Origin: Gemmatimonadota bacterium
GTDB taxonomy: Bacteria > JAAXHH01
Length of the DNA stretch: 62,252 bases
Reading direction: 5' to 3'
Assembly: GCA_026702745.1 (NCBI GenBank)
Contig: JAPPBT010000028.1
Span: 1-62,252, forward strand
How positions within the stretch are numbered: the first letter of the stretch is position 1; the number at the start of each line of letters is the position of its first letter. Positions 1-62,252 of this stretch are shown piece by piece. The notes below the pieces were generated by a model. It was not told the origin of the DNA. It did no database searches and worked only from the letters and a program-made list of their open reading frames with translations. Made by a program: the position numbers and the translations under genes.

Positions 1-844
1 CGTGCTTGGGGATCACACTGGTGCCGGCCACGTCCACCGGGTCCTCGCTCAGCAGGCCCAGCTCCCGCAGCACGGTCACCTTGTGGGAATACCCCGGCCA
101 GCGCACGGTCTTCTGCGTGCCGGTGCGCAGGCCTTTCAGCACTTCCAGTTCGAGGAGCCAGGGGAAGAACCCCTCGTGCCAGGCCTCGCAGTCCCCCACG
201 CCGTCAAAGGAAACCGGTTCCGGGTCGGAGTAGCGGGCGACGTCCACGAGACGCCCGTCCTTCACCATCCGGGCCGTGGAATCACGGAGGGGCAGGCGCT
301 TGCCGCCGAAGACGATCTTGTACCCCAGAGGCGGTTCGGGCTGCGTCGGAATGCCTCCGCACTGTATGTGAAGTTCGTTCGTCCGGTCGAGCTGCTCCGC
401 AAGGCGGCGAGCGAGGATCTCGGTGAGTCCCGGCTCCAGCCCGCATCCCAGGATCACAAAGCCCGGCGATTCGGAATAGCGCGACTTCATGGCGTCGAGA
501 TTCCCCTGGGGTATGCCGTCAAGGTCCAGGCGGGTGAGGTCCATGTAGGGCATGCCCGCTTCGAGGGCGAGCGGAAAAGCCGTCATGCTCGCGTCCCTGG
601 GCAAGGCCGCCACGCCCGCCGCGTGGTCCTTCATCACGGCAACGGACTCGTCCCGGTCGTTCATGTCCAGCCTGCGGTAAGCCACCTTGTCCGCCCCCGG
701 CAGGTCCCGCAGCGTTTCCCGGCAGGCCCCGAGCTGGTCATCGCTGAGATCGCAGACGGTCACCCCTTCCACTGCTTCGTCCACCATGGCGTTGTACGCC
801 GCCGCGGGTCCCATCAGGCCGCTGCCGATCACCAGAATACGCAC
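1..844 (-). CDS. Saccharopine dehydrogenase-family oxidoreductase (3' end outside window)
   Basis: Reading the minus strand from a GTG at 844-842 gives 281 open codons to the window edge, with GGAGGT about six bases upstream deciding the start. The N-terminus carries a Rossmann dinucleotide-binding motif (VIGSGLMGPAAA) followed by an acidic end to the second strand (VCDLSD), as in saccharopine dehydrogenase and lysine 6-dehydrogenase. Mid-protein GCGLEPGLTEILARRLAEQL and the following GGIPTQPEPPLGYK fit the catalytic half of that family, which oxidises or reduces amino-acid secondary amines with NAD(P). The exact substrate cannot be told because the C-terminus is missing. The long plus-strand frame over the same bases is a shadow: it lacks a recognisable domain and opposes this one. 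Confidence 0.85.
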   Translation of the reverse strand, partial: MRILVIGSGLMGPAAAYNAMVDEAVEGVTVCDLSDDQLGACRETLRDLPGADKVAYRRLDMNDRDESVAVMKDHAAGVAALPRDASMTAFPLALEAGMPYMDLTRLDLDGIPQGNLDAMKSRYSESPGFVILGCGLEPGLTEILARRLAEQLDRTNELHIQCGGIPTQPEPPLGYKIVFGGKRLPLRDSTARMVKDGRLVDVARYSDPEPVSFDGVGDCEAWHEGFFPWLLELEVLKGLRTGTQKTVRWPGYSHKVTVLRELGLLSEDPVDVAGTSVIPKH

Positions 845-1082
845 GGGTACCTCCGTATGGATCATACCTTTCGGAACGCAGGTAAAAAAGCAGGTTGTGG
901 TAGAGACAGAATCGGAAGTCAGAATCACAATTAGCATGCTCGAAGGGGATCGCGTCAAGGCCAAACTGGCCGGGTTGCCGCGCCGGATAAACCTTGATCC
1001 GGCCCCCCGGCGCCTGTATCTTGGCGCGTACGTTTTCCTCTGAATTCCATCGTATCCGAGCCCAATTCCAAGTCAGGAACAG

Positions 1083-3764
1083 ATGATGAACCGAGTCCAC
1101 CCTCGCGCGTTTTCCGCAGTCTGCCTCTTCGCCTTTGGCCTGATCAGCGCCCTCGTCCCCGGAACCGTCCGGGCCCAGGACCTTCCTTTCGCCATGGAGG
1201 TCCGCGTACCCGGCATCGAATCCTACGACCCGGCCATCCCCCGTCCCGAATCGGTCATCGGCCACGTTGTGGGCGAAACGCACACGCGGTCCCACCTGGT
1301 GGCCGACTACTACCGGGCGGTGGCCGAAGGCTCGGACCGCGTCGTGGTACGCCGCCACGGCGCCAGCTACGAGGGACGCCAGCTGTACCACGCCGTGGTG
1401 ACGTCTTCGCCCAACCATGGACGGCTGGAAGAAATCCGCCTGGCCAACCACCGGCTGTCCGACGCGCCCGGCGCGGTGTCCGACGCCATGATCGAGACGA
1501 TGCCCGTCGTCGTCCACATGGGCTACGGAGTGCACGGCAACGAAGCCAGCACCTCCGAAGCGGCCATGCTGGTGCTCTATCACCTGGCCGCGGGCAACGG
1601 ACCGGCCGTGGACGACCTGCTGGACCGCGCCGTGATCATCATGGATCCCAACTACAACCCGGACGGGCGGGACCGTTTCGTCAACTGGGTCAACGCCAAC
1701 CGGGGCCGGGTCGCCACGCGGGACGGCCAGGACCGGGAGCACGCGGAGCCTTGGCCGGGCGGCAGGACCAATCACTACTGGTTCGACCTGAACCGGGACT
1801 GGCTCGTGGCGCAGCACCCTTCATCGCAGGGCCGGGTGGGCCTGTTCCACCACTGGCGCGCCCAGGTGCTGACCGACTTCCACGAAATGGGCAGCAACGC
1901 CACCTATTTCTTCCAGCCCGGCATCCCGAGCCGGAACAACCCGAACACGCCGGAACGGACCTTCGAACTGACGGCGGCGCTCGCGGAGCACCACGCAGAG
2001 TGGCTCGACCGCCATGGTGCACTGTACTACTCCCGGGAGACTTTCGACGACTTCTTCTACGGCAAGGGCTCCACCTTCCCGGACGTGAACGGCGCCATCG
2101 GCATCCTCTTCGAGCAGGCCTCGTCCCGGGCGCTGGAACGGATGACGAACGACGGGGTCCTGACCTACCCCTTCACGATCCGCAACCAGTTCGCCACCTC
2201 CATGTCGACCCTGGCCGGCAGCCTGGCCCTGCGGACGGAGTTGCTCGCCCACCAGCGCGACTTCTACGCATCAGCGCCTGAAATGGCGCGGCGCAACCCC
2301 GTCAAGGCCTATGTCCTCGATCTCGGCGAAACGCGCACGCGCACGCAGGCCCTCCTGCAAATGCTGCTGCGCCACCGCATCCGCGTCTACGAACTCGCGC
2401 GGACCGTGCAGGCCGATCGGACCTTGCTGGCAGGCCGGACCGTGCAGGCCGAGGGGCCCACGGGTTCCAGCGGGCGTACCTTCCGCGCCGGCGAGTCGGT
2501 CATCATCCCCCTGGACCAACCTCAGACTCGATTGATCAAGGCTTCGATGGAGCAGGCCACGACCTTCACGGACTCCCTCTTCTACGACGTCTCGGCGTGG
2601 ACCCTGCCCCTGGCCATGGGCGTTCCGAGCGGTGAACTGCGCAGGTACTCCGACGACCTGGCCGGTGCGGAAATCACCGAAGCCACCTTCGACGGCGGTG
2701 AGCTGACCGGCGGCCACGGGTCCTATGCCTACCTGATGGAATGGAACCGCTACTTCGCACCGCGCGCGCTCTACCGGATCCTGGACGCGGGTCTTCGGCC
2801 CCGGCTGGCCAGGCAGCCCTTTTCGGTGGCCGTCGACGGCCCGGGCGGCCCCGGCGGCCCCGGCAGTACAGAACGGACCTTCGACCGGGGCACGATCATC
2901 ATCCCCGTCGCCCAGCGCGACGCCGCGTCCGCCGTGACCGCCGCGCAGGTGCGGGCGCTGATCGACCGGATCGTGGCGGAAGACCACGTCATCGTCCACG
3001 GCACGGACACGGGACTGACGCCCTCGGGCGGCGACCTGGGCGGTCCGACCTCCCCGGTACTGGTCAAACCGGAGATCGCAGTGCTTTCCGGGCCCGGCAC
3101 CCGGGCCTACGAGGTCGGCGAGACCTGGCACCTGCTGAACGAGCGGTTCGGCATTCCCGTCTCCCTGGTCGACGCCGACGGGTTCGCCGACCTGGACCTG
3201 GACCGTTACACGACACTGGTCATGGTCATGGGCAGCTACGACCTGGATACGGAAGACGTGAACCGGCTCAGGTGGTGGGTGCGGGAGGGCGGCGTCCTCA
3301 TCGCCTGGAAGAGCGCAGCCCGGTGGCTCATCGGCAATGATGTAATCGACGAAGGCCTGAGATCCGCCCGTCCCGATACCGTCGCGATCCCCTACGAGTT
3401 GGTATCGTCCACGCGGGGAGCGCAGCGTATCGGCGGCGCCATATTCGCGGCCGCGATCGACACCACCCACCCGCTGGCCTTCGGTTACGGCGCCCTGGCG
3501 CCGCTCTTCCGCAACCACGAGATCTTCTTCGAACCTTCCGCCACGCCCGGGGCCACGGTGGCCCGGTACACGTCGTCGCCGCTAATGGCCGGCTACATCT
3601 CGCCGAAGCGACACGGCGAACTGGCCGATTCCGCCGCGCTGATCGCCCGAAGGCAAGGCGAGGGCGCCGTCGTGCTCTTCGCCGACAACCCCAATTTTCG
3701 GGCCTTCTGGTACGGCACGAACAGCCTGTTCCTGAACGCCGTCTTCTTTGGGGGGGCGTTCTAA
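1083..3764 (+). CDS. Secreted M14-family zinc carboxypeptidase
   Basis: An 893-residue protein with a Sec signal peptide (hydrophobic residues about 10-30, cleavage near VRAQD). Residues about 50-390 form an M14 metallocarboxypeptidase domain: the HGNE metal-binding motif has His151 and Glu154, and the third ligand is His267 in TDFHEMGS. NYNPDGRDRFVNW is also typical of the family. The C-terminal third (about 660-890) contains a class I glutamine amidotransferase-like fold seen in large bacterial M14 proteins (LSGPGTRAYEVGE, then VMGSYDLDTEDVNRLRWWVREGG). Expected role is trimming of peptides or peptidoglycan-derived peptides in the periplasm or outside the cell. Two adjacent ATGs lie at 1083 and 1086; AGGAAC precedes them. 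The preceding 240 bases form a divergent promoter region shared with the saccharopine dehydrogenase-like gene. Confidence 0.9.
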   Translation: MMNRVHPRAFSAVCLFAFGLISALVPGTVRAQDLPFAMEVRVPGIESYDPAIPRPESVIGHVVGETHTRSHLVADYYRAVAEGSDRVVVRRHGASYEGRQLYHAVVTSSPNHGRLEEIRLANHRLSDAPGAVSDAMIETMPVVVHMGYGVHGNEASTSEAAMLVLYHLAAGNGPAVDDLLDRAVIIMDPNYNPDGRDRFVNWVNANRGRVATRDGQDREHAEPWPGGRTNHYWFDLNRDWLVAQHPSSQGRVGLFHHWRAQVLTDFHEMGSNATYFFQPGIPSRNNPNTPERTFELTAALAEHHAEWLDRHGALYYSRETFDDFFYGKGSTFPDVNGAIGILFEQASSRALERMTNDGVLTYPFTIRNQFATSMSTLAGSLALRTELLAHQRDFYASAPEMARRNPVKAYVLDLGETRTRTQALLQMLLRHRIRVYELARTVQADRTLLAGRTVQAEGPTGSSGRTFRAGESVIIPLDQPQTRLIKASMEQATTFTDSLFYDVSAWTLPLAMGVPSGELRRYSDDLAGAEITEATFDGGELTGGHGSYAYLMEWNRYFAPRALYRILDAGLRPRLARQPFSVAVDGPGGPGGPGSTERTFDRGTIIIPVAQRDAASAVTAAQVRALIDRIVAEDHVIVHGTDTGLTPSGGDLGGPTSPVLVKPEIAVLSGPGTRAYEVGETWHLLNERFGIPVSLVDADGFADLDLDRYTTLVMVMGSYDLDTEDVNRLRWWVREGGVLIAWKSAARWLIGNDVIDEGLRSARPDTVAIPYELVSSTRGAQRIGGAIFAAAIDTTHPLAFGYGALAPLFRNHEIFFEPSATPGATVARYTSSPLMAGYISPKRHGELADSAALIARRQGEGAVVLFADNPNFRAFWYGTNSLFLNAVFFGGAF

Positions 3765-3800
3765 GAAAGCGAGCCGCGCGTCCCAGTGAAGGAAACCACC

Positions 3801-5000
3801 ATGCCCGTAACAGTAACCGACGTGAAGACCATCCTGACCCAGCCCGCCGGGTCGCGCCTGATCGTCGTGAAGATCCTGACGTCGGAACCTGGCCTGTTCG
3901 GCCTGGGCTGCGCTACCTTCACCCAGCGGTTCCGGGCCGTCCACGCGGCCATCGAACACCACCTCAAGCCCTTCCTCATCGGCAAGGACGTGGACGATAT
4001 CGAAGACCTGTGGCAGACGGCCATGGTGAACGGCTACTGGCGCAACGGACCGGTCCTGAACAACGCGATCTCCGGCATGGACCAGGCCCTGTGGGATATC
4101 AAGGGCAAGCGCGCGGGCATGCCCGTGTACCAGCTCCTGGGCGGCAAGTGCCGGGAGGCGGTGGACACCTACGTCCACGCCGACGGCAGGTCACCTGAAG
4201 AAGTGGCGGAGAACGTACTGAAGTACATGGAGCAGGACTACCGCCACGTGCGCTGCCAGATCGGCGGATACGGAGGCCGAAAGCCGCGGGTCACCCCGCC
4301 CGAGGGCGCGAAGCCCGGGGACTATTTCGATCCGCGGAGCTACATGCGCCGCACGGTGAAGATGTTCGAGCACCTGCGCGCGGCCGTGGGCGACGAGGTG
4401 GAACTGCTCCACGACGTGCACGAGCGGCTCACGCCCGCCGACGCCATCGTCTTCGCGAAGCAGGTCGAACCCTACAATCTGTACTTCCTCGAAGACCCCC
4501 TGGCGCCCGAGGACAACGAATGGTTCCGCCGCATGCGGCAGACCTCGACGACGCCCATCGCCATGGGGGAACTCTTCAACAATCCCGCCGAATGGCTGCC
4601 CCTGATCGAGGGACGGCTCATCGACTTCCTGCGCATGCACATCAGCCAGATGGGCGGCATCACGCCGGCCCGCAACGTCGCGGCCATGGCCGCCATGTAC
4701 GGCATCCGCACGGCCTGGCACGGTCCGGGCGACGTCTCCCCTGTGGGCCATGCCGCCAACCTGCACCTCGACCTGTGGGCGCCGAATTTCGGCGTCCAGG
4801 AATGGTGCCGCTTCAGCGACCTGGTCTACGAGATTTTCCCCGGCACGCCCGAAGTGCGCGGCGGTTACATGTATCCCAACGACCGCCCGGGGCTGGGCGT
4901 CGAACTGAACGAGGAACTGGCGGCCCGTTATCCCTGCCAGGACGAGGTCATCAACTGGACCCAGGCCCGGACACCCGACGGAGGCCCCGCCCGGCCGTGA
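3801..5000 (+). CDS. Enolase-superfamily dehydratase, mannonate dehydratase/RspA-like
   Basis: About 399 residues. The order of motifs follows the ManD/RspA branch of the mandelate racemase-type enolase superfamily: NGPVLNNAISGMDQALWDIKGK, then LLHDVHER, FLEDPLAPED, MGELFNN, MHISQMGGITPARN and AWHGPGDVSPVGHAANLHLD. The Asp/Glu/Glu residues at the barrel strand ends (HDVHER, FLEDP, MGELF) are the Mg ligands in this family. Characterised members dehydrate D-mannonate or D-gluconate to 2-keto-3-deoxygluconate; some are nearly inactive and named RspA. The ATG at 3801 is preferred because AAGGAA sits about six bases upstream; a GTG at 3786 is in frame. The stop overlaps the GTG of the next gene by four bases, so the two are probably translationally coupled. 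Confidence 0.88.
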   Translation: MPVTVTDVKTILTQPAGSRLIVVKILTSEPGLFGLGCATFTQRFRAVHAAIEHHLKPFLIGKDVDDIEDLWQTAMVNGYWRNGPVLNNAISGMDQALWDIKGKRAGMPVYQLLGGKCREAVDTYVHADGRSPEEVAENVLKYMEQDYRHVRCQIGGYGGRKPRVTPPEGAKPGDYFDPRSYMRRTVKMFEHLRAAVGDEVELLHDVHERLTPADAIVFAKQVEPYNLYFLEDPLAPEDNEWFRRMRQTSTTPIAMGELFNNPAEWLPLIEGRLIDFLRMHISQMGGITPARNVAAMAAMYGIRTAWHGPGDVSPVGHAANLHLDLWAPNFGVQEWCRFSDLVYEIFPGTPEVRGGYMYPNDRPGLGVELNEELAARYPCQDEVINWTQARTPDGGPARP

Positions 5001-5431
5001 CCTTCATCTCCGGCTACTCCCTGTCCGAAGACTACGCCGGCCACCTCCAGCGGATCGGCGCCTTCGCCATCGACCTGGCGATCCTTACCGCCGCCGGCGC
5101 CGTGATGGCGCTGGCCGCCGAATTTCTGGATGCCGGCTCGGACCCGGTCACCGTCCCGCTGCTGAGTGCCTTCCAGCTGCTCATGCCCTGGTTCTACTAC
5201 GCGGCCATGGAGAGTTCGACCAAAGGCGCCACCATCGGCAAGATGATCCTGGGCATCCGGGTGGCCGACGCCGAGGGGCATACGCCCACTTTCGGCCGCG
5301 CCGCGCTCAGGGCCATTCCCAAGTGCATTCCCATCCTCTGGCCAGGCTATCTCGCCGCCGTCTTTACCCAGCGCCGACAGGCCTTTCACGACCTGATCGC
5401 GCGGACGCTGGTGCTCAAATCCGATACGTAG
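4997..5431 (+). CDS. RDD-family membrane protein
   Basis: A 144-residue protein starting at a GTG that overlaps the dehydratase stop (GTGA). RDD domain features: LQRIGAFAIDLAI near the N-terminus (the conserved Arg and Asp), a long hydrophobic segment, PWFYYAAMESSTKGATIGKMILGIRVADAEG in the centre, and QAFHDLIARTLV at the end. Three membrane spans are expected. RDD proteins have varied or unknown roles, some in Na+/H+ exchange, and this one cannot be assigned further. Longer upstream readings in this frame run inside the dehydratase gene and are not credible. Confidence 0.8.
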   Translation: MTFISGYSLSEDYAGHLQRIGAFAIDLAILTAAGAVMALAAEFLDAGSDPVTVPLLSAFQLLMPWFYYAAMESSTKGATIGKMILGIRVADAEGHTPTFGRAALRAIPKCIPILWPGYLAAVFTQRRQAFHDLIARTLVLKSDT

Positions 5432-5448
5432 CGGGAAAGAAACGTAAA

Positions 5449-5796
5449 TCAAGACGCCTTCTGCTGCGTAATCAGCACTCCTTCCAGCCGGCCAACACGG
5501 GTGTCCATCTTGTCTTCCAGCGCGACAAAACGGTTATCCATCTTGTCCTCCAAGGCGGCAAAACGTCTGTCCATCTTGTTCTCCAGCGCGACGATGCGCG
5601 CTTCCGACTCGACAAAGCGTGCATCCATCTTGCCCTCCAGGGTGACGATGCGCGTTTCCAGCCTGTCTTCCATGCGATCCATGCACTGTACCAGCCGGGT
5701 CTCGAGTTCCATTCTTCCCGCCTTGGATTCTTTCCAGAAGAAGATGAAGGCTCCCAATAAGATAGCCGGCGATACGACCAATTGAGCGATTTCCAT
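5449..5796 (-). CDS. Small membrane-anchored coiled-coil protein
   Basis: 115 residues with an N-terminal hydrophobic span (LVVSPAILLGAFIFFW) followed by an uninterrupted coiled coil. The coil has near-repeats of LEDKMDNRFVALEDKMD spaced by heptads and resembles the DUF1640/t-SNARE-like coils common in small phage and bacterial membrane proteins. AAGGAGA lies about nine bases before the ATG at 5796. It is the last of four similar small genes on this strand (6645 down to 5449) and converges with the RDD gene. No enzymatic motif; function unknown. Confidence 0.75.
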   Translation of the reverse strand: MEIAQLVVSPAILLGAFIFFWKESKAGRMELETRLVQCMDRMEDRLETRIVTLEGKMDARFVESEARIVALENKMDRRFAALEDKMDNRFVALEDKMDTRVGRLEGVLITQQKAS

Positions 5797-5821
5797 AGTA
5801 TGATCTCTCCTTGACCAGTTT

Positions 5822-6043
5822 CTATTTGGACACTTCCCGTTTAATTACATCGATCTCGGTCTTCATGCCTGATACAACCTCGATCAAGTCTCTCAATTTC
5901 TCTTCTACCGATAGCATCCTGTTATTAAGATCGCCATATGAGAAGAGCATTACCGTAACGGTGATGGCCGTCATCATTACATGCATTCCGGCGATTGTAA
6001 TAACCGGAGTCCACGACCAATCTCTCTTACTGTGTTCGCTCAT
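5822..6043 (-). CDS. Small membrane-anchored coiled-coil protein
   Basis: 73 residues. A charged N-terminus (MSEHSKRDWSW) precedes one hydrophobic span (VITIAGMHVMMTAITVTVML), then a predicted coil (LNNRMLSVEEKLRDLIEVV). The architecture matches its neighbours at 5449 and 6054, and the start MSEHSKRDWSW has the same pattern as the MSRENW starts next door. Spacing to the flanking genes is 10-25 bases, so co-transcription is likely. Function unknown. Confidence 0.7.
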   Translation of the reverse strand: MSEHSKRDWSWTPVITIAGMHVMMTAITVTVMLFSYGDLNNRMLSVEEKLRDLIEVVSGMKTEIDVIKREVSK

Positions 6044-6053
6044 TATTCAGACC

Positions 6054-6296
6054 TCATTCGTTTACTGATATGCGCAGGTATCCTTCGACGCGGCCGAGGC
6101 GCGTGTTCATGTCGTGCATCTCGGTACGTATCGAGGTGAGTTCCGTCCGCAGTCCGGTCAATTCGGCCCGTACCTCATCCCGAAATTCCATGTTGGAATG
6201 ATGATTGATGAAAGTGACGACGGCGATTACGAGGATGCCTATGGCCGATACGATCTGTGCGCCGAAGGCCCAGTTTTCGCGGGACATTCCGGACAT
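6054..6296 (-). CDS. Small membrane-anchored coiled-coil protein, intact copy of a tandem pair
   Basis: 80 residues: MSGMSRENWAFG, a single span (QIVSAIGILVIAVVTFI), then a coil (ELTGLRTELTSIRTEM) and the terminal motif NTRLGRVEGYLRI. A strong site (AGGAGGTCGGAAG) precedes ATG 6296. The gene and its upstream 15 bases are duplicated at 6395-6660, where the copy is frameshifted. The C-terminal coil plus LGRVEG ending recurs in many small hypothetical proteins of uncultured bacteria; no function is known. Confidence 0.75.
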   Translation of the reverse strand: MSGMSRENWAFGAQIVSAIGILVIAVVTFINHHSNMEFRDEVRAELTGLRTELTSIRTEMHDMNTRLGRVEGYLRISVNE

Positions 6297-6394
6297 CTTC
6301 CGACCTCCTGGTGAGTGTGACGATGTGTGAATAGTCGGATCTATATGATTCAGTAGTCAGAGATCTGCCTTCAGATCCCGTTGTTTTTCCGTTT

Positions 6395-6645
6395 TTACTC
6401 GCTTCCGGATACACGCAGGATTCCTTCGACACGCCCGAGGCGTGTATTCATATCGTGGATTTCGGAACGTATGGAGGCGAATTCGGATTGCATTTCCGTC
6501 CGCATTCCGGACAATTCAGCCCGTATCTCATCCCGGATTCCTTGTTGGATGAATTGATGAAAGTGGCGACGGCGATTACGAGGATGCCTATGGCCGATAC
6601 GATCTGCACGCCAAAGGACCAGTTCTCTCGGGACATTCCGTTCAT
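6395..6645 (-). pseudogene. Frameshifted duplicate of the 6054-6296 membrane coiled-coil gene
   Basis: The copy starts at ATG 6645 behind the same AGGAGGTCGGAAG leader and reads NGMSRENWSFGVQIVSAIGILVIAVATFIN, nearly identical to its neighbour. A 4-base net loss just after the membrane span shifts the frame, so the frame in use ends at 6448 with an unrelated Cys-rich tail (NCPECGRKC). In the shifted frame the ancestral sequence continues (RDEIRAELSGMRTEM, then NTRLGRVEGILRV) to a stop at 6395-6397. The lost bases could also be a programmed shift or an assembly error; decay is the simplest reading. The truncated 66-residue product might still be made. Confidence 0.75.
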
Positions 6646-6778
6646 CTTCCGACCTCCTGGTGAGTGTGACATTGAATGAATAACCGACCTCTAAAGCGTA
6701 TCAGTCGGAGATCACCAGGCGATACTCGGAGTTTTTCTTGGAAAAAGTAAAAGGACAGGCTGGAGAAAACGCACCGGC

Positions 6779-8014
6779 TCAGTCCCGCAAGGCGAGACTC
6801 TCTCCGCTGAGCGTCACGCCCAGCGGCTCGATGACCACCTGGCGGGGGCCATCTTCCACTACGCCGGCGACCCAGGCGCGGATGCCTTGCGCTTCGGCAC
6901 AGGCCACGGCCGCGTCCCCGTCCTCCGGGCGGACGAATAGGGCGAAGCCAGCGCCCATGTTGAGACTGCCGTAGGCCTCTTCCGCCGTCTGCCGGGTCTC
7001 CTCCACCATGAACCGCAGGACCTCGGGAACGGGGGGCACTTCGGTAATGCGGTAGGTGAACCGGCCGGGGTGGCGCATGATCTTTCGCCAGCCGTGGCCG
7101 GTGATGTTGGCGATGTAGCGCAGGCCGATGCCGGCCTCGAAGACCGCCTCGGTGACGGGAGGATAAAGCACGGTGGGGTCGAGCAGGGCCTCGCCGTACG
7201 TCCGGCCGCCGGGCATGATCGTGGCGTACCCCGCCGGCAGGCGCTCGGACAGCCTGCGCGCGAGGGTGAGGCCGTTGGCGTGGATGCCGCTGCTTTCCAG
7301 GAGGACGATCGCGTCGCCGGCCGCCAGGTCCTCGCCCAGGGTGAGTTGCGACTTCGGCCGGATGATGCCCACGCAGGAGGCGGCCAGGTCGATGGCGCCT
7401 TCCTCCACCACGCCGGTCAGACAGGGCGTCTCGCCGCCGCCCCAGGCCACGCCCAGGACGTCGCAGGCGGCCTTCCAGCCGTCGACCAGGTCGTTCATGC
7501 GGTCGGTGTCGTCGAACCAGTCCGACGAACCGGAGGCCCAGTAGGCGTGGATGCTCAGGGGCCGCGCGCCCACGGTGACGAGGTCGTTGACGGCCGTGGC
7601 GATGGTGTCCTGCGCGATGTGGTCGTACCAGGTCCGTCCCGACGCCTTCGATACCGGCGGCCCCGACACCCGCGATACCCCCGATTCCACCTGCACCTTC
7701 CGCATCGCGTCCGCCACCAGGGCCTTGGTGCCCAGGCATTCGGTGATGGAGGCGAGATAGGCGTCGCCGATGTCCACCACGTAGGCCGACTCCCCGCGGC
7801 TGGCCGCCACTTCGCGGACACCGGTGTGCGCACCCGCGCCCTCGAGGTTGGCCCCCGTGGCCCGCGCCGCCTGCTGGGCGAGGACCTTCAAGGGATCGAT
7901 CCGGTCGTAATCCACGCCGGAATCCTCGTAGGTCAGCCGGTCACCGGCCGGCGGACCGCCAGGCGCGCCGCTTCCTGCTGACGCACGGCTTCCGTTCGGT
8001 TTTTCGTCGGCCAT
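6779..8014 (-). CDS. purM: Phosphoribosylformylglycinamidine cyclo-ligase (AIR synthase)
   Basis: 411 residues of the PurM/AIR synthase family, which closes FGAM to 5-aminoimidazole ribotide in purine synthesis (step five, ATP-dependent, cytosolic). LTYEDSGVDYDRIDPLK is the usual start of the fold, followed by GTKALVADAM, HDxIxxD-like DHIAQDTIATAVNDLVTVGARPLSIHAYW, WGGGETPCLTGVV (phosphate loop) and SSGIHANGLTLAR. NITGHGWRKIMRHP and GSLNMGAGFALFV match the C-terminal domain. A 30-residue Gly/Ser/Pro-rich N-terminal extension is unusual. AAGGAAGGG precedes the ATG. It lies 21 bases downstream of the PLP enzyme gene, so they are probably one transcript, with no obvious pathway link. Confidence 0.9.
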   Translation of the reverse strand: MADEKPNGSRASAGSGAPGGPPAGDRLTYEDSGVDYDRIDPLKVLAQQAARATGANLEGAGAHTGVREVAASRGESAYVVDIGDAYLASITECLGTKALVADAMRKVQVESGVSRVSGPPVSKASGRTWYDHIAQDTIATAVNDLVTVGARPLSIHAYWASGSSDWFDDTDRMNDLVDGWKAACDVLGVAWGGGETPCLTGVVEEGAIDLAASCVGIIRPKSQLTLGEDLAAGDAIVLLESSGIHANGLTLARRLSERLPAGYATIMPGGRTYGEALLDPTVLYPPVTEAVFEAGIGLRYIANITGHGWRKIMRHPGRFTYRITEVPPVPEVLRFMVEETRQTAEEAYGSLNMGAGFALFVRPEDGDAAVACAEAQGIRAWVAGVVEDGPRQVVIEPLGVTLSGESLALRD

Positions 8015-8035
8015 GCCCTTCCTTTCGGAGTTCCT

Positions 8036-9559
8036 TCAGCTTCCCGTGGTGAACAGTTCCCGCAGCCTGCGGGCCACGAGTTCGACTTCGCCTTCCTCGA
8101 GCTGCAGCGTGCGCGGACCCGGTCCATCGTAGATGATCTTGGGGTCGCCCGCCCGCAACAGCCGGCCCACGTCTTCCCGGGACAGGGGAATCACCGCCTC
8201 GTCCCAGAGCAGTTCCACGTCGTGGTAACCGTGGGTGTTGAGCTCGTAGCGGGCTTCCAGGCCGTCGATGCCCTGCAGCTGATCCGCCAGCCAGCGGGCC
8301 TTCCCGTTCCAGGCGGCGATCTCCTCGTCCTCGTCGAGGGCCACGTACCGCTCCAGCGCGGCGACCAGGCCCACGATCTCCTCCTTGCCGACCTTCAGCC
8401 CTCTACCGAGGCCGTTATTCGGCGCGTTCTGCATCCGGGCGGCCTCGATCAGGTCGGCGCGACCCGCGAGGATCCCCGTCGAGTTCGGGCCGCGAATCCC
8501 CTTGCCGCCGCTGACCACGACCAGGTCGGCGCCGGCTTCCAGGTATTTGGTCAGGTTCTCCTTGGGCGGCAGGTTGGACGCCAGGTCGATCATCACCGGC
8601 ACGCCCCTGCGCCGGCCGATCTCGATGATCTCCAGGGGCATGAGCGTCTCGGGGTCGTGTTCCTGCCGGTGGCGCACGGGGAAGGGCGGGACGCCCCGCG
8701 CCTGATGCTCGATATAGGCCAGGCCCACGAGCAGCGCCGTCCGTTCCGTGATGGCCGCCTCGTACTCCATGCGGGTGCCGGCCTCCACCAGCTTCATGCC
8801 CGCCAGGCCGAAGACGTTGTCGTAGAAGAATCGATGAGCCGTCTGGAACAGGCATTCCACCTTCGGCCAGGTTGGATTGGGCAGGAGCTCCATCCGTTCC
8901 TCGTCTGGCCCGGTCAACACGCCCGCCGCGCCCACCAGCATCGACGCAAATGCGCCGGACGAGACCAGGGCGGCCTCCGCCCCCATGATCTCGGCGATGC
9001 GCCGTCCCGCCGCGTCGTGCAGCTCCGCCATGTCCACGAAGTAGCGGTTGGCCTCGGCCATGGCCTCCATCACCTCGGCCGGCATGCGTGAGCCACCCAT
9101 GCTCGAGAGGTGTTCGTGGGCGCCCACATGGGGTCGCACACCGAGCAACCGGGTGTAGACGTTGTCCCTCAGGTCGGCCGCAATGGCATCGGGGTCGCCG
9201 CCAGCGCCGGCCAAATCGCCGCCCGACCCACCGGCACCGCCCGGGGCCACCTGGGCATCACCCGAACCGCCCGAACCGCTGTCGCCGCCCGCACCCGCAT
9301 CTCCCGATGAGCCATCCATCTCGCCCGGACTACCGCAACCGGACGCCGCAATTCCCGCCGCACCGGCCGCGCCGGCCATGCCGGCCAGGGCGCTCACCCT
9401 GATAAACGTGCGCCGGTTCACCCGGTCCAACTTGTCCAGTGCGGCCGGCCAGTCCACCTGGTCCAGCCGGTCCAGCTGGTTAAGCCCGTCCAGCCCGCTT
9501 TCCGCTGCCGCCGATTCCGGCTCATCACCGCGCTGCTCTTTCCGGATTTCCTCGTCCAT
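8036..9559 (-). CDS. Tat-exported SelA/ammonia-lyase-like PLP enzyme, probable lipoprotein
   Basis: 507 residues. The C-terminal 390 residues form a fold-type I PLP enzyme close to the SelA/D-glucosaminate-6-phosphate ammonia-lyase group: AHEHLSSMGGSRMPAEVMEAM, ALVSSGAFASM, and the PLP lysine in SGGKGIRGPNSTGI (Lys353). Such enzymes catalyse beta-elimination or related chemistry on amino acids or sugar amino acids. The N-terminus is odd: after a run of LDxLDxVD-like repeats comes NRRTFIRVSALAGMAGAAG and then AASGC, a Tat twin-arginine signal with a lipobox, followed by a Gly/Ser-rich linker of about 60 residues. The enzyme would therefore be folded and exported to the envelope, unusual for this family. 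GGGAG precedes ATG 9559. Substrate not assignable. Confidence 0.8.
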   Translation of the reverse strand: MDEEIRKEQRGDEPESAAAESGLDGLNQLDRLDQVDWPAALDKLDRVNRRTFIRVSALAGMAGAAGAAGIAASGCGSPGEMDGSSGDAGAGGDSGSGGSGDAQVAPGGAGGSGGDLAGAGGDPDAIAADLRDNVYTRLLGVRPHVGAHEHLSSMGGSRMPAEVMEAMAEANRYFVDMAELHDAAGRRIAEIMGAEAALVSSGAFASMLVGAAGVLTGPDEERMELLPNPTWPKVECLFQTAHRFFYDNVFGLAGMKLVEAGTRMEYEAAITERTALLVGLAYIEHQARGVPPFPVRHRQEHDPETLMPLEIIEIGRRRGVPVMIDLASNLPPKENLTKYLEAGADLVVVSGGKGIRGPNSTGILAGRADLIEAARMQNAPNNGLGRGLKVGKEEIVGLVAALERYVALDEDEEIAAWNGKARWLADQLQGIDGLEARYELNTHGYHDVELLWDEAVIPLSREDVGRLLRAGDPKIIYDGPGPRTLQLEEGEVELVARRLRELFTTGS

Positions 9560-9572
9560 GTGTCTGCGCTCC

Positions 9573-10007
9573 CTACGACCGTTTCTTCGCGGCCATCAGG
9601 TTCTCCGTCCGACTGGCCGCCTGCGCCTCGATCTCCTTGCGCGTCCACCGCTTGCCCTTGTTCATGCCCCCGCACGTCTCTGCTTCCCGTTCCCACCGGC
9701 GTTTCGACTTCAGGATGTCCTGCCAGAAGGGGTAGCTGCTGCACTGGGACGGCCGTACCGGATAGATGGAACACCCCTGGTCGTAGAATACGCAGGGACC
9801 GTCATCCGGAGAGACCAGGGAGACGTAGCCGTCGATCTCTTCCGTGTACTTTTCCAGGAAGGTTTCGAACGGCAGGTCCAGGTACTCGGCGATGCGCCGG
9901 AACTCTTTCTCGCTGCCGTAGATGAATCCACCGGGAAAGGTGCAGCAGTGGCCGCACCCGTGGCAGGAGAACTGCAATCCGTCGTGCCAGAACTTGCCTT
10001 TAGCCAT
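9573..10007 (-). CDS. YkgJ-family cysteine-cluster protein
   Basis: 144 residues with the defining Cys cluster FSCHGCGHCC (Cys15, 18, 21, 22), a downstream PDDGPCVFYDQGCSIYPVRPSQCSSYPFW segment and a final Cys in AETCGGMNKG. This matches the YkgJ/CxxCxxCC family, thought to bind zinc or an Fe-S cluster; the biochemical role is unknown. Its ATG begins two bases after the stop of the small gene at 10010-10285, which suggests translational coupling since no strong Shine-Dalgarno is visible. The PLP enzyme starts 13 bases downstream. Confidence 0.85.
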   Translation of the reverse strand: MAKGKFWHDGLQFSCHGCGHCCTFPGGFIYGSEKEFRRIAEYLDLPFETFLEKYTEEIDGYVSLVSPDDGPCVFYDQGCSIYPVRPSQCSSYPFWQDILKSKRRWEREAETCGGMNKGKRWTRKEIEAQAASRTENLMAAKKRS

Positions 10008-10009
10008 GG

Positions 10010-10285
10010 CTATTGATCGTTATTGAAAGAGATTCCTTGTTCCTTCGCCTTCGCGTCGACGATTCGTTCTATCTTGTCCAGCACGCGCCTATGATCGCTC
10101 ACCAGTGACCTGTGATCGGCCATCAGTGATTTGTATTCCTGATCAATCTCTGAATCGTTGGGTGGGAGTTTCTTTCTAGGTTCTTTCATATCATACACCG
10201 CCTTTCCGGCTTGTATGGCTTCCTTCGCCAAATTAAAAAACGTTGATAAGAGTTCGATCAGTTCCAATTCGCCGAGCCCGGGCAT
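10010..10285 (-). CDS. Small hypothetical coiled-coil protein
   Basis: 91 residues, hydrophilic apart from an amphipathic N-terminal helix (LELIELLSTFFNLAKEAIQ), with a likely coil in the second half (YKSLMADHRSLVSDHRRVLDKIERIV, where LMADHRS and LVSDHRR repeat). No signal peptide. It abuts the YkgJ gene and probably shares its transcript. No family recognised. The ribosome site before ATG 10285 is weak. Confidence 0.6.
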   Translation of the reverse strand: MPGLGELELIELLSTFFNLAKEAIQAGKAVYDMKEPRKKLPPNDSEIDQEYKSLMADHRSLVSDHRRVLDKIERIVDAKAKEQGISFNNDQ

Positions 10286-10447
10286 AGGATCGTGTATGGC
10301 TTAGCCAGACAGCAGCCTGAATCCATTGCTGTGTATAAGGCATTAGTCGGCGCATTGGCGGATTCACTCGTATCACCAACGTAAATTTCGCTCTATCGAT
10401 CACCACAGCCGGTGTGGCAGAACTCCCGGACTTTCCAGTCGAATCCC

Positions 10448-11002
10448 CTACTCGCCCACCGTGGCGATCACCTCGACTTCGCACCGCGCGCCGAAGGCCA
10501 GGCCGCTGCCGGCAAAGGCGCTGCGGGCCGGCTTGTCGCCGGGGAAGTACGTGACGTACACCTCGTTGAAGGCGGGCCATTCGGCGATGTCCGCCAGCAT
10601 GACCGTGGCCTTGATCACCCGGTCCATGGAGGATCCGTTGGCTTCCAGGACCGTCCTGATGTTCTCCATGGTCTGTCGGACCTCGCCCTGGATGCCCCCC
10701 GGCGCCAGGTCCGTCGTTCCGGGGATGTTTCCGATCTGGCCGGAGAGGAACAGCAGGTGCCCCACGCGCACGGCGTCCGAGAAGGGCAGGTTCATGCTCG
10801 CCGTGGTCTCCGAGGTGAGATAGACGGCCTCGGGGGTAGGCGGGGGCGCAGCAGGAGGCGCCGATGCGTCCTGTGCCGTCTCCGTGCATCCTGCGGTTGC
10901 CAGCAAGAGCACAACAGGCGTCAGAAATAGCGCAATGGGTGCCCACACAGGTCCGGAGTTCCTCCGCAACGGCGGAACGGCAACGCGTTGTCTTCCAGTC
11001 AT
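10448..11002 (-). CDS. RidA/YjgF-family lipoprotein
   Basis: 184 residues from ATG 11002 (CAGGAG about seven bases upstream); a longer reading from 11068 is less likely. A signal peptide ends in ATAGC (Cys39), so this is a predicted lipoprotein with a Pro/Ala linker. The rest is a complete RidA domain: DAVRVGHLLFLSGQIG, LEANGSSMDRVIKATVMLADI, and PARSAFAG with the Arg that binds the substrate carboxylate, then EVEVIA. RidA hydrolyses reactive enamines and imines made by PLP enzymes and is normally cytosolic, so an envelope form is notable beside the exported PLP enzyme 900 bases downstream. Confidence 0.85.
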   Translation of the reverse strand: MTGRQRVAVPPLRRNSGPVWAPIALFLTPVVLLLATAGCTETAQDASAPPAAPPPTPEAVYLTSETTASMNLPFSDAVRVGHLLFLSGQIGNIPGTTDLAPGGIQGEVRQTMENIRTVLEANGSSMDRVIKATVMLADIAEWPAFNEVYVTYFPGDKPARSAFAGSGLAFGARCEVEVIATVGE

Positions 11003-11111
11003 ATTTTGCTCCTGGTGTCGGCCGCAGCGATTCTTGCGCGTCGACGTGATCGCACGACGTGATTGCAATGGTGAAATATAAGCATGTAAACCTGAAACTA
11101 ACGAAATAGGG

Positions 11112-11124
11112 TCGACCCGGTCAA
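11112..11124. promoter_or_regulatory. Palindrome, TTGACCCGGTCAA type (one mismatch)
   Basis: TCGACCCGGTCAA, followed by GCGTACA. It lies about 110 bases upstream of the RidA lipoprotein and 340 upstream of the LRR lipoprotein. The same motif with the same right flank occurs at 13860 and, on the other strand, at 45968. Confidence 0.4.
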
Positions 11125-11289
11125 GCGTACAAGATATCTCATATATGAACTACAGACTATGTTAATAATCCGAAAAGTATGTACTTTCCACCGTTGCAGA
11201 CTTTTATTGGAACGCGGCTTTCCTGGTTTCCGTACTTTCGCTGGCGGGACGCGGCGGCGACAACGGCGTAGAAGCCGATCCGCAAGCCA

Positions 11290-11388
11290 TGTACGACTCG
11301 GGAGACGAAAGGGCAAGCTTCCAGTTACACTATTCAAGATGGCAACGGCAGGATGCATTCGGCTTGACGCGAATGATTGAATCAGTGA
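11290..11388 (+). pseudogene. Decayed fragment of the RWQRQDEFGW C-terminal domain
   Basis: Bases here translate in part as LHYSRWQRQDAFGLTR, matching FHHSRWQRQDEFGWTT of the lipoprotein at 31627-32373, and end in a form of its last codons (AATCAGTGA against AATCACTAA). The middle of the domain is missing. It sits just upstream of, and in frame with, the LRR lipoprotein but lies before that gene's own signal peptide. Confidence 0.7.
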
Positions 11389-11465
11389 GTGCGAAGGAAC
11401 CGCAAGATCAGGGTCCATCATTACCACAAAGATCATTACGGAGTTCATCGCGAGGATTTACCATC

Positions 11466-13121
11466 ATGAAACTAAAAACTGTGGCGTTTCTTGTGTGTGT
11501 TTCGTGGTTTACTATTATCGCCTGTGGCAACGACAGTTCCACCAATCCGCAACAGCCTGAACCACCGCCGCCCCCTCCCGTACCCACCAGGATCGTGATC
11601 AACCCCGCGTCGATAACGTTCGATGCAATCGGACAAACCATTCAACTGTCTGCCAGTGTCTATGACCAGTACGGCGCGGTCATGAGCAGCGCAGTCGTGT
11701 CTTGGACCAGCGACGATGACGCGGTAGCGACCGTCAACACGGGCGGTGACGTGACGGCAGTCAACAATGGCAACACCGTGATTTCGGCCAGGTCGGGCGG
11801 TATCTCCGCCAGCGTAAACGCGGCAGTCATGCAGTCGGCCTACAGTATCGCCATTGAACCTCAGATGGCGACGCTCCGGGAATTCGGCGAGGCGGTGCAG
11901 ATGTCGGCTACAGTGTTGGACCGGAATGAGCACCCCGTAGAAGGTGTTGCCGTCTCCTGGACTAGTAGCGACACGGGAGTAGCGTCGGTCGACGATGCAG
12001 GACTGGTGACGGCGCTGAACGACGGCAACACCCGGATCATCGCGTCCTACAGCGGCATTTCCGGTACCGCCCAAGTTAACGTAATGATCGACCCGATGAC
12101 GGACAGAGGCGCACTGATCAAGCTGTACCACGCCCTGCAAGGACCGGGCTGGGCGCAAGACACCAACTGGTTGTCGGACAAGCCCCTGGTCGAATGGTAT
12201 GGCGTCGATACCGACGGGAACGGCAACGTCACATGGCTGGATCTTGATGCCAACGACATCAGCGGTGTTATTCCGTCGGCAATGGGTAACCTGACCAGCC
12301 TCGAATTCCTGAATCTTAGCAATAACAAGTTCAGCCGATTGTATGGCAACATTCCGCCCGAGTTGGGAAACCTGACCAACCTGCAGGAGCTGAATCTCAG
12401 CAATACCGCCGTGTGGGGCACTCTTCCTCCGGAATTAGGAAATCTGACCGACCTGCGAGTGCTGGATCTCACCTCCACCGAGGTGACAGGCAGCATCCCT
12501 CCGGAACTGGGAAACCTTTCCAGTCTGCAGTTGCTGTATATTCAGCAAAACGCGTTGTCGTGCAACATCCCACCGGAGCTGGGTAACCTGTCCAACCTGG
12601 AAGAGTTCAATTTCTACTCAATACCTGAACTCCCCGCGTCCAACTCGCAGGAATCGAGTAGTGGCAGCACCCAGGAGTCCTGCCGTATTCCACCGGAACT
12701 GGGCAACCTCACCAACCTGTTCGAGCTGGATCTTGGCGGCAAAGGATTCACGGGGAGCATTCCGCCGGAGTTGGGGAAACTCAGCAACCTGTATTTGTTG
12801 AAACTCAGGTTTAACGCGTTAGATGGCAGCATCCCGCCGGATCTGGCAAATCTGACCAACCTGGTACAGTTGGACCTTTCCTACAACAATCTCATGGGGA
12901 ACATCCCACCGGAGTTGGGAAACCTCTCAGATCTCACGCATCTGGAGTTGAGCTATAACGAAGATCTGACAGGGCCGCTGCCCGACACGTTCACCAGCCT
13001 CAAAAACCTCCGGTCGCTGGGCCTGGCCGATACCGGCTTATGCGCTCCTTCGGATGATGCGTTTCAGGCGTGGTTGCTGGGCATCGAGACTGAGGGTGTG
13101 GTGACTTGCGAAGAGGATTAA
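11466..13121 (+). CDS. Surface-type lipoprotein with two Ig-like (BIG_2) domains and plant-type LRRs
   Basis: 551 residues from ATG 11466; upstream in-frame codons belong to a decayed fragment. Signal peptide ends at Cys20 (TIIAC) and continues GNDSSTNP, a tail shared with other surface lipoproteins here. Two BIG_2-like domains follow (about 45-120 and 125-205, each with ATV or ASV before a Gly-LVTA turn). An N-cap module follows (DRGALIKLYHALQGPGW, TNWLSDKPLVEWYGV), then about ten 24-residue LRRs of the IPPELGNLTNL type, and a C-cap ending TGLCAPSDDAFQAWL...VVTC. LRR lipoproteins of this type are presumed adhesins or binding proteins on the cell surface; the ligand is unknown. Confidence 0.88.
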   Translation: MKLKTVAFLVCVSWFTIIACGNDSSTNPQQPEPPPPPPVPTRIVINPASITFDAIGQTIQLSASVYDQYGAVMSSAVVSWTSDDDAVATVNTGGDVTAVNNGNTVISARSGGISASVNAAVMQSAYSIAIEPQMATLREFGEAVQMSATVLDRNEHPVEGVAVSWTSSDTGVASVDDAGLVTALNDGNTRIIASYSGISGTAQVNVMIDPMTDRGALIKLYHALQGPGWAQDTNWLSDKPLVEWYGVDTDGNGNVTWLDLDANDISGVIPSAMGNLTSLEFLNLSNNKFSRLYGNIPPELGNLTNLQELNLSNTAVWGTLPPELGNLTDLRVLDLTSTEVTGSIPPELGNLSSLQLLYIQQNALSCNIPPELGNLSNLEEFNFYSIPELPASNSQESSSGSTQESCRIPPELGNLTNLFELDLGGKGFTGSIPPELGKLSNLYLLKLRFNALDGSIPPDLANLTNLVQLDLSYNNLMGNIPPELGNLSDLTHLELSYNEDLTGPLPDTFTSLKNLRSLGLADTGLCAPSDDAFQAWLLGIETEGVVTCEED

Positions 13122-13304
13122 CCGGGCGCGTTGTGGGAGGCGGCTGCACGACAGAAACTCCTTCAAGGACAGTAAAACACTCTTGATATTTGGTTGGTCC
13201 TGCCAGGTCTCAAACATGGTGTTCGCAGGCGCGCACCGTCCAGTTCCACCCAGATATAAACCGTTTGGGGATTATATTCGAAAGTGCCAATAGTGCTCAT
13301 ACTT

Positions 13305-13391
13305 CTAGCAGAACCGCTTCACTACTGTTCTTACCATGATCCATGCGATGATTAGAAAGAACAGTTCAACAATCGGGATGGCAAAAAACAT
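13305..13391 (-). CDS. 28-residue hydrophobic microprotein, copy A
   Basis: ATG at 13391 to TAG at 13305-13307. The peptide begins MFFAIPIVELFFLIIAWIM and ends in a basic tail (VRTVVKRFC): one membrane span with positive charges at the C-terminus. A second copy at 32473-32559 has the same length. Of the nine codons that differ, three are silent (including the stop) and six give conservative changes (V/L, I/M, A/T, V/I), and similarity stops at the stop codon. That pattern argues for selection on the peptide. AAGG precedes the ATG. It points toward the end of the upstream LRR gene. Candidate small membrane toxin, regulator or assembly factor; no family recognised. Confidence 0.6.
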   Translation of the reverse strand: MFFAIPIVELFFLIIAWIMVRTVVKRFC

Positions 13392-13859
13392 TAGGGATCA
13401 ACCTTTCAGTCTGATGTATAACTGCCCGCCGAAGGAATGTCGTCGCATTTATCGGCCTTTCGTGACAGATCCTGATCCATGCGATTTTGATTCACGCAGT
13501 TATTCTGATATTTGTAACAGTTGCTCGCCGGACGCGTAGATTCTGTTCCGCCTCCGAGATGGTACAAGGCAACCGAATAGATTCAAACTGAGTACCAGAA
13601 CGGTGTTGGCATGGCCGAACCACAATCGCCCTGACCTCCGTTTTCTTTCCCTTTCCTCCTGACGTGATCCCTGACCGCGAAGCATGTATCACATGCACTC
13701 CATGACTGCTTACAGTGCAATGGTTTCCACATCCAAGTCAGCGGAAAAGACGGCACGTTGTTTTCTAAACATTTCCAGCTCCAGCGTCTGCGGTAACTGT
13801 TTCTGAGCGGCAACGTGATTCTATACATTAATGATATTCCTGAAGTTAACTATTTGAAG

Positions 13860-13872
13860 TTGACCCGGTCAA
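13860..13872. promoter_or_regulatory. Perfect palindrome TTGACC-C-GGTCAA
   Basis: A perfect 6-base inverted repeat around a central C, followed by GTGTACA, about 67 bases before the ATG of the kinase-like/barrel gene. The related copies at 11112 and 45968 also lie upstream of genes, the latter before lptD. A transcription-factor operator is the simplest guess. Confidence 0.45.
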
Positions 13873-13938
13873 GTGTACATGTTACTTCTTGTGATGAGAG
13901 CGCACATGTGATCTCTTGTATTGACCAGGAGACAAATC

Positions 13939-16617
13939 ATGCTACGAAAGGCGTACTCGATCAGATCGTGCACGATCCGATCCCGCCGCCGATGGTCTAC
14001 CGTGTTGCTCGTTGCCGCGATACTTGCCGCCTCACTATCCCTTGCAGGCGCCGATTCGGCAGCGGCGCAGGCCGGCCAGCGCATCTTCCGCTCGGTCCCG
14101 GAGCAAGGCGATACGACGCACGTGGCCGTACCCGGCGGACGGTTCGAGAAGGGCGGTTTCGGCCGGTGGTTCTACGGCAGCGACTACCGCCAGCTCTGGA
14201 CGACGCCGCTCGAACTGCCGGTCCTCGATCTGGATGCCGTGGGCGGCGGGCTGTCGCCCATGCGCCCGGGCGGAGCCGGCCAGTCCATTTCGCTCCACTT
14301 CATGGGCGAGGACGGCCGCCGCTACACGGTGCGCTCCATCGACAAGGACCCGTCCAAGCGTTTGTTGGATGAGCTTAAGGACACGGTCGTCGAGGACGTG
14401 ATCCAGGACCTTGTGAGCGCCCACCTGCCGGCGGCGGGCCTGGTGGTGGATGCGCTCATGGAAGCAACGGGCGTCCTGCATGCGCCGCACCGGCTCGTGG
14501 TGATCCCCGACGATCCCAGGCTGGAGTCGTTCAGGGAAGAGTATGCCGGGCTGATCGGCACCCTGCAGGAACATCCGTCCGAAGCCCCCGGCAACGAGCC
14601 GGGGTTTGCCGGATCCCGCAGGGTGAGCGGCTCGGAGCGGTTGTACGAAGGTCTTGAAGAGTCTCCCTGCGAACGCGTGGACGCCCGCGCCTATCTTAAG
14701 GCGCGACTCATCGATTTTCTCATCGGCGATTCGGACCGGCATCGCGGCCAGTGGCGCTGGGCCCAATTTCCGGCCGGCGACTGCTACACGTGGCTGCCGG
14801 TCCCCGAAGACCGGGACAAGGCCTTCATCGACCTGGACGGTCAGTTCATGAAATTGGTGCGCCGGATCGAGCCCAAGTTCGTCCGCTTCCAGGAGCAATA
14901 TCCGAACCACCGGGGTCTCTCCCGCACGGGCTGGGAACTGGATCGGAGGTTGCTGGCCGAACTGGAATGGAACGCGTGGGAGACCGTGGTCGCCACGGTA
15001 CAGTCCGAATTGCCGGACCCGGTGATCGACGAAGCCGTGAGGCGCCTGCCGGATCCGTTCTACACGCAGGTGGGGGACTTCCTGGCCCGGACGCTGAAGG
15101 TGCGCCGGGACACACTTGGCGAATTTGCGGCGCGGTACTACGGATTCATCAGCAACGAGGTCGAAATCCGGGCGACGGACGAGGACGAATACCTCGAACT
15201 GGAACACCAGGCGGACGGCGCGCTGGAGGTGCGCATCAGCCTGGCCGGGACGTCGGAAATCCCGTATTTCCGCCGTACCCTCTACCCCCACGAGACCGAG
15301 GAAGTGCGGATCTACCTGCACGGCGGGGACGATCAGACCAACGTCGTCGGAGACCGGGCCAGGATCAAGGTGCACGTGGACGGCGGCGGGGGCGACGATG
15401 CCTTCGCGAACAACTCCCGGGCGGGACGCCGGACGACGCGGTTCTACGACGCGCGCGGGCGGAATCGCTTCGAAGGCGGCCGGGCGCACGTCAACGAGCG
15501 ACGTTTCGTGCGACCGAGGAACGAGAGCGCGATCTCGCAGGACATCTATACCCTCGACTGGGGCCGCGTATCGGGTATTCGCCCGGTGGTCTACTACAAA
15601 TCCGACTTCGGCTTCTACGCCGGGCTTCAGTACGCCCGGTTGAGTTATGGCTACCGGAAAGCGCCGTATGCCGCACGGTACGCCATCGACGTCGGCGTCG
15701 CCTCGCGGGGTGGAGCGAAGCCCTTCGTCACCTATTCCGGCCGGTTCCGGCATATGTTTCGGAGCCTGGACGGACAGCTGGAGATGGGGTACTCCGGCAT
15801 CAACATGGTACGCTTCAACGGCTTCGGCAACGACTACAGTCTCACGAAGGACGAGCCGTTCTACGAGCTGGAACAAGCGCAGTTCCTTCTCGCACCCGCC
15901 CTGTCCTTCACGGGTTCCGGTGACGCGCACGGCAAGTGGAACCTGGCGGGCGGCCCCGTCGCCAAGATCACCAACACCTCATTAGACGAGAACGAAGGGA
16001 AGTTTATCGCATCCTACGAAACGCCGCTGTACGGGACGGGATCCTTCGGGCAGGCCGGGGTGCGCGGGGAAGTCGTCTTCGACACCCGCAACCATCCGGC
16101 TCACGCCCTGCGGGGCGTGCGGATAAGGCTGGCCGGTGAACTCTATCCAGCGCTGTGGGACGTCGAATCGATCTTCGGCAATGTCGCGGGGGAGGCGTCC
16201 ACCTACCTCTCGGCGAACATCCCCGCCTCCCCCACCCTCGCCCTGCGCGTGGGCGGCAAAACCGTCCTCGGGGAGTATCCCTTCCACGAAGCCGCTGCGA
16301 TCGGCGGTTCCGAAAACCTGCGGGGATTCCGCAAGTTCCGTTTCGCGGGGGATTCCGCGGTCTACGGCAACGGCGAGCTCCGTTTCCGGCTGACCCCGAT
16401 CAAGTTCCTGGTTCCCGGTGACCTCGGTGCGTTCGGCGCCGTCGACGTGGGGCGTGTATTCTACGGGAACGACCCGGGCAATGCCGACAACTGGCATATC
16501 GGCCGGGGCGGCGGGCTCTGGGTCTCCTTCACCGAGCGGCGGGCGACGCTGAGCCTGGCGATGATGGACAGCAAGGACAAAACCGAGCTGTACCTGTACT
16601 TCGGGTTCATGTTCTAG
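13939..16617 (+). CDS. Kinase-like domain fused to an Omp85/BamA-type outer-membrane barrel
   Basis: 892 residues from ATG 13939 (AGGAGA upstream). Signal peptide to about residue 45 (ADSAAAQAG). Residues about 95-330 resemble the protein-kinase-like fold of HipA/FAM20 type: RRYTVRSIDKDPS as the nucleotide-binding strand, FLIGDSDRHRGQW as catalytic loop (Asp264, Asp266, His268), and AFIDLDGQF as metal-binding DFG equivalent (Asp298, Asp300). The C-terminal 350 residues are a surface-antigen barrel (AAAIGGSENLRGFRKFRFAGDSAVYGNGELRFRL, ending in Phe). In Bacteroidota a calcineurin-like phosphoesterase precedes the same two regions in one polypeptide; here that phosphoesterase is the convergent next gene. 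Kinase activity is inferred from motifs only. Confidence 0.75.
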   Translation: MLRKAYSIRSCTIRSRRRWSTVLLVAAILAASLSLAGADSAAAQAGQRIFRSVPEQGDTTHVAVPGGRFEKGGFGRWFYGSDYRQLWTTPLELPVLDLDAVGGGLSPMRPGGAGQSISLHFMGEDGRRYTVRSIDKDPSKRLLDELKDTVVEDVIQDLVSAHLPAAGLVVDALMEATGVLHAPHRLVVIPDDPRLESFREEYAGLIGTLQEHPSEAPGNEPGFAGSRRVSGSERLYEGLEESPCERVDARAYLKARLIDFLIGDSDRHRGQWRWAQFPAGDCYTWLPVPEDRDKAFIDLDGQFMKLVRRIEPKFVRFQEQYPNHRGLSRTGWELDRRLLAELEWNAWETVVATVQSELPDPVIDEAVRRLPDPFYTQVGDFLARTLKVRRDTLGEFAARYYGFISNEVEIRATDEDEYLELEHQADGALEVRISLAGTSEIPYFRRTLYPHETEEVRIYLHGGDDQTNVVGDRARIKVHVDGGGGDDAFANNSRAGRRTTRFYDARGRNRFEGGRAHVNERRFVRPRNESAISQDIYTLDWGRVSGIRPVVYYKSDFGFYAGLQYARLSYGYRKAPYAARYAIDVGVASRGGAKPFVTYSGRFRHMFRSLDGQLEMGYSGINMVRFNGFGNDYSLTKDEPFYELEQAQFLLAPALSFTGSGDAHGKWNLAGGPVAKITNTSLDENEGKFIASYETPLYGTGSFGQAGVRGEVVFDTRNHPAHALRGVRIRLAGELYPALWDVESIFGNVAGEASTYLSANIPASPTLALRVGGKTVLGEYPFHEAAAIGGSENLRGFRKFRFAGDSAVYGNGELRFRLTPIKFLVPGDLGAFGAVDVGRVFYGNDPGNADNWHIGRGGGLWVSFTERRATLSLAMMDSKDKTELYLYFGFMF

Positions 16618-16640
16618 GGAGGGCCGGTCGGCTCGTCCCG

Positions 16641-17825
16641 CTACGGAATGCGCATCTGGAAGACGGGCGTTTCCTGCCCCGTTCTCACGACGCGCACGAC
16701 CGGCACGGCGGGATCTCCGTCTCCCTCTCCCTCGAGGCTGACGAAGTCGAGCACGACGAATCCCGGGACGGCATGGGCGAAGATCGTTTCGGGCAGGTCG
16801 GTCACGCGCGTCACCTTGCCGGTGGAACCCGCCCCGCTCACGATGTGCATCCGGGCGACCTCGTCGCCTTCGAAGAGCTGCAGGCTGTGATCATGTCCCG
16901 CGGCATAGACGAGGGACCTGTGCCTTGCGAGTGCGATCTCGACTTTCTCCGCGAAGTCCACATATTTCGGGTGGTGCAGCGTGAGTTCGGATCTCGGCTG
17001 TAGCAGTAGATGATACAGGTTGACCAGAATATCGATGAGCATCCCCTGCCCCAGGTCGGCACGGTCGCCGGCCGACCGAAGCGGATAGTGACTCGCCACG
17101 ATCACGTAGTGGTTTTCCAGTGAGGCGAAGGTGTCGTCGATCCGCTGTCCGAATTCCCCATCAGCGCACCCACTTCTGTCGTAGACCTCGGAGAACCAGG
17201 GCAGCCAATCGATGGCGACGACCGCGATCCCCCGTTCCATCTGCTCCCCCGGCCGAAGCAGTTCGCGGACGGCGGGACCCGGACATCCGTCGCGGGGCAG
17301 GAAGTCCACGTCGCCCCCGGGCCATTCCAGTACGAACTCCTGCTGCGCGATGACGCGCTCACCTGTCCAGTCTCGCGGCGAGGAGCCCCAATCGTGGTTG
17401 CCCGGCACGAAGACCCGCAACGCAGAGGTGGACTCGAGCTGCTGGCGCAAAATGGACTCGCCCCAGGCGCGGTTATCCTCCTCCAGTCCCGACGGGTAGA
17501 GATTGTCACCCAGTAACAACACGGCGGCGCGATCCTGCGGAACGGCCCAGCGCCCGATGGCTGCCAGGGTGGGATCGTCCCGGACCGGCTCGCCGGTGTC
17601 TCCGGTCAGGATGATGCGATAGGCGACCCGGGCGGTGTCGGCTGGGCCGGTGACGCCGATCGTGTCCGCCGGAGCGTTCCACCGGATGAACGGGTCTCCA
17701 TCCGCGTCGTAGTTCTCGCCCCGAAGTCGTCCGGCATGGCAACCCGCCAGGACTACGGCCAGCGCCAGCAACAGCGCGGTCACCGGCCGGAAAACCCGCC
17801 GGAATGCCACCATACCCATATACAT
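16641..17825 (-). CDS. Calcineurin-like metallophosphoesterase lipoprotein
   Basis: 394 residues if started at ATG 17825; ATGs at 17819 and 17813 are equally possible. Lipobox VVLAGC makes it a predicted lipoprotein. All metallophosphoesterase motifs are present in order: ILTGDTGE, LLGDNLYPSG, VPGNHDWG, ASHYPL and AAGHDHSLQ, giving the two-metal site. Such enzymes hydrolyse phosphomonoesters or diesters. Last gene of the minus-strand run that begins at 21092, 45 bases after its neighbour, and convergent with the kinase-like/barrel gene 23 bases away. Fused homologues of these two in other bacteria imply joint function. Confidence 0.88.
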   Translation of the reverse strand: MYMGMVAFRRVFRPVTALLLALAVVLAGCHAGRLRGENYDADGDPFIRWNAPADTIGVTGPADTARVAYRIILTGDTGEPVRDDPTLAAIGRWAVPQDRAAVLLLGDNLYPSGLEEDNRAWGESILRQQLESTSALRVFVPGNHDWGSSPRDWTGERVIAQQEFVLEWPGGDVDFLPRDGCPGPAVRELLRPGEQMERGIAVVAIDWLPWFSEVYDRSGCADGEFGQRIDDTFASLENHYVIVASHYPLRSAGDRADLGQGMLIDILVNLYHLLLQPRSELTLHHPKYVDFAEKVEIALARHRSLVYAAGHDHSLQLFEGDEVARMHIVSGAGSTGKVTRVTDLPETIFAHAVPGFVVLDFVSLEGEGDGDPAVPVVRVVRTGQETPVFQMRIP

Positions 17826-17870
17826 TTCCGCTCGTTGTGCCTTCCGCCGGGCGTTATTCGATCCTCGCAA

Positions 17871-18965
17871 TTACTGTCCCTTCGCAACGGGGTAGAAACT
17901 CAGGGTCGCGCGCTTGCCCGCCCCTTCGTCCGCTATGACCAGGGTATTGTCGGCAGCAAAGGTGATGCCCTCGGCCTGCCGATGCAAGCTGGCCGTCAGT
18001 CTGCGTACGGAGAGGACCGTTCCACCGGGGGTGATCTCGGCAACGGCGCGTTGGCGGGCCGCCACGATAAACAAATTGCCCGATGCCGGATGCCGTTCGA
18101 CACCGGAGGGTTGGAATGTGTCGCGATCGATTGGGCGGGCGAACGCGGCAGCCTCGATGAGGATGGAACCGCCTTCGACAAGCCGCCTGGAATCGAGCGA
18201 CCAGCGGTAGATCGCTATCTGGTCACCCTGGCGGGGGTTTCTGGGGTTCTTGCTGAGGAGCAGCAGCATGCGCCGATCCGGATCGTAGGCCAGTCCCTCT
18301 ATTTCATGAAAACGTCCGACGCCGGTCTCATACCGGTTGTAGGGAACGGCCGCCCCGTTATCGCCCTCGCCGAACTCGTACAGCCGGCCCGTGCTCGTGA
18401 CGAGGAACAGCCGGTCCTCGGCGGCGGCAATGCCTTCGAAGTCATCGGCGACCCGGCCCCTGGGACCTCCGAGTTCAAAGTCTTTCACGATCGAGCCATC
18501 GCGATAATCGATTTCTACTACCGTGCCTCTTTCGTCATCGTGGGCGAGAAGCCGGTCCCCTGCGAGCATGGCCAGGCCGGAGATTTCCCGCAACCGCCTC
18601 GGCAGCCTCAATTGCCGGTCCGGCTCTTCGAAATCGAAACGCCCGAGGAGAAGAGGATCCCCCGAGGCCGCCGCAGTGGAGCCAGCAATAGAGGTCTGGT
18701 TGACCGTGGCTGCAGCCATTGCGTTCACGGTGGAATCCATCCCCGCGCCCGCCATCGGGGGGGCTACGCCTTCCGCCGCAGGAGCACCGCCGGCTATAGC
18801 AGGAGCGCCATCATCCTGCATCGCAGACGCGCCCACGCCAGGTTCCGCCGACGCGCCCACGTCCGGTTCGCCCGGCGCGTCCTCCCCCACGAACATGGCC
18901 ACCACGAAGAAGACCACGCTCAAGCCCAGAAATGCCGCCAGGAGCTTATTGCCCGGTGCCCTCAT
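17871..18965 (-). CDS. Membrane-tethered SdiA-regulated/esterase-like phytase-type beta-propeller
   Basis: 364 residues from ATG 18965 (GAGGAGAGG upstream). An uncleaved-looking N-terminal anchor (APGNKLLAAFLGLSVVFFVVAMFVGE) is followed by about 90 residues of Ala/Gly/Pro-rich linker with GASA-type repeats, then a propeller domain: LREISGLAMLAGDRLLAHDDERGTVVEID, DFEGIAAAEDRLFLVTSTGRLYEF, and PSGVERHPASGNLFIV. This order of ISGL, DFEGIA and SGV motifs matches the SdiA-regulated (YjiK-like) and esterase-like phytase families. The anchor closely resembles that of the solute-binding protein two genes upstream. Probably periplasmic face of the inner membrane. Catalytic activity not assured. Confidence 0.78.
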   Translation of the reverse strand: MRAPGNKLLAAFLGLSVVFFVVAMFVGEDAPGEPDVGASAEPGVGASAMQDDGAPAIAGGAPAAEGVAPPMAGAGMDSTVNAMAAATVNQTSIAGSTAAASGDPLLLGRFDFEEPDRQLRLPRRLREISGLAMLAGDRLLAHDDERGTVVEIDYRDGSIVKDFELGGPRGRVADDFEGIAAAEDRLFLVTSTGRLYEFGEGDNGAAVPYNRYETGVGRFHEIEGLAYDPDRRMLLLLSKNPRNPRQGDQIAIYRWSLDSRRLVEGGSILIEAAAFARPIDRDTFQPSGVERHPASGNLFIVAARQRAVAEITPGGTVLSVRRLTASLHRQAEGITFAADNTLVIADEGAGKRATLSFYPVAKGQ

Positions 18966-18978
18966 AGACCACCTCTCC

Positions 18979-19902
18979 TCAAGATTGCGGCCGTTCCTCC
19001 AGCTCCACCTTTGCGGCATAACCTTCGGTGATCTTTTCCAGAGCCGCGGTGAAGGTCGCCGGGTCCGACTTCTTCTTCATCCGGACGTCGAACTCGACGA
19101 TCGAAGCGTCGTCCCCCTCTTCCACGACCCCCGCGAACTGCCAGCGCGCGGCATAGGTCGCCAGCAGCGCTTCGGCAGCTTGCTGCGCCGCTTCGGAGCG
19201 CGACGTGTGTACCCTGAGCCTGGTGGTGAAAGGCTTGGGCTTTTTACCCTCCCCGGGATCGCTCCCGTCAGGCCCAGGATGCCCGCCGGGCGGATGCACC
19301 AGCCTGAGCCCGGACAGTACCGCGGGCTCCGCGCCCCAGTTCATGCGCCAGACGACGAGCACGACGGCATTGAAAGCCACCGAGGCCAGGATCGCCACCG
19401 AACCGTACTGGATCCCGGCGGCCAGTCCGATGCCGATGACAATGAACATATATATGGCGTCCATGGTTTCGTTCAGCGACGTGCGAAAGCGTACCGCGGC
19501 GACGATACCCGCGATACTGAAGGCGAGGGCGATGCTGTCCTTCACCAGAAACACGACGAGGGCGATTGCGATGGGGACGACGAGGAGGGTCTGGGCAAAG
19601 GACGGGTCGTATTTCTTGCGGGGCCGCGTCCAGCGATAGACCCAGACCACGGGCAGGGCGAAGAGAAAGGAAAACAGCAACGACATGGTTACCGGAACGA
19701 ACACCTGGGACAGGCCCGCATCGGCCTCGAACTGTTCGAAATCCAGGGTCGGAAGGGAGCTGTCTTCGATCCGTTCGGCCACCTGAAATTCGAGGAAGAC
19801 CCCCGGAAGCAACTCCCACAGGGCCGCGAAAAAAAGGAACGAGGCGATATAATAGACCACGAGCCGGACAACGATATGGTCGAGCAGGGCCGATCCTTTC
19901 AT
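18979..19902 (-). CDS. DUF4956-family membrane protein
   Basis: 307 residues. At least four hydrophobic spans occur in the first 200 residues, with the family hallmark SIALAFSIAGIVAAVRFRTSLNETMDAIYMF followed by VIGIGLAAGIQYG. The C-terminal 100 residues are soluble (RLRVHTSRSEAAQQAAEALL). DUF4956 proteins are often found beside VTC-type polyphosphate polymerases and CotH-like kinases; neither is present here. An internal Pro/Gly-rich loop (HPPGGHPGPDGSDPGEGKK) separates the two halves. It lies 13 bases before the tethered propeller gene and 47 after the solute-binding gene, so one operon is likely. Confidence 0.82.
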   Translation of the reverse strand: MKGSALLDHIVVRLVVYYIASFLFFAALWELLPGVFLEFQVAERIEDSSLPTLDFEQFEADAGLSQVFVPVTMSLLFSFLFALPVVWVYRWTRPRKKYDPSFAQTLLVVPIAIALVVFLVKDSIALAFSIAGIVAAVRFRTSLNETMDAIYMFIVIGIGLAAGIQYGSVAILASVAFNAVVLVVWRMNWGAEPAVLSGLRLVHPPGGHPGPDGSDPGEGKKPKPFTTRLRVHTSRSEAAQQAAEALLATYAARWQFAGVVEEGDDASIVEFDVRMKKKSDPATFTAALEKITEGYAAKVELEERPQS

Positions 19903-19949
19903 AGGTCACCTCGGAATCGTGCGATGCGAGGGCGGTAAATCCACACGCC

Positions 19950-21092
19950 CTACCACGTGAAGCTGAATGATCCGGTCGTGCGCGGATCGGGTCCGGTCCT
20001 GCCGGCGTCCGGGGTCTTGTACCGGCCGGGCACGGCAGACCAGTCTTCGTAGACGTTGCCGTCCAGGAAATAACGCCGCGTCATACCGGGTCCCATGGCC
20101 GGCCTGTCCGAAAGGAACAGTTCATAGAAATGGGATGGCGGGTCCGGACCGGTCCGATCTCGATAAGGGACGTATTCGCCGAGGCCGTCGCCGTCGACGT
20201 CCGTTCGGATCCAGTCGAGCTCGAGCAGACCGTGAATGGTCCGGTCGGCCATCATGGCGCGCATCTCGGCGTCGAACCGGGTGATGATCGAATCGGCGCC
20301 AGGAAGCGTGCGATTTACGGCGAGGTGAAGCGAACGGGTGAGCAGCGGCGTCGAACCGAATGCCAGGCGCGTCCGTGCTTCGCCTCCGTGATTGGCGATA
20401 AGGTACTGGACGACCAGGTCGTCCAACAGCGCGTAGTCCACCTCGCCGTCGAGGAGTCTTGCGACCCCGTCCTCGTCGCTGTTCGAACGGACGAATTCCG
20501 GCCCGTCCTCAGTCTCTGCCACACTCGCGTACGCGAGCCCGGCGAACAGGGCGACCTTCGTTCCGGCGAGGCCGGCCAGGGAGGCAGCAGATACGTCGCT
20601 GCCTGCCCGCCCCACGAGGATCAGCCGGTTCTCCAGATACGGCCGCGAGTAAATCATCGCGCCGTCCCGTGCTTCATTCTGCCAGACTGCCGCACTTCCA
20701 TCGAACGCCCCGGTCAGCAACACGGACGACAACCTCTCCTCGTCCATGACAACCGTATCGGCGCCGATCCCCATGCGTTCCAGGGCCGTTTCGACAAGAT
20801 CGAGGGCGAACCGCGGTTTTCCCGGCGCGCCGGCGAAAGGCGACCACGTTGTCGTTACCAGTCGCAGCGGCCGGCCTGACAGTTCGGGATGGCCGTCGAA
20901 TCGCGCACCGGACGCGGCCTCCGGACCATTCGTGGCGGCGTCCTGCTCGTACCGGCCTCCTGATGGATCGCCGGGCTGCACTTCGCTTTCGGAATCGAAC
21001 AGCGCGAACTCCTCTACGATCACCGCCACCAAGAAAAACACGAAGCTGAAGATAAGAAACCATACCAGCAGTTTGTTACCCGGTCTGTACAT
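19950..21092 (-). CDS. Membrane-tethered solute-binding (SBP family 3-like) protein
   Basis: 380 residues from ATG 21092; a longer reading up to 21662 crosses the promoter of the divergent gene and is rejected. N-terminal anchor YRPGNKLLVWFLIFSFVFFLVAVIVEE, then a periplasmic binding fold: RPLRLVTTTWSPFAG, ALDLVETALERMGI, GAFDGSAAVWQNEARDGAMIYSRPYLENRLILV, VDYALLDDLVVQYL and NRTLPGADSIITRFD are typical of amino-acid binding proteins. No ABC permease or ATPase is nearby, so a sensory or scavenging role with the downstream DUF4956 and propeller proteins is more likely than transport. A C-terminal DVDGDGLGEY looks like a calcium-binding loop. First gene of the minus-strand operon. Confidence 0.75.
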   Translation of the reverse strand: MYRPGNKLLVWFLIFSFVFFLVAVIVEEFALFDSESEVQPGDPSGGRYEQDAATNGPEAASGARFDGHPELSGRPLRLVTTTWSPFAGAPGKPRFALDLVETALERMGIGADTVVMDEERLSSVLLTGAFDGSAAVWQNEARDGAMIYSRPYLENRLILVGRAGSDVSAASLAGLAGTKVALFAGLAYASVAETEDGPEFVRSNSDEDGVARLLDGEVDYALLDDLVVQYLIANHGGEARTRLAFGSTPLLTRSLHLAVNRTLPGADSIITRFDAEMRAMMADRTIHGLLELDWIRTDVDGDGLGEYVPYRDRTGPDPPSHFYELFLSDRPAMGPGMTRRYFLDGNVYEDWSAVPGRYKTPDAGRTGPDPRTTGSFSFTW

Positions 21093-21402
21093 GATCCTTG
21101 CCTTACCCCGGTCTCGAACAAAGCCGTACCCGCATGACGATTCACACGAGGGCCCGTCGGCTCGGATTGCACTGTTAGAGAAGCAAGTATCCGCTGTAGA
21201 TGGTTGCCAGGATTTAAGGGAAGTCCAAACGTAATTAAAACGACTGTGTCGTACTTCGCATGCGAAAAACGAACGAAAGACAAAAAAACTGAAACTGTGT
21301 ATCAACTGAACGGTTATATTACTAGTACATTCAACATGTTTTATTAATGACCCTCCTCCCGGAGCACACGAGCGGAGCACACGATTCAGGGAGTTTCCCG
21401 GT
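21093..21402. promoter_or_regulatory. Divergent promoter region
   Basis: About 310 bases, notably AT-rich at 21230-21350, between the tethered solute-binding gene and the LRR lipoprotein. It should hold promoters for both. No palindrome, repeat or RNA gene was recognised. Confidence 0.5.
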
Positions 21403-23169
21403 TTGCTTACGTCCCGCTTGATCTTGTTCGTTATCGCGCTATTCGTCGTTTCGGCAGCACTGGCCGCTTGTGGCGGCGGGGGTTCTTCGCAACCCGGACC
21501 GACGTCGCCCGTTACGCCGACACCGCCTCCAACGCCGACACCACCTCCAACGCCCACGCCGCCGCCCACGCCGCAACCCGTCCCGACCAGTATCCGGATC
21601 ACACCATCTTCCCTGACGCTTACCTCGCTGGGCCAGACCGCGCAACTGACCGCCACGGTCAACGATCAGAACGGCAGTCCGATTACCGGGGCATCGGTGG
21701 CTTGGTCATCGAGCAACACCGGCGTAGCCACCGTGAGTACCGGAGGCCTGGTTACGGCGGTGAGCAACGGAACGGCCCGCATCACCGCGCGATCGGGCAG
21801 CGTCTCGAACGGGATCACGGTGACCGTATCGGCGCCCGTTCCCAACCGCGCCCCGGAGCCGGTGGATGAAATAGCGCCTCAGGCACTGGTCGAGAACGGT
21901 CCTCCCGCGGAGCTGGACGTATCCTCCGCATTCCGCGACCCGGACGACGACGAACTGACCTATACCGCGGAAACCAGCGACGACCAGGTTGCCACGGCGG
22001 AAGCGTCCGGCGCCACCGTCACCATCCGTCCTGTCGCGGCCGGCGAAGCGACCGTGACGGTCACGGCGACCGATCCGGACAGCCTGAGCGCCACGCAGGC
22101 CATATCCGTCACCGTCACAGCCGATACGGTGATGAATACCCGGCCGCAGGCGGTGGGTATGCTCGCGGACCTGAGACTGGTTGAAGGAGGTCCGGCCGAG
22201 GAACTGAACGTGTCCGACGCGTTTCTCGATGCCGAAGGCGATAGCCTGGTATATACCGCTGTGTCGAGCGACGAACAGGTCGCCACGGCCGAAGCGATGG
22301 AGGCGCGGATCACGATCCATCCGGTATCGCCGGGCAAAACGACGGTCTCAGTCCGTGCGACCGACCCGGAAGGCCTGAGCGCCACGCAGAGCTTCACCGT
22401 GACGACGGTGGTTTCGAGTCCTGATCGGAATGCGCTCGTCGCGTTCTACGAAATGACGGGCGGACCGGACTGGTCGGACCGGACGAACTGGCTGTCCAAC
22501 GCCCCGCTCGACGACTGGCATGGCGTCACGACCGACGCCGACGGCATGGTCACCCGGCTGGAGCTGAACGGGAAAAACCTTCGAGGACCACTACCGGATG
22601 CACTTGGGCAACTCGGTAACCTCGCGGTGCTGGACCTCGGCGGCAATCATCTGTCAGGCGGAATTCCTTCCTCGTTCGGCCAACTGAGGTTGCTTGAAGC
22701 GTTGAACCTCGAAGGGAACCAGTTGGCGGGGGGCCTGCCCCCGGAAATCCAGCACCTGGAGAATCTCGAAACGCTCCATCTCGCCGGAAACCAACTGTCC
22801 GGCGAGATTCCCTCTGAACTCGAGCATCTTGATGCGCTCGAAGTGCTCGATTTCGGGGACAACGCGTTTACGGGTCCCATCCTCCCCGAAATCGGAACAC
22901 TGGCGGCCCTTGTCCACCTGGATCTCTCGGTCAATCGGCTCACGGGTCCGCTGCCGCCGGAAATCGGGCGGCTCGGCAGTCTGACTACGCTTGACGTGGC
23001 CTCGAACCCGGAACTTTCCGGCCCTCTGCCCCTGGCGCTTTCCAGGCTCGACCTGGAAAGCCTGCACGTTAACGGAACTCAACTTTGCGTGCCGTTATCC
23101 GAGGAATTCCTGGAATGGCTGAGTGAAATCCCGGATCTCAGCGACATACCAGTCTGCCCGGACGAGTAG
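21403..23169 (+). CDS. Surface-type lipoprotein with Ig-like domains and LRRs
   Basis: 588 residues from a TTG at 21403, with CAGGGAG about ten bases upstream. Lipobox ALAAC (Cys23), then a Gly/Ser and Thr/Pro-rich stalk (PTPPPTPTPPPTPTPPPTPQ). One BIG_2 domain (about 60-145), two cadherin-like Ig domains of the form VDEIAPQALVENGPPAELDVSSAFRDPDDDELTY (about 150-235 and 240-325), the N-cap DRNALVAFYEMTGGPDW, then about eight LRRs (GGIPSSFGQLRLLEAL type) and a C-cap TQLCVPLSEEFLEWL...VC. Predicted to be exposed at the cell surface. It lies 60 bases before the CARDB protein gene in the same direction, so co-expression is likely. Confidence 0.85.
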   Translation: MLTSRLILFVIALFVVSAALAACGGGGSSQPGPTSPVTPTPPPTPTPPPTPTPPPTPQPVPTSIRITPSSLTLTSLGQTAQLTATVNDQNGSPITGASVAWSSSNTGVATVSTGGLVTAVSNGTARITARSGSVSNGITVTVSAPVPNRAPEPVDEIAPQALVENGPPAELDVSSAFRDPDDDELTYTAETSDDQVATAEASGATVTIRPVAAGEATVTVTATDPDSLSATQAISVTVTADTVMNTRPQAVGMLADLRLVEGGPAEELNVSDAFLDAEGDSLVYTAVSSDEQVATAEAMEARITIHPVSPGKTTVSVRATDPEGLSATQSFTVTTVVSSPDRNALVAFYEMTGGPDWSDRTNWLSNAPLDDWHGVTTDADGMVTRLELNGKNLRGPLPDALGQLGNLAVLDLGGNHLSGGIPSSFGQLRLLEALNLEGNQLAGGLPPEIQHLENLETLHLAGNQLSGEIPSELEHLDALEVLDFGDNAFTGPILPEIGTLAALVHLDLSVNRLTGPLPPEIGRLGSLTTLDVASNPELSGPLPLALSRLDLESLHVNGTQLCVPLSEEFLEWLSEIPDLSDIPVCPDE

Positions 23170-23232
23170 TCCGGATCGACAAACCCGTAAACCGCCGCGG
23201 CGCCTGCCGTCGCTTCAAGGTGTGGCTATCTG

Positions 23233-26200
23233 ATGTATCGTACCGCTAAAGTAGGATTTCCGGTTATCCTTTGCCTGGTGGCCGTTACGCTTTTCACCTG
23301 CGGGAAAGACAGTCCTACCAACTCCTCCCGGCAGGAAGCGGCCGCACCAAAGACCGCGGCAAGGCCGCAGGCCGCGACCACCGGTACGCAGGCCGCGACC
23401 ACCAGTCCACAGGCCACAGCAGCCACGCCACAGACTACAGCAACTCCGCCGCCTGCTGGTCCGCAGCCATCAGACGCCGCGGACACGACCGCCACGGCGA
23501 GCAGATCGGAAAACCTCGAAGACGGGCAGCAACCAACCGGCCAGGCAGGCCAGCCCGTCGTGACCGGCCAGCCCGTCGTGACCGGCCAGGCAGGGCAGTC
23601 CACCGGGCAGGCAACCTCGCCGGATTACGTGATCGAATCGGTAGAAGTCAGCGAAACGAGCCTGAGCGCCGGACAGCGCTTTTCCATGACCGCGACGGTC
23701 AAGAACCAGGGCGCGGACTACCCCGGTTTCGCGCTGGCAACGCTGCGGTTCTACCGTTCCTCCGACGCCACGATCTCCACCGCTGACACGGAACTCGGTG
23801 ATCGGCCCATCCTCCCGCTCGACGCGGACGAGACCCGGGAGTGGTCCCTGCCCGTCCTCAACGCACCGTCGGCCGCCGGCACGTATTACTACGGCGCCTG
23901 TGTCGATGCTCTGCCGGAAGAATCCGACCAGCAGAACAACTGCTCGGTCGCGGTGGCGGTGAGCGTCGGCGGGCCCGACCTGGTGGTCGATTCCCTGGCG
24001 GTGAGCGAAACGAGCCTGAGCGCCGGGCAGCGTTTCACCATGACCGCCAGGGTGCGGAACCAGGGCGCCGGCGCCACGGTAGACCTGACGACGCTGCGCT
24101 TCTACCAGTCCTCCGACGCCACGATCTCCACCGCCGATACGGAACTCGGCACGCGGCCGATACTCACACTGGACGCGGACGAGACCCAGGCGTGGTCCCT
24201 GCCCGCCCTGAACGCTCCGTCAACGGCCGGCACCTACTACTACGGCGCCTGCGTAGATCCGCTGGCGGCAGAAACCGATCAGCAGAACAACTGCTCGGCA
24301 GCATTGACGCTGACCGTCGGTGGACCCGACCTGGTCGTCGATTCTCTGGCGGTGAGCGAGACCAACCTGAGCGCCGGGCAGCGCTTCTCCATGACCGCCA
24401 GGGTCCGGAACCAGGGCGCCGGCGGATCCATATCCCTGACGACGGTGCGCTTCTACCGGTCCACAGACGCGACGATCTCCACCGCCGACACGGAGCTCGA
24501 TTCCCGGCCCATACTACCCCTCGATCCAGCCGAGACCCGGGAATGGTTCCTGCCCCTGCTCTACGCGCCGTCAGCGGCCGGCACGTACTACTACGGCGCC
24601 TGCGTAGATCCCCTGACGGAGGAAACCGACCAGCAGAACAACTGCTCGGCGGCGGTGACCATATCCCTGAGAACGGCGGATCTCATCGTCGAGCGGCCTA
24701 CGGTCAGCGACGTCAGCTCCACCGCGGGCGGCAGGTTCTCTTTGAGCGCCACGGTGCGCAACCAGGGCGGCGGTGACGCCGTCGCGTGGACGACCCTTCG
24801 TTTCTACCAGTCCGGCGACGCCACGATTTCAAGCGCCGATACGGAGGTCGGCACGTGGTCCGTATCTCCCCTGGAGGCGTCCGGATCACAGGAACGGACG
24901 CTCAGGTTCCTCGAACTGCCTACGGACGGCGGTACCTATTTCTACGGGGCCTGCGTGGATCCCCTGCCCGGTGAGGCCGACACGGGCAACAACTGTTCGG
25001 GCGGGGTGACCATTACCGTCAGCAGTCCCGACCTGGTCGTCGATGCCCCGACCGTCAGCGAGCCAAACCCGGCGCCCGGCGAGCAATTCGACCTCAGCGC
25101 CACCGTCCGGAACCAGGGCGGCGGCGACGCGGCTTCATCGACGACGCTCCGCTACTACCGCTCGAGCGACGCCACGATCACCGCCAGTGACACCGAAGTG
25201 GGAACCGACTTCGTAATCAGGCTGGACGCGGCCGCAACCGCCGAGGAGTCGATCTCGTTGACCGCGCCCGATGCGGCGGGAACCTACTACTACGGCGCAT
25301 GCGTGGACGCGCTGGACAACGAGACGGGCACGGGGAACAACTGCTCCGTGGGCGTCGCGGTGACCGTGGGGCAGACCGCCAACCAGCCCCCGGTGGCCCG
25401 GGGCATGATTCCCGACCAGGAAGTCGACGGCGGCGAGTCGGTCACGGTGGACGTGTCCTCGTACTTCGAGGATCCCGACGGCGATACGCTGACCTACCAG
25501 GCCCTGACGTCAAACGCCGCGGTCGCGACCGCATTCATTCCGGGTAGCGTGGTGACGATCAGGGGCTTGTCGGCCGGCAGCGCGACGATCACCATCACGG
25601 CCAGCGACGGCAGTCTGACCGCCGGGCAACCGATACGCGTCACCGTAAGACGTTCCGTCGTCCCGCTTCCCGATCTCATCGTTGAATCGCCGTCGGTCAG
25701 CGACGGCAGTCCGGAACCCGGCGAGCGATTCACGTTCAGGGCGACGGTTCGCAACCGGGGTGACGGCGACGCTTCATCCTCGACCACGCTGCGCTACTAC
25801 CGCTCCGGGGACGCCACGATCTCGGCCGCGGATACGGAAGTCGGCACGGACAGCGTGCGCTCCCTGGACTCGTCCGAGACCAGCGACGAATCGATCGCGC
25901 TGAATGCGCCTTCAGACGAGGGCACGTACTACTACGGCGCCTGCGTGGAAGCGCTGTCCGACGAATCCGACACGCAGAACAACTGCTCCGTCGCCGTGAC
26001 GGTGACGGTGGGCCAGCCCGTCAACCAGGCGCCCGTCGCACAGGGTACGATCCCGGCACAGAACGTGGACGTGGGCGAATCAGTACGGATCGCCGTAACC
26101 ACCTATTTCAGCGATCCCGACGGCGACCGGTTGACGTACTCGGCCGCCTCGTCCGACGCGGCGGTCGCCACGGCGGCCACTTCGGGCAGTTTGGTGACGG

Positions 26201-28509
26201 TGGAAGGCAAGTCGGCGGGCAACGCGACCATCACCGTTACGGCGGACGACGGCAGCCTGACCGCGAGGCAGACGATCCGCGTGACCGTGCAGAATCCCGT
26301 CGTGCTCGCGCCGGACCTCATCGTGGAATCGCCGACGGTAAGCGAAGATCAACTAAGTGCCGATGCGCGATTCACCTTCCGGGCCATCGTGCGCAACCAG
26401 GGCGACGGCCGAGGGTCTTCCACGACCCTTCGCTATTACCTTTCCACCGACGCCGCCATTACCTCCAGCGACACGGAAGTAGGTACGGACCGCGTTTCGT
26501 CGCTCAGACCATCGTCGACCAGCAATGAATGGATCTCGCTCAGAGCGCCCGCGACGCTCGGCACGCACTACTACGGCGCCTGCGTGGACGCGCTGTCCGA
26601 GGAGTCGGATACCGGGAACAACTGCTCCGCCGCGGTCATGGTGGCGGTCGTGGGTCCAGACCTGATCGTCGGACTGCCCACGGTATCCAACGCCGGTCCG
26701 CAGGTGGCGGAAGTGTTTGTCCTGAGTGTGACCGTCACCAACCAGGGCGCCGGCGACGCGACTTCCTCGACGACGCTTCGCTACTACCAGTCGGACGACA
26801 CCACGATTTCCCCGGCCGATACGGAAGTGGGAACGGACTACGTATCCAGGCTCGGCGGCGGCCGGACCGGCGACGAATCCATCAGTCTGGCGGCGCCCGA
26901 CATCGCCGGCACGTACTACTACGGCGCCTGCGTGGACGCGCTTTCATCTGAAACGAACGACCAGAACAACTGCTCCGGCGCGGTTTCCATCGACGTCATG
27001 GAGAAACCAACGATCGTCGGCGCCGACGCCGCCGCGTACCTCACGCAGTCGGTACAGTCGGTCGGCGACCCCGTTGCCCTCATCGAAGGCGACCAGGCCC
27101 TGTTGCGCGTATTCCTGGCAAGAGACGGCGACGAGGGCGTAGGCATACCGCCGGTGCGCGCAACCTTCTACCATAACAGCTCGGTCGCCCACGTGGCGGA
27201 TATACCGGGCAAGTCCGCCAGCATACCCGAGCAGATCGAAGAGGGCGTGCTGGAACTGTCTTCCAATGCGCTGATTCCCGGCTCCGTCATCGAGCCGGGC
27301 CTGGAGATGGTCGTCGAGATCGATCCGGACAGCACCCTGGACGCGGCGCTCGGGATTGCCCGGCGCATGCCGCCCACGGGCCGCACTTCCATCGACGTCA
27401 GGACAGTTCGCTCTTTCGACATCCTGGCGATTCCCTTTCTTTGGGAAGGCAACCCGGACCGTTCCATCCTGACGGAGATCAACGCCATCACCGCGGGCGG
27501 CGAACTCCTGCGCGAAACCCGCGACTATCTGCCGGTGGGCGACATTACCTTCGACGTGCACGACCCGGTCTTCGTTTCTTACGATCCGACCGGTGATTAC
27601 GGCGAGGAACTCATTACCCTGACGGAGTCTATCCGCGGCATGGAAGATAACCCGGACACCTACTATATGGGCGTCTTCAGACGTCAAGGAGACAACGGGT
27701 TGCTGGGGATCGCCTACGTTGGCGGTTATTTCCTGGGGCTCAACAGGGAGTATTCGAGCGTGACCGTGCTGCAGGGTCCCGTCATCGCGCACGAGTTCGG
27801 CCACAACCTGTCACTGCGCCATTCGCCGTGCGGCGGTCCGGCCAGACCGGACCCCAACTATCCGGAATCTGACGGCTCCATCGGCGCGTGGGGCTACGAC
27901 TTCAGCAGCCGGGAACTGATATCCCCCAGCCGGCCCGACCTGATGAGCTACTGCGAGCCGGAGTGGATAGGCTACTACAGTTTCAACAAGGCGCTTAGCT
28001 GGCGACAGTCCAAAGACGTCCGGGTGGCGGTAACGCCGACCACCACGCTGGGGTTGATGCTCTGGGGCCATGTAGACGCATCCGGAGACCTCGTGCTGGA
28101 ACCGGCTTTTGCAGTAGACGCGCCACCTGACGTTCCCCAAAGCGGCGGCCCGTACCGGCTCACGGGGCAGAGCGCGAACGGCAGCGTCCTGTTCGATGTT
28201 TCATTCGACATGAACGCATTCGGCGACATCGGCGGCGGCGGCTTCAACTTCATCCTTCCGGTCCGGGCGGACTGGCCCGCGAGGCTGGATCAGATCACCC
28301 TCTCCGGCCCGGAAGGCGTGGTGATACAGGACAAGGAAGGCGAGAGCGCCGCGGCGCTGTTGCTGGACCGCGCCACCGGCCAGGTACGCGGGTTCCTGCA
28401 CGATTGGGCCGTGACGGGCGCGGGCATGCCGCCGACCCGCCGCGTACTGCCCGAACCGGGCCTGGAAGTGATTACGAGCCAGGGCGTGCCCGACGCGGCG
28501 AATTGGTAG
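23233..28509 (+). CDS. Giant lipoprotein: eight CARDB repeats, two Ig-like domains, C-terminal metzincin peptidase
   Basis: 1758 residues. Lipobox TLFTC (Cys23) followed by GKDSPTNSS and a 100-residue Ala/Thr/Gln-rich stalk. Eight CARDB domains of about 115 residues follow, each with PDLVVDxxxVSExxxxxGxxF, RVRNQGxG, LRYYxSxDATIS and YYYGACVD...NNCS; the two Cys of each repeat should form a disulfide. Ig-like domains (IPDQEVDGGESVTVDVSSYF type) are inserted after repeats five and six. The last 500 residues carry a zinc peptidase: HEFGHNLSLRH (His1520, Glu1521, His1524, His1530) with a Met-turn candidate LMSYC. The same catalytic domain is fused to LRRs at 51414. Probably a surface protease on a long stalk; its target is unknown. 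Confidence 0.88.
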   Translation: MYRTAKVGFPVILCLVAVTLFTCGKDSPTNSSRQEAAAPKTAARPQAATTGTQAATTSPQATAATPQTTATPPPAGPQPSDAADTTATASRSENLEDGQQPTGQAGQPVVTGQPVVTGQAGQSTGQATSPDYVIESVEVSETSLSAGQRFSMTATVKNQGADYPGFALATLRFYRSSDATISTADTELGDRPILPLDADETREWSLPVLNAPSAAGTYYYGACVDALPEESDQQNNCSVAVAVSVGGPDLVVDSLAVSETSLSAGQRFTMTARVRNQGAGATVDLTTLRFYQSSDATISTADTELGTRPILTLDADETQAWSLPALNAPSTAGTYYYGACVDPLAAETDQQNNCSAALTLTVGGPDLVVDSLAVSETNLSAGQRFSMTARVRNQGAGGSISLTTVRFYRSTDATISTADTELDSRPILPLDPAETREWFLPLLYAPSAAGTYYYGACVDPLTEETDQQNNCSAAVTISLRTADLIVERPTVSDVSSTAGGRFSLSATVRNQGGGDAVAWTTLRFYQSGDATISSADTEVGTWSVSPLEASGSQERTLRFLELPTDGGTYFYGACVDPLPGEADTGNNCSGGVTITVSSPDLVVDAPTVSEPNPAPGEQFDLSATVRNQGGGDAASSTTLRYYRSSDATITASDTEVGTDFVIRLDAAATAEESISLTAPDAAGTYYYGACVDALDNETGTGNNCSVGVAVTVGQTANQPPVARGMIPDQEVDGGESVTVDVSSYFEDPDGDTLTYQALTSNAAVATAFIPGSVVTIRGLSAGSATITITASDGSLTAGQPIRVTVRRSVVPLPDLIVESPSVSDGSPEPGERFTFRATVRNRGDGDASSSTTLRYYRSGDATISAADTEVGTDSVRSLDSSETSDESIALNAPSDEGTYYYGACVEALSDESDTQNNCSVAVTVTVGQPVNQAPVAQGTIPAQNVDVGESVRIAVTTYFSDPDGDRLTYSAASSDAAVATAATSGSLVTVEGKSAGNATITVTADDGSLTARQTIRVTVQNPVVLAPDLIVESPTVSEDQLSADARFTFRAIVRNQGDGRGSSTTLRYYLSTDAAITSSDTEVGTDRVSSLRPSSTSNEWISLRAPATLGTHYYGACVDALSEESDTGNNCSAAVMVAVVGPDLIVGLPTVSNAGPQVAEVFVLSVTVTNQGAGDATSSTTLRYYQSDDTTISPADTEVGTDYVSRLGGGRTGDESISLAAPDIAGTYYYGACVDALSSETNDQNNCSGAVSIDVMEKPTIVGADAAAYLTQSVQSVGDPVALIEGDQALLRVFLARDGDEGVGIPPVRATFYHNSSVAHVADIPGKSASIPEQIEEGVLELSSNALIPGSVIEPGLEMVVEIDPDSTLDAALGIARRMPPTGRTSIDVRTVRSFDILAIPFLWEGNPDRSILTEINAITAGGELLRETRDYLPVGDITFDVHDPVFVSYDPTGDYGEELITLTESIRGMEDNPDTYYMGVFRRQGDNGLLGIAYVGGYFLGLNREYSSVTVLQGPVIAHEFGHNLSLRHSPCGGPARPDPNYPESDGSIGAWGYDFSSRELISPSRPDLMSYCEPEWIGYYSFNKALSWRQSKDVRVAVTPTTTLGLMLWGHVDASGDLVLEPAFAVDAPPDVPQSGGPYRLTGQSANGSVLFDVSFDMNAFGDIGGGGFNFILPVRADWPARLDQITLSGPEGVVIQDKEGESAAALLLDRATGQVRGFLHDWAVTGAGMPPTRRVLPEPGLEVITSQGVPDAANW

Positions 28510-28539
28510 CGCTGACGTGATGAAGCGGTTAGTTTCCAA

Positions 28540-28560
28540 TCAAACGTATTGAATCACTGA
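28540..28560 (+). pseudogene. Terminal codons of the RWQRQDEFGW domain, isolated
   Basis: Seven codons reading SNVLNH and a stop, identical to the C-terminus of the lipoprotein at 31627-32373, stranded 30 bases after the CARDB-metzincin gene. Short, so chance cannot be excluded, but two longer relics of the same domain exist in the window. Confidence 0.4.
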
Positions 28561-28607
28561 GTACGCGGACCGGCCCGAAAGCCTGCAACGCCGCAAGGAA
28601 CCTGCCG

Positions 28608-29393
28608 ATGGCGAAGGAACTCCTGTTGGTTCATATCCTGGGCTTCGCTTGTATCCTGGGCCTCACCGCCGCTTGCGCAACGGCTATGCAGACGCTTTCG
28701 AACGGCGATTCCACCGGTGAGCAAACCTCGGCCTCGGATGCGACACTGACCGCACCGCCCACATCATCCGGGGAACACGACTGCGAACCCACGGCCGGTT
28801 CCCTGGACGCAGATGCCACGCTGGCGGATCGCGCCGGCCGGTATCACCTGATCCTCGTGGCGGACTCCAGCAAAGTGACGGACTCCAGCAAAGTGACGGA
28901 CTCCAGCAAAGTGGCGGATGCCAGCGGTGCCGCGGCGGATTCCACCCGTACCTCCCGCCGTGCCGTTTCCGGTCTGCTCACCTTGCGTCGGCAAGCCTGG
29001 CACGCGGACTCGACGAACTCGTCGGACTCGTCGGACACTCCGGACCCGTCGAACTCAACAGTCCCGGCGAGTGATCCCTCGACGCCCCTCTACGGGTTCA
29101 CGGACGTCGACCCGGAATCGGTCGGCGCACATCGTGTCGGCGATCCGGGAAGCAGGGATCCGTCGGCCCCCGGCGTGCTCGTGCTTGAGCGGGTAGAATA
29201 CGAACGGTCCATCATCACGCTGCGGCTGGGTTCGGATGCCAACCGGAAGGACCTGGTGCGCTACGACGGGGAGTACACGGTTTTGTCGGTAAGCAGCATC
29301 GACGAGGACGGCTTTACGGGAACCTGGCGAAGCGGCGGCGGCCTGGGTTGGTCCACAACCACGGGGTACTTCTGCGCCAGGAAACTGCCCTGA
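28608..29393 (+). CDS. Hypothetical lipoprotein with low-complexity Ser/Asp repeats
   Basis: 261 residues, lipobox LTAAC (Cys23), AAGGAACC before ATG 28608. The central part contains three 18-base tandem repeats encoding TDSSKV and a second acidic Ser-rich tract (NSSDSSDTPDPSNST). The C-terminal 80 residues look like a small folded beta domain (VLVLERVEYERSIITLRLG, then GEYTVLSVSSIDEDGFTGTWRSGGG). No family recognised. It follows the CARDB-metzincin gene in the same orientation and converges with the three-lipoprotein operon. Confidence 0.75.
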   Translation: MAKELLLVHILGFACILGLTAACATAMQTLSNGDSTGEQTSASDATLTAPPTSSGEHDCEPTAGSLDADATLADRAGRYHLILVADSSKVTDSSKVTDSSKVADASGAAADSTRTSRRAVSGLLTLRRQAWHADSTNSSDSSDTPDPSNSTVPASDPSTPLYGFTDVDPESVGAHRVGDPGSRDPSAPGVLVLERVEYERSIITLRLGSDANRKDLVRYDGEYTVLSVSSIDEDGFTGTWRSGGGLGWSTTTGYFCARKLP

Positions 29394-29429
29394 ATCATAG
29401 CGGGCCGTACCCGGCCGGCCATACGTTGA

Positions 29430-29858
29430 CTACTCGATAAGGTGCGCGTCCAGGAAGATTGATCTCGCCAGCGACGCGAAGAAGTTCTGATAGGCCTCGA
29501 TGTCCATTACAGCCCTCTGACCACGTAGCAGGTTCGCCCGCACCAGCAGCTGGGTCTCTCCTCTCGGCCGGACGGTAACCGTTATTCTGCGCGTCCCACG
29601 GTCGAACTTTGTCGCGGTGATCACCCCAAGCTCTTCATCCGCCTTGTCCAGGACGTAGCCGAAATCCTGCAGCGTGGAAATCACCGTCCTGAGCATCCTG
29701 TTCTTGTCCGTCATGTCGAATGCCCGGGACTGCAGGTTCCGCAGATTGACCTGATTGTCCTCCATGCTGGTAAGCTGCCTGCTCGATGAACCGCACCCCG
29801 ACAACCCAGCAATGAGGCACATGGTCATTGCAACCGTCATCAGTCTGGCGTGTCTCAT
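29430..29858 (-). CDS. Hypothetical lipoprotein, third gene of a lipoprotein operon
   Basis: 142 residues with lipobox GLSGC (Cys22). A mixed alpha-beta domain follows: VISTLQDFGYVLDKADEELGVITATKFD, then RRITVTVRPRGETQLLVRANL and YQNFFASLARSIFLDAHL. The ...LQDxGYxLDxxxxxLGVI... and FFASLxRSIFL segments align with the neighbour at 29855 (LQDLGFSIDESETKLGIIVGSK and DFFDRLSRSVFLE), so the two genes are diverged duplicates. Start and stop overlap by four bases (ATGA). Function unknown; envelope-localised. Confidence 0.78.
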   Translation of the reverse strand: MRHARLMTVAMTMCLIAGLSGCGSSSRQLTSMEDNQVNLRNLQSRAFDMTDKNRMLRTVISTLQDFGYVLDKADEELGVITATKFDRGTRRITVTVRPRGETQLLVRANLLRGQRAVMDIEAYQNFFASLARSIFLDAHLIE

Positions 29859-30403
29859 GGTTCCTGCCTTTCCAGAAAAACCGACCGAGATAGCCGATCG
29901 AAGAAATCCTGGTAGATCTCAGGGGCTTCCAGGGTTTCCCGCTTCGATACCCTGTCGTTCGAATCCCAGACGGTCCGCTGAAACGTCACGCTGACGTTGT
30001 GGTTCTCGGCGTTTTCCGTCGACGCCGGGCGGATGACAATGGAAGCCCGGAACTCCTGGACTTCGTCGATCACCATGCCCCCGGTGCCCAGGCTCAATAT
30101 AGCGGTAACAACCTGGAGGGCTTCCTCAACGTCACTGCTTGCGTCGCTCCGTTTCGAGCCGACGATTATGCCCAGTTTCGTCTCACTCTCATCGATACTG
30201 AAACCCAGGTCCTGCAACGCTGCGGCGGACGCCGACAGGATATCCACCTCGGATATCCCTTCGTATTTCCGGGTTTTCATCTCCCTGTTCTGCAGGATCT
30301 CCGGAGTAGGCTCGAAGAATTGCGGGGAACCGGCCATGCAACTCGTCAGAACCGCCACCGCCAGTACTGCGCCCGTAAGCAGCCAGGTTACATTCCCGTC
30401 CAT
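29855..30403 (-). CDS. Hypothetical lipoprotein, second gene of the operon
   Basis: 182 residues, lipobox VLTSC (Cys22), AAGGAGAT before ATG 30403. Contains ALQDLGFSIDESETKLGIIVGSKRSD and DFFDRLSRSVFLE shared with the next gene, plus an inserted hydrophobic hairpin (LQVVTAILSLGTGGMVIDEV). The beta-rich half (RASIVIRPASTENAENHNVSVTFQ) resembles periplasmic proteins that associate with the outer membrane. Function unknown. Confidence 0.78.
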   Translation of the reverse strand: MDGNVTWLLTGAVLAVAVLTSCMAGSPQFFEPTPEILQNREMKTRKYEGISEVDILSASAAALQDLGFSIDESETKLGIIVGSKRSDASSDVEEALQVVTAILSLGTGGMVIDEVQEFRASIVIRPASTENAENHNVSVTFQRTVWDSNDRVSKRETLEAPEIYQDFFDRLSRSVFLERQEP

Positions 30404-30469
30404 AGGATATCTCCTTAAAGGCTACCCCCGAAGGCATCGGTCATGCCGTCGCGCGGCCATCACGACCGA

Positions 30470-30916
30470 TCAGAACCTGGACGTATGGTACGCGAAGTCT
30501 CTGACGAGCTTGTTTTCATCGAATTTGATGATGACCGTCAGCGTCCGCTGGGAGGTGGATTCGGCGCCGGACGATCCGGAAAGTCCGCCCGCCCCACCCG
30601 TCAGCACGTCTGCCAGATCCACGAAAATGAGCGACAGGATCCCGCCGTCGCTGCTCGAATGCACCGACTCCGTGGAGATCTTGTCGTAGATCCAGACTTC
30701 GCGACGTTCTTCATCGGTCGACACGATGTTCGGCGATCCGAGCACGCCCGCGACCTCCGCGCCGCTCATGCCCACCCGGATGGACTGCTGCACCTTTCCG
30801 ACGGTCACCCGGTCGGCGGAGTCGTCCTGCACGGCCCTTCGGTGCTGCGAGGCCATGCATCCCGACAGGGTCACGGCAACCGTCACGATCATCACTGCGA
30901 TCAGTCTCGTTTTCAT
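30470..30916 (-). CDS. SmpA/OmlA (BamE-like) lipoprotein, first gene of the operon
   Basis: 148 residues from ATG 30916 (AGGAGAGCC upstream); the longer reading from 31123 runs into the neighbouring gene. Lipobox TLSGC (Cys20). The fold signature GKVQQSIRVGMSGAEVAGVLGSPNIVSTDEERREVWIYDK matches the SmpA/OmlA domain, in which a GMxxxEVxxLLGxP turn precedes a Trp-x-Tyr strand. BamE itself stabilises the BAM complex; this protein has a Gly/Ser-rich insert (LTGGAGGLSGSSG) and sits with two unknown lipoproteins, so it is called BamE-like rather than BamE. Possibly an outer-membrane maintenance set. Confidence 0.75.
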   Translation of the reverse strand: MKTRLIAVMIVTVAVTLSGCMASQHRRAVQDDSADRVTVGKVQQSIRVGMSGAEVAGVLGSPNIVSTDEERREVWIYDKISTESVHSSSDGGILSLIFVDLADVLTGGAGGLSGSSGAESTSQRTLTVIIKFDENKLVRDFAYHTSRF

Positions 30917-30992
30917 TTCGGCTCTCCTGTCACAGCTTTGTGCCACACGTCGTGGCCATTTCCTACCTACTGGAGATTGCCTGGAACGTATA

Positions 30993-31319
30993 TCAACCTC
31001 CCGGAAGACTGTCGATTCTCCAACGGTCCGTCCCTGCAATCCTGGTGGCGCTGAAATCATTGATGGTAACACTTGTACCAGCGCATAACGGTCCCACACA
31101 ACCGAAACCGTCTTCACGCACACTCAACACAGCACCAGCAAACTCACAACTATCCCCCGGACCCAATTCCATGCCTACCGTGCATACGGGGCGCGTCACG
31201 GGTGTGGTGGGCTGCACTGGCGTCGGAGCGGGTGGCTCGGGCTCGGGCGCTGTGGGGCCGTTGTCACTGCCACAGGCAAAGGCAAAGGCCAGAATCAGGA
31301 TACAGAGATATCGGTGCAT
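30993..31319 (-). CDS. Small Cys-rich lipoprotein of unknown family
   Basis: 108 residues, lipobox FAFAC (Cys16) followed by GSDNGPTAP and a Pro/Thr stalk. The mature part has paired cysteines in TRPVCTVGMELGPGDSCEF and GFGCVGPLCAGTSVTIND and ends FSATRIAGTDRWRIDSLPGG. The spacing suggests a compact disulfide-stabilised domain of about 60 residues. GGAGGG precedes ATG 31319. The stop is 76 bases before the BamE-like gene, so co-transcription is possible. Family not recognised. Confidence 0.72.
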   Translation of the reverse strand: MHRYLCILILAFAFACGSDNGPTAPEPEPPAPTPVQPTTPVTRPVCTVGMELGPGDSCEFAGAVLSVREDGFGCVGPLCAGTSVTINDFSATRIAGTDRWRIDSLPGG

Positions 31320-31626
31320 GGAGACCCTCCAAAAGAGTGATGACCAACATTACGGATGGCGCCACAGGTACACGATTTGCAGAACAGGTATTATATAAAT
31401 TTGAATATCAATAATTTAAAGTATATTATGGGTATGATTTTGCAATACAAAATCGAGGTTCGTAATTTCAAATTCATAACAGATCCACGCTTTTGACCGA
31501 AATCAAACCAGGCGGGTGTCAATGCCCGCACGTGTGCTTGTCCTGGATCCTTGCGCCTGCCGCATTGCCTGCTATCGGCGCGCCAATGTTTGTATCGGTT
31601 TAGAAAAGGGAAGGAGCGGGAAGACC
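31320..31626. promoter_or_regulatory. AT-rich divergent intergenic region
   Basis: About 300 bases, strongly AT-rich at 31385-31490, between the Cys-rich lipoprotein and the Ig-like lipoprotein. It must carry both promoters; individual -35/-10 elements cannot be assigned with confidence. Confidence 0.45.
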
Positions 31627-32373
31627 ATGAAAACCGTTAGGACGTATCTGCTGCTGATCTCCGTGGCCATGGGACTGGGATTTGGACTGGGATCGGGATG
31701 CGGCGGCGATACAAGCGTGGAGCCGAGACCTCCGGAGGATTTCCCGCCCAGGGCGGTCGAGACCTTTGAAGCGCAGACACTCACGGCCGAGCGGGAGCGT
31801 CTGACGATCAACTTCGCGACGGCATTCGAGGACCCCGAGGGGCGACCGCTCAGCTACTCGGCGGAGTCGAGCGATGTGTCCGTCCTCACCGTCGCCATGT
31901 CCGGACCGGTCCTGACAATCACGCCGCTGGCCGAGGGAAGCGCCACGGTGTCCGTCAAGGCCTCGGATCCCGGCGGAAACAGCGCTACGATCTCCATCCC
32001 CGTAACGGTGAACGCACCGGCGCATCCAGACGATAACGAAAACTACCAGTCACTACCGAGGCTGATCGTCACGGCAAACAGCGTGGAGTTCTTCGGACTG
32101 TCCGCGCAGGGGGCCGGCTCCTGCATCGACGTGGACCCGCAAACGGTGTACGGGACGGGATTCGAAGCGGCGAGTTTCCGATTTCACCATTCGAGATGGC
32201 AACGGCAGGACGAATTCGGCTGGACGACCCTACCCGGCACGGTGCGCGGCGATAACAAGCTGTGCGTGTATACGCCGGTCGAGTCCGGGCTGTACAGAAT
32301 GGTGGGAGATGTTACGATTGGTAGGGGTGGGCTGACCGAGTTGCGGTTCAGTTCGAATGTGCTGAATCACTAA
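31627..32373 (+). CDS. Lipoprotein with cadherin-like Ig domain and RWQRQDEFGW C-terminal domain
   Basis: 248 residues from ATG 31627, with AAGGAG about 12 bases upstream. Lipobox GSGC (Cys25) then GGDTSVEPRP. One Ig-like domain (AVETFEAQTLTAERERLTINFATAFEDPEGRPLSY) and a C-terminal domain of about 95 residues with Cys in GAGSCIDVDPQ and NKLCVYTPV, the signature SFRFHHSRWQRQDEFGW and the end LRFSSNVLNH. Relics of this last domain occur at 11290, 28540 and 41229, so this is the only intact copy here. Family not recognised; surface location inferred. Confidence 0.75.
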   Translation: MKTVRTYLLLISVAMGLGFGLGSGCGGDTSVEPRPPEDFPPRAVETFEAQTLTAERERLTINFATAFEDPEGRPLSYSAESSDVSVLTVAMSGPVLTITPLAEGSATVSVKASDPGGNSATISIPVTVNAPAHPDDNENYQSLPRLIVTANSVEFFGLSAQGAGSCIDVDPQTVYGTGFEAASFRFHHSRWQRQDEFGWTTLPGTVRGDNKLCVYTPVESGLYRMVGDVTIGRGGLTELRFSSNVLNH

Positions 32374-32472
32374 TGGCTGAACTACCGAGTCGTGTGTTTT
32401 TTCTTAAAGAGATTTATTCGGAGGAGTACCGTGAACAGTCATGGATATCAGTCTGGGCGGCGTTGATATCAT

Positions 32473-32559
32473 TTAACAGAACCGCTTCACTATTGTTCTT
32501 ATCATGATCCACGTGATCATTAGAAAGAACAGTTCAAGAATCGGGATGGCAAAGAACAT
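32473..32559 (-). CDS. 28-residue hydrophobic microprotein, copy B
   Basis: ATG at 32559 behind a near-perfect ribosome site (AAGGAGG about six bases upstream) to TAA at 32473-32475. The peptide starts MFFAIPILELFFLMITWIM and ends IRTIVKRFC; same length and layout as copy A at 13305. It lies about 120 bases after the CAP-domain lipoprotein on the same strand and converges with the Ig-like lipoprotein. One membrane span with a positively charged tail. Function unknown; compare type I toxins, small regulators of membrane proteins and holins, none of which it matches by sequence. Confidence 0.65.
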   Translation of the reverse strand: MFFAIPILELFFLMITWIMIRTIVKRFC

Positions 32560-32679
32560 TAAGATCCTCCTTGCAATCATTGTGAAAACAGGAACGATTA
32601 CTCGACGGAAGCGAGGAAGGCCGTAGCGCCAGGCGATCAGCTGGCCAATCGAGTGGCCGTGCAGGCACAGTCCGGCCTG

Positions 32680-33363
32680 TCAGGCGCCCGCTTTCTGGCC
32701 GAAGACAACGACGGCGGCGTACATTCCATTCTTAACGCCGACGCTTACACCCGCCCGGTTAAATACGAGGTTCAGCTGGTTTCTGCAGTGGACCGGGGAT
32801 GCGTGCCAGTCGGCAAGCCATTTGTCCTTCAACTCATCACGCGCCGTTCCCTGGGTGAGAATGATGTTCTCGCCAAGGACGAGCCACGCCGTCTGCGGGC
32901 TTGCTCTTGTAACCCGGTCCGCAATGCTCGAGCCGTCCGATCCGGTATGGTAATCGGCGGACAGATCGTTGGCCAGGAGGTCCTCCATGTGGACCCTCGC
33001 GGCTTCGGCCAGGCCGTCATCCCAGGAAACCGGTGTGGTCGCATCGTAGGAGTCATCCCCGCACATGCCGCCCTGCGACCGATAGACGTTGATGCCCGCC
33101 AGGATTCCGCGCTCGATGTCCGAGAAAGGCGAAACCGTCGCGGGAGGTGGTGGCGAGGACGGTTCGGGCGTTGGGTCCGGTTCGGCCGGGGCGGGCGCGG
33201 CCGGATTGCCGTCCGATCCGCAGCCCGGCAACCAAGCCATTCCGGCGATCAGGACAGAAAGCAGTAGGACGTGAAGCGGCCGGTCGAGCAGCAGCCGGTC
33301 GAGCAGCCTGATCAAGCGTGGCCGGCCGGCTGAAGGTGCTATTTCCCGGCGTCTGTTTTCCAA
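32680..33363 (-). CDS. CAP-superfamily (SCP/PR-1-like) lipoprotein
   Basis: 227 residues from a TTG at 33363 with GGGAGG five bases upstream. An Arg-rich N-terminus precedes a hydrophobic signal and lipobox WLPGC (Cys48), then GSDGNPAAP and a Pro/Glu stalk. The CAP domain has GILAGINVYRSQGG, WDDGLAEAARVHMEDLLAND, YHTGSDGSSIADRV, VLGENI and KWLADWHASPVHCRNQLNLVFNRAGVSV, covering the conserved His and Glu cavity residues. Bacterial CAP proteins bind lipids or small ligands or act as secreted effectors. Likely co-transcribed with microprotein copy B. Confidence 0.85.
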   Translation of the reverse strand: MENRRREIAPSAGRPRLIRLLDRLLLDRPLHVLLLSVLIAGMAWLPGCGSDGNPAAPAPAEPDPTPEPSSPPPPATVSPFSDIERGILAGINVYRSQGGMCGDDSYDATTPVSWDDGLAEAARVHMEDLLANDLSADYHTGSDGSSIADRVTRASPQTAWLVLGENIILTQGTARDELKDKWLADWHASPVHCRNQLNLVFNRAGVSVGVKNGMYAAVVVFGQKAGA

Positions 33364-33470
33364 TTGTGCCTCCCAGTTAAACAGGGCGTGGTTTATGTGA
33401 CGAATGGCTGTTTAGTGCACGTACACAAACTGAATAGTACCCCATATCCCCGCCGCTAACACTTATACCC

Positions 33471-36400
33471 TCACAGATCCAAGGCCAAACCGTCTTCTAC
33501 GTCATCAATGCCCAGGCGCTCGGCGCCGGTTCCGTCTAGATTCGCTCGCTCGAGCGCACCTCTTTCCACCCAGTACATCTTACCTCCATCTACGTCCAGG
33601 GCCAAATCTGTTGGAATGAGCCGGGTAAGGAGGTTCTCAACGCCCGTGCCGTCCAGGTTAGCCCGTCTGATCCCGCCCAACTCGTCATCGCCACCACCGA
33701 TTTCATACGTCCAGTATATCTTGCCCCCACCGCTATCCACAGCCAGGCTGGATGGGTCCCGCAAGCCCGTAATGTCGACCGTCTCGACGCCCGTTCCGTC
33801 CAGATTAGCCCGGTGGATCATGCCCCTTTCAATAAAATACATCTTGTCCCCATCAAGGTCCAAGGCCAGGTCATCCGGTGTGTTCAAGCCCGTGACGAGA
33901 TCCTGAACGCCCGTCCCATCCAGGTTCGCACGCTGGATTTTGGCATTAGTGAAACCAGCGGTTAGCCAATAGATTTCGTCCCCGTCTACATCCACGACCA
34001 GGCCTGTTGGTGAGCTTAAGCCCATGACGAGGTCCTGAACGCCTGATCCATCCAGGTTCGCGCGCTGAATCTCACCCATATTGGTACCCGCCGACCAGTA
34101 AACCTTGTCCCCGCCCACATCCAGGCTGTTTATACTAAACACACCCGTAACAAGGTCCTCCTCGACGTCGGTGCCGTCCAGATTCGACCGGTGGATCCTG
34201 CTGTCAAAAAAACCGGTCGTCCAGTATATCTTCGGCGAAACCTCGCAGTCGACCACACCCCTTTTGGTTTGAACCCCGCTGAGCCACGCCTGGAGTGCGG
34301 CATCCACTGGGGCACAAATCGCTGTGCGACGCAGATCCAATAAGTCCAGATTATCAAGATCGGTGAATTCATCGGGCAAGGGTCCGGACAAACCGGAGTT
34401 CGAGTGCAGATCCAACCGAATGAGTTCCCCGAGGCTTCCCAATTCGGGTGGGATACTGCCTGTCAACCGGTTAACAAACAGGTCGAGCACACGCAGATTA
34501 CCCAGGGTGCCCAGTTCGCTCGGGATCGTTCCCGACAACCGGTTACCGCCAAGATCCAGATCTTCAAGGTTGGTCAAGTTACCCAATGCGGTCGGAATCG
34601 TTCCAGACAGTTCATTGACTCGCAGATCCAGTTCTCGAAGGTTGATCAGATTGCCCAACTGAGGTGGGATCGTACCCGAAAGATCATTACCGCGCAAATC
34701 CAGATCTCGAAGGTTGTTCAGGCTTCCCAACTCAGATGGGATCGTACCGGATAACTGGTTGTTGTTCAGCTCCAGAGCCCTCAGGCTGCCCAGGCTTCCC
34801 AACTCGGAAGGAATAGCTCCCGACAACTGATTATAATCCAGCTGCAATTGCGTCAAGCTGCCCAATGTGCCAATCGCCGATGGAATCGATCCCGTCAACT
34901 GATTACGCCCAAGGCTCATTACTTGCAGATTGTTCAGGTTGCCCAGTTTGGAAGGAACAGATCCGGACAACTGGTTTTGGCGAAGAACAAGCACGGTAAC
35001 ACGGCCTGTCCCATCGGTCGCCACACCATGCCACTCCTCAAGCGGCTCGTCACTCAGCCAGTTCGTGCTGTTCGTCCAGTTCGGTCCGTCTGTGGCGTTG
35101 TACAGGGCGACCAGTACGTCGCGGTCGACGTCCGATTCGTCGGGAGTGGCAGTGCAACTCGCCACCGGACCATAGTCTTGAATACTCTCTAGCCATACCT
35201 GAAACGCCGGAGCCACCGGCACACACAATCCCGTACCATCTAACCACAGTCGGTTGAGGTTTTTGAGGTTGGTCAGCGTGTCGGGTACAGGACCCGAAAG
35301 ATCACGGTTTCCGTCTAAAGTCAGATGTTCCAAGCTGCTCAGACTACCCAGTGCCGGCGGGACGCTACCCGACAGCATGTTGTTTCTAAGATGCAACTGG
35401 GTCAGGTTGCCCAGGTTGCCCAGTTCAGAAGGGATCGAACCGGACAACTGATTCCCCGCAAGGGATAGAAAAGTCAGATTGGTCAAATTACCCAACGCCG
35501 ATGGGATTGGACCGGACAATTCGTTGCCACCGAGGCCAAGCCATGTCAGGTTGGCCAGATTTCCCAGCTCCGAAGGAATCGGACCCGAAAGATCATTTGC
35601 GAGAAGCCTAAGGTCTGTCAGATAACTCAAGCTGCCCAGTTCTCTCGGAATACGGCCCGATAACCCATTGCTGGAGAATACATTGTTGACTATGGTGTAC
35701 AGGCCAAGACGCGTTACCCTTCCTGCGCCGTTGGTGGAGACGCCGTACCACTCTCCGATAGGCCGGTCACTCAGCCAGTTCGTCCTGTTCGTCCAGTTCG
35801 GACCGTCCGTGGCATTGTAAAGGGCGACCAGAGCGTCGCGGTCCGGTGAAGTCAGGACACAGCTCACCACCCCTCCCTTGTTCTCGATTCCATCGAGCCA
35901 AGCCTGGAACGCGGCATCTGTCGGCGCACACAAACCTGTGAGATTCATTGACAGGTAATTGAGTTCATCGAGATTAATGAACGAGCTGGGCAGCGGCCCG
36001 GAAAGACCGGCGTTTCCAGTAAGATCCAAGGCTTCCAGGTTGCTCAGATTGCCCAGGGTTGAGGGGATGTTGCCTGACAACTCGTTATAATTAAGAGAGA
36101 GCCGGGTCAGATTGCCCAGGTTGCCCAGGGACGACGGAATGCTACCTGACAACTGGTTACGTCTCAGGGTCAGTTCTACTAAGTTGCCCAGGTTGCCCAG
36201 GGACGACGGAATGCTGCCTGATAACTGGTTGCGGTTAAGTTGCAGAATCCTCAGGTTGCTCAGGTTGCCCAGGGTAGAGGGGATAACTCCCGAAAGTTGG
36301 TTACCCTGAAATCCTAGCCATGTCAAGTTGCTTAGATTGCCCAGTTCAGGTGGGATCGGACCCGACAATCCGTTGCCACTATTACCACCTTCACCTGCGA

Positions 36401-39400
36401 ACCGAAGTTGCGTCACTCTACCCCCGGTGTCGGTGGTCACTCCGTACCACTCTCCGATAGGCCGGTCGCTCAGCCAGTTGTCGTTTCTCTCCCAGTCCGG
36501 TCCGTCGGTGGCGTTGTACAACGCGACCAGGGCGTCGCGGTCGATCTCCGATTCGTCGGGAGTGGTCGTGCAACTCACCACCCCACTCGTGCGCTGTATC
36601 CCCTGTAACCAGGCCTGGAATGCCGCGTCCACCGGTGTGCATATACCTGTTCCAACCAGATACAGGGTTTCAAGTTCATCGAGATCCGTGAATGAGCCGG
36701 GCAGGGACCCGGTAAGACCGGGGTTGTTACTAAGCCACAGGTGTTGCAGTTCGCTCAAGTTACTCAATTGAGACGGAACACCGCCCGTTAACCGGTTGGT
36801 GGATAGATCCAGTAACGTCAGGTTTGTCAGCCTGCCCAGTTCCGGCGGGATTGGGCCCGACAACTGGCTTCCTGAGCCGCCCAATTGCAGGACTCTCAGG
36901 TTACTAAGGTTACTCACGAATGATGGTATACTGCCCGACAACCGCCCTCTCAGTGCCAGGTGTCTCAGTTTGCTCAAGTTGCCTAGTTCAGACGGGATCG
37001 GGCCCGATAACTGAGTGCCCAGTGACATTGCTTCCAGATTGGTCATGCTACCCAGGAATGTCGGAATACGACCCGAAATCCGGTTTTCGCCCAGGTCCAG
37101 GATTTCTAGATTGGTCAGCGTGCCCAATTCCGGCGGGATAGAACCGGACAAGTTATTACGATAGATGTTTAGCCTGGTCACGCGTTCTGCCGCGTTGACA
37201 GTGACCCCGAACCACTCTCCCAGCGGCCTGTCGCTCAGCCAGTTTGTGCTGTTCGTCCAGTTCGGTCCGTCCGTGGCGTTGTACAGGGCGATCAGGGCGT
37301 CGCGGTCGTCGACAGCGGTAACGCCGCAATCCGGAAGGCCGAGGCGATCCAGATCGTTGTATTCCACGTTTCTTAATTGTGCAGGTATACATCCAGTCAG
37401 CTTATTTCTAGATAGATACAGATGATCCAGGTTGGTCAGATTACCGAATTCCGAGGGAAAGCTACCTGTCAATTGATTGACTGCGAGCGACAGGTATCTC
37501 AGTTTGCTCAGATTACCCAGTTCCGGAGGAATCTGACCCGTCAGCTGGTTATAACTAAGTCCCAGATCCAACAGGTTGCTCAGGTTGCCCAGTTCCGATG
37601 GGATGTTACCTGACAATTGGTTGGAATGCAGGAGAAGACGGGTCAATTTGCTCAGACGGCCCAGTTCAGGAGGGATATTGCCTGATAGTTCTCCAACAAG
37701 AGCCAAACTCTCCAGATTACTCAGATTAGCCAATTCCGCCGGAATACCACCCGATAAGTCATCGCCAATGAGCCACAACGATCTCAGGTTGCTCAGGCTG
37801 CCCAATGTCGATGGGATGCTGCCTGACAATCCATTGTTCTCGGCACTACCACGTGTTTCATCCAAAACGTAGATATTAAGCTCCGTCACCCTTCCGGTGG
37901 TGTCGGTGGTGACCCCGTACCACTCGTCCAACGGCCGATCGCTCAGCCAGTTGTCGTTTCTCACCCAGTTCGGTCCGTCCGTGGCGTTGTAAAGGGCGAT
38001 CAGGGCGTCGCGGTCGTTCGCCGGAGTACAGTTCACAACACCGGTCTTGCTCCCGATTCCCTGCAGCCATGCCTGAAACGCGGCGTCTGCCGGCACGCAC
38101 AATTTTGTTCCGCGCAGATTCAGGATTCGGAGTCTACCGAGGCTGGTAAGTGTGGCAGGCAGGCTTCCCGACAGATCGGCATTTTCGTGAAGCCAAAGCA
38201 CTTCCAGGTTGATCAGGTTACCAAGTTCTGAAGGGACACTGCCTGACAATCTGTTACGGGAAAGGCCGAGAACACGCAGGTTTCTGAGGTTGCCCAATTC
38301 CGGTGGAATGCTACCCGACAAAGGAACTCTGTTGAATTCAAGGACTCGAAGATTCCTCAGATTCCCCAATTCCGCCGGGATGCTGCCCGACAGGTTCGTG
38401 TTGTTTTGAAGATCCAGGACCAGCAATTCGGTCAGGTTACCCAGTACCGGCGGGATGCTGCCCGATAATCCGGCTCCGGGAAGAGACAGGGTATCCACAC
38501 GCCCTTCGGCGTTGGTGGAGACGCCATACCATTCCTCCAGCGGCCTGTCGCTCAACCAGTTCGTGCTGATTGCCCAATTCGGTCCGTCCGTGGCGTTGTA
38601 CAGGGCAATCAGGGCGTCGCGGTCGTCTGACTCGAGCGCGCAGTTCTCGACGCCGGTCTTGCTCCCGATTCCCTGCAGCCATGCCTCAAACGCGGCGTTT
38701 GCAGGTACACACAGTCCCGTGCCATCCAGATTCAGTTCGCGGAGACTGTTAAGATCAGAGAATGAGTCGGGCAAGGGACCCGAAAGATCGGGATTCCTAT
38801 CAAACCGCAGCAAGGTCAATCTGGTCAGGCGGCCCAGTTCCGACGGGATACGGCCGGAAAGCTGATTTTCATGTAGAAACAGATGCTGCATTCTGGTGAG
38901 GTTACCTAACTCCTTTGGAATGCTGCCCGTTAGCTGGTTATGATAAAGAAACAGGGTTGACAATCTGGTGAGGTTACCTAGTTCCGAAGGAATGCCGCCG
39001 GATAGCCGGTTATGGTATAGTTCCAGAAGGGACAGGTCAGTCAGGTTACCCAGTTCAGGTGGGATGCTGCCGGACAGTCTGTTGAGCATAAGGGACATAT
39101 GCTGCAAGTTTCTGAGATTGCCTAGTTCCAACGGAATGCTGCCTGACAACTGGTTTCCAAAAAGACTCAAGGAAATCAAGTCGATCAGATTGCCCAGTTC
39201 CGGAGGAATGCTGCCCGACAGCTGGTTTTCTCCAAGATACAGATAGCGCAAATCAACCAGGTTACCCAGTTCCGGAGGGATGCTGCCGGAGAGCCGACGA
39301 TTTGTATTAAGGGCCAGAAAGTTGAGATTGGTCAGATTGCCCAGTTCGGCTGGGATATTGCCGGACAGGGCATTACGCTGAAGATCAAGGCTGTCCACGC

Positions 39401-40898
39401 GACCTTCCGCGTTAGTGGAAACACCGTACCACTCACTAAGCGGGCTGGCACTCAGCCAGTTGTCCTTTACTGTCCAGTTCGGACCGTCCGTGGCGTTGTA
39501 CAGGGCGACCAGGGCATCGCGGTCCGTGGACGCGTCAAGTTCGAACAGGTTCCCTGACAAGTCCAGGGTCTGCAGATTGTGCAGTGTGAAGAGGGCCGTT
39601 GGGACCGGTCCGGACAGCCGGTTGTCGGAGAGGTCCAGCAGTACCAGTGCGGACAGGTTGCCCAGCGCAACGGGAATGGTCCCGGAAAGCTCATTGCCGC
39701 CGAGGTCCAGGATTGCCAGCGCGGAGAGGTTGCCCAGTGCGGCCGGGATCGAACCGGACAGCCGGTTGCCGGAGAGACGCAGGCCGATCACGCGCCCTTG
39801 GGTGTTGGTGGATACCCCGTGCCACCGGTCCAGCGAGGCCGTGCTCAGCCAGTTCGTCTTGTTCGTCCAATTCGGTCCGTTCGTGGCTTCGTACAGCGCG
39901 ATCAGCGCCTTCCGGTCCTGTTCGGAAACGGCTCCGCAGTTGGCGACGCCCCGTCTTGTGGCCACCCCTCCGAGCCACTGTTGGAGTCCGGCGTTCGTCG
40001 GCGCGCATATTCCGGTGCCCGACAGGTCCAGGGACTCAAGGAGCGTCAGGCCGGAGAACGAAAGAGGCAGGGGACCGGACAACTCGGCGTTGTCCTGCAA
40101 CTGCAGCGACTTCAGGACGACCAGGTTGCCCAGTTCCGCTGGGAGAGGTCCGGACAACCGGTTGCCGGAGAGATTGAGCAGCTCGAGCCGGAACAGTTTG
40201 CCCAGTTCCGGTGGAATCGATCCCGTCAGCCCGTTGTTGGAGAGGTCAAGTTCGCGCAGATGGACCAGGTCGCCCAGTTCCGGCGGGATCGTGCCCGACA
40301 GGCCGTTGTCGGGCAAGTTCAATGCCGAACCCGCCGCGTTGGCGCGCGCACTTGTACCCGTCGCTCCGTCCGCGTCAGCACTCATCGCCACACCCGCGGC
40401 CGTCACTCCATGCCAGCGCTCTACCGGCTCGTCGCTGAGCCAGTTCGCGCTGTTCTTCCAGTTCTCGCCGCCCGTGGCCCTGTACAGGGCGACCAGGGCC
40501 CGCCTTACCGCGTCCGACACCTCCACTTGCGCGCTGCCGGTCTTCTGGCCGTTCATGGCCGTAATGACCACACTGCCGTTTCGCAACGCGGTGACCACGC
40601 CGTCATCGCTCACCGTCGCAACCGACGAATTGCTGCTGCGCCAAGTGACGGGAGCGTCCGCGACTTGCTGGCCGGTGTCGTCAATCACCTGGGCGTTGAG
40701 TCGTACCGACTGTCCAGCCGATGACAGATCCGCGGTGCCCGGTGTGACCACGACCCGGGTCGGGACCTGAGACCGTGATTGTGTGGGATTGTCCCTGCCG
40801 CATGTGACGAGCCAGGGAAGGGCGAGAGACAGGCAGACGAGAATCGGGACGTGGATGCGTCCGAAAACGGGTAATGTGCGACGGAACTCGCAAAACAT
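33471..40898 (-). CDS. Giant LRR lipoprotein with nine LRR modules and a six-bladed YWTD-type propeller
   Basis: 2475 residues. Lipobox WLVTC (Cys33) then GRDNPTQS; one BIG_2 domain (about 45-125). Nine modules follow, each beginning DRDALxALYNATDGPNW...NWLSDRPLxEWYGV, then 4-10 plant-type LRRs (GSIPPELGNLTNL) and most ending in a Cys-containing C-cap (GTGLCVP...AFQAWLQGI...GVVNC). The second module runs into the third without a C-cap. The last 250 residues hold six repeats of KIYWT...IHRSNLDGTxVEDLVTG, a complete LDL-receptor YWTD propeller. AAGGAGAG precedes ATG 40898. Likely a very long surface adhesin or receptor. The repeats invite recombination between modules. Confidence 0.9.
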   Translation of the reverse strand: MFCEFRRTLPVFGRIHVPILVCLSLALPWLVTCGRDNPTQSRSQVPTRVVVTPGTADLSSAGQSVRLNAQVIDDTGQQVADAPVTWRSSNSSVATVSDDGVVTALRNGSVVITAMNGQKTGSAQVEVSDAVRRALVALYRATGGENWKNSANWLSDEPVERWHGVTAAGVAMSADADGATGTSARANAAGSALNLPDNGLSGTIPPELGDLVHLRELDLSNNGLTGSIPPELGKLFRLELLNLSGNRLSGPLPAELGNLVVLKSLQLQDNAELSGPLPLSFSGLTLLESLDLSGTGICAPTNAGLQQWLGGVATRRGVANCGAVSEQDRKALIALYEATNGPNWTNKTNWLSTASLDRWHGVSTNTQGRVIGLRLSGNRLSGSIPAALGNLSALAILDLGGNELSGTIPVALGNLSALVLLDLSDNRLSGPVPTALFTLHNLQTLDLSGNLFELDASTDRDALVALYNATDGPNWTVKDNWLSASPLSEWYGVSTNAEGRVDSLDLQRNALSGNIPAELGNLTNLNFLALNTNRRLSGSIPPELGNLVDLRYLYLGENQLSGSIPPELGNLIDLISLSLFGNQLSGSIPLELGNLRNLQHMSLMLNRLSGSIPPELGNLTDLSLLELYHNRLSGGIPSELGNLTRLSTLFLYHNQLTGSIPKELGNLTRMQHLFLHENQLSGRIPSELGRLTRLTLLRFDRNPDLSGPLPDSFSDLNSLRELNLDGTGLCVPANAAFEAWLQGIGSKTGVENCALESDDRDALIALYNATDGPNWAISTNWLSDRPLEEWYGVSTNAEGRVDTLSLPGAGLSGSIPPVLGNLTELLVLDLQNNTNLSGSIPAELGNLRNLRVLEFNRVPLSGSIPPELGNLRNLRVLGLSRNRLSGSVPSELGNLINLEVLWLHENADLSGSLPATLTSLGRLRILNLRGTKLCVPADAAFQAWLQGIGSKTGVVNCTPANDRDALIALYNATDGPNWVRNDNWLSDRPLDEWYGVTTDTTGRVTELNIYVLDETRGSAENNGLSGSIPSTLGSLSNLRSLWLIGDDLSGGIPAELANLSNLESLALVGELSGNIPPELGRLSKLTRLLLHSNQLSGNIPSELGNLSNLLDLGLSYNQLTGQIPPELGNLSKLRYLSLAVNQLTGSFPSEFGNLTNLDHLYLSRNKLTGCIPAQLRNVEYNDLDRLGLPDCGVTAVDDRDALIALYNATDGPNWTNSTNWLSDRPLGEWFGVTVNAAERVTRLNIYRNNLSGSIPPELGTLTNLEILDLGENRISGRIPTFLGSMTNLEAMSLGTQLSGPIPSELGNLSKLRHLALRGRLSGSIPSFVSNLSNLRVLQLGGSGSQLSGPIPPELGRLTNLTLLDLSTNRLTGGVPSQLSNLSELQHLWLSNNPGLTGSLPGSFTDLDELETLYLVGTGICTPVDAAFQAWLQGIQRTSGVVSCTTTPDESEIDRDALVALYNATDGPDWERNDNWLSDRPIGEWYGVTTDTGGRVTQLRFAGEGGNSGNGLSGPIPPELGNLSNLTWLGFQGNQLSGVIPSTLGNLSNLRILQLNRNQLSGSIPSSLGNLGNLVELTLRRNQLSGSIPSSLGNLGNLTRLSLNYNELSGNIPSTLGNLSNLEALDLTGNAGLSGPLPSSFINLDELNYLSMNLTGLCAPTDAAFQAWLDGIENKGGVVSCVLTSPDRDALVALYNATDGPNWTNRTNWLSDRPIGEWYGVSTNGAGRVTRLGLYTIVNNVFSSNGLSGRIPRELGSLSYLTDLRLLANDLSGPIPSELGNLANLTWLGLGGNELSGPIPSALGNLTNLTFLSLAGNQLSGSIPSELGNLGNLTQLHLRNNMLSGSVPPALGSLSSLEHLTLDGNRDLSGPVPDTLTNLKNLNRLWLDGTGLCVPVAPAFQVWLESIQDYGPVASCTATPDESDVDRDVLVALYNATDGPNWTNSTNWLSDEPLEEWHGVATDGTGRVTVLVLRQNQLSGSVPSKLGNLNNLQVMSLGRNQLTGSIPSAIGTLGSLTQLQLDYNQLSGAIPSELGSLGSLRALELNNNQLSGTIPSELGSLNNLRDLDLRGNDLSGTIPPQLGNLINLRELDLRVNELSGTIPTALGNLTNLEDLDLGGNRLSGTIPSELGTLGNLRVLDLFVNRLTGSIPPELGSLGELIRLDLHSNSGLSGPLPDEFTDLDNLDLLDLRRTAICAPVDAALQAWLSGVQTKRGVVDCEVSPKIYWTTGFFDSRIHRSNLDGTDVEEDLVTGVFSINSLDVGGDKVYWSAGTNMGEIQRANLDGSGVQDLVMGLSSPTGLVVDVDGDEIYWLTAGFTNAKIQRANLDGTGVQDLVTGLNTPDDLALDLDGDKMYFIERGMIHRANLDGTGVETVDITGLRDPSSLAVDSGGGKIYWTYEIGGGDDELGGIRRANLDGTGVENLLTRLIPTDLALDVDGGKMYWVERGALERANLDGTGAERLGIDDVEDGLALDL

Positions 40899-41370
40899 CG
40901 AGCACTCTCCTTCGACGAAGCCTGATGATAGACCAGCCGCGTGAGCGTTTACTAACGATTAGGACATATTGTTATTTGTATCACTTTTTATGTTTGGAAA
41001 TAACCAAACTATGAATATTTCCTGTGTTTTCAATATAAAAAACGCCCGGTTCACAATAAAAAGTGAGCCTGTCTTTTTTTGTGACTCAAGCGTGATATTC
41101 AACGTTTGTTTGTGATAATTCTGTAATCGACGGACCGGGCACGTATGATCCCGCTGGGGGGAACGCCAGGTCGTATAGCGGAGTTACTTGTATGGAATTG
41201 AATAGGTAGGAAAGAAGCGGTAGGTTGTTAACGGGACGGGCTACGAAGCGGCAAGCTACCGGTTTCACCATTTGAGATGGCAACGGCAGGACGAATTAGG
41301 ATGGACTTACGGAACTTAGGTTCAGCTCGAACGTGTTGAATCACTGAGGACGTTCATTTGCCCAATGCAT
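40899..41370. other. AT-rich intergenic region with relic of the RWQRQDEFGW domain
   Basis: 472 bases. The first 200 are AT-rich and should include the promoter of the giant LRR lipoprotein on the minus strand. A decayed coding fragment occupies 41229-41347. No RNA gene recognised. Confidence 0.5.
41229..41347 (+). pseudogene. Relic of the RWQRQDEFGW C-terminal domain with internal deletion
   Basis: The plus strand reads GTGYEAASYRFHHLRWQRQDELGW, then after a frame change ELRFSSNVLNH and a stop. Both parts match the lipoprotein at 31627-32373 (GTGFEAASFRFHHSRWQRQD and ELRFSSNVLNH). Roughly 90 bases between them are lost. No start codon, signal peptide or Ig domain is present, so it is a dead fragment. 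Confidence 0.8.
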
Positions 41371-41862
41371 TTACATTATAAACCAACCGGGGGGTTCGGT
41401 CGGGGTCTCTGACGCCCAAAATTCCCGGCTGGGAGGAATAGACTCCAACGATTCTACAAATGCTTCGAGTTGCTCCAGACTCCAGTTTTCAGTGGCCGGC
41501 AGAACGCGATTCCTGACGACATGATCAATCCGTTCCAGCACCTTCCGTCCCTCGGGAGTCAGTTCACACAATACTACTCTCCGGTCATTCGGAGTCCTCG
41601 CCTTCTCGATCAATCTCTTTCCATAAAGCCTGTGCAAAATGTTGTTAATGGAAGCATCTGTGCATCCGAGGAAACCAGGAATCTCGCCCACGGTCATAGG
41701 TCCCTTGTCGGCTAACAACATCAAGGTTTTATACTGGTCAACCTGTTCATTCTGACCCAGCTCTCTCCCGTCATCCCGGAGTCCCATGTTTACGAGACGA
41801 TGCAGACTGACTGTCGCAGCTACAAACCGGTCGCTCAGTTCCTTCCTGAGGTCGTTGCTCAT
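41371..41862 (-). CDS. MarR-family transcriptional regulator
   Basis: 163 residues. A winged helix-turn-helix of MarR type: YKTLMLLADKGPMTVGEIPGFLGCTDASINNILHRLYGKRLIEKARTPNDRRVVLCELTPEGRKVLERI, with the DRR wing motif intact. Flanking helices form the dimer interface. Lies 73 bases after the collagen-like serine protease on the same strand and is the only stand-alone transcription factor in the window. Its targets are unknown; the palindromes at 11112, 13860 and 45968 have the size MarR proteins bind, but no link is shown. Confidence 0.88.
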   Translation of the reverse strand: MSNDLRKELSDRFVAATVSLHRLVNMGLRDDGRELGQNEQVDQYKTLMLLADKGPMTVGEIPGFLGCTDASINNILHRLYGKRLIEKARTPNDRRVVLCELTPEGRKVLERIDHVVRNRVLPATENWSLEQLEAFVESLESIPPSREFWASETPTEPPGWFIM

Positions 41863-41935
41863 CGGTTCTGCCTTTCCCTGTTTAAGATCCCCTGCCGTAC
41901 AAGTCGGTCAGATGCCATAGTACCCTTGCGGTCTG

Positions 41936-42991
41936 TCACGGAAGTAGCGTCCCTCCGTTCCAGTTCCTGGGGAACGCCACGTAGGCATCGTGCGGAAAGT
42001 CCTGCTCGGGCTCGAGCACCAGCGGGACGTCCGCGCCTGTGCCCACCGCACCGGCCTCCGACAAGCTGGTCACCGTCCTGCCCGCTCCGGCGGCGAGATC
42101 GTAGAGGCGCCACAGCTCGTCGACGCGGAGGGCGAGCCCGGGGTTGTTCGAGGGGACGCGCATGGGTTGGCCGGTCTGGTCATCATAAACAACGCGAAAG
42201 ATCCCGGCGAAGTTCATGCCGATGATGTATCCCTGGTGATCGAAGATGAGACTGCCGCTCGTACGGCCGGGCAGGTCCAGGTTGTGCTGGATCACCCGGC
42301 TGTTCCCGGGTGTCGGGACTTCGTCGTCAAAGGGCCTCAGCGCGCTGATCGTGCCGTCCCTGAACGTGGCGATCGGGACGTTGACCGCCTCCCCCGAGCG
42401 TTCTTCCGGAAACCCGATCGTGCCGATGGGCTGCCCCACCCTAAGTCCCTGGACCTGATCCCTGGGCAGGAAAAACGGAAGGTCCGTCAGGTTCGCGTCG
42501 ATGGTCAGCAGCGCCGCGTCGGGCGAACCGGCCGTGCCGTCATAGTCGGGATGAATCCAGAAATACCGTAGCCAGTATGTATCGGAACCGCCGACCTCGG
42601 TGCCCGACTTGACGGCAAAGGCCCGCGGGTTGAGATCCTCGATGAAACTGGTAGATACGAGGACGGCCTGCACGACGTGGGCATTGGTCCAGATGGCATT
42701 CCAGAAGTGCGCGACGAATCCCGATCCCAGTATGTAGTTCTTCCCCTGGACCTGCACGCCGATCGCGTAGACCGCGTCATCCAGGTGCTGATCCTCGATC
42801 ACGGCCGACCAGTCCAGTGTTTCACCGGGTTCGCCCTGCGGACCCGCCTGACCCGGGATCCCCGCCGGACCCGCGGCGCCCGTAGCGCCTGTCTGCCCCA
42901 CCGGTCCAGCCGGTCCCACCGGACCCGTATCACCCTTGCAGGCAAGTAGAACCAGCATGAGCAACGGTATGCAAGCAGCGTGACGTAACAC
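41936..42991 (-). CDS. Lipoprotein with short collagen-like stalk and trypsin-like serine protease domain
   Basis: 351 residues. Lipobox VLLAC (Cys18), collagen-like Gly-X-Y repeats at about 20-57 (GDTGPVGPAGPVGQTGATG), then a chymotrypsin-fold protease: IWTNAHVV (His105), GSPDAALLTID (Asp158) and LPGRTSGSLIFDHQG (Ser245), the triad in correct order and spacing. The usual GNSGGP is replaced by RTSGSL. No PDZ domain, unlike DegP/HtrA. A collagen-like rod could form a trimer displaying three proteases; that is inference. The following MarR gene may be co-transcribed. Confidence 0.85.
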   Translation of the reverse strand: MLRHAACIPLLMLVLLACKGDTGPVGPAGPVGQTGATGAAGPAGIPGQAGPQGEPGETLDWSAVIEDQHLDDAVYAIGVQVQGKNYILGSGFVAHFWNAIWTNAHVVQAVLVSTSFIEDLNPRAFAVKSGTEVGGSDTYWLRYFWIHPDYDGTAGSPDAALLTIDANLTDLPFFLPRDQVQGLRVGQPIGTIGFPEERSGEAVNVPIATFRDGTISALRPFDDEVPTPGNSRVIQHNLDLPGRTSGSLIFDHQGYIIGMNFAGIFRVVYDDQTGQPMRVPSNNPGLALRVDELWRLYDLAAGAGRTVTSLSEAGAVGTGADVPLVLEPEQDFPHDAYVAFPRNWNGGTLLP

Positions 42992-43445
42992 GAGTAGGAC
43001 CTCCCGGTGATGCCGCGTTTTATTCAGTGATGGTTTCCGGAATACACTTAGTCGAAGAAAGTACAGTTTATCTAAGGATTAGTCAAGCAGGTATAGGGCG
43101 GAGGGCCTGAAACGCATCGAGTAGACGGGCGGAAGCGCATCGGGCAGATGGCTTGAAGCGCAACACCAGGCGGTCAAAAAGGGGTTTTCGAGGGTGATGT
43201 TCGAATGCGGAGCTTGCCCAAAAAGGCATAAAAAAACCGTCCGCCCTGTTCGGTCGCTAAAGCTCCTACTAAGGACGGACGGGAAGATACACGGTTAAAC
43301 CATGTATTCTGTATTTTCGTGCGGTACTACTCGGGATGTGTTCCTGGAGTCTGGTAAGTGGCCATATCCTTGTTGGGTACAGCCACTCACCTATCGCAGG
43401 AAGCTATCCAACCCTTACTTACGAGTCCGGATTATCCCTCAAAGA
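42992..43445. other. Intergenic region with short repeats and a terminator-like hairpin
   Basis: 454 bases. At about 43090-43165 three imperfect 22-base units contain GAAACGCATCG or GAAGCGCATCG. A hairpin with GTAAGTGGC (43354-43362) and GCCACTCAC (43382-43390) and the terminator at 43231-43283 follow the collagen-like gene on the minus strand. A 72-codon plus-strand frame at 43302 covers both hairpins and is not credited. Confidence 0.45.
43231..43283 (-). terminator. Candidate intrinsic terminator
   Basis: On the minus strand, CCGTCCG and CGGACGG (43277-43283 and 43238-43244) form a 7-base stem followed at once by seven T. The 32-base loop is long and contains a smaller inverted element. 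It lies about 160 bases after the stop of the collagen-like/Ig-like lipoprotein gene on that strand. Confidence 0.5.
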
Positions 43446-44837
43446 TTACTCGTCTGCCGGTGCGTCTTTGACCACCACAGAGATCAGTATACGTACAGGA
43501 TCAGCACCCGTAGCCGTTAATGAAATGACGGCCGTGCGAGTTCCTGCCGCAAGATCAGTATCACCAGTACCATCGCCAGGACCGCCGCTGGGCGCAGGCG
43601 ATACCGAAACTGTCGCAGATGCTGTTCCGCCGGATGTAGTTGTAACCGTGGCAGCACCGACCGTAGCGACAGCTATATCGCTGGATTCTACATTGACCGT
43701 ACCGGCGATTCTTTCATCGGAAATGAGGTCGTAAAGATTCACTTGGAAAGTAGTGGTTGCCGGATCCCAAGCTGGGGATGCGGCGCCTCTATCCCACGTG
43801 AAAGTGTTGCCCATATCCGAGGTAGAAGCAACGATCTGCGTGGTCTTGACCTGGCCGGAAACGCTAACGGCGATACTGCCGCTCACGCCTTCCGCCGTCG
43901 CCATAATTTCGGCGTCGCCAGCGCCTTTACCAGTGATCGTACCGTGAGCACCCTTGTCAACCAACTTGTCGTCATCGTCCTTCCTTGCTGCGACAGTGGC
44001 AACGCCATCGTCGGTGCTCGACCAGGACCAGTCAGAACGCGGATCAATTACTTCGCCGTCTTCATCATGAGCCACGGCGGTGATCTCATCCTTATACTCC
44101 TGGCCCGCGGCCAAAACGATATCGCTAGGCCCATCAGCGGCCTCGTCACCTTCACCAACCATGAAAACGATCTTATCGATAGGTTTGGTAACGGTGACAG
44201 TGAGCTTACCGGCGATACCGGCCAACTCTGATTCAGCTTTGACAACAGCTTCACCGGCCCCGGCGGCGGTAATCACGCCGTCTTCCATGGTGATGGCTTC
44301 GTCGTCATTCTCGTCAATCGACAACGTAACCGGAATACCAGGAAGGGCCTTCCCGCTCTGCGCACCGGCAACAGCTGAAACCATCAACTCTTCGCCGACC
44401 CGCATTGTGGCCGTAAGGCCATCCGTCGCATCAGCCTTATCTGCGTCACCTACCACCATGGCGACGTGATGTGCTTGAGCCAACTGGATGGGATCAATGC
44501 CACCGGTGTCCGGGATTCCTGCCGGACCCATCGGGCCTTCGGGGCCTGCCGGACCTGCCGGACCTGCCGGACCTGCCGGACCCTGAGCGCCATCAGCACC
44601 ATCAGCGCCTGCCGGACCCGCCGGACCTGCCGGACCTGCCGGACCTGCCGGACCCTGAGCGCCATCAGCGCCTGCCGGACCTGCCGGACCCTGAGCACCA
44701 TCATGGCCATCATGGCCGGCCGGACCTGCCGGACCTGCCGGACCCGATGGGCCGCTTGGACCCGCCGGACCCGTCTTACCTTCGCATCCATAAATACTGA
44801 GAGCGAACGCAATCAGTACAACTATGAAGTAATGCAT
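43446..44837 (-). CDS. Lipoprotein with long collagen-like domain and three Ig-like domains
   Basis: 463 residues from ATG 44837 (GGGAGATAC upstream); the reading from 44897 adds no signal features. Lipobox SIYGC (Cys18). About 28 Gly-X-Y triplets ([10 protein letters not shown], interrupted by HDGHDGAQG and ADGADGAQG) give a triple-helical stalk, encoded by near-identical 9-base units at 44535-44760 that should slip easily. Ig-like/BIG-type domains follow ([17 protein letters not shown]..., [17 protein letters not shown]..., [15 protein letters not shown]...), rich in Asp/Glu. The C-terminus [10 protein letters not shown] has no anchor. Presumed trimeric surface fibre. Confidence 0.82.
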
Positions 44838-44942
44838 CTGTATCTCCCGTAGATGAGAACTGCACTTTACTATCTGCTCTTGTACATAAGTAAACAATCT
44901 ATATGCGCTCCTTTCCCATATGCCCTCATCGTGGCATGGACA

Positions 44943-45422
44943 CTAAAATCCAAGAGGTAAACGAATGAATGTATGAACAGATACCCAACTCCACTTATCG
45001 CGTGAAACGTTGTACTCTACAATTGCTCCCAGCCTGTTCCACACCGTGCCGATACCGGCGTTCGCCACCCAGGCTGTCTCATTGTCTCCCTCGCCCATGA
45101 CCCGGTACGAACTTCCCGCCGTGGCCTGGACGTAACAGAACATGTCGTCATCCGATGTGGTGGACACCCTCAACCCGGCCATGACCGGGAGCGACGAGTA
45201 GTCGCTGTTGTGCCGGTCATACGACAAGTTGCCGATGAACTGAAACCGGTCGTTTAAATCCCCCGCCATCTCGACCCGAACGCCGTACCCGACGCCCGAA
45301 TCGGTAAAATCCGCAAGACAAGAATAGGACCTGCTGCCGGACACGCCCAGGTTCATATCCAACTGGGCGTATGCATCACCACATGCAAGCGTGGCAATCA
45401 AAAGAAATACGATTCTTGCCAT
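44943..45422 (-). CDS. Small outer-membrane beta-barrel-like protein
   Basis: 159 residues with a cleavable signal peptide (FLLIATLACGDAYAQLD). The mature part alternates short amphipathic strands (RFQFIGNLSYDRH, PVMAGLRVSTTS, AWVANAGIGTVWNRLGAIVEYNV) and ends in an aromatic-terminated strand (VHTFIRLPLGF), as expected of an eight-stranded barrel. GAGGAGAT precedes ATG 45422. Family not recognised. It lies upstream of the collagen-like gene on the same strand. Confidence 0.65.
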   Translation of the reverse strand: MARIVFLLIATLACGDAYAQLDMNLGVSGSRSYSCLADFTDSGVGYGVRVEMAGDLNDRFQFIGNLSYDRHNSDYSSLPVMAGLRVSTTSDDDMFCYVQATAGSSYRVMGEGDNETAWVANAGIGTVWNRLGAIVEYNVSRDKWSWVSVHTFIRLPLGF

Positions 45423-46047
45423 ATCTCCTCACGAAAAGTACGGGTTTTGAACCCATATAATATGATTCACTTCGATAATGCAAGGAAAAAATGAATCTTT
45501 TTATTTCGTTGCAACACAATTCCTTACGTGCCGATTGCAACCATAAACTTAACTGACCGTATAAGTTTTCAAAGAACCGGCTTAACGCCCAACCCGGGTT
45601 GCGACTGTTCATCCGCCAACTTTCGATGAAGGGCAGAGAAACCTGACGTTACAGAATCGGCTGGCCGGAAGCGTGACCGGCCGGACCAGGCGGAATCTCC
45701 TACTCCATAATGAATTCCACCCGATATGTCAATACTAATTGCAAGTATAGTGCCGGCCTTCCGACGTGTCAAGTAGGTTTTCTTGTCGAATGCTCCTGTC
45801 CACCGGACTTCCGCGCCCGCCGGCGATTACCTCTCTCCTCGCCGGATGCATGTTGCCGTCCGAATGCCGATGTCATGAGACGAAACGCTTTCGCCGGATA
45901 CCCTTTATCCTTAGATTACGGACCGAAGCATGAGGATCCAGTCGGCATCCAGTATATATTTCGTACACGAGACCGGGTCAACACAAATCTGGTAAATCGA
46001 GGCATATTATTTACATAATTTGCAAAAGAAGTCAAGTTTATGGTGGG
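45423..46047. promoter_or_regulatory. Divergent intergenic region before lptD
   Basis: 625 bases. The 45440-45500 part is AT-rich and includes TATTATAT upstream of the small barrel gene. At 45968-45980 lies the minus-strand copy of the palindrome-like motif (TTGACCCGGTCTC followed by GTGTACG), about 70 bases before the lptD start. Nothing else recognised; short frames here have no support. Confidence 0.45.
45968..45980. promoter_or_regulatory. Half-conserved TTGACCCGGTCAA-type motif upstream of lptD
   Basis: Read on the minus strand: TTGACCCGGTCTC, then GTGTACG. The left half and the right flank match the copies at 11112 and 13860; the right palindrome arm has two changes. Confidence 0.35.
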
Positions 46048-48609
46048 ATGACCGGCGCGGCGGGGATCATGACGCGCTGCATGCCGCACTACCTCCTGAT
46101 CGGCCTGCTGCTCTGCCTCCCCGGAGCGGCCCTCGCGCAGTTCCCCTCCGGCGGTATGGGGAGCGGAGGCGCGAGCGGGGCTGGCGCCGAGGCCGATACG
46201 ACCGGCCTGCCGGTGTTGGATTACAATGCGGATCGCATCGAGTACATATTCGCCGATACCACCATGGCGCTCATCGGAAGCGCCGAGCTGAAGTACGGAG
46301 AAGTCGAGCTTACGGCCGGCCGGCTCCTATTCAACACCAACTCCAATCTGCTGACCGCCGACTTCCTGCCGCCGGCGCCGGACATCGATCCCGAGACCAA
46401 TACCTATCCCCGGTTGCAGGACGAGATGAACGTCGTGATCGGGGACCGCATGCAGTACAATATGAATACGGGGGAAGGGCAGATCTGGAAGGGCCGCACC
46501 CAGTACGAGCAGGGGTTCTTCGACGGCGAGCTTATCACGCTCAACGCCGACCGGACCTTCGAGATCCACAACGGTTCCTACACTACCTGCGACAATCCGA
46601 ACCACCTGCACTACTACCTCAGGATCGGCGAGGGCAAGGTCGCCCCCGGTGACAAGGCGGTGGTCCGGAACGTGACGGGCTACATCCTGGGCATCCCGGT
46701 GGTTTACCTGCCGGTTTACGTCTTCTCGGTGAAGCAAGGCCGGCAGTCCGGGTTCACGGTGCCGAACTACGGCAGCGGCGTGGAGGAAGGCCGGTACCTG
46801 CGCAACCTGGGCTACTACTACGCGCCGAACGAGTTCTTCGACATGAAGACCACCGCGGATATCGAGGCCAAGACCGGGTTCCTGCTGCGTCAAAGGTTCC
46901 AGTACCGGCAGGATCGCCGGCTCAGGGGCTCGGTGCAGGGCTCGTGGCAAAGAAGTTTCGAAGGGACGACGACCGGCTGGGACGTGGCCGCCCAGCACCG
47001 GCAGGAAGTGATCCCGGACCTGACGATCCGCGGGCAGGGCAACTTCGCCCAGTCGCTGCGGTACCTGCATTCGACGACGCGGGGGACGGATCCCGGACAG
47101 TTGCGGTCCACGACGCGTTCCACCTTCGCGATCGACAAGAAGTTCGGTCGGAATAGCCTCAACCTGAGCACGTCGACGTCCAGCACGACCGGCCGGCCAA
47201 GCCGGCCCACCACCACGCTCAGGTTCCGCTTCGGGACGAAGGCGATCTTCAAGCCGCCCCGCAGGCAGACGCGGCGGGGCAGCATGCCGGACTTCAGCCG
47301 GCCCCGCACGGAGATTGAGGATCGCTGGTTCCACACCATCATGTTCGGGTTCAACAACACGCTTCGGAACCGCAGGAAAAACATAAGGGGCGACCGGGAC
47401 ACGGACCATCCGGGCCCGGATATCCGTTATCACTACACGCACGCAGCCGTCCGGACCTTCGCCAACGCCTTCAACCTCAGCGCGCCGCAGAAGATCGGGG
47501 GCTGGCTGAAGATCCGTCCGCAGGCCAGGTACACCCGGACCTGGGAACAGGATACCGACCCGGAAGAAGAGGGTAACTGGGAACAGAAGGAAGACCACAC
47601 GGTGGGCATGTCGGTCAACACGACGCTCTACGGGCTCTTCCAGCCGACGATCGGCCGGCTGAACGCTATTCGCCACGTGGTCACGCCCGACATCAACTTC
47701 TCCCAGTCAGGTGGGAAAGGGGGGACGCGCGTCCGGAAGAGGATGAGTTTCTCCTTGAACAACATCCTGCAGGCCAGGACCGAACACGAGGGCCGCGAGA
47801 AGAAGTACAACCTGCTGTACGTCAAATCGTCGACCTCCTACGACTTCCAGTCCGAGGACCGCAAGTTCGCCGATCTGAGGACCACGGTACGCATCCCGAG
47901 CCGCCGGCTGAACCTGAACCTGTCGCTGAACCACGATTTCTACGATCCCGAAACCGACGAATTCCGCAGGCCCTGGCTGGACCGCATGACGCTCAGCGCT
48001 TCCCTCAACCTCGTGGGGCCGCGCAGGAACCAGGGCGATGAGTTCGGAGACGACCAGTTCGGCGGGGCGTACGGCGGGTATGACGACTTTTCCGGCGGAA
48101 GCTTCGGCGGCAGCAGTTTCGGAGGGAGCAGCTTTACGGGCGGCGGGTTCGGTTCGAGCGGCTTCGGCGACAGCTACGGCGGGTACGGCGGGTACGGCGA
48201 CGACCGGTTCAACCAGCGGTTCGCCCAGGTCAAGGGTCCCTGGACGGTCCGCCTTTCCCACCGCTACTCGATCCGGCGATCGGATCCCGACGCCGAAGAG
48301 GGATTCACCACCAGCTCCCACGAGATCAGCGCCACGAACCGGTTCGCCCTGAACGATATCACGGACCTGGTCAGGCTGACCAACCGCGTCACCGACAAGT
48401 GGCGCGTGCAGCACTCGATCAATTACGACTACCGCCGCAAGGAGATCGTGTCCCACAGCGTGGACCTGTACCGGCCGCTGCACTGCTGGGAGTTCACCTT
48501 CCGCTGGGTGCCCAACGGCATCAACAAGGGGTTCTATTTCCGGATCAACCTGATTGCCCATCCCGACGTGAAGTTCGAGCAGCAGCGGCGGAGTGGTGGG
48601 GACGAGTAG
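46048..48609 (+). CDS. lptD: LptD-type LPS-assembly outer-membrane protein
   Basis: 853 residues with a signal peptide (LLIGLLLCLPGAALAQFP); ATGs at 46048, 46069 and 46081 are possible starts. Residues about 55-240 form an OstA/LptA-like jellyroll (ADRIEYIFADTTMALIGSAELKYGEVELTAGRLLFNT, then NGSYTTCDNPNHLHYYLR). IPVVYLPVYVFSVKQGRQSGFTVPNYG marks the junction to the LptD barrel, which runs to the end. An unusual Gly/Ser/Phe-rich loop (DFSGGSFGGSSFGGSSF) near residue 680 is probably extracellular. LptD inserts LPS into the outer leaflet with LptE. A relic of its C-terminus is at 54598-54780. Confidence 0.82.
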   Translation: MTGAAGIMTRCMPHYLLIGLLLCLPGAALAQFPSGGMGSGGASGAGAEADTTGLPVLDYNADRIEYIFADTTMALIGSAELKYGEVELTAGRLLFNTNSNLLTADFLPPAPDIDPETNTYPRLQDEMNVVIGDRMQYNMNTGEGQIWKGRTQYEQGFFDGELITLNADRTFEIHNGSYTTCDNPNHLHYYLRIGEGKVAPGDKAVVRNVTGYILGIPVVYLPVYVFSVKQGRQSGFTVPNYGSGVEEGRYLRNLGYYYAPNEFFDMKTTADIEAKTGFLLRQRFQYRQDRRLRGSVQGSWQRSFEGTTTGWDVAAQHRQEVIPDLTIRGQGNFAQSLRYLHSTTRGTDPGQLRSTTRSTFAIDKKFGRNSLNLSTSTSSTTGRPSRPTTTLRFRFGTKAIFKPPRRQTRRGSMPDFSRPRTEIEDRWFHTIMFGFNNTLRNRRKNIRGDRDTDHPGPDIRYHYTHAAVRTFANAFNLSAPQKIGGWLKIRPQARYTRTWEQDTDPEEEGNWEQKEDHTVGMSVNTTLYGLFQPTIGRLNAIRHVVTPDINFSQSGGKGGTRVRKRMSFSLNNILQARTEHEGREKKYNLLYVKSSTSYDFQSEDRKFADLRTTVRIPSRRLNLNLSLNHDFYDPETDEFRRPWLDRMTLSASLNLVGPRRNQGDEFGDDQFGGAYGGYDDFSGGSFGGSSFGGSSFTGGGFGSSGFGDSYGGYGGYGDDRFNQRFAQVKGPWTVRLSHRYSIRRSDPDAEEGFTTSSHEISATNRFALNDITDLVRLTNRVTDKWRVQHSINYDYRRKEIVSHSVDLYRPLHCWEFTFRWVPNGINKGFYFRINLIAHPDVKFEQQRRSGGDE

Positions 48610-48897
48610 GGTGGGTTCTGCGGTGGGAAATCCGGTACGCCTCAGGGGACGGATTCGACCGGGCCGGCCATGACACCCGCGGCGGTCTGGTTAGACAGGT
48701 TCTGAGCCAGCGGTGGTCCATCTCTCCTAATACTGTCCAGCGCAGCTTTAGTCCTTTTATCTCTCCCAAACTAAAAAAGATAACGTCCATACGAGAAACG
48801 CTTTCCGGCTTCCGACCATTTTTATTAAGGGCCGGGCAGGACGCGTCCAGCGTACCTGCGCATAGTACGATGACTCGTAGTCGGAAAAGGATAGATC
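48610..48897. other. Intergenic region after lptD
   Basis: 288 bases without a credible gene or repeat. It should hold the promoter of the small membrane protein pair. Confidence 0.4.
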
Positions 48898-49101
48898 ATG
48901 CCTGTCATGCTTTCCAAAACTTATGTCGCACTCGTAGCCGCGGGTGCACCTGAAGCAGTCGCCAGCGAAGCCGCCGAAGAAATCGCGGACTTCGAGCGGA
49001 AACTGTCCTCCATGCAGAGCGACATCAAACTGATCAAGTGGACACTCGGGTTCGTGCTGGCGTGCGTCGTCGTTCCGCTGATCAAGTCGTTGCTTGAGTA
49101 G
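48898..49101 (+). CDS. Small tail-anchored coiled-coil protein (DUF1640-like)
   Basis: 67 residues: SKTYVALVAAGAPEAVASEAAEEI resembles the N-terminal part of DUF1640/CCDC90-like proteins, followed by a short coil (FERKLSSMQSDIKLIKW) and one C-terminal span (TLGFVLACVVVPLIKSLLE). AAAGGAT precedes the ATG. Here the membrane span is at the C-terminus, the reverse of the 5.4-6.6 kb group. Function unknown. Confidence 0.68.
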   Translation: MPVMLSKTYVALVAAGAPEAVASEAAEEIADFERKLSSMQSDIKLIKWTLGFVLACVVVPLIKSLLE

Positions 49102-49113
49102 AGAGGTGTTCCA

Positions 49114-49401
49114 ATGACTTTGCCCAAACGCGAGTTAACAGGCGAACCCGCCGGAGAAGGCAGCGGTTCGAGCAGTGGAAGCGGTAATGGGAATCGACTC
49201 AGGGATTTCAGGCTCGACCGGCTGGAAGTGTCCACGAACAACACTGCAGAGAAAGTAGATGATCTCAGGGATTCTGTGGTGAGGATTGAAGAGACGTTGA
49301 AACATGTACCTACGAAAGCCTACATACTCACGGTCATTCTTACCCTGGGAATACCTACCTTGATAGGCGTCGTGGCCATTGTTGTAAGATTGTTCAGGTA
49401 A
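49114..49401 (+). CDS. Small tail-anchored coiled-coil protein
   Basis: 95 residues: Gly/Ser-rich N-terminus (GEGSGSSSGSGNGN), a coil (LDRLEVSTNNTAEKVDDLRDSVVRIEETL) and a C-terminal span (ILTVILTLGIPTLIGVVAIVV). GAGAGGTG precedes the ATG, 12 bases after the previous stop; the two are likely an operon. XhlA-type haemolysin-like small phage proteins have the same layout, but no phage genes are nearby. Confidence 0.68.
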   Translation: MTLPKRELTGEPAGEGSGSSSGSGNGNRLRDFRLDRLEVSTNNTAEKVDDLRDSVVRIEETLKHVPTKAYILTVILTLGIPTLIGVVAIVVRLFR

Positions 49402-49508
49402 TTCACTTAACTGCGCGAACATCCTTTCCAGGAATGCCTCCCGCGGCCTCCCACGGCCTCCAGTGGCCGGGCATCCCCGTTCCCACGGCCTCCAGTGGCC
49501 GAGCATCC

Positions 49509-50630
49509 CTACCGCTCCAACAGGAACGCCCCCGCCATAGCGCCCGCGGCGCAGATGCTGACCAGGCCGTAGCGGGCGTCGCGCCGCTTCATCTCGTTGG
49601 CCAGGGTCGTCAGGATGCGCGTGCCCGTGGCCGCCCAGGGATGGCCCACGGCGATCGAGCTGCCGTTGACGTTCACGCGGGTCCAATCGACCGGGCCCGT
49701 CGGCGCGCCCTTCCAGCCCCTTTCCCACGCTGCTACGCTGGCCAGGGCCTGGGCCGCGAAGGCCTCATGGATCTCAACCAGGTCCATGTCGGCCATTGAA
49801 AGGTTCCGGCTTTCCAGGAGCCGGGGCACCGAGATGGCCGGCGCCATGAGCAGCCCCTCCGAAGGGTCGTGGGCGGCATAGGCCATGCCCCCGATGTACG
49901 CCAGCGGTTTCAGGCCGCATTCGGCCGCTTTCTCCTCGCTCATCAGCAGTACCGCTGCGGCGCCGTCCGTCACGGGCGACGAGTTGCCCGCGGTGAGCGT
50001 GCCGTGCTCCGGGTCGAAGACGGGCTTCAACGCGGCCAGGGCCTCGAGCGACGTGTCGGCCCGCGGCCCGGAGTCGGTCTCCTCGCCCAGCAGCGGGTGG
50101 ATTTCCCCGGCGAGTTTCTCGCGCGCGGCCACGGCGTTGCGGTGGCTGGCCAGGGCCACTTCGTCCTGCCGCTCGCGCGGGATGTCCCACTCCTTGCAGG
50201 TCAGCTCCATGTGCTCGCCCATGGTCAGGCCCGTGGACGGTTCGCGGAAGAGGTCCATGGAGGCACGCGTCAGCGAATCGACCCCGCCGGCCAGGCCCAC
50301 GTCGATGCGGCCGCCGGAGATGGCATCGGCCACGACCGTGACCGCCCGCAGCCCGGTGATGCAGTAGGAGGCCACGGTATGGGCCTCGGCGTTGATCGGC
50401 AGTCCCGCCTCGAAGACGAGCTCCCGGGCTAGGTTGGGTTTCAGCGGGTCGGGCGTCATCGTCCCGAAGACGACGGATTCGATCAGCGCCGAATCGATCC
50501 CGCTCCGGTCCAGCATTCCGCACGTGGCGTGGACGGCCATGGCCAGGGAATCGATTTCGGCAAAGGCCTTGCCCGACTTGATGAAGGGCGTCCGGCCGCC
50601 CGCGACGATGGCGACGCGCCTGGGGGTCAT
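49509..50630 (-). CDS. Thiolase (acetyl-CoA acyltransferase)
   Basis: 373 residues from ATG 50630 (AAAGGAACC upstream). Thiolase signatures: IVAGGRTPFIKSGKAFAEI at the N-terminus, the acyl-accepting Cys90 in ASYCITGLRAVTVVADAI, NSSPVTDGAAAVLLMSEEKA, EIHEAFAAQALA and NGSSIAVGHPWAATGTR with the catalytic His. The C-terminal active-site loop reads CAAGAMAGAFLLER instead of the usual CxGGGxG, a small departure that may affect activity or class. Works in fatty-acid beta-oxidation or acetoacetyl-CoA metabolism in the cytosol. No beta-oxidation partners are adjacent. Confidence 0.9.
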   Translation of the reverse strand: MTPRRVAIVAGGRTPFIKSGKAFAEIDSLAMAVHATCGMLDRSGIDSALIESVVFGTMTPDPLKPNLARELVFEAGLPINAEAHTVASYCITGLRAVTVVADAISGGRIDVGLAGGVDSLTRASMDLFREPSTGLTMGEHMELTCKEWDIPRERQDEVALASHRNAVAAREKLAGEIHPLLGEETDSGPRADTSLEALAALKPVFDPEHGTLTAGNSSPVTDGAAAVLLMSEEKAAECGLKPLAYIGGMAYAAHDPSEGLLMAPAISVPRLLESRNLSMADMDLVEIHEAFAAQALASVAAWERGWKGAPTGPVDWTRVNVNGSSIAVGHPWAATGTRILTTLANEMKRRDARYGLVSICAAGAMAGAFLLER

Positions 50631-51413
50631 GTGGGGGGTTCCTTTCGAGTGTGAAAACCACATAAGTACAGGCCCTGTGGATTCCGTCCGGTTCAGCCAC
50701 ATCCAAGTTCATTAGGATCGTATTATATAAGGTATAATCTACCGGCGCTATGGCGAAATCGCGACGGGATTTGCGACATCGCCGCGTGTATTCCCGTCAC
50801 GGGTTCGAATCGTAGGCAGCAGAACATGCAGATGGGCGGACTTTCGCGTGGACGATCTGGTTCGAAGGGGCATCCCATACCTGGCACTGACGATCGCCGT
50901 AGCCGCTTGCGATGCGAACAGCGCACTGGAAGGTATTGTACGGCAGCAGTCCCGGGAGAAACCCGGAGAGCGCACATAGTCTTGCATGCCGGCCTGTCTC
51001 AGCGCGCCCGGTAGGTCGCGGAAATGCTCGAGGCGATGCGGAGGCTGGCCGAGTTCCTCCATAGTCGCCAATTTCAGCCCTCTGGATTCACCGCTATTCA
51101 CCGTGTGGTTCTGATCTCATGCGGCCAGATAATCGTTGCTGGATTTAACCACATCGGGGAGCCGCCCGCGCACGGTTCAAGACGAAAAGGCACTTATAAG
51201 CGCGAAATCACCTAATTACCACCAAATAGACTCGAATTTACACACAAAAAACATTCTAGTAGTTTTACATTACAGAGGATGTAGTTGATTTCCGAATCCA
51301 GCCGGTATCATACCCGTTTCTGATTCGAGACAGCCAGCGGTTTTTGACCGAGCATGGTGCCTGGAGAATAAAGAAAAACCGAATTCAGGTGTCAGCAGAA
51401 GGAACGATGGTAC
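50631..51413. other. Intergenic region with degraded histidine-kinase copy
   Basis: 783 bases with no intact gene. About 50890-51270 is a deleted, decayed copy of the 5' part and upstream region of the kinase gene at 54850-57219. The part after 51200 is AT-rich and should include the promoter of the LRR-metzincin lipoprotein. Confidence 0.6.
50890..51120 (-). pseudogene. Relic of the GAF region of a histidine kinase, with deletion
   Basis: On the minus strand the relic reads RLEHFRDLPGALRQAGMQDYVRSPGFS, then LFASQAATAIVSAR, matching LFEHFRDLPGALRLPDVQDYVRLLGFS and LFASQAAAAIVNAR of the intact kinase (54850-57219). The stretch between them (about 100 bases) is deleted. The kinase leader CCGCTGTTCATCGTGTGG also has a copy at 51093 (CCGCTATTCACCGTGTGG), so the duplication included the promoter side. 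Confidence 0.85.
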
Positions 51414-54400
51414 GTGTTCTCATTCTCAAAACCTGGTACTCGTGTGCTTACTGGTTGTCTTGCCCTGTTCGCCCTGGTCGGCTGTGGCAAGGAAAGTCCG
51501 TCAAAACCCGTCTCACCGCAACAACCAACTGCCCCACTTCCACCGCCTGCGCCGGTAGCAACCCGGATCGAAACATCTCAGTCGTCCGTCTCCTTCCATT
51601 CCATTGGTCAGACCCAGCAGTTGACCGCCACGGTTTACGATCAGAATAACGCCCCGATGACGGGCATTCCGCTGGTCTGGTCGAGTGATAACATTCGCGT
51701 TGTCAGCATTTACTCCAACAGGGGCTTGGTGACGGCGAAAGGTCCGGGCAGGGCCCGGATCACGGTGCGGAGCCTGACCCTGTCCGCGAGTATTGAAGTC
51801 GCGGTACTGCTTCAGGTCGTCGAACTGAAAATCGAACCTGCCGAGGCGATGTTTACGGCGCTGGGCGATTCGATACGGGTCGTCGCGACTGCAAGCGACC
51901 AGAACGGGCATCCGATCGATGGCGCCGTCGTGACGTGGTCGAGCAGCGACGAGAACGTGGCCACGGTCGGTAAGAACGGATGGGTGATCGCGGCCGGCAG
52001 CGGGACCGCACAAGTAATCGCGCAGTCTGGGAATTCAAAAGAGGCGATCGAAGTTTTGGTCATGCAGGCCGCAAGCAGTATCATCCTGGAGACAGAAGGA
52101 GCCTGGGCCGTGGCCGTCGGCGACACGATTCGACTGGCCACCGTTGTGCTTGACCGGAACGGACATCCCATTGTTGACGCCCTCGTGGAATGGTCCAGCA
52201 GCGATGAAACCGTGGCGACGGTCAGCCCGAACGGACTGGTGACCGCGGTCCAAGCCGGATCAGCCCAGGTTTCGGTCCAGTCGGGTGACGCGGAGGCCAT
52301 TACCTATTTTGTCGTCACAGTGGAAGAAGTGGATTTGGACCTGCAGGCCCTGGTCGCACTGTACAACGCAACGGACGGGCCCAACTGGTCGGACAACACG
52401 AACTGGCTGAGCGGAGAACCCCTCCATACGTGGCATGGTGTCCGAGCAGACCACGATGGCAGGATCTGGTCGCTATGGCTTTCAGATAACCAATTGTCGG
52501 GAAGGATTCCTTCCGAATTGGGACAGCTTTCCAGGCTCGTTAACCTGTCCCTGGGGAATAACCGGTTGACGGGCAGTATCCCGTCCGAGTTGGGACGACT
52601 CTCGCGGCTTAGAAAGCTGATCCTTGGGGCTAACTTCCTGACGGGCGAAATTCCTCCCGAATTGGGACAGTTGGAGGCTATTCAGATTCTGTCCGTACCC
52701 TGGAACGAGCTATCGGGCGAAATTCCCCCCGAACTGGGACAACTTGAGCACCTGATAGAGATGAACTTTAGAGGCAACGAGCTATCGGGCGAAATTCCCC
52801 CCGAACTGGGACAACTTGAGCACCTGATGGAGATGTACTTTAGAAGCAACCAGCTTTCCGGTGACATCCCTGAATCGTTTAGCGGGCTGACCAGTTTAAG
52901 AATACTCGACCTGTCACATAACGCCAGACTCTCCGGAGGAATCCCAACGGCGCTGACCGGATTGATGCTGGAAGAACTGCGGCTCGATCTTACTAAGTTG
53001 TGCGTGCCCGAGAACTCTGGATTGTGGGACTGGTTGAATGCGATCCCCATCGCCCGAGTTAACACCTGTGTGGAGGTGGTCGTGGTGAATTCAAAGGCCA
53101 TCCTTACCCAGTCGATACAGGACCTGGACTTAAGGGTACCCCTGGTAGCGGGTAAAGAAGCACTCTTGCGCGTATTCATCTCGGTGCCTGAAGAAACACC
53201 TATGCCGCCGATCACCGCACGATTCTTCCTGAACGACGCGCAGGTATACGTTACGAATCTCCGGACTGAGGATAAGGTCGTCCCACCAATCATTGACGTG
53301 GGAGACCTGGAAGCCACGGCCAACGCCATGATACCTGGTTCGGTCATCCAGCCGTCGCTGGAGATGGTCATTGAGATCGATCCCGAAGGAACGCACGACA
53401 CACCCGTACTATTACCAGACCGCATTCCCGCCCGTGGCGCGATCACGGTCGCTGTGCACGAGATCCCACCGATGAGGCTGACCGTGATTCCCCTGGTCTG
53501 GACGGAGGACCCGGACGAAGGCTTGTTGGCCGAGGTAAACAGTTTGACGGCGGACTCGGAGTATATGAAGCCGACCATGACCATACTGCCGGTTCACGAA
53601 CTCACCGTGAGGATACGAGACCCTGTCTGGGTTTCGGAAGAACCTGTGAACTCAGCTCGGATGCTGGATGTGACTCGGATGACTCGAATCATGGACGGCG
53701 CGGATTCGTACTACATGGGCATCGTGTATCGCGGTGGAGGATTGGCTTACGTGCGCGGTCTCGACTCCGTGTCGACATTCAATGGACACGTCATCGGCCA
53801 CGAACTGGGACATAACTTCAGTCTGTACCACGCGCCATGCGGCAGGCCGGGTGGAATTGATCCGAATTATCCGTATCCGCAGGGTAACATAGGTGTCTGG
53901 GGCTTTGATATCTGGAACAACGAGCTCGTTCCACCGTTTACACCAGATCACATGTCCAGTTGCGGTCCGCCCGATTGGACCAGCGACTACAACTTCAAAA
54001 AGGCCATGGATCACAGGTTGTCAAGCACGGCGCACCGTCCCGACTTATCTACCTACTCGCAATCGGGCAAAAGCTTGTTGATCTGGGGTGGAATTGACGA
54101 AGACGGAGAACTCTACCTGGAGCCGTCATTCGTGGTAGACGCGCCGCTGTCCCTGCCGGCGGAGCGCGGACCCTACCGAATCGCGGCGACGGATCAGCAT
54201 GGAAATACGCTTTTCGATACGAGTTTCTCCATGGGCGAGATCGTGTGCGGAAAAGGGGATGTCGAAACTGGCGGCTTTGTTTTTACCGTACCCCTGCGCG
54301 CGGACTGGTCCACCGGGCTGGCGCGTATCGGCCTGTCCGGACCCGAGGGATACGTGGAGATGACCCGTGACAGTGGTGAGGATAGCGGCACTTCCGCCGC

Positions 54401-54539
54401 GCTGCTGCTGGATGAAAGCACGGGAGAAGTCAGGGGTTACCTCCATGACTGGCCGGAACCGGAGTCATCCCTGGTGTCCGCGCGTCGTACGCTTCCCGAA
54501 CCGGGACTGAAGGTCTTAGTCAGTACCGGGGTTCCCTGA
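51414..54539 (+). CDS. Lipoprotein with three Ig-like domains, LRRs and a C-terminal metzincin peptidase
   Basis: 1041 residues from a GTG at 51414, with AAGGAAC upstream. Lipobox ALVGC (Cys24) then GKESPSKPV. Three BIG_2 domains (about 45-300) end in an N-cap (DLQALVALYNATDGPNW, NTNWLSGEPLHTWHGV), then about seven LRRs (GEIPPELGQLEHL) and a C-cap (TKLCVPENSGLWDWL). From about residue 555 the protein matches the C-terminal half of the CARDB lipoprotein: KAILTQSIQDLDLRVPLVAGKEALLRVFI, then HELGHNFSLYH (His796, Glu797, His800, His806) and a Met-turn candidate HMSSC. Two long identical stretches at about 52710-52830 (LSGEIPPELGQLEHL) show recent LRR duplication. Confidence 0.87.
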   Translation: MFSFSKPGTRVLTGCLALFALVGCGKESPSKPVSPQQPTAPLPPPAPVATRIETSQSSVSFHSIGQTQQLTATVYDQNNAPMTGIPLVWSSDNIRVVSIYSNRGLVTAKGPGRARITVRSLTLSASIEVAVLLQVVELKIEPAEAMFTALGDSIRVVATASDQNGHPIDGAVVTWSSSDENVATVGKNGWVIAAGSGTAQVIAQSGNSKEAIEVLVMQAASSIILETEGAWAVAVGDTIRLATVVLDRNGHPIVDALVEWSSSDETVATVSPNGLVTAVQAGSAQVSVQSGDAEAITYFVVTVEEVDLDLQALVALYNATDGPNWSDNTNWLSGEPLHTWHGVRADHDGRIWSLWLSDNQLSGRIPSELGQLSRLVNLSLGNNRLTGSIPSELGRLSRLRKLILGANFLTGEIPPELGQLEAIQILSVPWNELSGEIPPELGQLEHLIEMNFRGNELSGEIPPELGQLEHLMEMYFRSNQLSGDIPESFSGLTSLRILDLSHNARLSGGIPTALTGLMLEELRLDLTKLCVPENSGLWDWLNAIPIARVNTCVEVVVVNSKAILTQSIQDLDLRVPLVAGKEALLRVFISVPEETPMPPITARFFLNDAQVYVTNLRTEDKVVPPIIDVGDLEATANAMIPGSVIQPSLEMVIEIDPEGTHDTPVLLPDRIPARGAITVAVHEIPPMRLTVIPLVWTEDPDEGLLAEVNSLTADSEYMKPTMTILPVHELTVRIRDPVWVSEEPVNSARMLDVTRMTRIMDGADSYYMGIVYRGGGLAYVRGLDSVSTFNGHVIGHELGHNFSLYHAPCGRPGGIDPNYPYPQGNIGVWGFDIWNNELVPPFTPDHMSSCGPPDWTSDYNFKKAMDHRLSSTAHRPDLSTYSQSGKSLLIWGGIDEDGELYLEPSFVVDAPLSLPAERGPYRIAATDQHGNTLFDTSFSMGEIVCGKGDVETGGFVFTVPLRADWSTGLARIGLSGPEGYVEMTRDSGEDSGTSAALLLDESTGEVRGYLHDWPEPESSLVSARRTLPEPGLKVLVSTGVP

Positions 54540-54849
54540 GCGGCCTGACTGGACGAGCAGTTCCGGGAATCAACTCACATCGCAATCCTGCCGCATCCTG
54601 TCTCTCAGCATGTGACGAACCAGCTTGCCTGAAACGGATATGCTCAGACTGTCCAACCGCGTGACCAACAAGTGGAGCGGCCAGCACTCGATCATCAACG
54701 ACTACCGCCGCAAGAAGATCGTCTCCCACAACATCGACCTGTACCGGCCTCTGTACTGCTGAGAGTTCATCTTCCGGTGGGGAAATCAGGTCATTGACGA
54801 TGGACCGAGAGTGAGCGAGGCGACTTATTTAGAAGGGACTATCGGTTCT
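54540..54849. other. Intergenic region with lptD relic
   Basis: 310 bases between the LRR-metzincin gene and the end of the kinase gene. Most is the lptD fragment at 54598-54780; no other feature seen. Confidence 0.55.
54598..54780 (+). pseudogene. Relic of the lptD C-terminus
   Basis: The plus strand reads MLRLSNRVTNKWSGQHSI then NDYRRKKIVSHNIDLYRPLYC, stop, EFIFRW. This matches LVRLTNRVTDKWRVQHSI and YDYRRKEIVSHSVDLYRPLHCWEFTFRW of lptD (46048-48609). The Trp codon after Cys has become TGA and the terminal 30 residues are gone. It has no 5' part. It implies a second lptD-like gene once lay here or a segmental copy was made. Confidence 0.85.
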
Positions 54850-57219
54850 TTAGACACCGCCTTGTGGTCGTCGGGACCGAGCCATCCGGTACCCGACCCC
54901 GCGCTCGTTGAGGATATAGTCCGGGGCGCGAGCATCGTCGCCGATCTTGCGGCGGACTGACTTTACCAGGCTGCGCACCAGTTTGTTATTGGCATAGCCA
55001 TACTCGCCCCAGACCTGGCGGATCACAGCATCGAAGGTCGACACCCGCCCGGCGTTCAGTGAAAGAACACGCAGCAATTCATACTCTTTAGCGGTAAGTT
55101 CGACCTGAACGCCCGCTACGCTTACCAGTCGCTGGTCGTAGTTGATGGCCAGGTCACCTAGAATAAACGGTTCGGGATCGGCCCTCCTTCGCAATGACGT
55201 CCGGATCCTTGCCACCAGTTCCGTAGACGAAAAGGGCTTGACCAGGTAATCGTCTGCTCCGATTTCCAGCGCCTTCGCGATGGTTTCGTCCCGTCCATAG
55301 GCCGAGATGAAGATGACCGGTAAATCGGCGAGTTCGGGCACGCTTCCCATCAACTCGATGCCATCTGCATCGGGCAAGAGCAGATCCAGCAGGACCAGTT
55401 CGGGTTCTTCGGCCCTGATAATGCTCGATATCTCGGTATGGTCACCGGTTACAATCGTGTCGAATCCGGATTCCGTGAGGGCGTCCCGGATGTATCGGAG
55501 CATCTGCGGGTCGTCGTCGACCACGAGGATGCGCGTCGGCTCGATAACTCCGTCTTTGTCTTGCGCTTCCTTCTGGTCCGAACCGGGACCGGCGATCGAA
55601 GACTCCTGGGCCACCGGGATGGTAAACATAATGCTCGTACCCTGACCTATGCCGGCGCTCTCCGCCCAGATACGTCCTCCGTGGGCCTCGACGAGTCCCT
55701 TGCAGATGGCAAGACCAAGCCGTGTGCCGGCAGTATTGGAAGAACGTTCGGTTTCGTCAAGTCTGACATGCTTTTGAAAAAGATACGGGAGCATCTCCGG
55801 CGCCACGCCGCTGCCTTCATCACGGACCGTGACTTCCACATATTGACCTTCGTGCACGGCGGAAACGAGGATGTTGGAGGATCCCGGGGCATGCCGCGCC
55901 GCGTTGACGAGCAAGTTGTTGAGCACCTGTACGATGCGCGAGCGATCAGCCATGACCCTGGGCAGGTTATGCGGGAGATCAGTCGTGAAAGTGTGCGTAC
56001 TGCCCCCGCTCTGGAATGTGCTTCGCGCCCGATCGACCAGGAATGAGACATCGGTTGCCTCGGGCGCAACCGACAGCGTGCCCGTGTCGATGCGGCCGGC
56101 GTCCAGCAGATCGCCGATCAACCTGCGCATATGGTCCGCTTGCTCCATGATGATGCGGGAAAACTCGCGCGTCTCCGCGGGATCGAGTCTCGGAGACTCC
56201 TCCATTAGGGTGGCTGCCGAGCCCTTGATTGAAGTAAGGGGGGCGCGCAGTTCGTGACTTACCATGCTGATGAATGCGGTCCGCAAGCGTTCCATTTCCT
56301 GTATCGGCGCCAGATCCTGCATCGTGACCACAACGGACACGACCTCTCCTTTCTCTGTATGTATTGGCGTACAGTTGACCAGAGTCGAGATAGAACGTCC
56401 ATCGGGTACTGAAAGCACCATTTCTTCGGCCCGTATATTCTCGGCGTGGACCAGCGCCTGTGACAATGGGAACTGATCCAGCGCGATCTCGCGTCCGTCG
56501 GCGCGCTTCAATGTCATCTGTTCCAACAACGCTTCCGGCGTACTTCCCGGTGTGACCAGGACCTCCACGATCCGTCTTGCCTCCCGATTTAACCAACTCG
56601 GCCGGCCGGTTCCGGCGTCAAAGACGACCACGCCCACCGGCGAGGTCTCGACCAAGGCTTCCAGGTCGGCCCTCGCGCGCAGTTCCGCCTGATATGTGCG
56701 GGCATTGACGATCGCCGCAGCGGCCTGCGAGGCGAACAGCACGAGGAAACCCTCGTCCTCGTCCGTGAAGTCTTCGCCGCCTTCCTTATCGGTAAGAAAG
56801 AAACTGCCGACATGCACTGTGCGGTGACGCATCGGCATACACTGGAAGGTCTTGAACGGAAGCAGTTCCGGGGAGAAACCCAGCAATCGTACGTAGTCCT
56901 GCACGTCCGGCAGTCTCAGCGCGCCTGGAAGGTCGCGGAAATGTTCGAAGAGTCTGTTACCATCCGACCAGTCCATTAATTGCCGCTGCTTCTCGTCAGT
57001 GAGGCCGGATGTGAGAAAATCAATGGGCTGACCTGCCTGGCCCATCGTGACGATAACACCGTAGCGGGCCCGAGTCAGCGCACGGGCGTTTTCAACGACC
57101 TCCTGCAAGACGGTTTCAAGATCCAGGCTTGCACTGATACGCAGACTTGCTGAGTTCAGCATAGAGATGCTTTCGCGCAACATATCGTTTTCCCGCCGGA
57201 GTTCTTCCACGCTTTTCAT
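54850..57219 (-). CDS. Histidine kinase fused to response regulator and winged-helix DNA-binding domain
   Basis: 789 residues from ATG 57219 (AAAGGAC upstream). In order: coiled N-terminus, GAF domain (about 25-180, with VLFASQAAAAIVNARTYQ at its end), PAS-like domain (about 185-305), HisKA with phospho-acceptor His322 in MVSHELRAPLTSIKGS, HATPase (LNNLLVNAARHAP, RDEGSGVAPEM, GTRLGLAICKGLVEAHGGRIW), a receiver domain with Asp612 in LVLLDLLLPDADG and the Lys in DDYLVKPFSS, then an OmpR/PhoB winged helix (ELTAKEYELLRVLSLNAGRVSTFDAVIRQVWG). One polypeptide thus contains a whole two-component system. No membrane span, so cytosolic sensing is expected. Degraded copies flank it at 50.9 and 61.8 kb. 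Confidence 0.9.
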   Translation of the reverse strand: MKSVEELRRENDMLRESISMLNSASLRISASLDLETVLQEVVENARALTRARYGVIVTMGQAGQPIDFLTSGLTDEKQRQLMDWSDGNRLFEHFRDLPGALRLPDVQDYVRLLGFSPELLPFKTFQCMPMRHRTVHVGSFFLTDKEGGEDFTDEDEGFLVLFASQAAAAIVNARTYQAELRARADLEALVETSPVGVVVFDAGTGRPSWLNREARRIVEVLVTPGSTPEALLEQMTLKRADGREIALDQFPLSQALVHAENIRAEEMVLSVPDGRSISTLVNCTPIHTEKGEVVSVVVTMQDLAPIQEMERLRTAFISMVSHELRAPLTSIKGSAATLMEESPRLDPAETREFSRIIMEQADHMRRLIGDLLDAGRIDTGTLSVAPEATDVSFLVDRARSTFQSGGSTHTFTTDLPHNLPRVMADRSRIVQVLNNLLVNAARHAPGSSNILVSAVHEGQYVEVTVRDEGSGVAPEMLPYLFQKHVRLDETERSSNTAGTRLGLAICKGLVEAHGGRIWAESAGIGQGTSIMFTIPVAQESSIAGPGSDQKEAQDKDGVIEPTRILVVDDDPQMLRYIRDALTESGFDTIVTGDHTEISSIIRAEEPELVLLDLLLPDADGIELMGSVPELADLPVIFISAYGRDETIAKALEIGADDYLVKPFSSTELVARIRTSLRRRADPEPFILGDLAINYDQRLVSVAGVQVELTAKEYELLRVLSLNAGRVSTFDAVIRQVWGEYGYANNKLVRSLVKSVRRKIGDDARAPDYILNERGVGYRMARSRRPQGGV

Positions 57220-57595
57220 CGTTTGTCCTTTCTATATACCGCTGTTCATCGTGTGGTTCTGACTCGTGCGACTCAGTGGTCGCACTTGACTGACACAGCA
57301 TTGCTTGGCTACTCAGGTGCATCCCTAAGGACGAGTGGACACATTCGTGCAATATATCGCGTTAATTACATTAAATATAAATCAATTCACACACAAATAA
57401 CACTCTTAAATCGGTATATTTATCAAGACTTGTCACCTTGTACCCCAGAGTCGAGCCAGTGAGCAGCAGATTACGAGTATAGATTCGGTGTCAGGTTCCT
57501 ATCGAAAGGAGGGTTGTTTATTTAACGCCGAAGTATTGCTATCTAACAGAAGACGAATACGGATGAACTTTATGGAATGTTAGGAGGAGTAATTC
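57220..57595. promoter_or_regulatory. Divergent promoter region
   Basis: 376 bases, AT-rich at 57355-57420. It serves the kinase gene on the minus strand and the collagen-like gene on the plus strand. Similarity to 51093-51260 shows that part of it was copied along with the kinase relic. No RNA gene seen. Confidence 0.45.
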
Positions 57596-58195
57596 ATGCG
57601 TTGCGTGATTTTAACATCCGTGTGTGCAGTTCTGTTGTTATCGTGCGAAGGACCGGTAGGGCCACCGGGACCAGCAGGAGACCGCGGACCGACAGGAGCA
57701 ACAGGTTTACAAGGACCACAGGGTGAACCGGGACCGACAGGAGCAACAGGTTTACATGGACCACAGGGTGAGCAGGGTGAGCAAGGACCACAGGGTGAAC
57801 AGGGCGACCCAGGTTTATTGTTCTTCGATCCAGTTTTTGCGGTGTCTGATCTTGTGATTGATTACGAGATGGATGAAGAAGAGTTAACGTTCGCCACCGT
57901 GAGTTTGACTTTCAAGAATATCACCAACATCACGTTGGATGATGCTGTAATTGAGTTTGCGGTTGTCTTTCGCAGTGAATCTTCTGTACTGCAAACGAAT
58001 ATCCTCACATTGGTCGACACGACCGGGACGGTGGAACCGGGGCAAACCATAACCCATGAAGATCGTATCGATGTAACGCAATTCTTCAAGCATATCCAAG
58101 ACGTCGATTGGTCGTTCGGCATAAACAAACGTTCAGTTTTGCATGACGACATAAGATCCGAGGAAGATAGAGACGAGTTGACTCCAGCGGACTAG
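57596..58195 (+). CDS. Collagen-like lipoprotein with FxLYD-like domain
   Basis: 199 residues; AGGAGGAG lies nine bases before ATG 57596. Lipobox LLLSC (Cys17), then about 18 Gly-X-Y triplets ([32 protein letters not shown]) and a beta domain of about 110 residues ([41 protein letters not shown], with [15 protein letters not shown]). The latter resembles FxLYD-type Ig-like domains that decorate lipoproteins. The coding sequence is noticeably AT-richer than its neighbours. Coupled to the next gene by a 5-base gap. Confidence 0.78.
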
Positions 58196-58200
58196 GTGTC

Positions 58201-58524
58201 ATGCAGCGAGAGGCTCTCTATGAAGTATTGCCTGACGGGCGGCGCTTCGTAGTAGGACGCGGAGTTGTACAAAATGTCACCGATAGGAAATTGGTCGACG
58301 TACGGGTTCGCTATGATTTTGTCGATGACAGTGGCGAGAGATTGGACTTCGTTTGCGCCTGGGTGGTTAATGACGACGAGGAAGAGATATTGGAGCCTGG
58401 GGCTACCGCAAGGTATTCTTTCCGGCAAGCCGTGTCATCGTGGACCGACGAACCATTTCATACAATAATCCAGTTTCTATCCAACGACATAGAGTTGCGC
58501 CTTGTCAACCGTTCAGAGCAGTAA
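58201..58524 (+). CDS. Small FxLYD-like domain protein without signal peptide
   Basis: 107 residues: GRGVVQNVTDRKLVDVRVRYDFVDDSGERLDFVCAWV and EEEILEPGATARYSFRQAV fit an FxLYD-like beta sandwich, the same type as the end of the preceding protein. There is no signal peptide or membrane span and only a weak ribosome site, so it is probably translated by coupling from the gene five bases upstream. It may be a split-off second domain of one ancestral protein; the reading frame differs, so this is not a simple stop codon read-through. Confidence 0.65.
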   Translation: MQREALYEVLPDGRRFVVGRGVVQNVTDRKLVDVRVRYDFVDDSGERLDFVCAWVVNDDEEEILEPGATARYSFRQAVSSWTDEPFHTIIQFLSNDIELRLVNRSEQ

Positions 58525-58550
58525 AAGGTGACTAGACATGATCCTTACAA

Positions 58551-58593
58551 CAGGATACGCCGGTCAACCTGGTACATCGACCGGCGTATCCTG
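58551..58593. terminator. Perfect 15-base hairpin after the FxLYD-like gene
   Basis: CAGGATACGCCGGTC (58551-58565) and its exact complement GACCGGCGTATCCTG (58579-58593) enclose a 13-base loop. It lies 27 bases after the stop at 58524. No T-run follows, so it may be a Rho-assisted or mRNA-stabilising stem rather than a classical intrinsic terminator. Confidence 0.6.
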
Positions 58594-58709
58594 ACAGTGA
58601 ATGAGCCGGGATGAGGATATGCGCAGGTTCACGCGTAGGCGAAACTTCTACCGTCCAACGCCCGTCGATCACCATACATGAATGTACTCCAGCATGAGGA
58701 CGAATAACG

Positions 58710-60137
58710 ATGAATTCCAACAAGAAAAACACAACGCTCAGCCGCCGGAACTTTCTCGCACGGGGAGGCGGCGTCCTGGTTCCTATAGTCCTGAGCACCG
58801 CCTGCTCGGACAACGTCATGGGTCCGAACGTCAGTGACCCTCCCAAGGCGCGGCGGTCCATTCCGCCGCAACCCGATCCGTGGCCGACCGATCCGTGGCA
58901 GCCCGATAGGCAGCCCGAGCCAACGCAACCCGATGCGCCACCGGACGACCCGCCGGACGACCCGGCACCACCTGCAAATCAGGTCGACGTGATCGTGGTC
59001 GGCGCCGGCCTGTCCGGGATGGTCGCCGCATACGAGTTGGTCCGGGCGGGGCACGATGTCCGGGTCCTGGAAGCATCAGACGTAGTTGGGGGCCGCGCAC
59101 AGACGCTTCGCGATCCCTTCGACGACGGGCTCATCGCCGAAACCGGACCGGCCCGTATCCCGCCCCACCATGACCTGACGCTTGGTTACATCGACCACTT
59201 CGGCATCGAGACATCACCCTTCTACACACAGGAAGGTGATTACCTCATCCTTCGCAATGAGGAGACCCGCGAACGGCAGACACCGGTCCAGTTCCTCCGT
59301 GGGAGAGAAACGTGGCTCAAGATTCCGGCTGGCACCGATACCTTGCCGATGGCTTTCGCCGATGCGCTCGGAGACCGTGTGCGGACCGGCTCGCCGGTGA
59401 CAAAAGTGGTCCGGGATGAGAACGGGGTGGTGGCCATCTACGGGTCCGCTGGGGAGGAATTGAGAGGCAGCCACCTCATCTGCACAGTTCCCCTGCCGGT
59501 CATCGACAAGATCGAGTTCGACCCTGCCCTCTCGGCAGCGAAAAAAGCGGCCTTCGACGCCCTATCCTATGCGGACGTCACCCGGGTTTACGTCCAGTAT
59601 TCGCAACGGATCTGGGAGGAGGACGGCTTGAGCGGATGGGGGTGGTCGTCTTTGACGGGGGAGATCTGGCATCCCACCTGGAACCAGGAGGGGCCTCGGG
59701 GTATTCTGCAGTCTTACTTGATTGGAAGCCTGGCGCGCAATGTCGCGGCGATGGGTTCCGACGCCATCGTAGAGGACTTCACTGGTCGTTTCGAAGGTCT
59801 GTTCCCCGGCACGCGTGAGGTTGCCGAACAAGGAACCCACTTTGCGTGGGAGGATCAGCCCTGGATTGGAGCGGCCTTCGCTGGTTACCGTCCTCCGTTC
59901 TCGGAAAACCCTGAATTGGCATCTCCCGAGGGCCCCATTCACTTCGCCGGCGAGCACGCCTCGGATGATCGAGGATGGATGCAGGGAGCCTTCGAGTCGG
60001 GCCTGCGGGCTGCCTCCGAGATCGATGAGACGGTCACCGGCGAGCGGCGTGCCAGCGCGAGAGTGGCCATCTCGCGGCGGCAGATGATGCGCCGTCTTGT
60101 GGGCAACCAGAGTGTGCCGGCATGGTTGTTGCCTTGA
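58710..60137 (+). CDS. Tat-exported flavin amine oxidase, copy 1
   Basis: 475 residues. Twin-arginine signal SRRNFLARGGGVLVPIVLS ending in a lipobox-like TAC, followed by a long Pro/Asp/Gln-rich linker (PDPWPTDPWQPDRQPEPTQ). The body is a monoamine-oxidase-type FAD enzyme: VIVVGAGLSGMVAAYELVRAGHDVRVLEASDVVGGRAQTL (Rossmann GxGxxG and GGR), and the C-terminal FAD motif IHFAGEHASDDRGWMQGAFESGLRAASEI. Such enzymes oxidise primary or secondary amines with O2, giving aldehyde, ammonia and H2O2. Export in folded form with FAD fits the Tat signal. Paralogue of the next gene; the end SVPAWLLP is identical in both. Confidence 0.88.
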   Translation: MNSNKKNTTLSRRNFLARGGGVLVPIVLSTACSDNVMGPNVSDPPKARRSIPPQPDPWPTDPWQPDRQPEPTQPDAPPDDPPDDPAPPANQVDVIVVGAGLSGMVAAYELVRAGHDVRVLEASDVVGGRAQTLRDPFDDGLIAETGPARIPPHHDLTLGYIDHFGIETSPFYTQEGDYLILRNEETRERQTPVQFLRGRETWLKIPAGTDTLPMAFADALGDRVRTGSPVTKVVRDENGVVAIYGSAGEELRGSHLICTVPLPVIDKIEFDPALSAAKKAAFDALSYADVTRVYVQYSQRIWEEDGLSGWGWSSLTGEIWHPTWNQEGPRGILQSYLIGSLARNVAAMGSDAIVEDFTGRFEGLFPGTREVAEQGTHFAWEDQPWIGAAFAGYRPPFSENPELASPEGPIHFAGEHASDDRGWMQGAFESGLRAASEIDETVTGERRASARVAISRRQMMRRLVGNQSVPAWLLP

Positions 60138-60329
60138 ACAATCGCCCTGACCAGATCACAAGGTGAGCGCGAGACGCCCGGGCCCTACGCGCCGGTGGTT
60201 ACCATGCTGTACACCTTACCCTTCCTAATAATGCCCACGTAGGCCTTCATGTAGATCAACCGGACATCTTCCATTCGCCGACGGTCGATTACCAGTCATG
60301 TATCTGCACCTACCGGAGACCGAATATCG

Positions 60330-61673
60330 ATGAATAACGAACCGAAGAAGACAACGCTAAGCCGCCGAAACTTTCTCGCCCGGGGAGGCGGTGCCCTGGT
60401 CCCTCTATTCCTGGGTACCGGCTGCACAGACAATGTCATGGGACCGGACGCCAGTGACCCGACCGAACCGACGGCGACCAGGCCGACGTCATCACCTGTA
60501 GATCAGGTCGACGTGGTCGTGGTAGGCGCCGGCCTGTCCGGGCTGGTGGCCGCGTACGAGTTGGTTCGAGCGGGGCACGATGTCCGGGTCTTGGAAGCAT
60601 CAGACGCGATAGGAGGCCGCGCACAGACGCTACGCGAGCCCTTCGACGACGGGCTCATCGCCGAATCCGGTGCGGCCCGCATCCCGCCCAATCATGATCT
60701 GACGCTCGGTTACATCGACCACTTCGGCATCGAGACATCCCCCTTCTATACGCAGGAGAGTGATTATCTCTTCATTACCGATCAGGGAGTTCGCCAACGG
60801 TATAAACCGAGTCAGTTCCTCCGTGGGCGGGACGCGTGGCTCAAGATCACGGCTGGATCCGATGCCTTGCCGACGGCTTTCGCCGACTCACTTGGAGACC
60901 GTGTACGGACCAGCTCACCGGTGACGAGAGTGTTCCGGGATGAGAACGGGGTGGTGGCCACCTACGGAACCGGCGGGACCGGGGAGGAACTCAGGAGCAG
61001 CCATCTTATCTGCACGGTTCCCCTCCCCGTCATCGGGAAGATCGAATTCGAACCCGTCCTCTCGCAAGAAAAGCGAGCGGCCTTCACAGCCACATCCTAC
61101 CAGGACGTCACCCGGGTTTACGTCCAGTATGCGCAACGGATCTGGGTGGATGACTGCTTGAACGGATGGGCGTTGTCGTATGAGGAGGGGTACCAGGAGA
61201 TCTGGCATCCCACATGGAACCAGGAGGGACCTCGGGGCATTCTGATGTCCTACCTGTTCGGAGACAAGGCACGCGAGGTCGCGGCGATGGGTCCCGGAGC
61301 CATCGTGCCCGGTTTCATTGATCGCTTCAATGGCCTGTTTCCCGGCACGCGCGAGGTTGCCGAACAAGGAACCCACTTCGCCTGGGAGGATCAGCCCTGG
61401 ATTGGTGCAGCATACACAAATTACAGTCCTCCGTTCTCGGCGCATCCCGAATTGGCATCGGCCGAGGGCCCCATTCACTTCGCCGGCGAGCACGCTTCGA
61501 GGTATCGGGGTTGGATGCAGGGAGCCTTCGAGTCGGGTCTGCGGGCTGCGTCGGAGATCGATGCGACGGTGACCGGAGAGCGGCGTGCCAGCGCGAGAGT
61601 GGCCATCTCGCGGCGGCAGATGATGCGCCGTCTTGTGGGCAACCAGAGTGTGCCGGCATGGTTGTTGCCTTGA
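60330..61673 (+). CDS. Tat-exported flavin amine oxidase, copy 2
   Basis: 447 residues. Signal SRRNFLARGGGALVPLFLG with lipobox GTGC, then a shorter linker than copy 1 (SDPTEPTATRPTSSPVDQ). The FAD-binding N-terminus and the GEHASRYRGWMQGAFESGLRAASEI C-terminus match copy 1 closely, while the middle (ITDQGVRQRYKPSQ against LRNEETRERQTPVQ) has drifted, which may change the substrate. GGAGACC precedes ATG 60330, and the bases just upstream resemble those upstream of copy 1, so the duplication took the leader along. The last 100 bases are almost identical to copy 1, suggesting gene conversion. Confidence 0.88.
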   Translation: MNNEPKKTTLSRRNFLARGGGALVPLFLGTGCTDNVMGPDASDPTEPTATRPTSSPVDQVDVVVVGAGLSGLVAAYELVRAGHDVRVLEASDAIGGRAQTLREPFDDGLIAESGAARIPPNHDLTLGYIDHFGIETSPFYTQESDYLFITDQGVRQRYKPSQFLRGRDAWLKITAGSDALPTAFADSLGDRVRTSSPVTRVFRDENGVVATYGTGGTGEELRSSHLICTVPLPVIGKIEFEPVLSQEKRAAFTATSYQDVTRVYVQYAQRIWVDDCLNGWALSYEEGYQEIWHPTWNQEGPRGILMSYLFGDKAREVAAMGPGAIVPGFIDRFNGLFPGTREVAEQGTHFAWEDQPWIGAAYTNYSPPFSAHPELASAEGPIHFAGEHASRYRGWMQGAFESGLRAASEIDATVTGERRASARVAISRRQMMRRLVGNQSVPAWLLP

Positions 61674-62198
61674 ACAGTCAGAAAGTGAGTGCAAACCGGC
61701 CCGGGCGCAAGTTGTCGGCATCTGGAAGCTTGGCGTTATGGACTTTGACTGGTCGTGCCAACGGGCTCTCTGAGGTCTTTTTGAATACATTTGGTGTGTC
61801 TACCTATACGTGCGGGCATTGACGATCGTCGCGGTAGCCTGCGACACGATCAACACGAGGCGTTCCTCGTCCTGGACCGTCAAGTGCTCGCCAACTTCCT
61901 AATCGGTAAGAATACGGCTTACGGCGTGCAGCGCGCCATGACGCATAGGCTTGCACTGGAAGGTCCTGAACAGCAGCAGGTCCGGGGAGAAACCTAGCGC
62001 CCGTACGAAATCCTACACGTTCGGCAGTCTCACCACACCTGGCAGGTCGCGTAGATGTTCTAAGCATCTGACACCATCCGGCCATCACATCAATTGCCGG
62101 CGCTTTTCGTCGGTGAGGCCGGAGGTACGGTACACTTTCTGGCCAAACGCCACTCATTCACCGATAGTTAACTGACCCCAGAAGGAGGCGGAATACGG
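61674..62198. other. Intergenic region with a second histidine-kinase relic
   Basis: 525 bases. The first 125 show nothing recognisable; 61803-62135 is a kinase relic; GAAGGAGGCGG at 62181 is the ribosome site of the next Tat protein. Confidence 0.6.
61803..62135 (-). pseudogene. Relic of the GAF region of a histidine kinase
   Basis: The plus-strand bases 61808-62120 follow 56697-57015 of the intact kinase closely (GTGCGGGCATTGACGATCG and CACTGGAAGGTC occur in both), covering the second half of the GAF domain in the same orientation. Several small indels and stops break every frame. Unlike the relic at 50.9 kb, the middle of the domain is kept, so the two relics are independent decay products. 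Confidence 0.85.
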
Positions 62199-62252
62199 AT
62201 GTCTGCCACCGAGAAAAAGTCAACGCTCAGCCGACGGAGCTTTCTCGCCCAG
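62199..62252 (+). CDS. Start of a third Tat-signal protein (truncated by window end)
   Basis: Eighteen codons from ATG 62199, reading MSATEKKSTLSRRSFLAQ. GGAGG lies about ten bases upstream. The KKSTLSRRSFLAQ stretch parallels KKNTTLSRRNFLAR and KKTTLSRRNFLAR of the two amine oxidases, so a third tandem paralogue is probable, though only the signal is visible. Confidence 0.65.
   Translation, partial: MSATEKKSTLSRRSFLAQ

Follow-up and report, generated by a model that had tools for sequence, protein, structure and literature searches.

The window, the stretch of 62,252 nucleotides analysed here, carries a gene row that encodes a SelA/DgaE-like PLP enzyme and a RidA-family lipoprotein. Both proteins are very likely exported, as judged from N-terminal signals kept among relatives, and their genes remain in one row throughout the genus. 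As a whole, the row is best explained by PLP-dependent deamination outside the cytoplasm with RidA as the scavenger, a reading to which we assign a probability of about 0.4.

Work on Rid proteins has dealt with them as a protection of the cytosol against reactive enamines; a comparative survey of the family from 2015, in which the words 'signal' and 'periplasm' are absent, is silent on exported members (PMC4433059). Tat-exported PLP enzymes such as PvdN (PMC6206403) and Rid proteins as such (PMC4433059) are already known; PMC9537276, PMC4433059 and PMC6206403 describe neither their combination nor the extent to which Rids are exported. Should exported Rids cooperate with exported PLP lyases, the envelope too would have to cope with reactive nitrogen intermediates, and abundant uncultured bacteria of soil, lakes and the sea would perform extracytoplasmic amine chemistry. 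The operon of this genus offers a compact, testable case.

Gene order and linkage of the two genes

The row is read on the minus strand in the order RidA, 91-codon ORF, YkgJ-like gene, PLP enzyme and purM (Table 1), in a genome assembled into 102 contigs. Taking the gaps from the ORF coordinates, the YkgJ-like gene ends 13 bp before the PLP gene, and purM lies 21 bp downstream of it. The earlier note had assigned the PLP enzyme and RidA to one gene group; this is correct, but two genes stand between them, the YkgJ-like gene, in whose product no export signal was seen, and the 91-codon ORF, for which no Pfam match was found. By profile match, purM is the sole convincing copy in the genome; it is therefore regarded as a housekeeping gene and gives no clue to a pathway. 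Its score falls short of the NCBIfam purM cut-off (163.9 against 236 bits). Promoter and terminator scans of the locus returned nothing above chance.

Table 1. Genes of the row, with positions in the window
Feature	Position	Strand	Size and profile matches
purM-like AIR synthase	6779-8014	-	TIGR00878, 163.9 bits, below cut-off
SelA/DgaE-like PLP enzyme	8036-9559	-	507 aa; PF03841 and TIGR01437 matches
YkgJ-like CxxCxxCC putative metal-binding protein	9573-10007	-	PF03692, 46.9 bits
91-codon ORF between RidA and YkgJ	10010-10285	-	
RidA-family lipoprotein (predicted)	10448-11002	-	184 aa; PF01042 match; Sec-type signal, lipobox TAGC, Pro/Ala linker

Wherever a contig of the genus spans both genes whole, RidA is found beside the YkgJ-PLP-purM row (10 of 10 genomes, the window's own included), and the YkgJ-like gene stood between RidA and the PLP gene in every congener locus compared. 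An eleventh genome (G006) has the same adjacency, with its RidA cut by the contig end; in G009 the contig ends first. The gaps are 15, 13 and 20 bp along RidA-YkgJ-PLP-PurM in G005 and 25, 2, 13 and 22 bp in G008, and the row may form one tight operon in some congeners. The distance from RidA to the next gene is at least 162 bp in the window genome and in G010, G006, G002, G011 and G003. The 91-codon ORF occurs in some congeners (for example L073:3908-4546), with two tandem copies in G004 and none in G005, a pattern that resembles that of a mobile or expendable insert.

A block of about 20 kb is syntenic across the genus, and since the whole block is conserved, synteny alone is weak evidence for pairing. 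In G013, of the same family, one contig carries RidA-YkgJ and another PLP-purM; G012 encodes the PLP enzyme and no orthologous RidA. The adjacency is restricted to one lineage, being present throughout the genus and broken in the nearest other genera.

A survey of SelA-like homologue loci for an adjacent RidA, of the kind proposed in the earlier note, did not find the arrangement recurring: RidA lies within 8 kb of the PLP gene in one of 74 homologue loci outside the genus, many of which are shortened by contig ends. That locus (L094, Longimicrobiales) was considered as an independent recurrence and rejected, its RidA being convergent, non-orthologous and missing from sister loci whose PLP genes are nearly identical. 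A single such case among 74 loci is, by a rough estimate, close to what chance would give in genomes of 2 Mb with about 8 Rids each. Co-occurrence of Tat-PLP and RidA at the genome level is weak. A window-like RidA was present in 10 of 11 Gemmatimonadota with a Tat-PLP gene and in 63 of the other 110 (p = 0.048 by Fisher's test, with no correction for phylogeny), and in one of the three Tat-PLP genomes among 198 Acidobacteriota.

A known system that shares part of this arrangement is the chitin oxidation cluster, where a PLP deaminase of an amino-sugar acid (OngC) and an essential RidA-family protein (OngD) belong to one cluster and are both needed for the use of GlcNAc1A (PMC9537276). It differs in that OngB and OngC are predicted to be cytoplasmic, OngD is a 127-aa RidA-domain protein, and OngC is described as D-amino-acid-deaminase-like, not SelA-like. 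The Ong cluster also includes transporters, a hexosaminidase and a kinase, all of which are absent at the window locus.

The two genes may instead be neighbours and not partners, an explanation that we place somewhat short of even odds. They would then represent two independently widespread exported families, with envelope RidAs having a general protective or other role, joined by a single rearrangement in one genus and held together by slow gene-order change. The frequency of exported RidAs without a PLP enzyme, the rarity of a RidA near Tat-PLP genes, the sister genera without the linkage, the large syntenic blocks in the genus and the position of an unrelated housekeeping gene, purM, at the end of the row all fit this explanation. 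It accounts less well for the tight spacing in several congeners, for the known clustering of RidA genes with PLP enzymes in general (PMC4433059) and for the mild excess of co-occurrence in Gemmatimonadota. The producer and scavenger pair put forward in the earlier note thus kept its genus-wide adjacency, which supports it weakly, and found little outside the genus, where the single case is not orthologous and most exported RidAs are found in the absence of the PLP enzyme. That RidA is the working partner of the PLP enzyme is a tentative assignment.

Family and active site of the PLP enzyme

The PLP enzyme matched PF03841 (SelA) with 37.9 bits (cut-off 22.8) and lies well under every equivalog cut-off in the Pfam/NCBIfam search, with 150.8 of 385 bits for the DgaE-family ammonia lyase model TIGR01437, 133.5 of 600 for NF047797 and, over part of the model, 40.9 of 267.9 for the SelA equivalog TIGR00474. 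The core of its AlphaFold (AF2) model has a pLDDT above 90 in 331 residues. Foldseek ranked Cap15 first (8t7j, 32% identity, TMt 0.86), followed by DgaE (7lc0, 27%) and SelA.

The enzyme falls in the SelA/DgaE/Cap15 family of fold type I, together with DgaE (7lc0/7lce), and Lys353 and Arg367 align to the Schiff-base Lys (K213) and the carboxylate-binding Arg (R226) of 7lc0. DgaE is cytosolic, however, and its other characteristic residues are not conserved in the window enzyme. Among the phosphate residues of DgaE, Arg301 aligns to D447, Arg332 to a gap and Arg346 to L485 (with R483 as a possible shifted equivalent), whereas His162/163 correspond to I283/E284, in a loop that has a 12-16 residue insert and no conserved His. 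Because the sugar-phosphate arginines and His-163 are missing, a phosphorylated sugar acid is an unlikely substrate. A DgaE function was rejected on these missing residues together with the scores under the cut-offs, and the enzyme is probably not a glucosaminate-6-phosphate lyase. Its substrate is rather likely to be an amino acid or amino-sugar acid without phosphate, so that the amino-sugar chemistry suggested earlier is possible, though not in its known form. In DgaE, the H163A substitution does not impair turnover and sets the enamine free (PMC9529869); that the window enzyme releases one is chemically plausible. Relatives without a RidA nearby lack His-163 as well.

Cap15, a PLP-dependent monooxygenase-decarboxylase of capuramycin biosynthesis, is the closest solved structure by sequence as well as by fold; it differs in being a Streptomyces biosynthetic enzyme with another gene context, and its aligned part has no export signal. 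PvdN and PtaA of pseudomonads are PLP enzymes that are exported folded by Tat and are active in the periplasm (PMC6206403). They differ in that they tailor pyoverdine; PvdN has been solved as an aminotransferase-type protein, and the window enzyme matches the SelA/DgaE models, not PvdN.

Cap15 and PvdN are O2-using PLP enzymes, and the window enzyme could likewise be an O2-dependent oxygenase or decarboxylase, similar to Cap15 or, in function, to PvdN, that works in the periplasm and yields an imine or peroxide as by-product and not an elimination enamine; RidA may or may not help such an enzyme. We consider this rather unlikely. Its best match in structure and sequence is Cap15, ahead of DgaE, PvdN is Tat-exported (PMC6206403), and 11 homologue loci have PvdN-related class-V enzymes, most of them carrying Tat-like signals, in the neighbourhood of the SelA-like gene; however, an identity of 32% cannot fix the reaction type, and the tree places Cap15 outside the exported clade, joined to DgaE by long branches.

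The Rid domain and the export signals

RidA matched PF01042 with 96.5 bits (cut-off 27.3) and TIGR00004 with 100.6 bits, just under the cut-off of 106.25, and RidA structures in the PDB were matched as well. It has the full Rid domain of the family, from which it differs in being a predicted exported lipoprotein. Imine-hydrolysing Rids have a conserved Arg and Glu (PMC4433059). The catalytic Arg (in PARS, equivalent to Arg105) and Glu (in EVEVIA, or EIEVIA in G013) are present in 12 of 12 RidA sequences. A role as a periplasmic chaperone or ligand-binding protein, not as an imine hydrolase, would suit a protein whose export compartment differs from that of the known substrates; given the strict conservation of both catalytic residues in the genus, such a role is improbable.

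The N-terminus of the PLP enzyme (...NRRTFIRVSALAGMAGAAGAAGIAASGC, then a Gly/Ser linker) has a twin arginine at residues 49-50, a hydrophobic stretch and a lipobox-like Cys (AASGC), and that of RidA (...PIALFLTPVVLLLATAGC) leads to a Rid domain starting at about residue 62. One copy of TatC is encoded in the window genome. Signals were read in orthologues from 11 congeners and from two genera of the same family, where the Tat pattern of the PLP enzyme, S/N-R-R-x-F with a hydrophobic stretch, is conserved and is followed in nearly all by a lipobox Cys. All 15 sequences compared, one of them a paralogue, keep the twin arginine (three genera, 52-95% identity), and the lipobox-type Cys is present in 12 of 12 genus members and in G013, not in G012. 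The N-termini of the congener RidAs can barely be aligned, yet in every complete one a hydrophobic stretch runs up to a lipobox Cys; among the best RidA hits from 16 unrelated genomes, two have such a stretch. Scripted signal calls, here and below, follow a simple hydrophobicity rule and not SignalP.

The Tat signal of the PLP enzyme and the Sec signal of RidA described in the earlier note therefore recur in the assessable congeners. Its lipoboxes stood as far as the Cys is concerned, which both proteins have, and fell short at position -3, where the canonical Leu is missing from both in the window genome; more usual lipoboxes occur in some congeners (LPGC in the PLP enzyme, FVAGC and SLAGC in RidA). 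Mis-called starts, to which signal-free close relatives would have pointed in the refuting test of the earlier note, almost certainly do not explain the signals: the test failed to refute them, no point was found in favour of mis-calling, and the twin arginine and lipobox Cys are conserved in divergent relatives despite variable N-termini.

Under extracytoplasmic deamination with scavenging by RidA, the PLP enzyme would be folded with PLP in the cytoplasm and then exported by Tat and lipid-anchored, by analogy with PvdN and PtaA, while RidA would be exported unfolded by Sec and anchored likewise. In the periplasm or on the cell surface, the enzyme would use an unphosphorylated, probably beta-hydroxy, alpha-amino acid or amino-sugar acid, which may come from outside the cell or from wall turnover. 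Deamination would proceed by alpha,beta-elimination, with an O2-dependent reaction like that of Cap15 as the less likely route. Without the proton-donor His of DgaE, the enzyme could let the enamine out, and RidA would tautomerise and hydrolyse it to keto acid and ammonia before it could damage neighbouring PLP enzymes or react with envelope components.

Exported PLP enzymes and Rid proteins in other lineages

Among 84,980 species scanned for homologues, 549 encoded relatives of the PLP enzyme were detected, the best 80 of which were examined. A Tat motif with a hydrophobic stretch was found in 69 of these 80; some of the other 11 are cut by contig ends, and the rest are mostly paralogues of 39% identity. 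On a quick tree of 61 sequences, in which support is limited to SH-aLRT values and several branches are long, the Tat state changes twice, against a mean of 11.1 when shuffled. Predicted Tat export is an old inherited trait of this PLP clade in Acidobacteriota, Gemmatimonadota, Latescibacterota and single genomes of other groups, and in view of the 69 signal-bearing homologues and the two changes, export is not peculiar to this locus. The assumption that both families are normally cytosolic does not hold in these lineages, in which exported RidAs are abundant as well. A viral or mobile origin was rejected, as a scan of IMG/VR gave no encoded relative.

Several gene families recur near the exported PLP gene. 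An exported amidohydrolase of the PRK09237/EF_0837 type adjoins it in Acidobacteriota (L135-L143, L147, L154 and L155, among loci L135-L155). The window genome has four relatives of this amidohydrolase, and a pathway drawn from neighbours through it was rejected, as the closest (47%, on contig C101) starts without an export signal. Class-V PLP enzymes with a weak resemblance to PvdN occur near the SelA-like gene in the 11 loci mentioned above, in Gemmatimonadales and Bryobacterales (L093:539-1756, L095, L098, L113, L121-L130, L138), mostly with a Tat-like N-terminus, so that several exported PLP enzymes may share one neighbourhood. The amidohydrolase and class-V neighbours point to extracytoplasmic amino-acid chemistry, with no substrate named. 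A member of an M14-like carboxypeptidase family (1083-3764 in the window; L135-L143) lies at most 8 kb from the Tat-PLP gene in Latescibacterota and Vicinamibacteria-like genomes.

Exported Rids were likewise widespread. By a hand count, about 73 of 121 Gemmatimonadota have a RidA scoring more than 100 bits to that of the window, and a signal was present in 27 of the 30 window-like RidA loci read in this phylum; no recurrent PLP gene was found beside the exported RidA among 20 loci inspected there. A signal-like stretch was also seen in 36 of 71 Rid ORFs sampled from 22 Tat-PLP genomes, a count that is not a frequency because the sample was partly picked for long frames. It is possible, though doubtful, that an undescribed deamination of amino acids or amino-sugar acids takes place outside the cytoplasm in Acidobacteriota, Gemmatimonadota and Latescibacterota. 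The SelA-like PLP enzymes of the Tat-exported clade, which some lineages encode next to PvdN-like class-V enzymes or amidohydrolases that are exported too, would then act together with many exported single- and triple-domain Rids that detoxify enamine or imine in the envelope.

Among the public assemblies of the window's genus, two are titled Gemmatimonadetes and the others Latescibacterota, an inconsistency of taxonomic labels. Triple-Rid proteins of about 370-530 codons with an N-terminal signal-like stretch, whose three-domain state was assigned with a home-made Rid profile, were observed in Acidobacteriota and Gemmatimonadota (L206-L209, L212-L217) and appear common there. A second RidA of the window genome (G000:C25:134085-134408, L002) has an N-terminal hydrophobic stretch before its Rid domain (NIVVSRWLFAGLTALIVAAVSLGYTVLPAQS).

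Follow-up and report, generated by a model that had tools for sequence, protein, structure and literature searches.

A recurrent cell-envelope gene module with a kinase-like domain on an Omp85-type barrel and a possible connection to polyphosphate

We describe here five neighbouring genes of a Gemmatimonadota bacterium, located within a 62,252-nucleotide stretch of DNA (the window), and predicted from their sequences to form a conserved cell-envelope module. All five open reading frames proposed in an earlier sequence-only reading are present, with the order and gaps it described and at about the positions it gave, and Pfam bears out its domain calls, above the cut-offs for A to D and slightly below for E, with the exception of the kinase-like domain. 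The genes are as follows.

13939..16617, plus strand: gene A, signal peptide, kinase-like domain, beta-rich linker and 16-strand Omp85 barrel (Pfam, AlphaFold, Foldseek, alignment)
16641..17825, minus strand: gene B, calcineurin-like metallophosphoesterase lipoprotein (Pfam, PDB profile match, conserved metal ligands)
17871..18965, minus strand: gene C, N-terminal hydrophobic anchor, then an SdiA-regulated/phytase-like beta-propeller (Pfam)
18979..19902, minus strand: gene D, DUF4956 inner-membrane protein with a C-terminal ferredoxin-like domain (Pfam)
19950..21092, minus strand: gene E, N-terminal anchor, then a family-3 solute-binding domain (Pfam, ortholog profile)

The minus-strand genes are separated by 47 bp between E and D, 13 bp between D and C (with C starting at the ATG at 18965), and 45 bp between C and B (with B starting at the ATG at 17825, upstream of which a TTG at 17870 is a possible alternative start). 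A and B are convergent with 23 bp between their stop codons, and a search with Rfam found no RNA families between 11000 and 23500.

Protein A consists of a kinase-like domain (approximately residues 88-405), a beta-rich linker (407-520), and a barrel (543-889) that Pfam assigns to the Omp85 family (PF01103, 8.6e-8). The AlphaFold model (pLDDT 87, pTM 0.81) places 16 barrel strands in the same 543-889 segment, and Foldseek matches the barrel to Sam50, TamA, and BamA at 1e-10 to 1e-7. A has this C-terminal barrel in common with the Omp85 superfamily, but differs in that the kinase-like domain occupies the N-terminus and the Pfam scan finds no POTRA domain. The signal peptide, together with the rule for Omp85 barrels, would position the kinase-like domain on the periplasmic face.

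No Pfam model matches the kinase-like region of A, even with the threshold relaxed to E<=5. Residues R132, K136, D259, D264, R267, W274, P289, D291, R292, D293, and A295 are invariant in all 73 kinase-like sequences, D266 is present in 72 of them, and position 271 is Gln in 69 and Asn in the remaining four; the resulting motifs (the invariant Lys136, a D-x-D-R-H-x-x-Q loop, and D-R-D) are kept in 69-73 of the 73 homologs. By analogy, these would correspond to a protein-kinase-type catalytic set with its Lys, a loop Asp paired with Asn or Gln, and a metal-binding Asp. HipA-type kinases bind metal through an Asp-x4-Asn loop, and the Asn/Gln exchange at Q271 therefore fits a kinase loop. Among solved structures the closest candidate relative is the HipA-like kinase CtkA (E 0.24), and its alignment across the D-x-D-R-H-x-x-Q loop is suggestive of kinase kinship, but not proof of it; a fold search of A against a viral library, chosen because the PDB search was swamped by barrels, gave weak kinase matches. 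Identification of the domain as CotH was considered and dropped, as an HHalign comparison with the CotH profile was not significant (probability 0.95%). The domain thus shares with CtkA and the CotH kinases the D-x-D-R-H-x-x-(Q/N) loop, a distal Asp motif, and the invariant Lys, although sequence homology to either is not significant and the metal-ligand Asn is replaced by Gln in 69 of the 73 sequences. Among open-licence papers we found no description of the kinase-barrel family or its phosphoesterase fusion, nor of a pairing of SdiA-regulated proteins with polyphosphate kinase.

The phosphoesterase B scores over the Pfam cut-off for PF00149 (2.2e-7), has a VVLAGC lipobox, and carries a full set of metal ligands (GD.., GDN, GNHD, H, and GHxH) that is kept in 32-34 of 36 sequences. 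Its profile matches acid phosphatase type 5 in the PDB (8.5e-5), and it is purple acid phosphatase-like; it has the metal-ligand set in common with these and other calcineurin-like phosphoesterases, but differs in being a lipoprotein and in being fused to the kinase-barrel protein in Bacteroidota. C is over the cut-off for both PF13449 (5e-8) and PF06977 (8e-8), and a propeller profile has no match in the PDB. D is over the cut-off for PF16316 (DUF4956, 3.3e-13) and ends in a beta-alpha-beta-beta-alpha-beta, ferredoxin-like domain that is probably cytosolic. A DUF4956 profile likewise has no match in the PDB, and a fold search gave no match below E 1e-3, its hits being confined to small folds of ferredoxin-like and microcompartment type at E > 3e-3; we know of no transport activity for DUF4956. 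E falls just below the Pfam cut-off for PF00497 (25.5 versus 26.4 bits), and we assign it as a family-3 binding protein because a profile of six orthologs matches solved amino-acid-binding proteins at 7e-8. C and E have near-alike N-terminal membrane anchors (PGNKLL..FL..S.VFF.VA), cross-hit each other in the genus search, and would each be held by one N-terminal segment. A tethered solute-binding domain lacking an ABC transporter, as the sequence-only reading had it, is thereby confirmed in its fold, and no ABC permease or ATPase was found in the five-gene block or in the flanking open reading frames scanned. That reading's placement of the components on both sides of the envelope likely holds in the sense of inner membrane, periplasm, and outer membrane, and in no other.

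The order with A facing B, C, D, and E is complete, or complete as far as the contigs extend, in 8 of 12 genomes of the genus, including one (G004) in which A is on a separate contig since the contig breaks inside B. D and E are missing from 4 of the 12, and in two of these (G007 and G011) decayed pieces of A lie beside the same upstream flank genes, which argues that these genomes once had the block and that it is disappearing as one unit. The polyphosphate kinase gene PPK1 is found on contigs other than that of the block in the genus; in the window genome it is on contig C20 and PPK2 is on C6, both unlinked to the block. In three genomes of the genus PPK2 lies some 12 kb from A, and in a fourth it is found at about that distance from the remnant of A.

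A model of the kinase-like domain initially detected relatives in four unrelated genomes, and a subsequent scan of 84,980 genomes yielded 79 loci, an uneven sample made up of those that best match the window sequence; merging near-duplicates among these and the four earlier ones left 74 distinct loci. As labelled on deposition, including those of metagenome-assembled genomes, they derive from Gemmatimonadota, Latescibacterota, KSB1, Poribacteria, Acidobacteria, Aminicenantes, Calditrichaceae, Ignavibacteria, Bacteroidota, and some Proteobacteria, and clear homologs are present in the cultured genera Pedobacter, Rufibacter, Larkinella, and Pontibacter. Within about 8 kb of the kinase-barrel gene, the propeller occurs in 32 of the 74 loci, the phosphoesterase in 31, DUF4956 in 26, HD/PycTM proteins in 22, and PPK1 in 18, such that the kinase-like/Omp85, metallophosphoesterase, propeller, and DUF4956 proteins recur jointly in several phyla. 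In 15 cases DUF4956 is the immediate same-strand neighbour of the kinase-barrel gene, with gaps mostly of 13-76 bp, and the propeller adjoins DUF4956 in 13 cases and the fused gene in 12; same-strand gaps in distant loci typically range from several bases to some tens. In most Bacteroidota loci the phosphoesterase and kinase-like barrel are fused in one polypeptide, as in a Bacteroidota-like genome (L084) where a single 1238-residue chain contains phosphoesterase, kinase-like domain, and barrel, and adjoins a convergent SdiA-regulated lipoprotein. Most Bacteroidota loci lack DUF4956, and their core therefore comprises the propeller, the fused kinase, and HD/PycTM. PAP2 phosphatases are also seen near some kinase-barrel homologs.

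The sequence-only reading took the five genes for one functional system, a view that it would have given up if no two of them co-occurred in other genomes. The gene-neighbourhood search did find co-occurrence, with four of the five families recurring together across phyla and two of them fused, and a single system is supported; the gene order shared by 8 of 12 genomes of the genus and the pairs recurring across phyla make the block more than a chance assembly. The exception is E, as a solute-binding protein is found in only 2 of the 74 kinase-barrel loci and is a lineage-specific addition to the module. Being the only candidate for a ligand sensor, and yet restricted to the lineage of the window, E cannot define the core function.

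PPK1 recurs in the neighbourhood of the module. Its presence in 18 of the 74 distinct loci compares with an expectation of about 0.2, which rests on one PPK1 per 4.2 Mb (a single copy was found in 15 of 16 genomes), and the Poisson probability of 17 or more linkages is about 1e-27 when the loci are treated as independent. Six control genes were found in no locus beyond their own source. PPK1 linkage is scattered over the tree and is not the property of one clade, as 13 changes are required to account for it. Single-operon arrangements that include PPK1 are seen in three loci (L102, L106, and L110), with the one-strand orders DUF4956-phosphoesterase-kinase/barrel-PPK1 in L102 and phosphoesterase-kinase/barrel-DUF4956-PPK1 in L110, where the N-terminal region of PPK1 is CYTH-like. 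In L082 the DUF4956 and kinase-barrel genes share a 4-bp overlap, with PPK1 next in line, and in L083 a PPK2 gene is convergent on the homolog of A. Most kinase-barrel loci, some of them incomplete, have no PPK1 within 8 kb, and the linkage is one to the neighbourhood, not proof of shared chemistry.

DUF4956 has its own association with polyphosphate synthesis. Among 308 genomes, a VTC polymerase gene lies within 10 kb of 30 of the 41 DUF4956 genes outside the genus, CotH within 10 kb of 18, and one or the other near 33; conversely, 30 of 32 VTC genes have DUF4956 nearby, and the DUF4956-VTC linkage is near-obligate. In two Larkinella loci (L160 and L163) a CotH/VTC/DUF4956 set lies downstream of the fused kinase gene, at a distance of about 1.5 kb. 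In streptococci, clostridia, and bifidobacteria, Pel clusters (pelDEADAFG) have been reported with an adjacent set of CotH, polyphosphate polymerase, DUF4956, and DUF4832 genes (PMC7112168), and a Clostridium perfringens locus holds VTC and CotH genes (PMC2879425). The window module has in common with this set DUF4956 and a kinase-like protein outside the cytoplasm, and some of its relatives also have a linked polyphosphate synthase, but the kinase-like part is a domain on an Omp85 barrel that is unrelated to CotH by the test applied, the synthase of the relatives is PPK1, and a phosphoesterase and propeller are added. The two also differ in that neither VTC (PF09359) nor CotH (PF08757) has a match in the 12 genomes of the window's genus. 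PPK1 is linked in 18 of the 74 homologous loci and is on another contig in the window genome.

These patterns bear on the suggestion in the sequence-only reading of phospho-ligand sensing or scavenging, which is not established; the linkages point instead to polyphosphate, through PPK1 beside the kinase-like barrel and VTC beside DUF4956. We propose, with a probability of roughly 0.45, an envelope module that couples polyphosphate, or a phosphoryl polymer derived from it, to the outer membrane. In what we regard as the most economical mechanism, DUF4956, an inner-membrane protein with a probably cytosolic ferredoxin-like domain, would work with a polyphosphate synthase of the cytoplasm, PPK1 in this case and a VTC-type enzyme in others, and may deliver or gate polyphosphate into the periplasm, or may signal across the inner membrane. 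The membrane-tethered propeller would bind the product in the periplasm or hand it on, and the kinase-like domain on the barrel would pass phosphoryl groups from a presumed donor either to the polymer or to some envelope substrate, a transfer that the lipoprotein phosphoesterase would trim or reverse. In the window lineage the tethered amino-acid-type binding protein E would be added, probably as an input sensor, with the polyphosphate kinases encoded away from the block. Such a module would parallel the CotH/polyphosphate polymerase/DUF4956 set, built with other parts. In eukaryotes the VTC complex ties the making of polyphosphate to its passage across a membrane (PMC9911596); the idea is common to that complex and the proposed module, although there is no sequence tie to the window genes and the comparison is by analogy only. 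We count against the polyphosphate reading the location of PPK1 outside the window block, its absence within 8 kb at most kinase-barrel loci, the lack of DUF4956 in most Bacteroidota loci, the absence of a DUF4956 fold match, the Gln replacing the usual metal-binding Asn, and the lack of a statistically significant known relative of the kinase-like domain.

There are several other plausible models to consider. The resemblance of B to purple acid phosphatases and the match of C to Phytase-like PF13449 are what an ordinary phosphate-scavenging island would present, with phosphatase and propeller freeing phosphate, the barrel acting as a porin-like entry, and PPK1 storing phosphate as polyphosphate, with which its linkage is compatible. 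We consider this unlikely, because the barrel belongs with the Omp85 proteins rather than the porins, the full catalytic set is kept in the kinase-like domain, and the DUF4956 and VTC/CotH linkages are left unexplained. Also doubtful is an envelope-protein phosphorylation switch, in which the kinase-like domain phosphorylates proteins or glycans in the periplasm or outer membrane (a role that CotH has in spores), the modification is undone by the phosphoesterase, E and C provide inputs, and polyphosphate is involved as phosphoryl donor only or indirectly. Kinase-like and phosphatase parts in one chain, the conserved catalytic residues, and the adjacency of CotH, an extracytoplasmic kinase, to DUF4956 in unrelated genomes are consistent with a switch, although no substrate is known and HHalign gives no significant homology to CotH.

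A role in outer-membrane biogenesis or in lipid or LPS trafficking on the Omp85 barrel, with the kinase-like domain a non-catalytic scaffold in place of POTRA domains, seems to us quite improbable: the invariance of Lys, Asp, and DRD residues among 73 diverse sequences speaks for chemistry, and PPK1 and DUF4956 would be unexplained, notwithstanding the barrel matches to Sam50, TamA, and BamA and the PAP2 phosphatases close to some homologs. An anti-phage or nucleotide-signalling island, prompted by the HD/PycTM neighbours in Ignavibacteria and Bacteroidota, is very improbable and was dropped after PADLOC matched 0 of the 5 window proteins, although the HD/PycTM proteins adjacent in 22 loci do match PycTM models; the long-term vertical conservation over phyla and the linkage to PPK1 and SixA-like genes fit housekeeping better.

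Returning to the coupling of polyphosphate to the outer membrane, we note that ATP is absent outside the cytoplasm, and that exported polyphosphate could serve as the phosphoryl donor for extracytoplasmic kinases. In this more specific and rather unlikely scheme, DUF4956 would export polymer from VTC- or PPK1-type synthases, CotH and the kinase-like Omp85 domain (with no detectable homology to each other) would phosphorylate envelope substrates, and the linked phosphoesterase would reverse the modification.

The genes described here define a widespread envelope module around a domain that is absent from Pfam, and propose DUF4956 as a partner of polyphosphate synthases, including in the CotH/VTC/DUF4956 set, which shares the logic of the module and is itself uncharacterised. 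Both the source of phosphoryl groups for extracytoplasmic kinases and phosphatases, and whether bacteria have a dedicated polyphosphate route into the envelope, become testable questions. The module thus suggests a previously undescribed use of polyphosphate at the cell surface.

The module in the window, made up of the kinase-barrel gene A and the minus-strand genes B to E, is flanked on either side by secreted Ig-like/leucine-rich-repeat proteins, one of them 2475 aa long, and a SelA-like gene is conserved in its upstream flank across the genus. The surrounding features are:
8036-9559, SelA-like gene (L-seryl-tRNA selenium transferase fold)
11289-13121, 21403-23169, 33471-40898 and 51414-54539, secreted Ig-like/leucine-rich-repeat proteins
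46048-48609, LptD-like outer-membrane protein
54850-57219, hybrid histidine kinase that carries Trans_reg_C as its C-terminal domain

In two genomes of the genus, A persists at the syntenic site as decayed pieces (G007:C140:1040979 and G011:C232:6351-7527). Elsewhere, the kinase-barrel gene is duplicated in tandem (loci L096, L097, L098, L099, L100 and L106).

In Larkinella (L160 and L163), the set of HD/PycTM, propeller and fused kinase genes is followed immediately by CotH, VTC (polyphosphate polymerase) and DUF4956 genes (12005-14902 in both loci). An HD plus PycTM membrane protein also repeatedly adjoins the module and the polyphosphate kinase PPK1 (L084:11648-12835, L083:11720-12919, and 20 other loci), and its PycTM label may not signify defence. 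A SixA-like phosphohistidine phosphatase gene, named by eye from sequence, recurs close to the module (L120, L122, L123, L130, L132 and L159).

At several loci labelled Gemmatimonadota, the PPK1 adjoining the kinase-barrel gene carries an N-terminal extension of about 400 aa, as in:
L110:4864-8019, extended PPK1
L131:6266-9541, extended PPK1
L082:4074-7409, extended PPK1

Downstream of a CYTH match in the L110 extension is a stretch that, by eye, resembles Nudix. The CYTH match is to PF01928 at 2.6e-4, and the extended PPK1 is a possible CYTH-PPK1 fusion.
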